A DNA stretch of 38,397 nucleotides, taken from a virus. The DNA lies in the IMG/VR virus record IMGVR_UViG_3300009414_000027, positions 1 through 38,397 of that record; one strand, written 5' to 3'. The notes beneath the pieces are model-generated. The model made no database searches. It was given only the letters and a program-made list of their open reading frames with translations, and had not been told where the DNA came from. The position numbers and the translations under genes are program-made. Shown here one piece after another: positions 1 through 38,397 of this stretch (its first letter is position 1; each line of letters starts with the position of its first letter).

Positions 1-470
1 AAATTTTTCGGGGCCACTTCCGGGGCTTATATGCTCTGGGATGAATCCGCAGACGATTTAAAGCTAGTTGGTGCTGCTGGACTTACAGTTGCGGGAAACA
101 TTGATATAGATGGCACAGCTAACCTAGACGTAGTAGATATTGATGGTGCAACTCAAGCAGATGGAACTATTACAGTTGGTGCAGATGATACGGGTTACGA
201 TGTTAAATTCTTTGGTGCTACATCTGGGGCTTATATGCTCTGGGATGAGAGTGCTGATGACTTAAAATTAGTAGGAGCAGCAGGATTAACTGTTGCTGGT
301 GATGTAGATATTGACGGAACAACTAATTTAGACGCTGTAGATATTGACGGCAATGTGCAAATAGATGGGACAGTTACGGTCGGTGTAGATGACACGGGCA
401 AAGACGTAAAATTTTTCGGTGCAACTTCCGGCAAGTATCTGCTTTGGGACGAGAGTGATGATTCGTTGAA
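1..470 (+). repeat. 204-bp tandem repeats inside the fibre gene
   Basis: Three in-phase copies of a 204-bp unit start at 1, 205 and 409 with AAATT(C/T)TT(C/T)GG. The first two are full length and the third diverges after about 60 bp. Each encodes FFGATSG(A/K)Y(M/L)LWDES followed by a DIDG-rich stretch. The array probably continues left of the window. Synonymous differences between copies suggest it is not a recent duplication. Confidence 0.85.
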
Positions 471-1095
471 TGTACCAGACAGCACCAAAATTCAATTGGG
501 TACTGGGGCCGATATGGATTTGTATCACGATGGCACAGACTCCTATATCGACAGCTCAAGCGATTTAAGAATCCGCACGGGTGGTTCTGACCGAATTTTC
601 ATGCAATCGACAGGAAACGTTTACAACAATTTGACTTCGGAACCTGTAAACGCTTTCTGGTGCGTGAAGTCGCACAACGGAAAGTACTCGATGGCGACTG
701 GCGGTGGAGGAGTCGATACTACTTTGCCAATGGCATTCTGCAAAGGGGATGATACAGTCGTTGGGTCCATAACGACATCAGGGACGACAACCGCCTTTAA
801 TACTTCATCGGATTACCGACTGAAAGAAAATGTTGTTGATCTTGAAAATGCCACTACTCGCTTAAAAAATCTCAAGCCTTACCGCTTTAATTTTATTGGC
901 GAATCTCCCACGTTGGACGGGTTTCAGGCCCATGAGGTTGCTGGGGTTGTTCCCGAAGCCGTTCATGGCGATAAGGATGGTGTAGATGCAAGCGGTAATG
1001 TCATTGTTCAGGCAATGGATCACAGCAAGCTAGTTCCATTACTTGTAGCAACTGTCCAAGAACTGGAAGCTAGGATAGCGGCACTTGAAAGTTAA
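1..1095 (+). CDS. Tail fibre with C-terminal S74 chaperone domain (5' partial)
   Basis: Receptor-binding or fibre protein whose beginning lies left of the window. The frame is open from base 1, and the first bases already encode a repeat unit (KFFGATSGAYMLWDE), so the ATG at 31 is internal. The N-terminal part is an Asp/Gly-rich repeat of about 68 residues seen in three copies. The C-terminus matches the peptidase S74 intramolecular chaperone of phage fibres and endosialidases: SSDYRLKENV, then GFQAHEV, VVPEAVHG and DHSKLVPLLVATVQELEARI, ending in a coiled coil. In this family the domain trimerises the fibre and cuts itself off at the Ser before the D-x-R-L-K motif (near 805-812). This role and the S74 match are well supported. 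Receptor specificity cannot be read from the sequence. Confidence 0.88.
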   Translation, partial: KFFGATSGAYMLWDESADDLKLVGAAGLTVAGNIDIDGTANLDVVDIDGATQADGTITVGADDTGYDVKFFGATSGAYMLWDESADDLKLVGAAGLTVAGDVDIDGTTNLDAVDIDGNVQIDGTVTVGVDDTGKDVKFFGATSGKYLLWDESDDSLNVPDSTKIQLGTGADMDLYHDGTDSYIDSSSDLRIRTGGSDRIFMQSTGNVYNNLTSEPVNAFWCVKSHNGKYSMATGGGGVDTTLPMAFCKGDDTVVGSITTSGTTTAFNTSSDYRLKENVVDLENATTRLKNLKPYRFNFIGESPTLDGFQAHEVAGVVPEAVHGDKDGVDASGNVIVQAMDHSKLVPLLVATVQELEARIAALES

Positions 1096-1110
1096 TTTTG
1101 GAGATATTGG

Positions 1111-1341
1111 ATGATTGATCAACCGGCAGAAGAGAATGTTGTTTTTCTTGGAGATGAGAAAATTAGGGTGGAAGACCTTTCTGAGGAACAGAAATATTTC
1201 CATTCCCAGATTCTTGATTTGAGGAATAAGCGGGGTAGGCTTACTTTTGAGATAGATCAGGTCAGTGCTGCTTTGAAGATTTTTGAGAACTCTTTTCTCT
1301 CCGCTTCCAAGAAAAAAGCGGAAGAGGTTTTGGAGGATTGA
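1111..1341 (+). CDS. Small coiled-coil protein after the fibre gene
   Basis: A 76-residue protein of unknown function. It starts with a short beta-like segment (NVVFLGDEKIRVEDLSEEQ) and continues as a charged amphipathic helix (about residues 28-75). The pattern, with a small 'value-plus-EDLSEE' head then a helix, resembles small proteins found near tail genes in marine phages (DUF6447-like from memory). It starts 15 bases after the fibre stop, has a GGAG-type ribosome site (tttggagatattgg) and is followed closely by the oxygenase gene, so all three are probably co-transcribed. It could be a fibre chaperone or connector, but that is only a guess from position. Confidence 0.7.
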   Translation: MIDQPAEENVVFLGDEKIRVEDLSEEQKYFHSQILDLRNKRGRLTFEIDQVSAALKIFENSFLSASKKKAEEVLED

Positions 1342-1347
1342 TTTTCC

Positions 1348-2067
1348 ATGCCTGAAGTTAACATCAATATCTGGTCTTTACCTGCTGCCTTCATGCTGGA
1401 GACTAACCTTCCGCCCGATATGGTGGATGGCATAAATGATTATCTTGACAGGTTACTGGAGAGCGATGACCGCCATTCCCACGCAGGGACGCTTGTGGGT
1501 CAGATTGACCGTGGACAACAGTTGACAATGGACTACACGGCTCCTGAACTGGAGGAGTTTTGCAGTCTGATCAGCGGGATGGGTATTGAATATGTGAAGC
1601 ATTTTGCGGAACAGACTGGAAATATGTTTTCAGGAACCCGTAAGGTGGAGGTGGACGAACTCTGGTCAGTCCATAGTTTTGAGGGGGATTACAATCCGAT
1701 TCACGACCACGGCACTAAAACAATCATGGGTATTTCTGTGACTGGCTGGACAAAGGTTCCGCAGCAGATATTAGATCAGCCCACTGCTGGTACACCGAAT
1801 TACAGCCTCTATAATTCCAGCGGCGATTGTGACGGGTATCTGTGCTTCCAGTACGGGAGAAATTCACTCATGGATGTGGAACGGCTACGGCCACCGCAAT
1901 GCACATCTTTACAGCCAGAGGTCGGGAAGCTATATATGTTCCCGTCATGGTTGCAGCATCTGGTCTACCCGTTTAAGGGTGCGGGTGAGCGCAGGACTGT
2001 GGCTGCTAATTTGAATGTCTGGAACCTGACAGACACGGATACGGGCCAGACGAATCAGGTCAACTAG
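1348..2067 (+). CDS. Putative 2-oxoglutarate/Fe(II)-dependent oxygenase
   Basis: A 239-residue protein with a double-stranded beta-helix oxygenase pattern. A metal-binding H119-D-H121 sits in a YNPIHDHG context, a distal histidine H204 in LQHLVYPF, and Arg215/216 in GERRTVAANLNVW would bind the 2-oxoglutarate carboxylate. This is the arrangement of the 2OG-FeII_Oxy_5 type (TIGR02466-like) common in marine phages. Such enzymes hydroxylate proteins or small molecules using Fe(II), O2 and 2-oxoglutarate. Position between fibre and lysis genes makes a virion or fibre protein a possible substrate (inference). The substrate cannot be told from sequence. Spacing to the upstream gene is six bases. 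Confidence 0.8.
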   Translation: MPEVNINIWSLPAAFMLETNLPPDMVDGINDYLDRLLESDDRHSHAGTLVGQIDRGQQLTMDYTAPELEEFCSLISGMGIEYVKHFAEQTGNMFSGTRKVEVDELWSVHSFEGDYNPIHDHGTKTIMGISVTGWTKVPQQILDQPTAGTPNYSLYNSSGDCDGYLCFQYGRNSLMDVERLRPPQCTSLQPEVGKLYMFPSWLQHLVYPFKGAGERRTVAANLNVWNLTDTDTGQTNQVN

Positions 2068-2073
2068 GGGGAA

Positions 2074-2250
2074 ATGGATATGGGTATGGTTTTGAATATT
2101 ATTTCTGTTGTTACTTTGATTGTCACTATCGCAAGTATTGTAGCTGCTATTACACCGACTCCAAAAGATGATATATGGATCGGTAAGCTGTATAAGTTTG
2201 TAGATATCCTTGCAATTAATATTGGAAGAGCCAAGGAGAGTGGGAGATAA
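2074..2250 (+). CDS. 58-residue membrane protein, unknown function
   Basis: A short ORF that fills the gap between the oxygenase and the next gene exactly. It starts at an ATG preceded by AGGGGGAA and ends one base before the next start. The protein begins MDMGMVLNII, has one hydrophobic segment of about 22 residues (VLNIISVVTLIVTIASIVAAI), then TPTPKDDIWIGKLYKFVDILAINIG and a basic tail. This pattern recurs in small phage membrane proteins near lysis genes. Function is unknown; a lysis accessory role is possible from position. Confidence 0.75.
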   Translation: MDMGMVLNIISVVTLIVTIASIVAAITPTPKDDIWIGKLYKFVDILAINIGRAKESGR

Positions 2251-2517
2251 GTGAATAAATCTCAAAGACGGGAATTAGCAGGTAAACGCGCAATGGAAGT
2301 TGCTTTGCAGTCTCTGGAAAAAATAGAAAAACATGAAAAAGAATGCGGAGAGCGTTGGTCTGAAGCTGTGTCTGAAATCAAGCATCTTAGATCAATGAGT
2401 GAACAATTAATGGTAACCAGTAATGCTCATTCTGCCAGATGGGAAAAGCTTGCTTGGCTTGTTGTTGGTACTGTTTTTGCTACTGCTATAGCCCATTTAT
2501 TTGGTATTTATTTCTAA
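2251..2517 (+). CDS. Coiled-coil protein with C-terminal membrane anchor (holin/XhlA-like)
   Basis: An 88-residue protein starting with GTG directly after the upstream stop, with a GGAGAGTGGGAG ribosome site. Residues 1-60 are charged and helical (KIEKHEKECGERWSEAVSEIKHLRSM). Residues 67-87 form a single hydrophobic helix (LAWLVVGTVFATAIAHLFGI). Helix-then-membrane-anchor is the layout of XhlA-type lysis accessory proteins, and a true holin follows about 850 bases downstream. This supports a lysis or membrane role without proving it. Confidence 0.65.
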   Translation: MNKSQRRELAGKRAMEVALQSLEKIEKHEKECGERWSEAVSEIKHLRSMSEQLMVTSNAHSARWEKLAWLVVGTVFATAIAHLFGIYF

Positions 2518-2518
2518 A

Positions 2519-2941
2519 GTGCCAGTTAATTCCAGAAACAAAGGTGCATCGTTTGAGAGGTCGATAGCCACTCTTTTAGTTGGACATTTACTTCTTGAAA
2601 AGCCAGTAAAAAGAATACTTGAGCAGACAAGGACAAAGCAATTACCAGACTTGAGGTTTGGTAGATGGAATATCGAGTGCAAGCGATATGCAAAGGGCGC
2701 TGAATTAAAAGATGCTTGGTGGGATCAGGTAATGAATTCCTGCAAGAATGGGGACATACCTGCTTTAATTTATAAGTTTGATTATAGACCTGTGAAGGTC
2801 AGGGTTCTTGCGAAAAGTCTTAACCCTGTTTTATCCGATGAACGTATAACCGTAGATTTATCATTCGGTGATTTTATATATTTGTTGGAAACACTATATC
2901 AAGAAGACATTAGATTACACGAAGAAAAAACCGATGTATGA
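2519..2941 (+). CDS. Holliday-junction-resolvase-like PD-(D/E)XK nuclease
   Basis: A 140-residue protein. The GTG at 2519, one base after the upstream stop, gives MPVNSRNKGASFERSIA, the usual N-terminus of this family. A TTG at 2501 is possible but would overlap the upstream gene, and neither has a clear ribosome site. Nuclease motifs are Glu in ASFERSIA, Asp in QLPDLRFG and the E-x-K pair in NIECKRYA, followed by AWWDQV. The family cuts branched DNA (archaeal Hjc and phage resolvases). It lies in the late block away from the minus-strand recombination genes, so a role in resolving replicated DNA before packaging is plausible but inferred. Confidence 0.75.
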   Translation: MPVNSRNKGASFERSIATLLVGHLLLEKPVKRILEQTRTKQLPDLRFGRWNIECKRYAKGAELKDAWWDQVMNSCKNGDIPALIYKFDYRPVKVRVLAKSLNPVLSDERITVDLSFGDFIYLLETLYQEDIRLHEEKTDV

Positions 2942-3362
2942 ATACAAATGTGAAGTTAACAGAGTGGTAGATGGGGATACGATAGATGCCACCCTCGATT
3001 TAGGATTTAATATCTTGCATAAATGCAGGGTACGCCTTTATGGCATCGATACCCCAGAATCAAGAACAAGGGATAAAGATGAAAAGGTCAGAGGAAATTT
3101 GGCTAAGGATTTTTTGAAGAATGAGATAGAGAATGGAAAAAATGTTGTCTTGAGGACCAAACTGAAAGATTCTAGAGGAAAATTTGGTAGGGTTCTTGCC
3201 TCTGTAATCGTAGACAAAATAAATATAAACCAGTTAATGATTAATAATTACCTTGCTGTGGAATATTCAGGACAAAGCAAGAAAGATGTTGAAAATCAAC
3301 ATATGGAAAATCGGAAGAAATTGATTGAGATTGGTTCCTTTTCTCCAATTGGAAGCGCATAA
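2934..3362 (+). CDS. SNase-like (thermonuclease family) nuclease
   Basis: A 142-residue protein with the staphylococcal nuclease OB-fold signature: VNRVVDGDTIDATLDLGF, then RVRLYGIDTPESRT (metal-binding Asp and catalytic Glu), then SRGKFGRVLASV (second catalytic Arg) and late NQLMINNYLAVEY. The ATG at 2934 overlaps the resolvase stop by eight bases and is preferred over an upstream in-frame ATG at 2868. There is no signal peptide, so it would act in the cytoplasm unless released at lysis. It forms a two-gene nuclease pair with the resolvase-like gene, followed at once by the holin gene. Possible roles are host DNA breakdown or DNA processing. Confidence 0.85.
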   Translation: MYEYKCEVNRVVDGDTIDATLDLGFNILHKCRVRLYGIDTPESRTRDKDEKVRGNLAKDFLKNEIENGKNVVLRTKLKDSRGKFGRVLASVIVDKININQLMINNYLAVEYSGQSKKDVENQHMENRKKLIEIGSFSPIGSA

Positions 3363-3363
3363 A

Positions 3364-3750
3364 ATGTTTGATAAATTAATTGGACCGATTACTGGAATCG
3401 TTGACAAAATGGTTCCTGATAAGGATTTGCGGGAAAAACTTAACCATGAGTTGAGTATGTCGATCCATAACGCGAATCTTGCCCAAATTGATGTGAACAA
3501 GACTGAAGCAGCCCACAAAAGTATTTTTGTCGCTGGCTGGAGGCCCTTCGTTGGCTGGGTCACTGGAGTGGCATTAAGTTACCACTTCATATTAGCTCCA
3601 TTAGTGCAGTTCGGTTTTGCGTTAGCTGGCATTGAACAGGAATTGCCAGAATTTGATTTTAGTCAACTTTCTACCATTTTGATGGGAATGCTCGGCTTGG
3701 GCGGACTCAGGACGTTTGAGAAAATGAAAAGCGTCTCAAGAGAGAATTAA
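3364..3750 (+). CDS. Holin, 3-TM family
   Basis: A 128-residue protein matching the Holin_3TMs family (PF11351-type). The amphipathic N-terminal helix (PITGIVDKMVPDKDLREKLNHEL) is typical, followed by GWRPFVGWVTGVALSYHFILAPLV and a C-terminal hydrophobic stretch ending LMGMLGLGGLRTFEKMK. Holins make holes in the inner membrane to time lysis and release the endolysin, here the gene at 8141. The ATG at 3364 has TTGGAAGC upstream and follows the nuclease stop directly. A TTG start at 3325 is less likely. Confidence 0.85.
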   Translation: MFDKLIGPITGIVDKMVPDKDLREKLNHELSMSIHNANLAQIDVNKTEAAHKSIFVAGWRPFVGWVTGVALSYHFILAPLVQFGFALAGIEQELPEFDFSQLSTILMGMLGLGGLRTFEKMKSVSREN

Positions 3751-3776
3751 TATCTTTTATCTGTCTGGAATCTCCT

Positions 3777-5063
3777 ATGAGGAATATTCTATTTATAGTA
3801 CTGATCGGTATTGGTTGTTTGATAACTTTTTTTTTACCAAATGCTGCAGCCCAACAAAGTGGTACTTGCACTGCTGGCACTGAATTTTGTGAAGCAAATT
3901 CTTTGGCGACAACTACTACCAGTACCGCAACATCTACAGCTACCAATACAAATTCAAATACCAATGTAAATACGAACACAAATTCAAATACCAATGTAAA
4001 TACGAATACGAGTACTGCGACAAATGTAAATACAAATAATAATGTTTCTTCTGGAGGTACTAGTAATACAAATTCAAATACCAATGTAAATACGAATACG
4101 ACAACCTCAACTGCCAGTTCTACAAATACCAATACAAATAACAATAATAATGACAATACGACTGTTTACACTGGAACATCAACTAATACCAATAATAATA
4201 ATAATGTGAATGTGAATACTAATACTTCAAGCAATACGAATTCCAACACAAATGTAAATACTAATAACTCAGTAGCAACCAGCACCAATAGCAATACGAA
4301 TATAAATAACAATACCAGTAACAATACTAATGTAAATAATTCAACGGTAAGCTCAACCTCAGAATCAACAAATACAAACAATAATAATTCAAATATTAAC
4401 CAGAGTGTAAATAGTAATAATGTAAATACTACAAATAGTACAAGCAGCAGTTCAGCGGTTTCTAGCAATACCAACACCAATGTAAATTCTAGTACTTCAG
4501 AAAGTAACTCTTCTTCTGAAGTTACCACAAATAATACGAATGTATCTAATAATACCAATAGAAATGAAAATATTAACCGTAATGAGACTGTTCAGAGGAT
4601 TGAGCAGGAAATAACCAGTCCACCACCAAGTGCGATTGCTCCCAGTATAGGTAGTTCTTATTCTCAGGACTTGTGTACAACTGGAGTCAGCGGTGCAGTA
4701 CAGACTCAGATTTTAGGGTTTTCTGGAGGCAGAAGTATTCGGGACGAGAATTGTGAACGAATCAAGTTATCTAAAACAATCTACGATATGGGAATGAAGG
4801 TCGCGGCAGTCAGCCTGATGTGTCAGGACTCGCGTGTTTTTGAGGCAATGGAGATGGCTGGAACCCCTTGTCCCTATAACGGGTTGATAGGCTCAGACGC
4901 ACAGGATAGCTGGGACCGTAACCCTCAGGACAAGCCTGAAGGGGTAACGGAAGTTGAGTATCGGTTCAGGAAATCTGAACAGGGCCGTGAGTTTGATTAT
5001 CGGGTCTATAGCAAGGAAGAATTCTGCAATGAATCGCCTGAAGAAGATATTTGCAATATGTAG
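3777..5063 (+). CDS. Secreted Asn/Thr-rich low-complexity protein with conserved Cys-containing C-domain
   Basis: A 428-residue protein of unknown function. Residues 1-26 are a clear Sec signal peptide: MRN, a hydrophobic core ILFIVLIGIGCLITFFL, then a PNAAA-Q cleavage site. Residues about 40-285 are almost only Asn, Thr, Ser and Val (NTNSNTNVNT blocks). The C-terminal 140 residues are globular: DLCTTGVSGAVQTQILGF, then RDENCERIKLSKTIYDMGMKVAAVSLMCQDSRVFEAMEMAGTPCP in two overlapping stretches, with seven Cys overall suited to disulphides outside the cytoplasm. The end overlaps the next secreted gene by 35 bases, so the two are probably co-expressed. Export is unusual for virion parts built in the cytoplasm. 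It could be a periplasmic or surface protein made late in infection, or a fibre-like spike. Confidence 0.75.
   Translation: MRNILFIVLIGIGCLITFFLPNAAAQQSGTCTAGTEFCEANSLATTTTSTATSTATNTNSNTNVNTNTNSNTNVNTNTSTATNVNTNNNVSSGGTSNTNSNTNVNTNTTTSTASSTNTNTNNNNNDNTTVYTGTSTNTNNNNNVNVNTNTSSNTNSNTNVNTNNSVATSTNSNTNINNNTSNNTNVNNSTVSSTSESTNTNNNNSNINQSVNSNNVNTTNSTSSSSAVSSNTNTNVNSSTSESNSSSEVTTNNTNVSNNTNRNENINRNETVQRIEQEITSPPPSAIAPSIGSSYSQDLCTTGVSGAVQTQILGFSGGRSIRDENCERIKLSKTIYDMGMKVAAVSLMCQDSRVFEAMEMAGTPCPYNGLIGSDAQDSWDRNPQDKPEGVTEVEYRFRKSEQGREFDYRVYSKEEFCNESPEEDICNM
3905..4600 (+). repeat. AAT/ACN-rich low-complexity tract with 30-bp repeats
   Basis: About 700 bases of degenerate Asn/Thr codons inside the secreted gene. 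A 30-bp unit starting ACAAATTCAAATACC is repeated head to tail at 3948 and 3978 and again at 4068 with almost no change, a sign of recent slippage or recombination. Codon use (mostly AAT, ACT, ACA, ACG) makes the opposite strand look open as Val/Phe/Leu-rich frames, which are artefacts. Confidence 0.85.
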
Positions 5064-7638
5064 TTTTCTGCCACTCGTTGCGGGAGCCTCCGATTTTGTG
5101 GTCGGAACGGCTTCTATTATTGATTTGAGAAACGAATCAGGCACTTCCCAATGGAATGTCAGCGATGACGGAAGGTCCAGTGCGATTAACTTGGGATTTA
5201 CATTTGATTTTTATGGAAACAGTTATAGCCAAGGGTATATGGCTACGAATGGGTGCTTTTCCTTTACTACGTCTTACTGTAATGATTACACCCCAGACCC
5301 GTTGCCTGACACGACCTACACAATTTATCCGTTCTGGACCGACCTGATCCGCGACAGCGGCTCAAAGATGTTGACGAAATATTTTGATGATCCTAGTGGT
5401 AATGATTATTTTGTAGCTGGATGGTACGACTTGCGTGAATACCACCGTGCTTCCGATAACACCTTTGAGATGCTGTTGTATGAAGGTACGAATAATATCG
5501 AGTTCAGGTATGAAGATTTAGACATTATCCAGCACGATGTCCTGATTGGAATACAGGGTGATTCCACCGAATACAAGCAGTACCTTTTCCACGATGAATG
5601 TTCCACGGGAACCACAAATGTTTCAGGTTCCTGTGTCAACACGGACTGGAACAACACCAGCTTTAACACTACGCTGGAAAACAAGTCTTTATTTGTGGAA
5701 ATTGACATTACATCCCAGTGTGAAGCGAACCAGCTTTATAGTGTGAATTGCAGTGGATATGCGTTGGCTTACTTTAACCAGCAATGCGGGGTCAACGCTC
5801 TTTACGATGAAGAATGTTCGGGTTATGCAGCCGCTTATCTTTTACAGCAATGCGACCTGAATAGTCTTTATAACGTAAATTGCAGCGGGTATGCATCAGC
5901 TTACCTGTTGCAGCAGTGTGATCTTGATGATCTTTATCATAGTTCATGCGCGGGATATGGGTCTGCCCTAGCCAGACAGCAAGCTATCGAAGATTCTTAC
6001 GCTATAGAAGAAGAAGAGACTTTTGATGACGGGACATATACTGAGGATGATTACACCATGCTTGGTATTTCCAATGATGAAGTCTTTATAAATGTCGGAT
6101 TTTCATCCGAAGAAGATTTTTATGGCTACGAAGAAGAAGAGTATATCTACGAGTATGAACCTGAGTATTTTGAGGAAGAATTCTTTTTTGAGACAGAAGC
6201 TTGGGAAGAGGAATTATTTGATTTCCAGTATGTAGATGAGTTTCAGGAAGATTTGTATCTCGTGGAAACACAGATATACGAAGAAAATTTTCCTTTATTC
6301 ATGCCAGAGGAAATTTACGAAGAATTCGATTATGTGGATTTTCAGCCATCTGTCGAGGAGGAACTTTTATTTATAGACTCTGAATTTGAAGAAGAATTTA
6401 TTTCTGTTTTTGAGCAGGAAATAGAAGGAGAATACCTTTTAGCCCAGCTAAATGAGGACTATATCCTTGAGGACATGGAAATTACGGATGTCTGGTTAAG
6501 CGTAGAAGAAGATTTTCTTCTTGAAGAAGAGTTTGTCGAAAATGCTCAACTAAACTTGCTTGAGGAGCAGTCTGAGGAGGTTTATGAAGATTTAATTGAG
6601 GGCGAAATTTTTGAAGAGCTTGAAGAGCTTATTGATGAAGAAGAACTGGAGGAATTGATCAGTATTGCAGAAGAAGTGGAGGAAGAGGAAGAATTGATTG
6701 AGGAAGAAAGTGATCCTGTTGAAGAAATGGAATTGATCGCAGAAGAAGATGAAGAGTTAGAGGAAAAAACAGAGAAGAGGTCCAGTAAAAAGGATGATCG
6801 CAGAAATTACAATCGTGCTGTATCTATCGCTATGAACTCGGTTAGGACAATATCATCCCAGCAATCGTCATCGGACGGAAGTTCGTCACAGCAACAAAGC
6901 GGGAACACAATCATGTCGTCTGGTAGTACAGATGCTTCATCTTCGGGTACAAGTATTTCCCAAAATATCGATCCAGTAAGCCAGACTGAGCAGTCTCTTG
7001 CCACTGGCGACACTTTTATTCAGGACCAGCATGAGCAATCTTCTGGTATTCAGCAGATTCAGATGACCGAAACGCCTGCCACACAGATAGTCGCTGACTC
7101 CCCGTTTGAGGTGGCAGAACAGCAGCAGGAACAGCAGCAGTTGCAACAGGATTTTGTTTTGGATGGTGGGGAAACCTTTACACAGGCAGACATTCAGTTT
7201 GAAGACAGTTTCAGTGAAGCAATGGCCGTGGGTGGAGATATCGGGACATTTCTTTCCCAACAGGTCCCTGACTTCGGAAGGTTTGAGATAGAGCCTCCAA
7301 CGGCAAGCGAAGAAAGGATTGTTTCGGCAGTAGAGTCTCTGGCTGAAAGAGTGGGGGCTGAAGTGGTTCAGCAAAATTTACAGGACCAATTGGAAGCTAT
7401 TTCTGAAGAAGGCGGTTTTGACAGTGATCAGACAGCCGTAGTTACTTTTCTTGGGTTCAGGGAAGGTTTTTCTCAGTATACGAATCAATCCCAGATTCAG
7501 GATAATACAAATTGGTATCTTGATCGTTCAATTTATGAGGGCGTGGAACTGGATGATAATCTATTCAATTTTTATATGATGGCCGGCAAAACACAGCAGA
7601 AATTGAATCAGATGATTTTGAGCCAGTACGATAGATAA
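5029..7638 (+). CDS. Secreted multidomain protein: NIDO-like domain, Cys repeats, acidic tract
   Basis: An 869-residue protein. The ATG at 5029 gives a Sec signal peptide (MNRLKKIFAICSFLPLVAGA-S) with AGGAAG upstream; the frame is open further back but that would bury the signal. Residues 20-225 resemble an extracellular nidogen-type (NIDO) beta domain: FTFDFYGNSYSQGYMATNG, IYPFWTDLIRDSG, FVAGWYDLREY, NTFEMLLYEGTNNIEFRY. Residues 230-317 are four 22-residue repeats, QCxxNxLYxxxCSGYAxAYxxQ. Residues 325-610 are extremely rich in Glu, Tyr and Phe. Residues 615-700 are Ser/Gln-rich, and a mixed C-terminal domain follows. Cys repeats and export point to the periplasm or cell surface. Similar Cys repeats occur in unnamed marine phage proteins. 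Function unknown; it could be an adhesin-like or superinfection protein. Confidence 0.75.
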   Translation: MNRLKKIFAICSFLPLVAGASDFVVGTASIIDLRNESGTSQWNVSDDGRSSAINLGFTFDFYGNSYSQGYMATNGCFSFTTSYCNDYTPDPLPDTTYTIYPFWTDLIRDSGSKMLTKYFDDPSGNDYFVAGWYDLREYHRASDNTFEMLLYEGTNNIEFRYEDLDIIQHDVLIGIQGDSTEYKQYLFHDECSTGTTNVSGSCVNTDWNNTSFNTTLENKSLFVEIDITSQCEANQLYSVNCSGYALAYFNQQCGVNALYDEECSGYAAAYLLQQCDLNSLYNVNCSGYASAYLLQQCDLDDLYHSSCAGYGSALARQQAIEDSYAIEEEETFDDGTYTEDDYTMLGISNDEVFINVGFSSEEDFYGYEEEEYIYEYEPEYFEEEFFFETEAWEEELFDFQYVDEFQEDLYLVETQIYEENFPLFMPEEIYEEFDYVDFQPSVEEELLFIDSEFEEEFISVFEQEIEGEYLLAQLNEDYILEDMEITDVWLSVEEDFLLEEEFVENAQLNLLEEQSEEVYEDLIEGEIFEELEELIDEEELEELISIAEEVEEEEELIEEESDPVEEMELIAEEDEELEEKTEKRSSKKDDRRNYNRAVSIAMNSVRTISSQQSSSDGSSSQQQSGNTIMSSGSTDASSSGTSISQNIDPVSQTEQSLATGDTFIQDQHEQSSGIQQIQMTETPATQIVADSPFEVAEQQQEQQQLQQDFVLDGGETFTQADIQFEDSFSEAMAVGGDIGTFLSQQVPDFGRFEIEPPTASEERIVSAVESLAERVGAEVVQQNLQDQLEAISEEGGFDSDQTAVVTFLGFREGFSQYTNQSQIQDNTNWYLDRSIYEGVELDDNLFNFYMMAGKTQQKLNQMILSQYDR
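5716..5979 (+). repeat. Four 66-bp repeats encoding a Cys/Tyr motif
   Basis: In-frame units start at 5716, 5782, 5848 and 5914. Each encodes QCxxNxLYxxxCSGYAxAY, with two Cys per 22 residues. The fourth is weaker (CAGYGSALARQ). The even spacing and paired Cys suggest stacked small helical hairpins held by disulphides. Confidence 0.9.
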
Positions 7639-8144
7639 TGGCAGAGGTAGAGTATCAGGGAATCCGAATCGGTGGTGGGAAGCTGCTGTTGATTTTGCCT
7701 TTATTGGGAACCGTAGGCGGTTTTTTGTGGGGAGGGTTTGAACTATACAATCGCCTGCTGGATGCGGAATCGAAGCTGAACTCACTTGAGCCGGATTCCA
7801 TAACCGCTGAAATTCGGAGGCTTGAGACAGTGTATGACCTCATCCGAAATGAGCTTGCCTCAGATATTAATGCGGTGTCTGATGAAATCGTTGAAGCCAA
7901 CCGCCTTTCAAGAACCATTGAGACAGAAACATCTGCGACACAACGGGAAGTGCGGAACGATGTTTATGACATGGAACGCGAGATGCAATCCCGGTTTCAA
8001 GAAATGAACTCAGAAATCCGGGGTACGAGAAACGACCTAGATGACCGAATTAGGGAAATGGATGGTACGATGCGTCAAATTCGGAATGACTTGGAGGAAA
8101 GGATTCAGACTATTCTTGAAAATCCTTTAAATGATGTGGAATGA
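7638..8144 (+). CDS. Membrane-anchored coiled-coil protein
   Basis: A 168-residue protein overlapping the upstream stop as TAATG. Residues 1-14 are a short head, residues 15-37 one membrane helix (KLLLILPLLGTVGGFLWGGF), and residues 38-168 a long charged coiled coil (EIRRLETVYDLIRNELASD, then REMQSRFQEMNSEIRGTRNDLDDRI). Its stop overlaps the endolysin start (ATGA), so translation is probably coupled. An inner-membrane anchor with a long helical arm next to an endolysin suits a spanin-like or holin-accessory part. No lipobox or paired outer spanin is seen, so that is inference. Confidence 0.7.
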   Translation: MAEVEYQGIRIGGGKLLLILPLLGTVGGFLWGGFELYNRLLDAESKLNSLEPDSITAEIRRLETVYDLIRNELASDINAVSDEIVEANRLSRTIETETSATQREVRNDVYDMEREMQSRFQEMNSEIRGTRNDLDDRIREMDGTMRQIRNDLEERIQTILENPLNDVE

Positions 8145-8551
8145 ATAGAGAAACTTTAATTGAAGAATTGAAGAGGGACGAGGGAGTAAGGTTAAAACCT
8201 TACAAATGCTCTGCCGACAAATTGACTATTGGTATCGGAAGAAATATAGAAGATCGTGGAATTAGTGATTTAGAGGCTGAGTTTTTGCTTCAAAACGATA
8301 TAGATATCTGTATAGATGAATTGAAAAAGTCTTTTAGTTGGTATGAAGACCTTTCGGATAAACGGCAAAGGGCATTGGTTAATATGTGCTTTAACCTAGG
8401 ATTAGGGAAGCTCAAGGGATTCAAAAAATTTATTAAAGCCATGGAAAACCAAATATGGAATGTAGCGGCAGAAGAGATGCTTGATTCAAAGTGGGCAGAT
8501 CAGGTCGGAGAAAGGGCAGTTCGTCTGGCATTGATGGTTTTGGAGGGATAA
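8141..8551 (+). CDS. Endolysin, T4-type lysozyme (GH24)
   Basis: A 136-residue muramidase that would cut peptidoglycan glycan strands at lysis. The active-site region reads DEGVRLKPYKCSADKLTIGIGRN: Glu14 matches T4 Glu11 and the Thr of LTIGIG matches T4 Thr26. The place of T4 Asp20, just after YK, is Cys. Many phage lysozymes share this Cys, and a T4 Asp20-to-Cys change is known to keep activity. The rest fits: MCFNLGLGKLKGFKKFIKA, WADQVGERA. There is no signal peptide or SAR helix, so release needs the holin at 3364. It is somewhat shorter than T4 lysozyme but lacks nothing obvious. Confidence 0.92.
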   Translation: MNRETLIEELKRDEGVRLKPYKCSADKLTIGIGRNIEDRGISDLEAEFLLQNDIDICIDELKKSFSWYEDLSDKRQRALVNMCFNLGLGKLKGFKKFIKAMENQIWNVAAEEMLDSKWADQVGERAVRLALMVLEG

Positions 8552-10429
8552 ATGCCATTTTTAAAATTTACATTCAGACCCGGGATTAATAAGGAAGGTA
8601 CTAATTACAGCAATGAAAATGGATGGTATGACGCTGATAAGGTCAGATTTCGGAAAGGTAAGCCAGAGCGTATAGGAGGATGGATTAAAAATTCTGCCAA
8701 TAGTTTCATAGGAACCTGCAGGAAAATTCTTACTTATAAGGATGCAGAAGGTGATTCCTATACTGTAATTGGTACGCATCAGAAATTATATGTTCAGGAA
8801 GGAAATGTTTTTAACGATATAACCCCTACCCGCAAAACATCTACCAATAGTATTACTTTTGCGGCAACTAATGGGTCTTCTACTGTTACTGTTACAGACA
8901 GTTCTCATGGTGCTGTAAATGGAGATTTTGTTACTTTTAGTGGTGTACAAAGTGATGGACTCGGTGCAGGGGGAAATATAACTCAAACTGTTTTACAGCA
9001 AAAATATCAAATTGCATTGGTAACAAGTGCGAATGCTTACACTATAGTTGCTAAGGATACCTCTGGAGATGAAGTTACCGCAAATTCGGATGATGACGAA
9101 AATGGTGGCGCTGGTGTGGATGGAGTCTATCAAATCAATTCAGGACTTGATGTGTATGTTCCATCTACAGGGTGGGGCGTTGGGGCATGGGGTTCTGGTA
9201 CATGGGGTTCATCTACGGCGCTGACTGATAGCAATCAACTCAGGTTATGGTCTGTAGACACTTTTGGGGATGATGTGCTTGCCTGTGTCAGGGGAGGTGG
9301 TATTTATTACTGGGACGAATCTGCTGGTGTTACTACTGCAGCTGTAAATATCAGTACCCTTTCTGGAGCTAGCGATACACCCACTGTTGCCCTTCAGGTA
9401 ATGATGTCTGATGTTGATAGGCACGTTATTGCAATAGGATGCAATGCAATTGGATCATCGACACTTAACCCGTTACTGGTCAGGTTTTCAGATATTGAAT
9501 CTGCTGCTGACTGGACTCCTACTGCTACGAACCAGTCTGGTGGAGTTCAGTTGTCTACTGGGTCTGAAATTATTGGGGCTATTCAAGCCAGACAGGAAAT
9601 CCTCATATGGACAGATGCTGGAATTGTATCCATGAGATTTGTCGGTTCTCCATTTATTTTCAGCTTTTCTGAGGTGGCAAGGGGGCCTTCTTTAATAGGT
9701 CCAAATGCTGTTGTTAATGCCAATGGTCGAATTTATTTCATGGACAGGGATGGTTTCTATTCTTATTCTGGTTCTGCATCCCGTCTTGCGTGTACGGTAT
9801 TGGATTACATATTAAGTGATATTAATTTCACGCAATCTTATAAAGTTTTTGGGGCAGTAAATGATAATGCCAATGAGATTATGTGGTTTTATCCGTCAAG
9901 CAGCAGCGATGAAGTAGACCGATACGCTCTATATAATTATCTTGAAAATGTCTGGTCGATTGGCACAACTTCAGATAATTTTGTAAGGACTGCTTGGGAT
10001 GAAGCTTTGATTTTAAATTATCCTATTGCTACCAGTAAAAATGATAGTAGTAATCTTAATTATATTTATGATCACGAAAGGGGTCATGGAGATAATGGAG
10101 AATCATTTGATTCATATATTGAATCAAGTGACTTTGACCTGACCCCAGACGGAGAACATTTTATGTTCTTATCAAAACTTATACCCGATATTGAATTCAG
10201 GGACCAGACATCAACGGCCAATGAAGTAACATTCACTATTAAAGGCAGGGATTATCCATTGCAAAGCTTGTCTACATTATCCACTACTGCTGTAACTCCA
10301 GCTTCTACATTTTCAAATACTAGGGCGCGTGGCAGGCAGTTTGCACTCAGAGTATCGAATTCTTCCAGTGATTACGGGTGGAGACTTGGTGATCTCAGGC
10401 TTGAATTGAGGCCAGACGGAAAAAGATAA
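8552..10429 (+). CDS. Virion structural protein (tail/neck type)
   Basis: A 625-residue protein starting at the base after the endolysin stop, preceded by TTGGAGGGATAA. The N-terminus FRPGINKEGTNYSNENGWYDADKVRFRKG, shown here in part as GINKEGTNYS and GWYDADKVRFRKG, then PERIGGW, is a strongly conserved opening of a structural family in podoviruses and related phages. The body is beta-rich and repetitive (GSSTVTVTDSSHGAVNGDFVTF; WGVGAWGSGTWGSS; GRIYFMDRDGFYSYSG), possibly a beta-propeller. It is generally annotated as a tail or head-tail protein; the exact position in the virion is not clear from sequence. It begins the structural block. Confidence 0.7.
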   Translation: MPFLKFTFRPGINKEGTNYSNENGWYDADKVRFRKGKPERIGGWIKNSANSFIGTCRKILTYKDAEGDSYTVIGTHQKLYVQEGNVFNDITPTRKTSTNSITFAATNGSSTVTVTDSSHGAVNGDFVTFSGVQSDGLGAGGNITQTVLQQKYQIALVTSANAYTIVAKDTSGDEVTANSDDDENGGAGVDGVYQINSGLDVYVPSTGWGVGAWGSGTWGSSTALTDSNQLRLWSVDTFGDDVLACVRGGGIYYWDESAGVTTAAVNISTLSGASDTPTVALQVMMSDVDRHVIAIGCNAIGSSTLNPLLVRFSDIESAADWTPTATNQSGGVQLSTGSEIIGAIQARQEILIWTDAGIVSMRFVGSPFIFSFSEVARGPSLIGPNAVVNANGRIYFMDRDGFYSYSGSASRLACTVLDYILSDINFTQSYKVFGAVNDNANEIMWFYPSSSSDEVDRYALYNYLENVWSIGTTSDNFVRTAWDEALILNYPIATSKNDSSNLNYIYDHERGHGDNGESFDSYIESSDFDLTPDGEHFMFLSKLIPDIEFRDQTSTANEVTFTIKGRDYPLQSLSTLSTTAVTPASTFSNTRARGRQFALRVSNSSSDYGWRLGDLRLELRPDGKR

Positions 10430-10632
10430 TGTCTGATATAAAAAATGTAACACTGCCCATTCCAAGCGATGAGTACGATTTAACCAATGAATCTACAACC
10501 CGTAGAACTATCGAACAAGCCATACAAAGTATGAATAGCAAGATGGACCGTCTTCAGAGAATGCAAGAAAGTATTACCAGTAAATCTTTAAGAAGACATC
10601 AATTTTTATTGATGGGTGCAAAAAATGACTGA
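10429..10632 (+). CDS. 67-residue protein, unknown function
   Basis: A small protein whose ATG overlaps the upstream stop (TAATG). The N-terminus is extended (MSDIKNVTLPIPSDEYDLTNE), followed by an amphipathic helix (TTRRTIEQAIQSMNSKMDRLQRMQESI). Its position between two structural genes suggests a small virion or scaffold component. Its last eight bases overlap the next gene. Confidence 0.7.
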   Translation: MSDIKNVTLPIPSDEYDLTNESTTRRTIEQAIQSMNSKMDRLQRMQESITSKSLRRHQFLLMGAKND

Positions 10633-10963
10633 TATTCTGAAGGTTTTAGGGCAGGTGGATACGGCAGCAACTACGGTTACGACCCTTTATACAGTTCCTA
10701 ACCTGACCCAGACCACAATCAGCAGTTTTGTGGCCTGCAACAGGACTGGTTCAGCGATTACATTCAGGCTATCTGTCCATGTCGCTGGAGCATCAGCACA
10801 TGACAAGCAGTATTTGTTTTATGACAAGTCTGTAGCAGCGAACACCACTTTGACGATGGTAATTGGAATGACGCTGGGGCAAACAGACGTACTGAAGGTG
10901 TATGCATCTGCAGTGGATATGTCCTTTAATTTATTTGGCTGCGAGACTAAGGAAGAGAGATAA
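10625..10963 (+). CDS. Small beta-rich virion protein
   Basis: A 112-residue protein starting MTDILKVLGQVDTAATTVTTLYTVPNLTQTTISS. The ATG at 10625 is preferred over an in-frame GTG at 10616, since homologs usually begin this way. Alternating polar and hydrophobic residues (VACNRTGSAITFRLSVHV, VLKVYASAVDMSFNLFG) predict a single beta sandwich. This family is common beside tail and neck genes of marine phages; decoration or tail accessory protein is the best guess. Confidence 0.6.
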   Translation: MTDILKVLGQVDTAATTVTTLYTVPNLTQTTISSFVACNRTGSAITFRLSVHVAGASAHDKQYLFYDKSVAANTTLTMVIGMTLGQTDVLKVYASAVDMSFNLFGCETKEER

Positions 10964-10964
10964 G

Positions 10965-12461
10965 ATGGCAGGTCTTTCTCAACCAACTGCTTCGGACATT
11001 GAAGCCTTAAAGAGAAGACAGTTTGGTAGAGATGCTAGATTTAAAAGGCTGTTTGAAGCACAGAATAGAGAGTTATATGACTTGGGTTTACCTGTTGAAG
11101 GGCCTTTTAACAAGTATAAAGATCAATACCTTAACCTTGAGCTTTATCTTAAGGACTTGCAAGAGAAAGGCAGGCCAGCGCACGAAGACCCTCTTTTCGG
11201 GTATGAAAATCGTGGTCTTCTGCAGCTAGCCATTCAAAAACAGAAGCAGCAATTAGGAATTTCAAATGATCGTGATCTCGCAACATGGCCTGAATCCGTT
11301 GGTTATCCGTATGTTCCTGCTTCTATAGAAGCTGATCTCATTGAACGTATGGGGCCATATGGTCGTTCTGCTATCGATATGTCACGAGTTACTGTTCGCC
11401 CATATGAAGTGAAAAGAAGGGCTGGTGAATATCAGGTTCCCGTAGAGCGGCATATGCAACACTATCCCAGTTACATTAGGGGGAGAACGCCTGAGGAATA
11501 TGGGAAATGGGTAGCGAAAAGCAGAGAACAAAGCACAGGAATTGGTCTGAAAGGTCTTGATACTTGGATGAGAACCAATCCAATTGGTAGGGAATATGCG
11601 TTGGGGATATACAAAAGAAGAGCCGAGGATGCAATGAGGGAATTGCCTGAAGGTGAATCCCTCGATCCGACATTGCAGAAACACTTAGATAAAGCGAATT
11701 TGCTTGAACGGCAAACATTAGAGAGAGGCATAGGAACTACTAGGATTCCTATGATAAAGCCATATGATCCAGCTGGAGATGAGATCGTTATGTACAAGCA
11801 GGCAAGCCTTCCTTCATTAGCTCACGAGTTCAGGCATCGATATGTAAGCCAACAAGGGGAATTCCCTCGGGTGAATCTATTGGAGTCGACTGTTATACCA
11901 ACCCCCCATCATGCAGGCAGATTTGATGAAGAAGAGCGATGGAATCGTAAGTTCGGTGCTTGGAGGGCTTCTACCCCACACGAGTGGGGGAGAGCAGTGG
12001 GTCAATGGCAGCTTACCTTGGGTGGTTCGGAGAAAATATCACCGATTCAAGCAGAAAAGTCTTTGAAGAAACATCTTTCTGGTGGCCGAAAGTCTTTCAT
12101 TCAAGCGGAAGTTGATGCCGTAAAGAAACATGGATATACAGTACCCAGAAGAGGTTTGTTCAGTTTCAATGATGCAAAGCAGGAATCATCCAAAACTGCA
12201 GATGCAAGGGAATTGTCAAGACAGGAACCGATGACTGATGCCGAGTGGAGATCACTTTTATATAAGGCTTGGGGCAGGCAAGCTTATGAACTTGCCGAGT
12301 CAAAATTACTGGAAGGAGGCTCCGAAAAAGATAAAAAGGAGTGGGAGCGTATATATGGATTGGTATATGCCGATTACTTGAAGCGAAATAAGGGTGTCCG
12401 TCATAGGAGCTTCGAGGAAAGAAAAAAACAATATGAAGATAAGTATGGACTCTCCCCATGA
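10965..12461 (+). CDS. Ejection-region protein with HExxH (putative zinc metallopeptidase)
   Basis: A 498-residue protein. The ATG at 10965 (GGAAGAGAGATAAG upstream) is preferred to one at 10902 inside the previous gene. Residues 287-291 are H-E-F-R-H in SLPSLAHEFRHRYV, preceded by strand-like GDEIVMYKQ, the usual layout of a zincin zinc site. A third ligand may be one of the acidic residues in RFDEEERW. The N-terminal half is charged and helical with no known domain. The motif is short and could be chance, but a hydrophobic lead-in and strand before it support a real site. It overlaps the next start by four bases and belongs to the structural block, so it may be packaged and cut host or virion protein. 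Confidence 0.6.
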   Translation: MAGLSQPTASDIEALKRRQFGRDARFKRLFEAQNRELYDLGLPVEGPFNKYKDQYLNLELYLKDLQEKGRPAHEDPLFGYENRGLLQLAIQKQKQQLGISNDRDLATWPESVGYPYVPASIEADLIERMGPYGRSAIDMSRVTVRPYEVKRRAGEYQVPVERHMQHYPSYIRGRTPEEYGKWVAKSREQSTGIGLKGLDTWMRTNPIGREYALGIYKRRAEDAMRELPEGESLDPTLQKHLDKANLLERQTLERGIGTTRIPMIKPYDPAGDEIVMYKQASLPSLAHEFRHRYVSQQGEFPRVNLLESTVIPTPHHAGRFDEEERWNRKFGAWRASTPHEWGRAVGQWQLTLGGSEKISPIQAEKSLKKHLSGGRKSFIQAEVDAVKKHGYTVPRRGLFSFNDAKQESSKTADARELSRQEPMTDAEWRSLLYKAWGRQAYELAESKLLEGGSEKDKKEWERIYGLVYADYLKRNKGVRHRSFEERKKQYEDKYGLSP

Positions 12462-14389
12462 CTAGCCTAGCAGAAGCTTATCCAGTAGGTTTCGGGGGAT
12501 ATTCCCCTTCGGTTCAAAGTTATCTTATGCCTGATAACAGGCGCGGATATCAGGTAGGTGGTGCTGCTGAGTTACAGAGGTCATCAGACAAAAGGCCAGT
12601 ACGTTTTCGTCCCCGCATCAATGAAGCGTTTATCCCCCGTAAAAGGTTTGAGCGCGCAATGCTGGAAGGCCGAGTCCCAGTGACTAGGTCAGGCTTGAGA
12701 TATGCCCAAGGCCCTTCCTTAATGGACCCGAAGCCTGATGCCAGTCCGAGGGGGTCGATCTGGGATGCTCCATTCGGTACTCCAACTAAAGGGCTTACCC
12801 CCGCTCAGAATTTATGGTTGCTGGCGAATGCAGCCACTCTTCCTGTAACAGGGACCACTGGTTTGGTGGGTTTGGGAGCTTTGTATGGAAGTGGTTATGC
12901 CCCAGATATACCCGCAGGAGAAAGGGTTGATCCAGAAACAGGGGAAACCATACCAGCGACAAAGATAAAGGATATGTTTAAAAAAGAGAATAGGATTCCC
13001 AGTATAAGGCAGCACTGGAAAGAAGGGCAGAAGGGGACAGCGGCATTACAGGCAGGATTGGGGATCGGGCTTCCGTTGGTGGCGAGGGGCGCTCAGACCA
13101 TGCTGGCACGAACCGGTAGGGGTCCCGCTCAACTAGAACTTCCTCTGGGTACGGGTGGTCTCGGTGGAATGCCAATGACAAGAAGGGAGTTCTTCGAAAA
13201 GACAGGTCTGACAGCCGCAGGTCTTGGCGCATTGGCATCCGGAATAGGAAAAGTCTCAAGACCTGCAAGTACAGCCGCTGCAGGAACAACCCGTATGGAT
13301 GTAGACGGATTTATGGGAGTTATCAATAAGCTATCAAAAGACAGGAAATACCGACCCAATCCTTTGCATTTAAATCGGAACGCCTTATTAAAGGTTCCTC
13401 ATTCTGGAGGCTCTGTTCTCGCGAAATATCATCCAGATAATTTACACACATTTGGTTTGACTGCTCAGGAACACAAAGGATTAGGATTTTTGGATAACTT
13501 GTGGGATGCCGGGAAACTTGATCGATATGGATTGACTGCACATGATTTCAGCCGAATTGATCTGGAGTTACTGGAAAGATTCCATTTGATGGGTCGATTT
13601 AAACCGAAAGCAACAGCAAATCTTGATTACAATCCAAAACACACTGTAGAACTTTTTGAGATTCATGGTGTGCCAGTGATTCAAGATGCATCTGGGTCCG
13701 TTTTTGTTCCAAATGCAACTGCTTTGGTTAAAGCACAAAAAACGCAGGCTTTAGAACTCGTTTCTAATATTGATCCAAGGTTCAGAAAAGTTATAAATCA
13801 GAGAACTCCTTATACTCCTCAGGAGGCTAGATTAGCTCGTGCCGCCGAATTCGAATTTGATAAAATACCTCTTGCTGGCAGGGGCGACATAGGAAAACCA
13901 TTGGGTTCTTTTAAAGGTATAAGTGCTGCAGATGAACCACGACAGTGGGAGGGCTTCTCAAAATCCGAGAAGTATGCTACGCCCGCCGGAGGCTGGACCC
14001 CACAATCCAGAATGGCGCATTCTAAATTGTATCAAGAGCAAGGCCGATTCCCAGAAACTCTTCAATATAATTTAAGTGGACAGCCTGTCATTTCTAATAA
14101 GATGGGGTCTTTTGTTGTAGGTAAGGGTGGCACAGTATTGCGTAATCATGGTGGTCAAACCAAGTGGGTGATAGGACCACAAAGACGAATGAACTCGCGA
14201 GCCTATCTGATATCCGATGAGTTTGGTATGTTTAGTGGCAGAGCGGAACAAGTCCCTATGGGTACTTCATCTTCAAGTCCAGTGGCTAGACGAGCGGGTG
14301 ATTTTGATCCGCGTGTGTTGATGAGTACAAGAGATGAATATATAAAAGGCTACGCTAATTACCTGAAAAAGATGCCGTGGGAAAAATGA
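12458..14389 (+). CDS. Ejection-region protein with internal twin-arginine motif (paralog A)
   Basis: A 643-residue protein of unknown function. The N-terminus SLAEAYPVGFGGYSPSVQSYL is nearly shared with the next gene (NLAEIYQAGSGGYSPSVQRYL), showing common descent. Residues 28-35 are RRGYQVGG, a motif recurring in other proteins here. Two hydrophobic Gly/Ala stretches follow (LLANAATLPVTGTTGLVGLGALYGSG, about 125-150; TAALQAGLGIGLPLVA, about 195-210). Residues 241-266 read TRREFFEKTGLTAAGLGALASG, close to a Tat signal but internal. The C-terminal half is polar with no recognised domain. It lies in the run of ejection genes, so it is probably an internal virion protein that meets the host membrane (inference). 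Confidence 0.65.
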   Translation: MTSLAEAYPVGFGGYSPSVQSYLMPDNRRGYQVGGAAELQRSSDKRPVRFRPRINEAFIPRKRFERAMLEGRVPVTRSGLRYAQGPSLMDPKPDASPRGSIWDAPFGTPTKGLTPAQNLWLLANAATLPVTGTTGLVGLGALYGSGYAPDIPAGERVDPETGETIPATKIKDMFKKENRIPSIRQHWKEGQKGTAALQAGLGIGLPLVARGAQTMLARTGRGPAQLELPLGTGGLGGMPMTRREFFEKTGLTAAGLGALASGIGKVSRPASTAAAGTTRMDVDGFMGVINKLSKDRKYRPNPLHLNRNALLKVPHSGGSVLAKYHPDNLHTFGLTAQEHKGLGFLDNLWDAGKLDRYGLTAHDFSRIDLELLERFHLMGRFKPKATANLDYNPKHTVELFEIHGVPVIQDASGSVFVPNATALVKAQKTQALELVSNIDPRFRKVINQRTPYTPQEARLARAAEFEFDKIPLAGRGDIGKPLGSFKGISAADEPRQWEGFSKSEKYATPAGGWTPQSRMAHSKLYQEQGRFPETLQYNLSGQPVISNKMGSFVVGKGGTVLRNHGGQTKWVIGPQRRMNSRAYLISDEFGMFSGRAEQVPMGTSSSSPVARRAGDFDPRVLMSTRDEYIKGYANYLKKMPWEK

Positions 14390-14410
14390 TTTTAAAGGAA
14401 GTATACAGCG

Positions 14411-15547
14411 ATGCCTAATCTAGCAGAAATTTATCAGGCAGGTTCTGGGGGATACTCTCCTTCAGTCCAGAGATATCTTTTGTCATCTTATGATCCAGAG
14501 AAAGCCATGATTGAGCCGAAATGGATTCATCAGCCTAGGATATCTCCGACTTCGGAATACACGGGTGACCTAGGACCAAATTTGCCATCGGCATCAACTA
14601 GGATGCGTAATGTAAATGAGGCTGTTTTGGAGGGTGGCAAGAGGAATCTGCCCAATATGCCTACTGGACTTCAACAGGCATGGTTCTGGGGGTTGATGAC
14701 TCCTCCCGGAATTGCTGCTGATATTAGTGGGAAATATCCAGTACCACCGGGGAGGAAAACTACCTTTAAGGAAATGGTGGCTGGTGAGAAAATACCAAGT
14801 GTTGCAGAACATTTTAAAACTGGACACCCTGTTAGGGGCGGTCTTCAAGTGCTTGCTGGATTACCTTATCTCAGACCATTTCTTAAAGCTGGACAGGGTA
14901 TTTACAGGACTGCTAGACCAGCTTCTGTAATGAGCGATACTCCGAATATAAGCAGAAGAAAGTTTGTGGCGGGTACGGGGGCAGCAGCAGCTATTGCAGG
15001 GCTTGGTGGATTGGGAAGATTAATTTCGAAAGGCAAGGCTGCTACTGGAATGCAGAGAGGAGATGACTTTGCAACAATAAATGCAATACGCGATTTTACC
15101 CAACCTCGAAATATACGGCCTCATAGAGCAAATCCTCTGCGAGGCGGGACAGTAAATCAAGTAAATCAACCGCAAGTCAGGAGATTCGGAAGGACAGCTA
15201 ATATTAATCAACAATGGGATGAGGCTACCGAGGCTGTTATTAGAAACAGGAATATCCAAGGTGCTGGAGGAGCCAACAGAAGGCAGGCTGTTGCTAACCT
15301 AGAGGCAAGGATTGATGATGCTATTCTGGATGCACAACTAGCCAGACAGAGTGGACAGAGTCCAGCTGACTTTCAGAGAATGACGATAGCTGCTGATAAC
15401 CATATGAGTCGAATGGGGGCTTCTTTAGCCAGACATAGTCAGGGGCAGGCAATGACTCCAAAGTGGCTTACGGACTATGCTCGTGGGGACAAAAAACTAT
15501 ACGAAGAAATGTTGAAGAGATATGGAATGAAGCCTCCAGTTAAATGA
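14411..15547 (+). CDS. Ejection-region protein with internal twin-arginine motif (paralog B)
   Basis: A 378-residue relative of the upstream protein. It shares the GGYSPSVQxYL start, a TxxGIAADISGKYPVPPG segment, and the order KIPSxxxHxKxGxxxxxxLQxxxGLPxLRP. Residues 181-187 are S-R-R-K-F-V-A followed by GTGAAAAIAGLGGLGRLI, a textbook twin-arginine motif plus hydrophobic core, but about 180 residues from the N-terminus. The C-terminal part (AVIRNRNIQGAGGANRRQAV onward) is helical and basic. The gene has its own ribosome site (AAAGGAAG). The pair looks like an old tandem duplication that then diverged in the C-terminal half. Confidence 0.65.
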   Translation: MPNLAEIYQAGSGGYSPSVQRYLLSSYDPEKAMIEPKWIHQPRISPTSEYTGDLGPNLPSASTRMRNVNEAVLEGGKRNLPNMPTGLQQAWFWGLMTPPGIAADISGKYPVPPGRKTTFKEMVAGEKIPSVAEHFKTGHPVRGGLQVLAGLPYLRPFLKAGQGIYRTARPASVMSDTPNISRRKFVAGTGAAAAIAGLGGLGRLISKGKAATGMQRGDDFATINAIRDFTQPRNIRPHRANPLRGGTVNQVNQPQVRRFGRTANINQQWDEATEAVIRNRNIQGAGGANRRQAVANLEARIDDAILDAQLARQSGQSPADFQRMTIAADNHMSRMGASLARHSQGQAMTPKWLTDYARGDKKLYEEMLKRYGMKPPVK

Positions 15548-15601
15548 TAAGTTTACCAGTAAATATTTGTTTTAAAATTTGTATGTATTAAGGACAATCT
15601 G
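15548..15601 (+). promoter_or_regulatory. AT-rich intergenic leader with TTACCAGTAA motif
   Basis: A rare non-coding gap in the late block, 54 bases. It holds TTACCAGTAA at 15553-15562 (arms TTAC/GTAA around CA), then ATATTTGTTTTAAAATTTG and a TAAGGA ribosome site before the ATG at 15602. The same motif occurs near other genes here. It may be a late promoter or operator. No good sigma70 pair is seen. Confidence 0.35.
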
Positions 15602-18415
15602 ATGACATTAAGTTTACAACAGCAAGCGAGAAACGTAGCCAGACAGGGTCGTTACGGTGATTCCATGTTAATGCACGTTAATCCTGCCGAAGTCAGGGGT
15701 CTATCTTCCGCGATGCCGCTAACGGTTAATCCACAGACAGGGCAACCAGAGGCATGGGCTTTTCTTGCACCACTCCTTGGATCAATGGCTGGACCAGCTT
15801 TGTTTGGCAGTAGCGCCCTTTGGGCTAGTGCGCTTGGGTCTGGTCTGGCTCAATGGGCTGCAACAGGTGACCTTAAGAAAGGTCTTTTGGCTGGTGTTAC
15901 TGGTTATGGAATCGGTAGTGCGCTGCAGGGGGCTGGGGCTGCGGCTTCAGGGGCTGGTGCAGAACAGGCTGCTCTGGGTTCATTAACAGAAGGAGCAACT
16001 GCAGACTTATTGGCTAATCCTGAATTTGCCAATATTTCTGCCCACACTGCTGGTGGTGGGTACGGTCAAATACCGTATCAAGCTCCAACTTTAAATCCAG
16101 CAGGACAGACGGAATTAGCAAAGCAACTTGGTTCAACTCTACCCGGTTCAATTCAGGCTCAGGCTGCGGATATCGGTAGAGGAGCGGGGATGCAATACTC
16201 TGCCCTAGACAGTTCACCTTATGAGAATTTGCAGACAGCTTTAAACACCGGTCCCTATGCCGACCCCAGTTACCAGCCGGGAGTTTTAGGCAAGGCGGAA
16301 AACCTGATGGCTGGGCTTTCGCAGCCGAGTGCTTATATTCCTATGGCTATGGGAATGGGTCCTACGGCTATGATGGAATCCAGAGAACAATATGATCGAA
16401 TGCTGGAAGAAGAAGAGGAAAAAAAGAAAGAAAGAAAAAGAAAGCTTTTTGCCATGCATCCTGAGCCGATACTTTACCAGAGCGGTGGACGCACTGGATA
16501 TCAGGATGGTGGTGGAGCAATTGCAGGTGGCACAATGGATAGTGACTACAGCGATTACTACACTGGTGAATATGACTGGACTGGACAAGGGACAATCCCG
16601 CCCGGAGAAACTGGAGCTTTATATCCAGAGCGTCAACAGTATCTTCTGCCACAGACATACCAACCGGGATTTATGGGTGAGTTCATGTATTTTGATCCTG
16701 CAACCTTGAATCCTTCTGCTGCTGATGTTGAGGGAACTGGAACGGCTGGACTTCCTCCGCAAGATGGAGGGGCAACTCCAGAAGGTCCGCCTACATTTGA
16801 CTGGCGGTATCCGACTGCACCTCCTGTATTCGGCCCGACAGAAAGTCTTGGTTATCGCGGTTTTTATGGCGCTGGAGATGTTCCGCCAACAGGTCCGATA
16901 GGTATTGCGGACGAAAGCGTTCCACCTCCAGCTGGTACAGGAGGTCCAGTCCCGCATATGGTTAATCCGTATTCACAGCAAAATTTCTGGAGGCCATCAC
17001 CTGTACAGTATCAATATCCAGAGCCTCCTTCTCCAGTTGATCCAGATCAGCCTTCGGTTGATCCAGATGAACCTCCGATCATGCCTCCAGTTGTTCCAGA
17101 TAGTCCGTGGGATGTTAAGCCTGTTGATCCTATTGCTGCATTACCACCACAACATGGAGTCTCGCCAAATCCGATAGGGTCAGGTTCTGGGATGACTCTT
17201 CAGGATATAGAGGTAGCTGCTACTTCTCCAAGTCCTGCCCAAGTGGCACAGAAAGAATTCAATGATGCACAACCGCCAGATATAAAAGAGGCATTTTCAG
17301 GTAATCCTACATTTATAGCTGCCGCAGATGCAGGTCTTTACCCACTGACCAGCGAAGGTAAAAATGCTTTTAGCATGGATACACTAGGGACAATGCCGGG
17401 TGGACCCCCAACGGGAGGTCAGGAAAAGGAACCACGGGCTTATAGTATAGATACTGGAGTGAACAGAAGGTTGCCAAGAGAGGAACTTATGGAATTGGCA
17501 TGGGAGGAGAAGCAGAAAGAGGGATATTCGCCGGGAGATATCTGGACTCCTCCTGCAGATTTGTATGGGGATAACCAAGAAGAGAGTTGGTACAACCCAG
17601 TAACAATGCAAACCAGAACATTTCCTTCAGGTGGATGGGGGCCTCCCCCTGAAGCAGGGTGGATACAAGGAACACCTCCTGTCGATGAAGAGCAATTAGC
17701 TGATCAATACCTTAAAGGATATATGTCTGGAGGCAGGACTGGGTTTCAAAATTTAGGAAGTACTGGCTTCCCTGATCTTGTTTCAGAGGTAACTCAACCA
17801 CAGGAGCAGATGTTAGCTGCACCTCCTCAGGCTGCACCTCCTCAGGCTGCACCTCCTCAGGTTGTATCTCCTCAGGTTGTATCTCCTCAGGCCGCTTCGA
17901 TGCAGGGTCCTCCAATGCAGGGGCCTCCGATGCAGGGTCCTCCGATGCCTATGCCTTCAGCTTCTCCAGAGGCAATGCTGGAAACTATTTTACAAGACCC
18001 ACTCACACAGGAAGTAAGACTTTTTATATTGGGCGAATCTGATAATGAAGAAGCATTAAGTGCATTTATTAGTAAGTATGGAACTGAGGCTTTCGTCATG
18101 TTGCGGGATATGATTCTTCAGGAAGTTGTACCCGGATCGCAGACACAAGGACAAATAGTTGGAACTGGAGCGGGTGGTATGGCAGATGATATCAATGGTG
18201 TCATTGGTGATAACAAGGAAAAGATAGCTGTATCTCAGGATGAATTCATAGTTCCTGCCGATGTAGTTTCTGGATTAGGAAATGGAAGCTCAGATGCTGG
18301 ATCAAAACTCTTATATTCCATGATGGATAATGTCAGGCAGCAGAGGACAGGTAATGCTGTGCAGCCCCCAGAAATAGATGCTCAAAAAATTATACCGGGG
18401 TTGGGCAGGGCGTAA
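15602..18415 (+). CDS. Large Gly/Ala/Pro-rich internal virion protein
   Basis: A 937-residue protein. The opening LSLQQQARNVARQGRYGDSMLMHVNPAEVRGL, given in part as ARQGRYGDSMLMHVNP, is conserved in marine podovirus structural proteins. Residues 50-130 are hydrophobic Gly/Ala-rich (FLAPLLGSMAGPALFGSSAL; GLLAGVTGYGIGSALQGAGA), suitable for membrane insertion. A very basic/acidic run EEEEEKKKERKRK lies near 275. Residues 294-304 and 709 onward carry GGRTGYQDGG and GGRTGFQ. A long Pro/Gly-rich middle is followed by PPQ and QGPP repeats and then a compact C-domain (MADDINGVIGDNKEKIAVSQDEFIVPADVVSGLG). The C-domain pattern VSxDEFVxPADVVSxLG is common in marine phage proteins. Role inferred: DNA ejection or core protein. 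Confidence 0.7.
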   Translation: MTLSLQQQARNVARQGRYGDSMLMHVNPAEVRGLSSAMPLTVNPQTGQPEAWAFLAPLLGSMAGPALFGSSALWASALGSGLAQWAATGDLKKGLLAGVTGYGIGSALQGAGAAASGAGAEQAALGSLTEGATADLLANPEFANISAHTAGGGYGQIPYQAPTLNPAGQTELAKQLGSTLPGSIQAQAADIGRGAGMQYSALDSSPYENLQTALNTGPYADPSYQPGVLGKAENLMAGLSQPSAYIPMAMGMGPTAMMESREQYDRMLEEEEEKKKERKRKLFAMHPEPILYQSGGRTGYQDGGGAIAGGTMDSDYSDYYTGEYDWTGQGTIPPGETGALYPERQQYLLPQTYQPGFMGEFMYFDPATLNPSAADVEGTGTAGLPPQDGGATPEGPPTFDWRYPTAPPVFGPTESLGYRGFYGAGDVPPTGPIGIADESVPPPAGTGGPVPHMVNPYSQQNFWRPSPVQYQYPEPPSPVDPDQPSVDPDEPPIMPPVVPDSPWDVKPVDPIAALPPQHGVSPNPIGSGSGMTLQDIEVAATSPSPAQVAQKEFNDAQPPDIKEAFSGNPTFIAAADAGLYPLTSEGKNAFSMDTLGTMPGGPPTGGQEKEPRAYSIDTGVNRRLPREELMELAWEEKQKEGYSPGDIWTPPADLYGDNQEESWYNPVTMQTRTFPSGGWGPPPEAGWIQGTPPVDEEQLADQYLKGYMSGGRTGFQNLGSTGFPDLVSEVTQPQEQMLAAPPQAAPPQAAPPQVVSPQVVSPQAASMQGPPMQGPPMQGPPMPMPSASPEAMLETILQDPLTQEVRLFILGESDNEEALSAFISKYGTEAFVMLRDMILQEVVPGSQTQGQIVGTGAGGMADDINGVIGDNKEKIAVSQDEFIVPADVVSGLGNGSSDAGSKLLYSMMDNVRQQRTGNAVQPPEIDAQKIIPGLGRA
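17815..17955 (+). repeat. Tandem 15-bp repeats encoding Pro/Gln-rich peptides
   Basis: Successive 15-base units encode AAPPQ three times, then VVSPQ twice, then related MQGPP units three times, within the large internal virion gene. Copies are nearly identical (GCTGCACCTCCTCAG), so copy number may vary between relatives. It probably forms a flexible linker before the C-terminal domain. Confidence 0.85.
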
Positions 18416-18418
18416 CAA

Positions 18419-18898
18419 ATGAACGAACAAGCATTATCCAGTAATGGGGCTACAAAAGAAGAAGAATATGATATCTCTTTGGTATTGATAGAAAATCTTG
18501 GATTGGTCTGGGATGAATGTGAAAAAATATTAATCAGGTCATGCAAGCGTTCTAATGGCAGGGTAAATACCAAAGACATTTATTATAATTTTCTTAAAAA
18601 TAATAATAGTATCTGGATTGTTTTCAATAAATCTGATTTAAAAATTATTGGGTGTCTTGTTACGGAAATAATGAATTACCCGTCAGGTATAAAGATGTTG
18701 AATATCGATCACATAGCTGGGAAATATATGGAAAGGTGGATTGATCGTGGCTTAGAAGTATTAACTTCATGGTCTAAAGATAACCAGTGTGTTGGAATAG
18801 AGGGCGTGGGAAGGAAAGGTTTTTGGAATTGGATTAAAAACAAGGAAGGATGGAAACAAACTTCTTCGTTTTACGAAATTAAATTTAATGAGGAATAA
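18419..18898 (+). CDS. GNAT-like protein resembling T7 gp13 (internal virion protein A)
   Basis: A 159-residue protein. The order of motifs, helix with WDECEKILIRS, NTKDIYYNFLKNNNSIWIVF, IIGCLVTEIMNYP, GIKMLNIDHIAGKY, LTSWSKDNQCVGIEGVGRKGFWNW and GWKQTSSFYEI, matches the small acetyltransferase-like fold of phage proteins related to T7 gp13. In T7, gp13 is made with the internal core proteins and is needed for infectious particles, though it is not clearly kept in the mature virion. Position just before gp14- and gp15-like genes agrees. An acetyl-CoA-using activity is not evident. Start is ATG three bases after the upstream stop. Confidence 0.65.
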   Translation: MNEQALSSNGATKEEEYDISLVLIENLGLVWDECEKILIRSCKRSNGRVNTKDIYYNFLKNNNSIWIVFNKSDLKIIGCLVTEIMNYPSGIKMLNIDHIAGKYMERWIDRGLEVLTSWSKDNQCVGIEGVGRKGFWNWIKNKEGWKQTSSFYEIKFNEE

Positions 18899-18900
18899 TC

Positions 18901-20277
18901 ATGGGCGGTAGTTCAGGATCAGGCGCATCACCTACTCAATCTACTATATCTCAGGTAACTCTTCCTGAATATGCAGAGCCGTATTTTCATCGGATTATGC
19001 AGAGGGGGGAGGCTGAGTCTTTGCAGCCATACAGTCCCTATCAGGGCCAGCGTCTTGCATACTGGTCTCCAGATGAACTGAATGCTCAGGCAATGACAAG
19101 AGGATATGCTGGGGCGGGTACGCCAGCCGAATATGGTCAGGCAGCACAGAGGGCCTCGCAAGTCGGAGCGCCCATGACTTCTGGATATACTGCCCCAACA
19201 GATTATGCTTCCCAGTATACGGCTGGAAGAATGGGAGGTGGTGGCGGCAGGCGAGGAAGAGGAGGCTATCGCGCACCCGGAAAGGAATTTTTTGGTGGTG
19301 GGTATGAGCCTGATCCGAGAGCGTCTGGATATCGTCCTCAGGAAATGGGGGCTGGATACAGTCCTTTGCCATACGATCTTGCTCCCTATGTTAATCCGTA
19401 CCAGCAAGGTGTTATTGACCTAGAAAAACAGAAAGCTATTAAGGAATCTGAAAAAATACGAACTGGTGCTGAAGAAAGGGCTATTCAGGCAGGAGGATTG
19501 GGCGGTTATCGTGAGGCTATCCTTCAGGCAGAGAGAGAGAAGAATCTAGCTAATCAACTTGGATCAATACAAACCAGAGGTAGTCAGGCCGCTTTTACTC
19601 AGGCACAACAGCAACTTGAGCGGGAAAGGGCTGCCCAGCTAGCTGGTGCTGAATTTGGATTGCAGAGATATGGTGTTGGCGAAGGAACCAGACAAAGACA
19701 GGAAGAGTTCCAGCAGCAGGCTTATACAACTGGAGAACAGGCTCGCTTGGAAGCCGCAAAAATGGGGATGAGTGCTGCAGAACAAGAAAATGCTGCAAGA
19801 CAGGCCCAAGAAAAGTTCAGGCAAAGTAGATACGGAATGACTCAGGAAGCCAGACAGGCTCAGGAGAAATTAAGACAGAGTGGATGGGGAATGGGTGAGG
19901 GAGCAAGACAGGCCCAAGAAGAATTAAAACAACGTGCTTATGACGTTTCTGGACGGTACGGTATAGCATCGGCTGATGCTCTCCGTGGTATTGGTGGAGC
20001 AAGGCAGCAGGATGTACAGTCCAGAATAGCTGCCATGCAGGCTCAGGGTGAAAGGGCCAGAGCGATGAGGCAGGCAGGAATGGATATCGGTTATCAGGAC
20101 TTCATGCGGCAACAGAGATACCCGTCTGAAAGAATTGCTGGATTAAGTGCCTTGCTGAGAGGAGTTCCAGCTGGGCGTGACGAACAAATTAGTACTTACG
20201 AGCAACAACCGGGACTTTTCCAGTCATCACTCAGTATGGGTCTTGGTGGGTTGGGTTTGTACAGGGGATTAAGGTAA
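18901..20277 (+). CDS. Internal virion protein, gp14-like, helical repeats
   Basis: A 458-residue protein. The N-terminal third is Gly/Tyr/Pro-rich and disordered (MGGSSGSGASPTQ; GGGGGRRGRGGYRAPG). Then comes YVNPYQQGVIDLEKQKAIKE, a conserved start of a long helical region in podovirus internal proteins. Residues about 195-380 are Ala/Gln/Arg/Glu-rich helix with repeats of (G)ARQAQEKxRQSxxGM (near 19795-19940). The C-terminus is LFQSSLSMGLGGLGLYRGL, a hydrophobic Gly-rich tail. Layout and neighbours suit the role of T7 gp14, which enters the host outer membrane during ejection; sequence identity to T7 is not claimed. ATG at 18901 follows AGGAATAATC. Confidence 0.65.
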   Translation: MGGSSGSGASPTQSTISQVTLPEYAEPYFHRIMQRGEAESLQPYSPYQGQRLAYWSPDELNAQAMTRGYAGAGTPAEYGQAAQRASQVGAPMTSGYTAPTDYASQYTAGRMGGGGGRRGRGGYRAPGKEFFGGGYEPDPRASGYRPQEMGAGYSPLPYDLAPYVNPYQQGVIDLEKQKAIKESEKIRTGAEERAIQAGGLGGYREAILQAEREKNLANQLGSIQTRGSQAAFTQAQQQLERERAAQLAGAEFGLQRYGVGEGTRQRQEEFQQQAYTTGEQARLEAAKMGMSAAEQENAARQAQEKFRQSRYGMTQEARQAQEKLRQSGWGMGEGARQAQEELKQRAYDVSGRYGIASADALRGIGGARQQDVQSRIAAMQAQGERARAMRQAGMDIGYQDFMRQQRYPSERIAGLSALLRGVPAGRDEQISTYEQQPGLFQSSLSMGLGGLGLYRGLR

Positions 20278-20283
20278 TCAATC

Positions 20284-21999
20284 ATGGCAAATCTAGTACA
20301 AATAGCTGAAGAATTAGAGTTTGTTCCAAAGGAACAATTAGTTGCTCTTGCGCAAGACCCTAATTCAAGGTTTCCGCAATATATGGTTGTGAGTGAAATA
20401 CAGAGGCGTACACAGATGGAAAAGATGTATGCCGCACAGAAGCAGAGGCAGCAGCCCGATACTACTGTAACCGATGAACTTCTTTCAGAGTTTTCCCAGC
20501 CCAGACAAGGTCTTGAGCAGGTTGCTGATATGAGGGGAGCGGCTAACGGGATGCAGCAACCGATGCCCCAGAGAACTGGTTTCCAGACTGGAGGGCTTAC
20601 TGAAGCAGATAGAAATTACCTTTCTGGGGTATTGGGTTATCCAGACTGGGGAACCCTGCAAAGGAGGATTCCTGATGAAAAATATCAGGCTTTAGTAAAT
20701 CAACTTGAGGCTATTGAGCGTCAACCTGTTAGTGGCGAAGGTGTTCTTACTATTCCAGATATTTGGACTGAACTGTCTGAGCCATACGATCTTGCTCCCC
20801 ATGCTTTCATTCAGAAGAGGAAAGGACAAATTAAGGCTGCAGAACAAGCGCAGATAGAAGCTCGGAATGCTGAACTGCTAAGGGTCGCACGAGAACTTGG
20901 AATTGAAGAGGTGGAGCCTTTCGGGGAAGAAAGGTATAGAACTATTGAAGGTGGTGTGGGTGGAGAAGTTTTTACGGTTCCAACCGAGGAAGAGCTTAGG
21001 AATCTCGACATAAGGGATGACCAAACCATAGGCCCTGAGATTGATGACCAAACCATAGACCCTGCTGAGTTTGATATACAGGCTGCTATAGATGCAGCCC
21101 AAGAAAATATTGGCACTACCTTAGCGCCCCTAAAAGAGGCTGCAGGTAATATCCCTGAATATCAATCTATATTTACACCAGAAATGCAGCAGCGATTTCT
21201 TGATACTACTTCTCCTGAAAAATGGCAGCCACCAGAGATTGATCCGTCTCTTTACACTGCTACATTACCACCTGTGGTATATGAAGCCCCCACCGAACAG
21301 CAGAGACAGGACGAATTGAATGCGTATGGTCTTGCATCTTTGGCTAAAGCTTTTGGGACTGCCAAACATATGGGTGAAGCTGGCGCAATGATGGGAGAGG
21401 CTGCACTTGCAATTCCATCGATTAAACGCGAACAAAGGCAGGAAGCACTTGCTGGACAGTCTCTGGCTAGGCAGATGGCTTCTGAAGATTTTAATTTGAG
21501 ACTTCAGCAGGAAACTTTAAAAAGAACGCGGTCAAAAGAAGAGTACGAGTCAGAGATGGCAAACCTCGACAGAACTCAGCAAGGTATTGTAAATTGGGTT
21601 ACTGTGATGCAGCAGGATTATGCAAATGAATTTGCGAGTATGCAGGCTGCATTTGAGAGTCAATACAAGATATCAGAAGCCTCAAGAGGGATGGAGGGAG
21701 ATGCTGCTAGGATAGCAGAAACAACAGCAAGACTAAAAATTCTTAGACAGCAGGTCGATGCACAACAGGATGCAACCATTACCACCATAGCGAATACTCT
21801 GGAAAATAATATAAGAAACACGATGGATCAAATTGAAAGCGGTATTGGTGATTCTGATTATTTACTAAGACAACTTAATGATCAGAATGGAATGCTGACG
21901 AATATTGTTCTATATATAACTCGTAGGGGCGGAATTACCATGCCAGAAGGAATACAAACAGGAATGCAACCTCTTCCTATAGACCTCGTTAACCAGTAA
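20284..21999 (+). CDS. Internal virion protein, gp15-like position
   Basis: A 571-residue protein. Its opening, LVQIAEELEFVPKEQLVALAQDP then NSRFPQYMVVSEIQRRTQMEKM, is a very common start of an ejection-region protein in phages with large polyvalent proteins. Residues 97-104 read RTGFQTGG, the recurring motif. Middle is acidic and low-complexity (DDQTIGPEIDDQTIDPAEFD, a short internal repeat). The C-terminal half, from residue about 350, is a long coiled coil with a Gly/Ala amphipathic stretch (LASLAKAFGTAKHMGEAGAMMGEA). It sits directly before the giant gene, three bases apart, as T7 gp15 sits before gp16. Role in an ejection conduit is inferred. Confidence 0.65.
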   Translation: MANLVQIAEELEFVPKEQLVALAQDPNSRFPQYMVVSEIQRRTQMEKMYAAQKQRQQPDTTVTDELLSEFSQPRQGLEQVADMRGAANGMQQPMPQRTGFQTGGLTEADRNYLSGVLGYPDWGTLQRRIPDEKYQALVNQLEAIERQPVSGEGVLTIPDIWTELSEPYDLAPHAFIQKRKGQIKAAEQAQIEARNAELLRVARELGIEEVEPFGEERYRTIEGGVGGEVFTVPTEEELRNLDIRDDQTIGPEIDDQTIDPAEFDIQAAIDAAQENIGTTLAPLKEAAGNIPEYQSIFTPEMQQRFLDTTSPEKWQPPEIDPSLYTATLPPVVYEAPTEQQRQDELNAYGLASLAKAFGTAKHMGEAGAMMGEAALAIPSIKREQRQEALAGQSLARQMASEDFNLRLQQETLKRTRSKEEYESEMANLDRTQQGIVNWVTVMQQDYANEFASMQAAFESQYKISEASRGMEGDAARIAETTARLKILRQQVDAQQDATITTIANTLENNIRNTMDQIESGIGDSDYLLRQLNDQNGMLTNIVLYITRRGGITMPEGIQTGMQPLPIDLVNQ

Positions 22000-22002
22000 A
22001 AA

Positions 22003-25000
22003 ATGGCACAGTACAGATTACCTGACGGAAGAATTTTAACCGTTCCCGACAACGCAAGTCGGGAAGAGTTAATTGGTATTCAAAACAGGTTAAGCGACCT
22101 TTACCCTGATTATTACCAGCAGCACAGGGAGGAAGTCCAGACTACTTTCGGTGGGCATCTGGAAGAATTGGTCAAGGGTGTACCTAGGGGTCTGGCTGGT
22201 GCATTTATTTCTGCTGGGGAAGGAGTATCAAATCTTCTTTCTGTCGGCAATGAGAGTGGTGCTTCCAGATACTTTCGTGATTTGCAAAAGAAATTAAATG
22301 AGAGTGCTGTTGGGGTAGACCAAGGATACGAAGATGCTTTCTCTGCCAAGCTTGGAGCGGGTCTTGGTTCTTTTGCTGCTTTCGCGATACCCGCCACAGC
22401 TACGGCAAAGGCTTTGGGTGTTGCTGGTAAGCTATCAAGGGCGCAGCAGGCTCTCAGGGCAAATAAAATAACCCTTCCACAATATGAGAAAATGAGAAGG
22501 TCTCTTTACATGAAGCCTTCTCTTGCCGCGATGAGTCTGGCGGTTCCTGTCGGTATCTCGGAACAGGGTAGAAATATAGCCTTGGCTAGGGAGATGGATG
22601 AAGAGGTTTCGCCATTCAAGGAAATCGTGTCTGAAGTTTTGGGCGGTGGAATAGGTGCAACGGAGGTTTTCCCTCTATTCAGTATGTTCAAGCGTATGCC
22701 CAAAGCGGCTGGTCCTTTATTAAAGATTCCGCAAAGGTTAAGGCAGGCAGCAACAACAGGTACGGCAGAAGCTCTACAGGAATCATTGGCAGGGATAGCA
22801 CAGGATGTAGTAGCAACTGGAATTTATAGCGACAAGATACCGATTGGTGAAAGTTTTCTGGATGACTTTACTGTTGGTGGTGCAACTGGTGCGATAGCTG
22901 ACCTGATATTCAGGGGTGTTGCTGGAAGGAAATCTTTGGGTAATGCATATGAAAGAGAAAGGGAAGCGGAACTAAGAAAGAAAACAGAGGCAAGATTCAA
23001 GACCAGAGCAGCGAGGACTAGGGAAGCAGAGGCTGCTGGTGCGCCCTCTATAAGTCCAGAACTTCAGCCAGAAAGGGACCCTCAACTTGAGCTTCCGCTG
23101 ACGACTGCCCAAGAAACTACTGTGGGTATAGAGCCTGTTCCTGTGCTTGAAGAATTTGAACCCATACAGAATCCAGACGGTACATTTTCAGTAATAGGTT
23201 CTGTTACTGGAAAGAATATCGGTACTTTTCCTGATATTGAAGAGACGGCTAATGCTGCATTAGATGCAACAAAACAGTTACGGGAAGATTTTATTGATTC
23301 TTCTGTTAAACAGTCACTCTCCATAAATGGATTGTATGGAAATGGCAATGCATTCAGGATAGGTGAAATTGTTTATGATCCTACTGGGAACTTAATCGAT
23401 GCCAAAGCGGTAGCGAATTATGATTCTGATTACAGTGTACGCAGGCAAAAACAAAAAGAAGATCAGTCAGTAGAAAAACTTGCCCGTGATGAGCAATTTT
23501 GGGGGCAATTCGGACAAGCAGTTTTGCCTCTTGGTGATGCTGCTGCAGAAAGTGACTTATTCAGGATTCAAAGTGAAAAAGAAATTTCCGATATATTGCA
23601 GCAAAGCAGGGTTTCAAAAAAGGTAGCAGACAATGTAGCCAAGAGAGTCTATGACGCAAAAGTTCAGGCGAGAAAATATCGTCTCGGACAGACTCAATCT
23701 ATATATGATATCAAGGGAGTAGATAATTCAAGTGTTCTTGGTCAGCTTTGGGCCAAGGCAAAAAAGTTGGGAGTTCCTGTAAAGAGTTTTTATACGATTC
23801 AGGAAGCTAGAAAAATATTATCTGCCCCTGATTTCAATAGCCTGATGTCTGAGAAGGCGGCTATCGTATTACAAGGGCAAAGAGTTGATGTTGAAGCAGG
23901 CTATAGAACCGAGACACAACCTGAGACTTATCAGGTAAGGATTAAAGATAAGATAGAAGAAATCAGGGAAGCTCGCAAAGTTCCACTTGCTAGGAAAGAC
24001 GGTAGAATTGATGTAAGCAAGAAAGCTTTTGACAAAGTCTTTAATGAAAAAAATATAGAAGTAGATTATAGAAGTCCAGAGTTCCAGTATTTTGCAGAAT
24101 CCGTTGCTGGTTCAAAATCATTGGGAACCATGAGCCGTGGGCAAAAAGAAATGCTAATGGCCCGTGTCATTCAACTGAACAGGTTTAGTAGTAAGAGGAA
24201 GTTACCTGACTTCAGGCCAAGACCTTATACTGCCAAGCAACTGAATGAATTTTATGAAGCAAGTAAGGGAGAGTATATTACTACCCCTCAAATCAAGAAT
24301 TTCGTTAAGAATAATGAAACAGGGCAGAATTTAACAAAGAAACAAATTGCATTGCTCAGGCAGGACCTGATCAACAGTGGCCGTGCTGACAGGGCTAAGA
24401 ATAATAGAATCCGTATGGCTGAAGATTTTGATATGAGGCAGGCCAGAAACGCAGCACCTTTAAATGAAACTACAGAAGAGTTTGTGGAAAGGTTGGGTTC
24501 TTCTACAAACCTTACTCAGGAAGAAATATCTAATCTTTCCAGAGAGAATATTGATTTAGGTGAAAGGATTACGCCAGAAAGCCTGAAGCGGTTACCTCCC
24601 CCAGAAGGCTATTCAAATATGGCTACCTATAAACAGTTTTTTGATGAGGCGCGTAAAAGGCTTTCTGATATGGGACTTAAAGATATTGGATTGAAATTCA
24701 ATAATGCTCTTGCATCCTCTATGGGTCTTTATCAGGTAGGTCCCAATGGGGAGATTATTAAAAATGCAGCTAAGTTCGATTCAAGAAATGATATGTTTTT
24801 CGAGCCTCGCGATGCTATTACTACAGGAGAATTTGATGCGCCTATGCGCCGTATACTTATTTCTCTTGACAATATTAATCCAGAAGGAAAGAAGACTGAA
24901 GAGGAGATGAGGGATTCGATAGCGCAAGTCATAGACCATGAGGTAATACACGCTCTGATTAGGCTTGATTTGTTAACCGAGCGCGAATACCAGAATCTTG

Positions 25001-28000
25001 TTAGCGAGGCAAACAGGGTATTGCCGAAAGAAGTTACAGATAGTATTACTGAGAATTATGCTGATCGAGATGGATTTAATGCCGAGGTAAGAAGGGAAGA
25101 AAAAGTTGCGGAATTGTTCAGACTCTATCGCAGTTCTCCAGATAAAATTGCTAAAAATCCACGCACTATAATAGAAAAAATTATCTCATTCTTTTCAAAT
25201 ATTATTGAGTCCATTTTTGGCGCTGGCTTCAGAAGCCCGACAAGTATTATGGAAAGTATAGCAAGCGGAGAGATTGGACGACGGTCACGCGATGAAGTAA
25301 GAAGTCTTAGAGAATTAAGAAACCTAGAGGCAACAACAGGGATACCTGTGGATATTGCGAGATATGGTCGTCATGGTTTAGTACCTCAGGATGTCCTTTT
25401 TTCAGGAACAGTTGAAGACGCGGTCTGGTCTCTTTACAAAAGGTTTCGTGGAAATATTCCAGCTAGTGAAATGAAAAAACTTTACAAGGAAGTTTCCCCA
25501 TTAGGCAAAAGAAAACATTCTTTCAGGAATTTAGCTGATATAAGAAAAGACCTTGTTTCTTCCGTAAAGATGGGAATTGACAGGTTCTGGTATGAAAGAT
25601 TCGGCAGGGAAGTTCCTCTTCTTGTTGGAAGTGCAAATATGAACGAGTTCAGTAAGGTCTTTGGAATTACTTCCGCACAAACAAGTCCAGAGGTCAACTT
25701 TAAAGACACACTAAGGACGATGATTATCGCTAGGAAAATCGATCCCGTAAAAGAATCATCCAAGTTTATAAGGGAATTACATAACTTCGGGGTAGGGAAA
25801 TCTGATCCAGCCAGAATAAAATCAATTCAGAAAGTTTATGAAACAGGGGTATTCCATCCTGAGTATGGGCAAAAAACAGCTACCTATGCTTTGGAAATTC
25901 TTGAAGCAGCGAACAATAGTTTTAGCCCTTGGAGCGTAATCGACAGACATATGTTGGCAATTCTTGGGTTCGATGGTGGAAAGATGCAAAAAGGGGAAAC
26001 CATTGAGGAATTTACAGAAAGGACTGGGCTGAAAAAGGAGCAGCCTAGTTTCACAGAAAAAGAATATAGAATCATGCAGGCCATGATGTCGCTTTTGGCT
26101 ACCGAAAATTACACGATTAATGGTGAACCTTTTAATTTTTCTTTTCCTAGGCAGGTTCAGGCTTCATTATGGGGATTTCAGAAATACAAAAAAGGTTCTC
26201 CAAATGAAGGAACTTGGGATAGTTCTGTTCAACACGCTAAAGAAGAAATCACAGAATTAAATGAACTTATAAAAGAAGGATTATTCACTAAAGATAAACC
26301 TTTGACTGGTAGTAACTTTATTTCATCTCCTCTCTTTACCTCTTCATTGGCAAAGGATACTTTCAGTACTGATCAACAGGACTCAATGGCCCGTGCTATT
26401 TTGGCTCATTCGCCAGCAGTTATCTTTCAAACAAAGATGGGAGTCAAAAGAGGGTATTTCCCAGAAACATTGGATACACCTGTATCCCGTGAAACTTTGC
26501 ACAACTACCAGACCAACCTTTTAAAATCCATTGCTGTTGGGAATCAGATTGTGGCGTTGAGGGAAATGCTTATTCCCCATCAGATTAGTATTTCTAATGG
26601 AACTAGATTGGGGGACTTGGCCCCTGAAATTATCCTGAGGTTACCGGGCGCTCCACCAAAATTGGTTCATGGTGTGACTGCGCTTATGGTGGATGCGCTG
26701 ATGCTGGATTCGGCAACTACAAGTATGCCCCAACCAAAAGGAAAGAGGCATACTGGCCTTCAGCTTGTGAAGCCTTTAAATAAAGACTTTACATTAGAAG
26801 AGATCGAAAACCTTGCGGCATCTTTGAAGGGAATGACCAGATTGGTTGCGGGTCGGGAAGTGCCTGTTGATTTTACAATTTCTTCTACCGAAAGGTCTGG
26901 AATTATTTTATCGGACCCCAGAGCTTGGGAGGATAATTATTCTGAACAGGATTTAAGGGATTTTTATAGCCAGTTACAATCAATTGCAGGAGAAAGTGGT
27001 TACACACTGAAAACTTATGGAGAAGACACAGAACTCATCGAATATGAACAAACGGACGAAAATGGGGAACATATCGACTACCCGATTAGAGGAGATACAG
27101 AAATCCTTGGGGATCGTCAAATCGAAGGAGACAGATTCGATTTACAAAGAACCCTCCTTAACTATCTTTACATCCCCGCCTTTAACACCTACAAAAAATT
27201 CGCAGAAGAAATCGGAATAGCAGTTAATAATAATATACCTGCACTTGAGGAAGGTTCTGCTATGGCTGGACAGTTTCCTCTTACACTCAAGGAATATGAT
27301 GGAATGTCCAGAGCAGCACAAGCTACTCGTGATGCTCCTAGGGGATGGATTCCTCACGTTAATCCTAATGCAAGCAAGCTTGCAATCCAGATTCTGTACG
27401 ACATTCAGGACGGGAAGCCTCTGGATGAATCATACGGATACGAAAGCCCTGAAGATATTCCAAGATTTTCCAAGGGCCAAGCTGCAACACCAGCCAAATA
27501 CCTTGAGGCTTCTGAAGCAATCGGTGGCGCTCGTCAGGCAGAGATGCCATTCGGGTACAGGTTGCTTGATGTTGCGGATACGAAAGAAGACGTAGATACA
27601 ATTTTCAATAGAATCAGAAGAGGGATTATTGACAAATATACCTTTACTGAAAAATTTGTTGGAAAGGCAATTGAAGTTAGCCCAGAAGCCGCAGCCATGA
27701 ATTTAATGGCGGACTCTGGGGCTATACAGGCCATCAGGTGGGTTGAAAGGGCCAGAGGAATATTTGCTGGAATGATCAAGTACGGCACTCCCACCCTAAA
27801 AAGTGGAGTAACGGGGGTGGAATTTAATACTGGGCTTCTGGAAATTCTGGTCCCGTTATTTGCAGACCCGAACATCAACAAGGAAGAACTTTTCAAAATT
27901 TATAGTATAGGCATAAGGGGAGAAAGGTTGAACTCGGATGGTATTCTGGTTCCACTAGATCAGAAGACGATTGACCTTGCGAAAGAAATTGAAATCGATT

Positions 28001-30204
28001 ATCCAGAAGTGGTTGAGGTCTGGAAAAATTACCAGATATGGAATAACAAGCTGATCGATTATGCAGTGGAAACAGGAATATTAAGCAACGTAAGAACTAA
28101 TGGAGAATTAATAGCAGATATAGTTGAAAGCAGAAAATCCATATATCCAGAAGCAGAACTGAAGGATATGGAGAATGCACAGTTACTTCAGATTGCTGGA
28201 GAGCTTGGGCTGGAGACCCGTGGAACTGCACAAATCTGGAAAGATAATTCTGATTATTATCCCTTCTACAGGAAAATGACCGATGAAACGATCAAGGGTC
28301 CCAATGTCGGGTCAGGTCTTCTTGTCGGGAATCCATTGAATATTGCATTGAAAGGAAGCGAAGAAGCGATAGAACCTGCACCTATGGAGGTTATTGCCAG
28401 AAATTCACTTTCCATATTGACTGCAGGTATGAAGAATGATGCCTTGCGAAAACTTTCCAAGACTTTTGAGTTGGCTAATATGGCCGTAAAGGTTGATGCC
28501 AAGAACGCTCAAGGTATAGACATCCTTCCAGTCTTTGAGAACGGGGTTAGGGTTTTTTACAAGGTTGCAGACCCTCTTATGATTGACGCGATGCAGTCAG
28601 TAGGAATGCAGGATTTACAGGGTGTAATGAAAATTTTGGCAGTTCCAGCAAGTTTCCTCAGGGAGATGGTTACGAGAGACCCAGCCTTTATCCTTGTCAA
28701 TATGATGCGTGATACGGTCAGTGCCTATGTCACAAGTGGTGCTGATTTTACACCAGTGATAGATACCTTTAGGAATTATGGTGCGGATATTACTGAATTG
28801 GAACGGTTCGGGGTAGTCGGTGGTTATGACTACTCCACGGATGAGATGGATATTGTCAAGTTTATCAAGAAAGAAATGCGTAAACAGGGCGTTGGAACGA
28901 ATGGCTCCCTGTCTGCTAAAGACGCTTTTATGAAGTTATGGGATTTCATGGGAGAACAGACATTATATTCAGATGCGTCTACTCGACTGGCAGTTTATAA
29001 GAAGGTTAAGGAGCTAACTGGGAACGAGGCAGAGGCCGCTTATCAGGCGATGGAGATCATCAATTTTTCCAGAAGGGGAGCGAACCCTCTCTTCAGAATT
29101 ATTACGGCATCGATCCCGTTTATGAATGCAAGAATTCAGGGACTGGATGTTCTCTACAGAGGATTACTTGCTGGTAAATATTCTGCTGTGAGAAAACTCC
29201 AGCATGGCGAAAAGCAGGGGGACATGGAGAGGGATATTATATTTAATGCCCTAACGCGGGGTGGGTTCCTGATGCTTATGACCCTTCTTTATTATGCTTG
29301 GGTTTCAGATGATGAGCAGTACAGGAACCTCAGGCGCGAGGTCAGGGATAATTACTGGGTTGTTCCCACCCCTTGGGGGGTTTCTGGGAAGATTCCTATC
29401 CCATTTGAAGTAGGAGTCCTGTTCAAGGTTATTCCAGAAAGAATGGCAGACCTGATGTTTGGTGAGGGTGGAATGAATGAACTCATCGAGAGCTACAGTA
29501 GACAGGGAGTTTCAACGCTCAAAATAGACCCATTAGGCTTTCAGGTACTCAAGCCATTCTTGGAGGCACTCCGAAACAAGAGCAGCTTCACAGGCACGGA
29601 AATTGTTCCGAGTTATATGGAGGAAGGATTGGAGAAGGGATACCAGTCCAGATACCAGACGAATGAACTCGCTAGGCTTATCGGGGAAGGGATGAATCTT
29701 TCTCCGATGAAAATTGAATACGCCCTGCGTGGTTACGGGGGAACTCTAGGGACCTATCTCCTCACCCTGATTGATGTCGCTCTCAGGCAGGCCACTGGAA
29801 GGGATTACATCAGGCCGAGATTAGACCAAGCCCCCATCCTGAGGAGGTTCTTCCAGACTCCATACGGGGGTGGACTCCAGCAGCAGTATTATGAACTCAG
29901 AACGATTAGCAATCGATTTGTGCAGACTATGAACTCTTTGAGGGATGAGGGCAGGCTGGATGAGTTAGAGGCTTACAGGCAGAATCACGGGGGTCTTGTA
30001 CGCACCAGAGGCCAAGTCCTTGCCATAGACCGTTACCTGAGGAATTGGAGGAACAGGAGGGACAGGGTGCTGCACTCAGATGCCTCCCCTTCTGAGAAGA
30101 GGACCTTGATCAACCAGATGGAATCGGACAGGGATGTACGGCTGGCGAATGTCCCAGAACTACGCGAAAAGGCTGATATTCCCGTTGTAACCTTGGGCCT
30201 TTAA
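22003..30204 (+). CDS. Giant polyvalent ejection protein (zincin motif, LPD38-like C-terminus)
   Basis: A 2733-residue protein, in the position of T7 gp16. The N-terminus (YRLPDGRILTVPDNASREELIGIQ) is followed by Gly/Ala-rich membrane-type segments up to about residue 190. Residues 979-983 are H-E-V-I-H in QVIDHEVIHALIRLD, a probable zinc peptidase site. Residues about 1200-1320 (FGITSAQTSPEVNFKDTL, GQKTATYALEIL, WSVIDRHMLAILGF) follow the Lys...Asp order of HhH-GPD DNA glycosylase-like phage domains; this is tentative. Residues about 2220-2400 (VTRDPAFILVNMMRDTVSAY; NFSRRGANPLFRIITASIPF; ARIQGLDVLYRG) match large polyvalent protein domain LPD38. A hydrophobic helix follows (FLMLMTLLYYAW). 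Such proteins are thought to enter the cell with the DNA carrying several effector domains. No lytic transglycosylase motif was found. Confidence 0.75.
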   Translation: MAQYRLPDGRILTVPDNASREELIGIQNRLSDLYPDYYQQHREEVQTTFGGHLEELVKGVPRGLAGAFISAGEGVSNLLSVGNESGASRYFRDLQKKLNESAVGVDQGYEDAFSAKLGAGLGSFAAFAIPATATAKALGVAGKLSRAQQALRANKITLPQYEKMRRSLYMKPSLAAMSLAVPVGISEQGRNIALAREMDEEVSPFKEIVSEVLGGGIGATEVFPLFSMFKRMPKAAGPLLKIPQRLRQAATTGTAEALQESLAGIAQDVVATGIYSDKIPIGESFLDDFTVGGATGAIADLIFRGVAGRKSLGNAYEREREAELRKKTEARFKTRAARTREAEAAGAPSISPELQPERDPQLELPLTTAQETTVGIEPVPVLEEFEPIQNPDGTFSVIGSVTGKNIGTFPDIEETANAALDATKQLREDFIDSSVKQSLSINGLYGNGNAFRIGEIVYDPTGNLIDAKAVANYDSDYSVRRQKQKEDQSVEKLARDEQFWGQFGQAVLPLGDAAAESDLFRIQSEKEISDILQQSRVSKKVADNVAKRVYDAKVQARKYRLGQTQSIYDIKGVDNSSVLGQLWAKAKKLGVPVKSFYTIQEARKILSAPDFNSLMSEKAAIVLQGQRVDVEAGYRTETQPETYQVRIKDKIEEIREARKVPLARKDGRIDVSKKAFDKVFNEKNIEVDYRSPEFQYFAESVAGSKSLGTMSRGQKEMLMARVIQLNRFSSKRKLPDFRPRPYTAKQLNEFYEASKGEYITTPQIKNFVKNNETGQNLTKKQIALLRQDLINSGRADRAKNNRIRMAEDFDMRQARNAAPLNETTEEFVERLGSSTNLTQEEISNLSRENIDLGERITPESLKRLPPPEGYSNMATYKQFFDEARKRLSDMGLKDIGLKFNNALASSMGLYQVGPNGEIIKNAAKFDSRNDMFFEPRDAITTGEFDAPMRRILISLDNINPEGKKTEEEMRDSIAQVIDHEVIHALIRLDLLTEREYQNLVSEANRVLPKEVTDSITENYADRDGFNAEVRREEKVAELFRLYRSSPDKIAKNPRTIIEKIISFFSNIIESIFGAGFRSPTSIMESIASGEIGRRSRDEVRSLRELRNLEATTGIPVDIARYGRHGLVPQDVLFSGTVEDAVWSLYKRFRGNIPASEMKKLYKEVSPLGKRKHSFRNLADIRKDLVSSVKMGIDRFWYERFGREVPLLVGSANMNEFSKVFGITSAQTSPEVNFKDTLRTMIIARKIDPVKESSKFIRELHNFGVGKSDPARIKSIQKVYETGVFHPEYGQKTATYALEILEAANNSFSPWSVIDRHMLAILGFDGGKMQKGETIEEFTERTGLKKEQPSFTEKEYRIMQAMMSLLATENYTINGEPFNFSFPRQVQASLWGFQKYKKGSPNEGTWDSSVQHAKEEITELNELIKEGLFTKDKPLTGSNFISSPLFTSSLAKDTFSTDQQDSMARAILAHSPAVIFQTKMGVKRGYFPETLDTPVSRETLHNYQTNLLKSIAVGNQIVALREMLIPHQISISNGTRLGDLAPEIILRLPGAPPKLVHGVTALMVDALMLDSATTSMPQPKGKRHTGLQLVKPLNKDFTLEEIENLAASLKGMTRLVAGREVPVDFTISSTERSGIILSDPRAWEDNYSEQDLRDFYSQLQSIAGESGYTLKTYGEDTELIEYEQTDENGEHIDYPIRGDTEILGDRQIEGDRFDLQRTLLNYLYIPAFNTYKKFAEEIGIAVNNNIPALEEGSAMAGQFPLTLKEYDGMSRAAQATRDAPRGWIPHVNPNASKLAIQILYDIQDGKPLDESYGYESPEDIPRFSKGQAATPAKYLEASEAIGGARQAEMPFGYRLLDVADTKEDVDTIFNRIRRGIIDKYTFTEKFVGKAIEVSPEAAAMNLMADSGAIQAIRWVERARGIFAGMIKYGTPTLKSGVTGVEFNTGLLEILVPLFADPNINKEELFKIYSIGIRGERLNSDGILVPLDQKTIDLAKEIEIDYPEVVEVWKNYQIWNNKLIDYAVETGILSNVRTNGELIADIVESRKSIYPEAELKDMENAQLLQIAGELGLETRGTAQIWKDNSDYYPFYRKMTDETIKGPNVGSGLLVGNPLNIALKGSEEAIEPAPMEVIARNSLSILTAGMKNDALRKLSKTFELANMAVKVDAKNAQGIDILPVFENGVRVFYKVADPLMIDAMQSVGMQDLQGVMKILAVPASFLREMVTRDPAFILVNMMRDTVSAYVTSGADFTPVIDTFRNYGADITELERFGVVGGYDYSTDEMDIVKFIKKEMRKQGVGTNGSLSAKDAFMKLWDFMGEQTLYSDASTRLAVYKKVKELTGNEAEAAYQAMEIINFSRRGANPLFRIITASIPFMNARIQGLDVLYRGLLAGKYSAVRKLQHGEKQGDMERDIIFNALTRGGFLMLMTLLYYAWVSDDEQYRNLRREVRDNYWVVPTPWGVSGKIPIPFEVGVLFKVIPERMADLMFGEGGMNELIESYSRQGVSTLKIDPLGFQVLKPFLEALRNKSSFTGTEIVPSYMEEGLEKGYQSRYQTNELARLIGEGMNLSPMKIEYALRGYGGTLGTYLLTLIDVALRQATGRDYIRPRLDQAPILRRFFQTPYGGGLQQQYYELRTISNRFVQTMNSLRDEGRLDELEAYRQNHGGLVRTRGQVLAIDRYLRNWRNRRDRVLHSDASPSEKRTLINQMESDRDVRLANVPELREKADIPVVTLGL

Positions 30205-30528
30205 AAGCAGCATTTCCCGCTCTTCCTTGAGCGGTTTCAGCTTGAAGAAACCATCATAATCTGGATGTCTGGCATGGAATAGCCTTGCATAGAAGGCTAT
30301 ATGGTCATTGGATATCTTGAACTCTCCTCCCTGCGTCTCAATCTCCCGATTCCACCTGATCCTGTTTACTATGGCCCAATGGGAGTAGTGTCTCCTGTTG
30401 CCAGAATGGATAGCTTCCAGAGTGTATTCCTCAAATTTTTCCCACACCTCTGGGTTCATCCTGTGCCAAGCCCACCATTCCTTTTTTCTGGAATCCAGTT
30501 CCTTTTTTAATTTCCCGATTCTGTCCAT
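30160..30528 (-). CDS. Conserved phage protein, unknown function
   Basis: A 122-residue basic protein. From residue 24, MNPEVWEKFEEYTLEAIHSG, then HYSHWAIVNRIRWNREIET, FKISNDHIAFYARLFHARHP and YDGFFKLK form a pattern seen in many phage and prophage proteins of unknown function. The first 22 residues (MDRIGKLKKELDSRKKEWWAWH) include a peptide also found at the end of the zinc protein at 36675, so the conserved core may begin at the internal Met24. The basic, aromatic-rich nature would allow nucleic-acid binding. Its end overlaps the giant gene by 45 bases on the other strand. A possible extended -10 promoter lies just upstream. Confidence 0.7.
   Translation of the reverse strand: MDRIGKLKKELDSRKKEWWAWHRMNPEVWEKFEEYTLEAIHSGNRRHYSHWAIVNRIRWNREIETQGGEFKISNDHIAFYARLFHARHPDYDGFFKLKPLKEEREMLLLKAQGYNGNISLFA
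30217..30234 (+). terminator. Possible hairpin terminator after the late block
   Basis: A perfect 6-bp stem CCGCTC/GAGCGG with a 6-base loop (TTCCTT), 12 bases beyond the giant gene stop, followed by TTTC. The T-run is weak, so termination would be partial. It lies inside the coding part of the converging minus-strand gene, the only place for it. Confidence 0.35.
30491..30524. repeat. 34-bp direct repeat, copy 1 (copy 2 at 36718-36751)
   Basis: GAATCCAGTTCCTTTTT-(T/C)-AATTTCCCGATTCTGT occurs at both places in the same orientation with one mismatch in 34 bases, and similarity extends about nine bases further left. It encodes the peptide RIGKLKKELDSRK on the minus strand in both genes, at the N-terminus of one and C-terminus of the other. 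Confidence 0.9.
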
Positions 30529-30548
30529 GTGATTGCCCCCGAAATAAA

Positions 30549-30557
30549 ATAATACCA
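30549..30557 (-). promoter_or_regulatory. Possible extended -10 promoter
   Basis: On the minus strand TGG-TATTAT reads as an extended -10 (TGn plus TATTAT), about 20 bases before the ATG at 30528. No -35 is visible at 17 bases. The TTTACTGGT motif seen elsewhere overlaps it. It would give the last minus-strand gene its own transcript beyond the terminator at 30636-30676. Confidence 0.35.
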
Positions 30558-30635
30558 GTAAAATATTTATTTTTTCGAGGCTTTCTTGGCTTTCGGCCAG
30601 CCATCAAAAAAGCTCAAAAAATATATTTTGTAGAG

Positions 30636-30676
30636 TGAAAGAATTTTTGAAAGGCTTGCTTTATGAAATTCTTTCA
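30636..30676 (-). terminator. Hairpin after the Mom-like gene
   Basis: An exact 11-bp inverted repeat TGAAAGAATTT/AAATTCTTTCA with a 19-base loop starts four bases after the Mom-like stop. It is AT-rich, and the transcript then runs into ATATATTTTTTGAGCTTTTTT. It may terminate or stabilise the mom transcript. Confidence 0.45.
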
Positions 30677-30679
30677 ATT

Positions 30680-31234
30680 TCATGCCGTCCTCTTCGGATA
30701 GGGTTTAATGAGTTTCTCTATCTGCGCCCTGTGATATTTTTTCTCTTGCTTCGTACCTCTGAAAAAAAAGTATCTGGACTTGGATTTCTGCTCAATGAAT
30801 TCTGCGTTGGGAAACATATCGAGAATCTCTTCTTTCTTTGTAGTGCCGATCTTTTGCCGGATTGATCTTGAACCGTACAGTTTTCCATTTACCGACACGC
30901 CCAATCTGGTGTCAGTCTTTCGCATCACGCCGACATAATTAAAATTACAGGCTTGGTAAATTGTTCCAATTTCTCCAGCAAGTTCATCGGTGGTCGCCGT
31001 GATGATTTTATATTTTACTGGTAATAATTTAATTGCCCTTGAAATCAATCTGCTTGCCGAATGTTTGTGCGCCCAATGTACGCAAGCTCCTCTGGACAGC
31101 AAAATAATTTTTCCAGTGAAATCGTATTTATCCCAGACTCCGAGATTTTCTGCATATTCATCGCTGAAAACTACCGCCCCACCGCATACATTTTCAAAGA
31201 AAATTCCGTAACAAACTTTTACCATTGCTGGCAT
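30680..31234 (-). CDS. mom: Mom-like DNA-modification acyltransferase
   Basis: A 184-residue protein from the first ATG, resembling phage Mu Mom, a GNAT-fold enzyme that converts adenine to N6-carbamoylmethyl-type adenine and protects phage DNA from restriction. Visible family features are CYGIFFENVCGGAVVFSDEY, LSRGACVHWAHKHSASRLISRAIKLL and GTIYQACNFNYVGVMRKTDTR, in order. The usual family N-terminus (strand, helix, KYxxLG) is encoded upstream of this ATG in the same frame (REISYGQANEIIEKYEWLGC), so the true protein is longer, yet no ATG, GTG or TTG exists in that frame back to a stop at 31454. Mu mom is held under tight control because it is toxic; the odd start and the two terminators upstream may reflect that. 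C-terminus is basic (KKYHRAQIEKLIKPYPKRTA). Confidence 0.75.
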   Translation of the reverse strand: MPAMVKVCYGIFFENVCGGAVVFSDEYAENLGVWDKYDFTGKIILLSRGACVHWAHKHSASRLISRAIKLLPVKYKIITATTDELAGEIGTIYQACNFNYVGVMRKTDTRLGVSVNGKLYGSRSIRQKIGTTKKEEILDMFPNAEFIEQKSKSRYFFFRGTKQEKKYHRAQIEKLIKPYPKRTA

Positions 31235-31453
31235 ACATCCGAGCCATTCGTATTTTTCTATAATTTCATTTGCCTGCCCGTAGCTAATCTCTCTGACCTC
31301 AGCCTTTCTGATGTCTGTATCAATCTTTTCCCACCATCTTCCAAATAAATCTTCAGAAGGTTTGAGTGCCTTTTCCTCGCGTATTTTTCTTTGATGGGCT
31401 TTGATGGGCTTTCCTGTAGTTCGGTTAAAAACCCCCCTACCAACCTTGTATAC
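31235..31453 (-). other. In-frame open extension of the Mom-like gene, no usual start
   Basis: Read on the minus strand in the Mom frame, this is open from just inside a TAG at 31454-31456 to the ATG at 31234, encoding about 73 residues. The part next to the ATG (AEVREISYGQANEIIEKYEW) is typical Mom-family start. The part further up (GKPIKAHQRKIREEKAL) is basic. There is no ATG, GTG or TTG in frame. An ATT at 31322-31324 lies behind GGAAGATGGTGGGAAAAG and could be a rare start. A 10-bp direct duplication (TTGATGGGCT at 31391 and 31401) and runs of C6 and A5 are possible frameshift sites. With the terminators, this accounts for the 455-base stretch between the Mom ATG and the next gene. Confidence 0.55.
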
Positions 31454-31488
31454 CTATTGGTGATTTCAATAGATGATTGATAGAGGGG
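31427..31488 (-). terminator. Intrinsic terminator B (downstream copy)
   Basis: On the minus strand a 12-bp stem CCCCTCTATCAA/TTGGTAGGGGGG (two G-T wobbles) with a 33-base loop is followed by TTTTT. The 3' arm and T-run overlap the open extension of the Mom-like gene. It is a near copy of terminator A. Confidence 0.7.
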
Positions 31489-31575
31489 CGTTGATATGCA
31501 CCCAAAGAAGTGCTAAAAAAGGTACAACCAACTATTAATAATTTTAACACGATGGTTTTGATCCTTAACCCAAAC

Positions 31576-31629
31576 AAAAAACCCCCCCTACCAATCTCGG
31601 TGCACCTACTTGTAAGTTTGGTAGAGGGG
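31576..31629 (-). terminator. Intrinsic terminator A of the early operon
   Basis: On the minus strand a 12-bp stem CCCCTCTACCAA/TTGGTAGGGGGG (one G-T wobble) with a 23-base loop is followed by TTTTTT. It lies about 60 bases after the last gene of the early operon (stop at 31690). Its stem is shared with terminator B about 140 bases further on. Confidence 0.8.
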
Positions 31630-31689
31630 TAAAGCAGCCAAGGAACTTGTTGGAGTTACGCCAAGCTGCTTTGATTGTGGAAATAATTA

Positions 31690-32025
31690 CTAAGCTCCAT
31701 ATCGTTTGCGTTCCTCTCTCGCGGTGACGACCCTAGTGCGCCACTCTTCGAACCCTATCTCGATAGCCTTTAACTGACAGCGTACAGCAGCGAGGTGGCC
31801 TTTGGCTTTGGCAAAGTTAATCCTTGCCTGATAGACCTCAGGTTGCACCTCTGCATACCGTTCTTGGGAAGCACTCGTCTTGCACCCATCACCTAGTGCC
31901 TCAGTCTTTTTCAAGGCTAGGATTTTTTTTATCTCAGCATCCCACCTGTGGACGCTCTCTTCTGCTTCACGCAAGCCTGCAGAAAAGTTTCTTATTTTAT
32001 CCATCCAGCTTTCTTCGATTTCCAT
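31690..32025 (-). CDS. Conserved helical phage protein, unknown function
   Basis: A 111-residue, wholly helical charged protein: SWMDKIRNFSAGLREAEESV, WDAEIKKILALKKTEALGDG, YAEVQPEVYQARINFAKAKG and FEEWRTRVVTAREERKRYG. The pattern is seen in other phage early regions next to SSB or recombination genes, with no function known to me. It has an AGAGGGATAATAA ribosome site and is the last gene before the tandem terminators. Confidence 0.75.
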   Translation of the reverse strand: MEIEESWMDKIRNFSAGLREAEESVHRWDAEIKKILALKKTEALGDGCKTSASQERYAEVQPEVYQARINFAKAKGHLAAVRCQLKAIEIGFEEWRTRVVTAREERKRYGA

Positions 32026-32028
32026 TTA

Positions 32029-32244
32029 TTATCCCTCTTTCTGCGGAACCAGAATAGCATCGCGATCAGGCCACACAACCAGAAGGCCATCTTCTGGAAT
32101 GCCAACGCAAGTTATTGAGTCCGAGACTTCCACTTTATCTTCTGGATTTGTTTTTCCAAGCATCGTCATTGCTTTTGAGACTGTTTCGTCCGAAGCATTT
32201 GTGCCTTTGATAATTTGAATGTTAGAAACTTTAGAATGGGACAT
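32029..32244 (-). CDS. 71-residue early protein, unknown function
   Basis: A small protein (MSHSKVSNIQIIKGTNASDE) with a helix then a beta-rich end (VEVSDSITCVGIPEDGLLVVWPDRDAILVPQ). The ATG at 32244 sits nine bases after GGAGG inside the upstream gene; a GTG at 32250 is less likely. It overlaps the SSB-like gene by 14 bases, so translation is probably coupled. Confidence 0.7.
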   Translation of the reverse strand: MSHSKVSNIQIIKGTNASDETVSKAMTMLGKTNPEDKVEVSDSITCVGIPEDGLLVVWPDRDAILVPQKEG

Positions 32245-32545
32245 CGTCACCTTCCTCCATAGAAATATCTACGGGTTCCTCAGCTGCCTTCTCTTGTTTT
32301 TTCATCGGAAGATCAACCCTTATAAATTTAAACTCAGTTCCCTTTTCGTTAGAGACCCTGTCCCACATTGCAACTTTTATTTCAATTGTTGGAGATTTAT
32401 CCCCACTATTGATTTCGGTCACAATCTCCTTGAGAAGCTCCCTAGTAAGGTCAATCTTTCCAGTCCAATCAGGGTGGTTTGCACCTTTTTTGAAACTGTT
32501 TTTCCATGCTGCCCCGTCTGCCTGTGGTCTACTATTTGTCGTCAT
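32231..32545 (-). CDS. Putative single-stranded-DNA-binding protein (SSB-like tail)
   Basis: A 104-residue protein ending EEGDDVPF, the acidic aromatic tail that in bacterial and phage SSBs recruits partner proteins. The body (AAWKNSFKKGANHPDWTGKI, then PTIEIKVAMWDRVSNEKGTE and FKFIRVDLP) has the WK...G-K opening and beta strands of the small SSB-like phage proteins (DUF736-type), consistent with an OB-like fold. It sits in an operon with annealing-protein and RecB-like nuclease candidates. A strong AAGGAGG site precedes the ATG. Binding activity is inferred from tail and context. Confidence 0.55.
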   Translation of the reverse strand: MTTNSRPQADGAAWKNSFKKGANHPDWTGKIDLTRELLKEIVTEINSGDKSPTIEIKVAMWDRVSNEKGTEFKFIRVDLPMKKQEKAAEEPVDISMEEGDDVPF

Positions 32546-32556
32546 GTTTTTCCTCC

Positions 32557-32688
32557 TTAGTCATTATCATATTCGTCACGGTATCTACTTCTTCCTTCTA
32601 ACACATCAAAGCCAAATCCCCTATACTCCAATTCACAAGAATAGAAAAATTTGCTGATATCGTGCAGATGCTTTTTTCTTGCACTCAT
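32557..32688 (-). CDS. 43-residue early ORF
   Basis: A short ORF that exactly fills the gap between two operon genes. It starts in an ATGA overlap with the annealing-protein stop and ends 12 bases before the SSB-like start. The protein is MSARKKHLHDISKFFYSCEL then EYRGFGFDVLEGRSRYRDEYDND: a basic N-terminus and acidic, Tyr-rich end. The overlap and absence of spare sequence support it being translated; no function is known. Confidence 0.6.
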   Translation of the reverse strand: MSARKKHLHDISKFFYSCELEYRGFGFDVLEGRSRYRDEYDND

Positions 32689-33542
32689 TTGGAAGTACCC
32701 CTCACTTCATCTGGAAATCTGTTCAGATTTTTCTCTAGGGCCTTGTCGAATTCAATCTTGAGTTCTGGAAACTGCTTGCCCATGATATCTATGTTGTCCT
32801 TTTCTGCACGGTACAGGGATCGAAATTTCTTCATAGCTTCATCATCAGTGCCATCGCTAAGAATTGCATCTGAAATTTCATTGTAGTCCTCAAGAAATTT
32901 GGAAGCCCAAGCCTCATCAAAAACCTTCCCGTTTTTAGTCAGGACTTGGGTCAGTTCTTGCCCGTCTCCAGCCACGATGTGGCTGTCGGAAACCTCTGTG
33001 ACCAGAATTTCTTTTTTGAAATCTGACTGGTCAGTTTTCTTTTCAGCCTTCTTCGGTTTCTTCTTTTTCGATGGTTCTGGATTTGGTGCTTCTGCTTTCT
33101 CGTTGATAGCGTGGTCCACTTCCTCAAAGCTTGCATAACTTCCACCGCTTAGGCCGCAAGCTGCGAGTGACCGGCCAATCGAACTTGTCAAGCAGTTTTC
33201 AACCGCACTGGTCTTATTAACCATGCCAGCGCCACGGAACTCTTCAGCAAAATCGTTAGCAAGTTGTCGCCACGAGCCATCCACAAAGACGCTGATTACC
33301 GTTTCCGTCATAACTTTTGTTTCGTCCGCTTGATGGATGGTTGAAATTATTTTTCCTCTTTCTCCATAAGCTTCACGAAAAGCCTGCACACGAACATGGA
33401 CCTCAGCGTAATATTTTCCTCTGATGTTAACTTTGTCATCATCGCTCAGGGTGGACATATTCTTCACTGCGTCTTTCAGCGGGTCGTCTATCTTCTTCAG
33501 TAGGGTTTCAACCAAAGTTGTCGGTTTTGTTTCTTTGCTCAC
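32685..33542 (-). CDS. Putative ssDNA-annealing recombination protein (ERF-like)
   Basis: A 285-residue protein. The core (residues 40-145) reads YYAEVHVRVQAFREAYGERG, then VISVFVDGSWRQLANDFAEEFRG and ENCLTSSIGRSLAACGLSGG, with YASFEEV. The 'E-N-C/A-x-T-S-(A/S)-x-G-R-(A/S)-L-A' motif is typical of ERF/Rad52-type annealing proteins of phages. A Lys-rich linker (PSKKKKPKKAEKK) and an acidic helical C-domain follow. These proteins pair complementary single strands after a 5'-3' exonuclease, here perhaps the nuclease at 33730. GTG start is overlapped by the upstream stop (GTGA) with GGAGGAAG before it. Family assignment is from pattern, moderately sure. Confidence 0.55.
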   Translation of the reverse strand: MSKETKPTTLVETLLKKIDDPLKDAVKNMSTLSDDDKVNIRGKYYAEVHVRVQAFREAYGERGKIISTIHQADETKVMTETVISVFVDGSWRQLANDFAEEFRGAGMVNKTSAVENCLTSSIGRSLAACGLSGGSYASFEEVDHAINEKAEAPNPEPSKKKKPKKAEKKTDQSDFKKEILVTEVSDSHIVAGDGQELTQVLTKNGKVFDEAWASKFLEDYNEISDAILSDGTDDEAMKKFRSLYRAEKDNIDIMGKQFPELKIEFDKALEKNLNRFPDEVRGTSK

Positions 33543-33760
33543 GAATCTTCCTCCTCAACCAGAACTGGTTTCATTTCAAATGGCTCATTAATAATTACTA
33601 TTTCCGAGATCACGTTGGCTCCACGATAGGCTCGCGAGACCCAACCCTTCGCATCTTCATCGTCTTTGAAAGGCCCGAATCCACACGTTAAAGCAAGGTG
33701 TGAATTAGGGTCTCCGTATTTTATGACGGCTATGTAGCATCCTTCGAATTCTTCGTCCAT
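33539..33760 (-). CDS. 73-residue early protein, unknown function
   Basis: A small acidic protein: EEFEGCYIAVIKYGDPNSHL, GFGPFKDDEDAKGWVSRAYR, then ISEIVIINEPFEMKPVLVEEE. It looks like a compact alpha/beta fold. The start has GGAGGGGAACA and lies inside the upstream nuclease gene (31-base overlap); its stop overlaps the next GTG, so it is firmly within the recombination operon. No known family recognised. Confidence 0.7.
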   Translation of the reverse strand: MDEEFEGCYIAVIKYGDPNSHLALTCGFGPFKDDEDAKGWVSRAYRGANVISEIVIINEPFEMKPVLVEEEDS

Positions 33761-34680
33761 TGTTCCCCTCCTTCGGAGTTTTTAACTTCCTCCTGATACT
33801 GGCTGCAAAAATTAGAAACAGGGCAGTAAGCCTTGCAGCGTGTGGCTTCTCCCTTGATAAAAACTATGCTGATATCTTTATGAATTTTTTCTGGTACGTT
33901 TTTCTTTATCCATTCATTCGCTTCTTCTTCGGACGGCAATCTTCGCATTGCGCTCTTCCGTCCTTTCTTTGTGACGCGGAACTCGTCTGGCTTCATCCAG
34001 CGTTCTTCGTCAGTACAGACTGGCATTACCCTTATTCCCATTTCCACTGCGATGTCGGTTTCTTTGTGAAGTGCAACCCTGTCAGTAAGGAACTTCTCAG
34101 TTTTCTCTGTTTCCCAAATTTCAACTGGCAAGGTTGCAATGGGACACTCAGGATAGGGCGATCCGCTTCGTTCAAATTCCCAACGATTCCAGTCCCTGCA
34201 CAAACAAATAATATTTAACTGGTCTATTTTCTTTCCTGTGGATTTCTCGTAGAGATACTTATAGCAATTGAGTTGGGAGACCCATTCACTTTTAATACCG
34301 TTCTTGATTGCGTTCTTGACGGTATAGGAACTGGTTACCTTCCAGTCTTCAAGTTTCTTTTCGGGTACGTTGAGATTGTCAATCTGTCCACTTACCTTCT
34401 TTCCAAGAATATCCACAGTGAACCTCTGCTCAGTGAGGTTGTCCGTGTAGTTTTCGTTGGCTCTTTCTATTACAGCATGAATGCCACTGCCGAGTAGTTT
34501 CCAGATTTCGTCTGAATAATCAATTGTAATCTCTGGCCTGTACATTTCCTTGAGGACTCGCTGCTGTGGTGGGGTGATAAGCCCAGTGATGGAAAAATCA
34601 CTATCCCCCTTGCTGTACTTGTCATTGTGATAAGCGCGGATAATCTCGCTAGGCACGTTAAATTTATTCGTAAACTTCAT
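33730..34680 (-). CDS. PD-(D/E)XK nuclease, Cas4/RecB-like
   Basis: A 316-residue protein with the RecB-family nuclease motifs in order: H in KLLGSGIHAVIE (about residue 68), D in KKVSGQIDNLNV, D-x-K in KLEDWKVTS, and Q-x3-Y in SQLNCYKYLYE. C-terminal cysteines CKAYCPVSNFC resemble the Fe-S cluster cysteines of Cas4 and AddB nucleases. Such enzymes resect DNA ends for recombination. It starts in an ATGA overlap with the coiled-coil gene upstream, and the annealing-protein candidate lies just downstream, giving an exonuclease-plus-annealase pair as in lambda Red, from a different family. No CRISPR array is near. An N-terminal fourth cysteine is not obvious. Confidence 0.75.
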   Translation of the reverse strand: MKFTNKFNVPSEIIRAYHNDKYSKGDSDFSITGLITPPQQRVLKEMYRPEITIDYSDEIWKLLGSGIHAVIERANENYTDNLTEQRFTVDILGKKVSGQIDNLNVPEKKLEDWKVTSSYTVKNAIKNGIKSEWVSQLNCYKYLYEKSTGKKIDQLNIICLCRDWNRWEFERSGSPYPECPIATLPVEIWETEKTEKFLTDRVALHKETDIAVEMGIRVMPVCTDEERWMKPDEFRVTKKGRKSAMRRLPSEEEANEWIKKNVPEKIHKDISIVFIKGEATRCKAYCPVSNFCSQYQEEVKNSEGGEQWTKNSKDAT

Positions 34681-34910
34681 TCGGGTAAAAACCTTTTAAT
34701 TGACTTACCCTGATCCCACTCTTCAAGGTCTTTTTTTAACTTTTTATTTTCTGATTTCAATGATTCCATCTTTCTCTCTTCCTCAATCCGTTTTTTTCTT
34801 TCTGCTGCATACTTTTTTTTAAGTGCTTCCACTTGCTTATCAAGATCAGCTTGTTGCCTCTCTTCGTTGTTGACCTGATGCCAAGCATCAGAGTTGTCTT
34901 CAATGGTCAT
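34677..34910 (-). CDS. Small coiled-coil protein
   Basis: A 77-residue protein that is almost one Lys/Glu-rich coiled coil (QVEALKKKYAAERKKRIEEE; MESLKSENKKLKKDLEEW). Its start overlaps the end of the 512-residue gene by 11 bases and its stop overlaps the nuclease start, so it is translated with both. It could be a partner or spacer for the nuclease. No sequence family can be named, since coiled coils look alike. Confidence 0.7.
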   Translation of the reverse strand: MTIEDNSDAWHQVNNEERQQADLDKQVEALKKKYAAERKKRIEEERKMESLKSENKKLKKDLEEWDQGKSIKRFLPE

Positions 34911-36438
34911 AGTTTTCTCTCCTGATCACTTTGTTATCGATGTCTTTTCCATCTGTCAGTACATGGGGCTTCATTCCCTTTATCCAAGCATCCCGAACAA
35001 ATACAACCCGACTGCCCCTTGGTTTTCGTGCGTGTTCTCCCTGATAGTATTTTTCGTGGGTAAGTGTTCTGAAATGAAAACGCCTGTATCCGCCTGCTCT
35101 GGATGTGAACGACCGCTTGGGTCCTTTCAAATTAAATATTACTGGTCTACTTTTCTTTTTGCTCGGCATTTCCCGAAGTGACATCGGTATTCCGCCATGC
35201 CCGTTCCTCTTTTTGAGAGGCACTCCCTCGATCAGAACTTCGTCTCCCAAGGCTTGGATGTACACTAAAACGGATGTAACCAGTCTGGTTATTTCACAGA
35301 GTTCTTCTACTGGGCTTTTGTCACCTAGGAACATCTCTTTGCTCGCGTTGCCCTGACCTTCCAGAATTAAATTCATAACTTCATCATCGATTTCCTTGTC
35401 TCCGCGCCCGTAATTAGCAGTTTTTTGTAACTGGTCAGGAGACACGGAAATTGCACCAGTAGATTCGTTGCCATCAAAAACAATTGACACTCTTTTGTCG
35501 TTGTTTTTGATGTCGTCCTTTGGCGATAATTTAAGGTCAGGATGTCCTCTCATAATTTTTTCCTGCAAATTAAGATGCAGTTGATAATATCTTCCAAGTG
35601 CCTCTTTCTGAGTAATCCATTCTACTTTTTCTTCTTCTTCTCCAGATAACCCCAGTGAATGAAGTTCTTTGTCGGTTATCGTAATTGCCCCTCCTTCCAC
35701 CTGATACTGGACTCCCATCCTTCCAGAATTCCAAGGAATTAGTTCGTTGTCTCCTCTCACGCAACCTAGGAGGTTTATCAAATGGCAATACCATCGAAAA
35801 ACCGTTTCCGATCTTGAGGAATAAGAAAAAAGTAAACTGTTCATGGGTTTGCCGTCACGCATAAAATCATTGGGTATCATCAGAAGAAAGCTTGGAGTGT
35901 CATTCAAAAGCTTGAATCCGTCAGTTTGGTAGTCGGCATCCATGATGCTGTGGAGCAGTTCTGCGGACTCAGGAAATATTATATTTTTGGGGGTTGAGTT
36001 CAAGTAATGGTTTTCGATTTGCAGTTTTATTTTTTGATTGTCAATTTCAGTATCAGAGAAAAAATCACTATAACCAGAACTTGTTTTATTAATATCCTCC
36101 AGACTGATGGGTATATTATTGGTGTCGTCCAGTTTTGCCACCTTAGACCGATTGTCCCCACTTCCAAGCAAAGCAATTCTGCTTGAGGATGTGGTGTCAG
36201 CATCTGACAGTCCCTGCACTACCTCGCCCGTGTTCCACTTGTTTGCTCCAGTCTGATGGGCGCACGAAATTTGCTCAACCAGAAAGCACATCAAGTTCCA
36301 CGGGTCTAGGTTTGCATGACTGCGCGAAACTGGATGCCACAATTCTGGTTCGTGTTTAGCTGATTTTTTTACTGTCTTAGCCAGAGAACTGCGGTGTGAA
36401 TTGGGTTTGACCCACCTCCAAGGGCGGTAATTTTTCAC
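34900..36438 (-). CDS. 512-residue early protein, weakly AcrVA2-like C-terminus
   Basis: A large early protein of unknown function, starting at GTG with GGAG 13 bases upstream. The middle holds LLMIPNDFMRDGKPMNSLLF and VFRWYCHLINLLGCVRGDN. The C-terminal 170 residues read CEITRLVTSVLVYIQALGDE, then RNGHGGIPMSLREM, SRPVIFNLKG, AGGYRRFHFRTLTHEKYYQG, and SRVVFVRDAWI. That order, a helix, a Pro-rich linker, a beta segment and a (G/H)xRRxHxR...W(V/I) end, resembles the AcrVA2-like family known from phages, which includes a Cas12a inhibitor. Most family members have no shown anti-CRISPR role. I regard the match as tentative; it is longer than AcrVA2 (about 320 residues). Confidence 0.5.
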   Translation of the reverse strand: MKNYRPWRWVKPNSHRSSLAKTVKKSAKHEPELWHPVSRSHANLDPWNLMCFLVEQISCAHQTGANKWNTGEVVQGLSDADTTSSSRIALLGSGDNRSKVAKLDDTNNIPISLEDINKTSSGYSDFFSDTEIDNQKIKLQIENHYLNSTPKNIIFPESAELLHSIMDADYQTDGFKLLNDTPSFLLMIPNDFMRDGKPMNSLLFSYSSRSETVFRWYCHLINLLGCVRGDNELIPWNSGRMGVQYQVEGGAITITDKELHSLGLSGEEEEKVEWITQKEALGRYYQLHLNLQEKIMRGHPDLKLSPKDDIKNNDKRVSIVFDGNESTGAISVSPDQLQKTANYGRGDKEIDDEVMNLILEGQGNASKEMFLGDKSPVEELCEITRLVTSVLVYIQALGDEVLIEGVPLKKRNGHGGIPMSLREMPSKKKSRPVIFNLKGPKRSFTSRAGGYRRFHFRTLTHEKYYQGEHARKPRGSRVVFVRDAWIKGMKPHVLTDGKDIDNKVIRRENYDH

Positions 36439-36439
36439 T

Positions 36440-36685
36440 TTATTTTATTCTCCAAATCCCCACACCTTCTGGAAGCTGCCTGATGGTGAATTTTTTAGAA
36501 GGATTTTTGTGCGTGTATCTCAGTACAAAATTTCTTATAATTTTCACTTCCTGTCCGATCTGATTCTTCGGAATAGGAACCAGTACATGGTCACCTGATC
36601 CAAGCTCATCCAGATCGAGCGGATATTTTCTAGGCTTTCCTTTCGTTTCTGGAATAGGAACACCGCTCACTACTTCAAGCTTCAT
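36440..36685 (-). CDS. Small conserved early protein, unknown function
   Basis: An 81-residue protein from the ATG at 36685, with AAGGAGG seven bases before it; an upstream start at 36709 is less likely. It begins MKLEVVSGVPIPETKGKPRK, with SGDHVLVPIP in the middle and IRNFVLRYTHKNPSKKFTIR then GVGIWRIK at the end. This pattern (VRNFVxRYxxKNPxKKFxxR) is common among small phage proteins beside recombination genes. Basic and beta-rich, possibly DNA-binding; unproven. Confidence 0.7.
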   Translation of the reverse strand: MKLEVVSGVPIPETKGKPRKYPLDLDELGSGDHVLVPIPKNQIGQEVKIIRNFVLRYTHKNPSKKFTIRQLPEGVGIWRIK

Positions 36686-36902
36686 TTTGTGCCTCCTTAT
36701 GATTCTCAATTTTTCTTGAATCCAGTTCCTTTTTCAATTTCCCGATTCTGTTTATCCTAGCTGGAATAACCTTTGTAAAATTGCAGGCATTGCAGCACCT
36801 TCCCTCTTGAACGGGCAGGGAATTGTTTCCTTGGGTCCAGTAGATTTTTCCCTTATCGTCACGGTCTGGGAGGATTGGTTTTTTACATATTACACAATTC
36901 AT
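36675..36902 (-). CDS. Small zinc-binding protein (two Cys pairs)
   Basis: A 75-residue protein with CVICKKPILPDRD, then YWTQGNNSLPVQEGRCCNAC and NFTKVIPARI. The Cys pairs CxxC and CCxxC would hold one zinc, and the NxFxKVxPARI ending of the domain is shared by many phage proteins of unknown role. The last part, RIGKLKKELDSRK, repeats the N-terminus of the gene at 30160, and a short acidic tail follows. GGGGGAT precedes the ATG. It overlaps the next gene by 11 bases. Confidence 0.75.
   Translation of the reverse strand: MNCVICKKPILPDRDDKGKIYWTQGNNSLPVQEGRCCNACNFTKVIPARINRIGKLKKELDSRKIENHKEAQNEA
36718..36751. repeat. 34-bp direct repeat, copy 2
   Basis: Second copy of the repeat at 30491, lying in the C-terminal part of the zinc-protein gene. 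Here it encodes the last conserved segment before an unrelated acidic tail. Confidence 0.9.
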
Positions 36903-36911
36903 ATTATCCCC

Positions 36912-37097
36912 CTAAGTTTTTGACCATTCGCAGATTTCAACGGTGAGCCTTCTGTCTTTACATAGAACAGTTACTTCGCTTTTGCTGAGTTCAGAACCGA
37001 TGTCGTGGGTTGTGAGATTGACTAGGCCGATTACCAAGTATCCTTGGTGTTCGTTGCCTAGCATGGGTTTTTGAGCCAATAAAATCTTGGCTTTCAT
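36912..37097 (-). CDS. 61-residue first gene of the minus-strand operon
   Basis: A small protein (MKAKILLAQKPMLGNEHQGY, then LVIGLVNLTTHDIGSELSKS, EVTVLCKDRRLTVEICEW) with beta-strand pattern. It has a near-perfect AAGGAGG site and follows a strong sigma70-type promoter by about 30 bases, so it is likely among the first proteins made. No family recognised. Confidence 0.7.
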   Translation of the reverse strand: MKAKILLAQKPMLGNEHQGYLVIGLVNLTTHDIGSELSKSEVTVLCKDRRLTVEICEWSKT

Positions 37098-37135
37098 ATA
37101 GATGCCTCCTTGATGATTTCGATGGGGTGGTGCTG

Positions 37136-37164
37136 ATTATAAAAGAGTTGGTTGGTGGTGACAA
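37136..37164 (-). promoter_or_regulatory. Near-consensus sigma70 promoter for the early minus-strand operon
   Basis: On the minus strand TTGTCA (37164-37159), a 17-base spacer and TATAAT (37141-37136): five of six and six of six matches with ideal spacing. The start would be near 37129, giving a leader of about 30 bases with AAGGAGG before the ATG at 37097. This is the best host-type promoter seen in the window. Confidence 0.85.
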
Positions 37165-37181
37165 GCATGAGACACAGATGG

Positions 37182-37210
37182 TTGATGGAGCTTTTTTCTG
37201 GTGCTAGACT
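37182..37210 (+). promoter_or_regulatory. Weak divergent promoter candidate
   Basis: TTGATG (37182-37187), 17 bases, TAGACT (37205-37210): four of six matches in each box. The predicted start falls at about 37217, on the ATG of the next gene, which has no ribosome site, so the message could be leaderless. Confidence 0.35.
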
Positions 37211-37216
37211 TGGGCA

Positions 37217-37489
37217 ATGAATTTCACGGCACTCAAAATTAATTCGGCTATTCTCAAGCAGGCAATCAGAGATGTTGGAAGTAGTGATTCTGAGCTAAAG
37301 AAAAATGGACTAGAATATTTTCTTTCTGATGACTTCCTGAAAATTTCACAGGAGCTTGGCATCGATTCAGGTGGTGCAAGAAAAAATGTTCTGAGAATTT
37401 TAGAATATCCTCAGGTCTCAAGGAAAAGAATTTCAGACTGGATGGCGCGTATGGTGGACAAGAGAATCACAAGGAAAGCAAATGGCTAG
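37217..37489 (+). CDS. 90-residue basic helical protein, unknown function
   Basis: A protein that begins MNFTALKINSAILKQAIRDV and continues SDSELKKNGLEYFLSDDFLK, ELGIDSGGARKNVLRILEYP, RKRISDWMARMVDKRITRK. It is all helix, and GIDSGGARKNVLRIL could be the second part of a helix-turn-helix; DNA binding is possible. First gene on the rightward arm next to the divergent promoters, so a regulator is plausible. No Shine-Dalgarno is seen before the ATG. Confidence 0.6.
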   Translation: MNFTALKINSAILKQAIRDVGSSDSELKKNGLEYFLSDDFLKISQELGIDSGGARKNVLRILEYPQVSRKRISDWMARMVDKRITRKANG

Positions 37490-37922
37490 CATAGGTGGTT
37501 TGATTTTCTTGCACACTCCCCCCAAGCACGGGGAAATTATCAAACCGATCAGAAGGATATTGAGCGTCAAGGTTTGTTTGGGGTGCGGAATCGAGAGTCC
37601 CAGTCTGGGGAAAAATAAATTTTGCAATGCCCTGTGCCTCAAAAAATACCGAACACTCAAACGCAAGAAGCCCCTGTCTGTTGGCAAGATCAACGTAGGG
37701 TTAGATGAGGACATTTACACGCCACCCACACATCTTGGATCGTTTCCGCACGATCTGAAACAAGCACTTGAGTGGGCAATTTATCAGAATGATATCAACG
37801 AGGAATCTTTCTGCCACGACCCACAGCTTGCTGAGTATCACGATTTTGTGAATGACAGCTTCCGCGAGAGGCGCATGATCAGGAAAATTTCGAAATTTAT
37901 TTCATCTTTAGAAGAGGTATAA
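37482..37922 (+). CDS. Zinc-ribbon protein, unknown function
   Basis: A 146-residue protein overlapping the upstream gene by eight bases. A Cys4 cluster, CLGCGIESPSLGKNKFCNAL and CLKKYR (CxxC...CxxxC), forms a probable zinc knuckle at about residues 32-54, flanked by basic residues. The C-terminal part is helical (HDLKQALEWAIYQNDINEES, DFVNDSFRERRMIRKISKF). It precedes the primase gene and may bind DNA or RNA. Function unknown. Confidence 0.65.
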   Translation: MASIGGLIFLHTPPKHGEIIKPIRRILSVKVCLGCGIESPSLGKNKFCNALCLKKYRTLKRKKPLSVGKINVGLDEDIYTPPTHLGSFPHDLKQALEWAIYQNDINEESFCHDPQLAEYHDFVNDSFRERRMIRKISKFISSLEEV

Positions 37923-37944
37923 GAATTATATAATAATAATCTTA

Positions 37945-37973
37945 TACTAAGTCTTAGTTAGAACTACTTAGTA
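37945..37973 (+). promoter_or_regulatory. Inverted repeat before the primase gene (possible operator)
   Basis: TACTAAGT (37945-37952) and ACTTAGTA (37966-37973) are exact inverted copies around a 13-base centre, and a smaller dyad CTAAG-T-CTTAG sits inside. The surrounding 70 bases are very AT-rich (TTATATAATAATAATC). It could be an operator, promoter element or leader structure in the gap of 70 bases. Confidence 0.4.
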
Positions 37974-37992
37974 AGAACTATGAGGAGGACCA

Positions 37993-38397
37993 ATGCAAAT
38001 CCAAGAACGAGAGAAGAGAGAATTTTTTTTAGCACATATCGAAAAACAGCCACCTACCCAAGGACTTCCAATCGGGCAATTCAAAATCAGCTGTCCAGAT
38101 TGCCAGTCCCAGAGAAAAAACAAAGCCGACAGGCCCTTGTCGGTGAAGATCGAAAGCGACAGATTGGTTTTCCACTGCCACCACTGCGGTGAGCGCGGGT
38201 CTGTATTTACCAATAAGACCATAAATTTCAACAACTTGGAGCGTCCTGTTAAGGCTGCCCCAAATATAAAAAATATTCCTCCCAACCACCTGTCTGGACA
38301 GGCAGCTGATTGGTTGAAGCAACGCGGGATCGACCCAGTCATTGCTGATAAGGCTGGCGCAATCCTCAACCAAAAGAATAATAAACCAGTAATAGGT
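37993..38397 (+). CDS. Primase-helicase, T7 gp4-like (3' partial)
   Basis: The reading frame starts at ATG 37993 with GAGGAGG seven bases before it and stays open to the end of the window (135 codons seen). After a helix (QERE, then KREFFLAHIEKQ) comes KISCPDCQSQRKNKADRPLS and RLVFHCHHCGERGS, a CxxC...CxxC zinc ribbon typical of phage primase N-termini, which reads the DNA template for RNA primer start. Then QAADWLKQRGIDPVIADKAG, the usual link to the Toprim domain. The Toprim and helicase parts would lie beyond the window. It could be a primase alone. Confidence 0.8.
   Translation, partial: MQIQEREKREFFLAHIEKQPPTQGLPIGQFKISCPDCQSQRKNKADRPLSVKIESDRLVFHCHHCGERGSVFTNKTINFNNLERPVKAAPNIKNIPPNHLSGQAADWLKQRGIDPVIADKAGAILNQKNNKPVIG

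Follow-up and report, generated by a model that had tools for sequence, protein, structure and literature searches.

P643 and P378 (643 and 378 aa, respectively), which are encoded side by side in a phage that is uncultured and probably marine, carry well-supported signals of the twin-arginine (Tat) type, which are located deep within the chain and whose similarity to known Tat signals exceeds what chance would be expected to produce. The window (the whole stretch of DNA that was analysed, 38,397 nucleotides) is a linear IMG/VR record from a tailed phage. The explanation preferred here, to which we give about an even chance, is that these segments are masked Tat signals in phage cargo proteins, which would be uncovered by cleavage and used via the Tat machinery of the host.

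The preliminary description of this DNA had placed the motif TRREFF at residue 241 of one protein and SRRKFV at residue 181 of the other, each followed by a Gly/Ala-rich hydrophobic core. Both motifs were found at these sites (from T241 of P643, positions 13178–13195, and from S181 of P378, positions 14951–14968), and the cores following the Arg pairs are TGLTAAGLGALASG in P643 and GTGAAAAIAGLGGLG in P378. Their mean Kyte-Doolittle values of 1.19 and 1.47, respectively, as compared to 0.98 ± 0.40 for 50 other phage Tat cores, correspond to the moderately hydrophobic h-region of Tat signals. A six-frame search of the whole record with TIGR01409 returned exactly two matches at E ≤ 0.1, i.e. P378 (19.6 bits, E 6.9e-5, above the curated cut-off of 16.7 bits) and P643 (11.0 bits, E 0.038, below that cut-off). 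P378 also exceeded this cut-off in a protein scan (18.4 bits), and none of nine related phage records did so with the same profile. PF10518 matched P378 alone, at 20.3 bits and thus under its cut-off of 22.7. Additionally, an independent phage Tat profile, for which 50 Tat segments were taken from other viral contigs, gave its two best scores in the window to P643 (E 6e-4) and P378 (E 0.007), in that order, the next of all frames being at E 3.4, and the real score was reached by none of 2000 block shuffles of either protein (0/4000 together). Both proteins combine the Tat consensus S/T-R-R-x-F-x-K with a significant profile match, the Lys at the K position being absent from each. These results bear out the view that the motifs are of the Tat type and are unlikely to be due to chance. 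The Arg pairs, at residues 241 and 181, lie outside the N-terminal location of a Tat signal, and such a location would be attained only after processing or internal initiation.

P643 and P378 had also been taken to be paralogs that retain the motif despite their divergence, and the comparison of the two agrees with this: identity amounts to 67% over residues 1–24 (E 2e-6) and to 48% over the Tat block, as opposed to 26–30% in the variable parts. The shared 24-residue N-terminus is possibly a packaging or targeting peptide. Closer relatives of either protein were sought by scanning the proteins of IMG/VR and GTDB contigs, by tblastn against 50,697 phage records and with a degenerate pattern for the N-terminus; no independent homologue emerged, the same virus (99.97% identity) being the only relative found. 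Proteins encoded at the same position in the related phages DSL-LC04, HTVC027P, CRP-901 and contigs L017–L030 have no Tat block there. Neither P643 nor P378 produced a Pfam or PHROG domain match reaching the cut-off, neither has an LPD or other named domain, and the structure model of P378 (with P643) had a pLDDT of 32 and no modelled fold.

The genes are arranged in the order tail stabilisation-type gene, 115-aa, 519-aa, P643, P378 and 937-aa genes, followed later by the gene of the 2733-aa protein (Table 1), and from this order the label 'ejection region' for P643 and P378 can reasonably be inferred. Relatives of the tail stabilisation-type gene occur in marine and freshwater phages, e.g. 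HTVC027P, CRP-901 and DSL-LC04. The ATG of P643 overlaps the stop codon of the 519-aa gene, an arrangement suggestive of a single operon. Several related contigs have the 937-aa gene immediately after the 115-aa gene, and the 519/643/378 trio thus looks like an extra block of the source phage. The 519-aa protein, which gave no match in Pfam, NCBIfam or PDB, is a weak candidate for a zincin metallopeptidase on the strength of its motif. Elsewhere in the window, positions 3777–5063 encode a 428-aa protein in which an N-terminal signal-peptide-like segment precedes a long Asn/Thr/Ser-rich low-complexity stretch.

Table 1. Positions in the window of P643, P378, their segments and neighbouring genes
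Feature	Positions	Strand	Basis or remark
Tail stabilisation-type structural protein	8552..10429	+	phrog_3287; context
115-aa conserved protein	10616..10963	+	937-aa gene directly 3' in several relatives; context
519-aa frame, HEFRH motif	10902..12461, probable start 10965	+	directly upstream of P643
P643, 643 aa, internal Tat-type signal	12458..14389	+	ATG overlaps upstream stop (ATGA)
Shared N-terminal 24 residues of P643, MTSLAEAYPVGFGGYSPSVQSYLM	12458..12529	+	paralog comparison
Separator-type motif RRGYQVGG in P643, residues 28-35	12539..12562	+	similar RPRYQVGG in L120
GTGGLGGM shortly before P643 Tat block, residues 231-238	13148..13171	+	possible processing point
Tat block of P643, TRREFFEKTGLTAAGLGALASGIGKV, residues 241-266	13178..13255	+	TIGR01409 and phage Tat profile
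P378, 378-aa paralog of P643, internal Tat-type signal	14411..15547	+	
Shared N-terminal 24 residues of P378, MPNLAEIYQAGSGGYSPSVQRYLL	14411..14482	+	paralog comparison
Tat block of P378, SRRKFVAGTGAAAAIAGLGGLGRLISK, residues 181-207	14951..15031	+	TIGR01409, PF10518 and phage Tat profile
937-aa protein, conserved ends, GGRTGYQDGG-type motifs	15602..18415	+	context
2733-aa large polyvalent-type protein, LPD38 domain, HEVIH motif	22003..30204	+	context

Internal Tat patterns are present in other viral contigs. The pattern RR.FLK..G..AAG was found in 72 stretches of IMG/VR and, together with a companion pattern, gave 67 in-frame matches, and in 46 of these the match is preceded by over 100 residues of open frame; these counts include frames cut by contig ends and near-duplicate contigs. 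Grouping by the sequence after the signal placed 38 in one group, and L045, L048, L074, L086 and L104 represent at least five further groups that are unrelated downstream. In the T4-like marine contigs L045, L053, L078, L095, L104, L094 and L068, the Tat block directly follows a Glu, often as (L/I/V)-x-E, and the preceding residues are L-D-E or I-A-E in L104, L094, L068 and L078, which comes near to the L/I-x-E cleavage rule of T4 gp21. Acidic residues ahead of the Tat motif are common in ordinary signals, and the Glu is therefore only suggestive of cleavage. The C-terminal half of L104 additionally contains a Sec-like segment, GWRETLAGLAAAGIMALSPGISA, ahead of a similar domain.

The large group was sampled by means of the downstream peptide WFxPLVNK, a choice that is blind to the arginines; the peptide was searched as a DNA pattern, the alignment A2 being too diverse for a locus scan. 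The matches listed comprised at least 54 representatives at 85% identity, of which 53 were informative and one was cut off by a contig end. The preliminary description had raised the conservation of the Arg pair among homologues as a point to be settled, and for the related module it is conserved, with RR in 49, KR in four and KK in none of the 53 sequences (among the matches listed); for P643 and P378 themselves, the relatives are those of the same virus only. In an alignment of 49 module sequences the second Arg is invariant and the first nearly so, and the module proteins are rich in lysine, with about three times as much Lys as Arg (R/(R+K) = 0.26). Tat signals are known to tolerate KR, though not KK, and the module shows this pattern among the matches listed.

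The module occurs in two forms: as a stand-alone protein of approximately 260 aa with an N-terminal Tat signal (MDRRTLLKIMGG or MDRRTLLKIMGGIAALPALGKAIKG, e.g. in L114 and L148), and as an internal block in proteins of 400–1500 aa, the longest of which has 1542 residues (L087). Both appear to reside in a similar neighbourhood, between terminase and portal genes, as judged by the size, order and comparison with HTVC027P of the neighbouring genes. The isolated Pelagibacter phage HTVC027P encodes a divergent form in gp42, with GGRVGYADGPDDPSKRKFIKLGAGLMSLPIIGKY and GGRVGYADGPDDPSKRKFIKLGAG, between its annotated terminase and the portal-like gp43. Stand-alone copies in L114, L115, L119, L148 and L166 have a common C-terminal tail, GGLTKTVPPxKGPxSQGVExLFKRRY. 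In HTVC023P, the location between terminase and portal-like gp31, where related phages carry the Tat module, is occupied by gp30 (L228, 3718–4323), a 201-aa protein that starts with MSKKSRRRNRALGVIAGLMGAKALGMFG and has a basic-plus-hydrophobic N-terminus. Structure prediction for the module yielded a confident folded domain at residues ~40–210 preceded by a low-confidence Tat segment, so that the Tat segment is predicted to lie outside the folded domain. This modelled domain had no convincing match in the PDB (Foldseek best E 0.047; VIA-align best Z 4.3), and it matched two BFVD entries of uncultured viruses. A GTDB scan with the DNA pattern gave mostly unrelated chance matches and one true relative, on a SAR86-labelled contig, which keeps RR. 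The downstream domain of the module is not shared with P643 or P378.

A GGRxGFxxGG-type separator begins 7–15 residues before the Arg pair in 32 of 35 internal copies of the module, the separator core having been scored as R-x-[GPEN]-[FLYM], as in GGRTGFAGGG. The three remaining copies have near variants, and for positions drawn at random from these proteins the corresponding share is 7.3%. Such separators divide modules all along the long proteins, and their placement suggests that they may be processing sites that free the N-terminus of the Tat segment, although a separator could be a mere linker. No clear signal-peptidase site was seen in the internal Tat copies. With respect to the pair itself, P378 has neither a GG nor an L-x-E motif beside its Tat signal, and no obvious processing site, and an L/I-x-E site next to the Tat block is absent from both proteins. 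A related motif, R-x-[GPR]-[FYL]-Q-x-(G/L)G (as in GGRTGYQDGG, RTGFQTGG and RRGYQVGG), recurs between modules of long phage proteins, both in the window (residues 297 and 712 of the protein encoded at 15602–18415, residue 97 of that at 20284–21999 and residue 28 of that at 12458–14389) and at many IMG/VR loci, e.g. L054, L087 and L101; its recurrence possibly reflects a processing or packaging role.

The preferred explanation takes as its starting point the motifs and their excess over chance, the Arg conservation and the two forms of the module, and the fixed spacing of the separators. P643 and P378 would be cargo-type (ejection-region) proteins with a genuine Tat-type segment inside the chain, and would represent one case of an arrangement in marine phages whereby a Tat-signal module is placed behind a long N-terminal part. 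The signal would be masked during synthesis and packaging, until the N-terminal part is cut off by either a prohead protease or a zincin-type metallopeptidase, which leaves the Arg-Arg segment near the new N-terminus. Following delivery into the next host, the Tat machinery of that host would insert the fragment into the inner membrane or translocate it to the other side, and it may assume a role at the membrane, for example the early exclusion of other phages. Weighing against this proposal, P643 and P378 lack the downstream domain of the module, no independent homologue of them was found, P643 by itself falls under the TIGR01409 cut-off, and GGLGGM in P643 is the only candidate site near either signal. 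P. ubique is a free-living member of an order whose examined genomes all had tatC in a TatC survey (PMC3827258), and the hosts of related phages therefore probably have the pathway. The wider proposition, that the virions of many marine phages contain proteins whose Tat signals are masked, and that proteolysis at assembly or entry uncovers the signal and allows an injected fragment to arrive at the inner membrane or in the periplasm, by way of the Tat pathway of the host, ahead of any phage gene expression, is held more tentatively, its likelihood being somewhat short of even.

It is also conceivable, though unlikely, that the internal signal functions unprocessed, in which case the whole protein, having entered the host cytoplasm, would be anchored in the inner membrane through its internal twin-arginine helix and the C-terminal part alone would cross it, with no cleavage, as in the polytopic Rieske protein. 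Internal Tat signals do work in polytopic proteins (PMC13186574), in P643 and P378 alike the Tat block is preceded by two further stretches of weak hydrophobicity, and the lack of an obvious processing motif in P378 is in keeping with such an arrangement. The hydrophobicity of the preceding stretches is weak, however (0.7–1.4), and in the related module the tight spacing between separator and RR, together with the stand-alone N-terminal form, points to an exposed N-terminus. Rather improbable, in our estimation, is a generic basic or amphipathic helix of ejection proteins that is unrelated to Tat and serves membrane or channel insertion, the positive-inside rule or packing. Gly/Ala-rich segments are common in these proteins, their Tat transport is a prediction, and a loose pattern also picked up RRSLYMKPSLAAMSLAVP in the 2733-aa protein; yet that segment scores with neither Tat profile, the match in question spans the RRxFLKxxG consensus, and a role based on charge alone should permit KK, which is not found in the lysine-rich module proteins (0/53, among the matches listed).

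An internal translation start, yielding a second, truncated product whose Tat signal would be N-terminal in the usual way, is judged quite improbable. A Met shortly precedes RR in both proteins (MPMTRREFF in P643; MSDTPNISRRKF in P378) and in many relatives (GGMGRR, GGMSRR), the stand-alone form of the module begins with MDRR, and GGTGGA lies six bases before the second ATG in P643. Against this, RR is not closely preceded by a Met in many of the internal copies (e.g. GGIDKARR, KFVLDAARR, HSPGRR and FDPKRR), and no Shine-Dalgarno-like sequence was seen before the Met of P378 or in the relatives inspected, so that internal starts are unsupported as a general rule. Chance or composition, i.e. 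two Gly/Ala-rich paralogs that happen to resemble a Tat signal, is very improbable: P643 alone is weak with TIGR01409 and has no independent homologue, but the shuffles, the first and second ranks among the frames of the window, the conservation of the Tat block between the paralogs and the widespread occurrence of related modules all argue against it.

Injected phage proteins are usually viewed as acting in the cytoplasm or the ejection channel. Should masked Tat signals operate as proposed, phages would direct ready-made proteins to the inner membrane or the periplasm via the export machinery of the host at the first moment of infection, the Tat pathway would join the host factors used by phages, and a sequence handle would be available for such proteins among the many unknown genes of marine phages. 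Injected polyvalent proteins, processing in the prohead and Tat signals are individually known already; in the open-access literature we found nothing relevant on Tat signals in phage virion proteins, nor a report joining the three subjects.

In comparison with known systems, P643 and P378 resemble bacterial Tat signals (TIGR01409/PF10518) in their S/T-R-R-x-F core and weakly hydrophobic Gly/Ala-rich stretch, and the related phage module does so in its conserved Arg pair, with rare KR and no KK among the matches listed. They differ in that the signals lie 181–241 residues from the N-terminus and have no clear signal-peptidase site, and transport is in this case predicted. Large polyvalent proteins, which are thought to be injected and cut, with processing by metallopeptidases presumed on the grounds that their domains act on different cellular targets (PMC5512222), are likewise long mosaic proteins encoded near virion genes, and candidate zincin motifs are present in the same gene block here. 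Unlike these, P643 and P378 have no LPD or other named domain, LPD38 being found in the neighbouring 2733-aa protein, and the terms 'signal peptide' and 'transmembrane' are absent from the defining study of that class (Iyer et al. 2017, PMC5512222). T4 gp21 cleaves head proteins after L/I-x-E (PMC9026906), and ejection proteins of giant phages lose N-terminal propeptides of more than 100 residues (PMC5694885), those of SPN3US having 124–161 residues; in these systems an N-terminal targeting part precedes a mature part that is freed by cleavage, as is proposed here, and P643 and P378 have a 24-residue N-terminus in common that is at most a candidate for a targeting peptide. The GG-type separator differs from L/I-x-E or A-x-E, no protease is tied to it, and the available excerpts of the two reports describe no export signal. 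Finally, a natural internal twin-arginine signal functions in the Streptomyces Rieske protein QcrA (PMC13186574), which differs from the phage proteins in being a cellular membrane protein of the polytopic kind, its Tat segment preceded by helices that are inserted by Sec.
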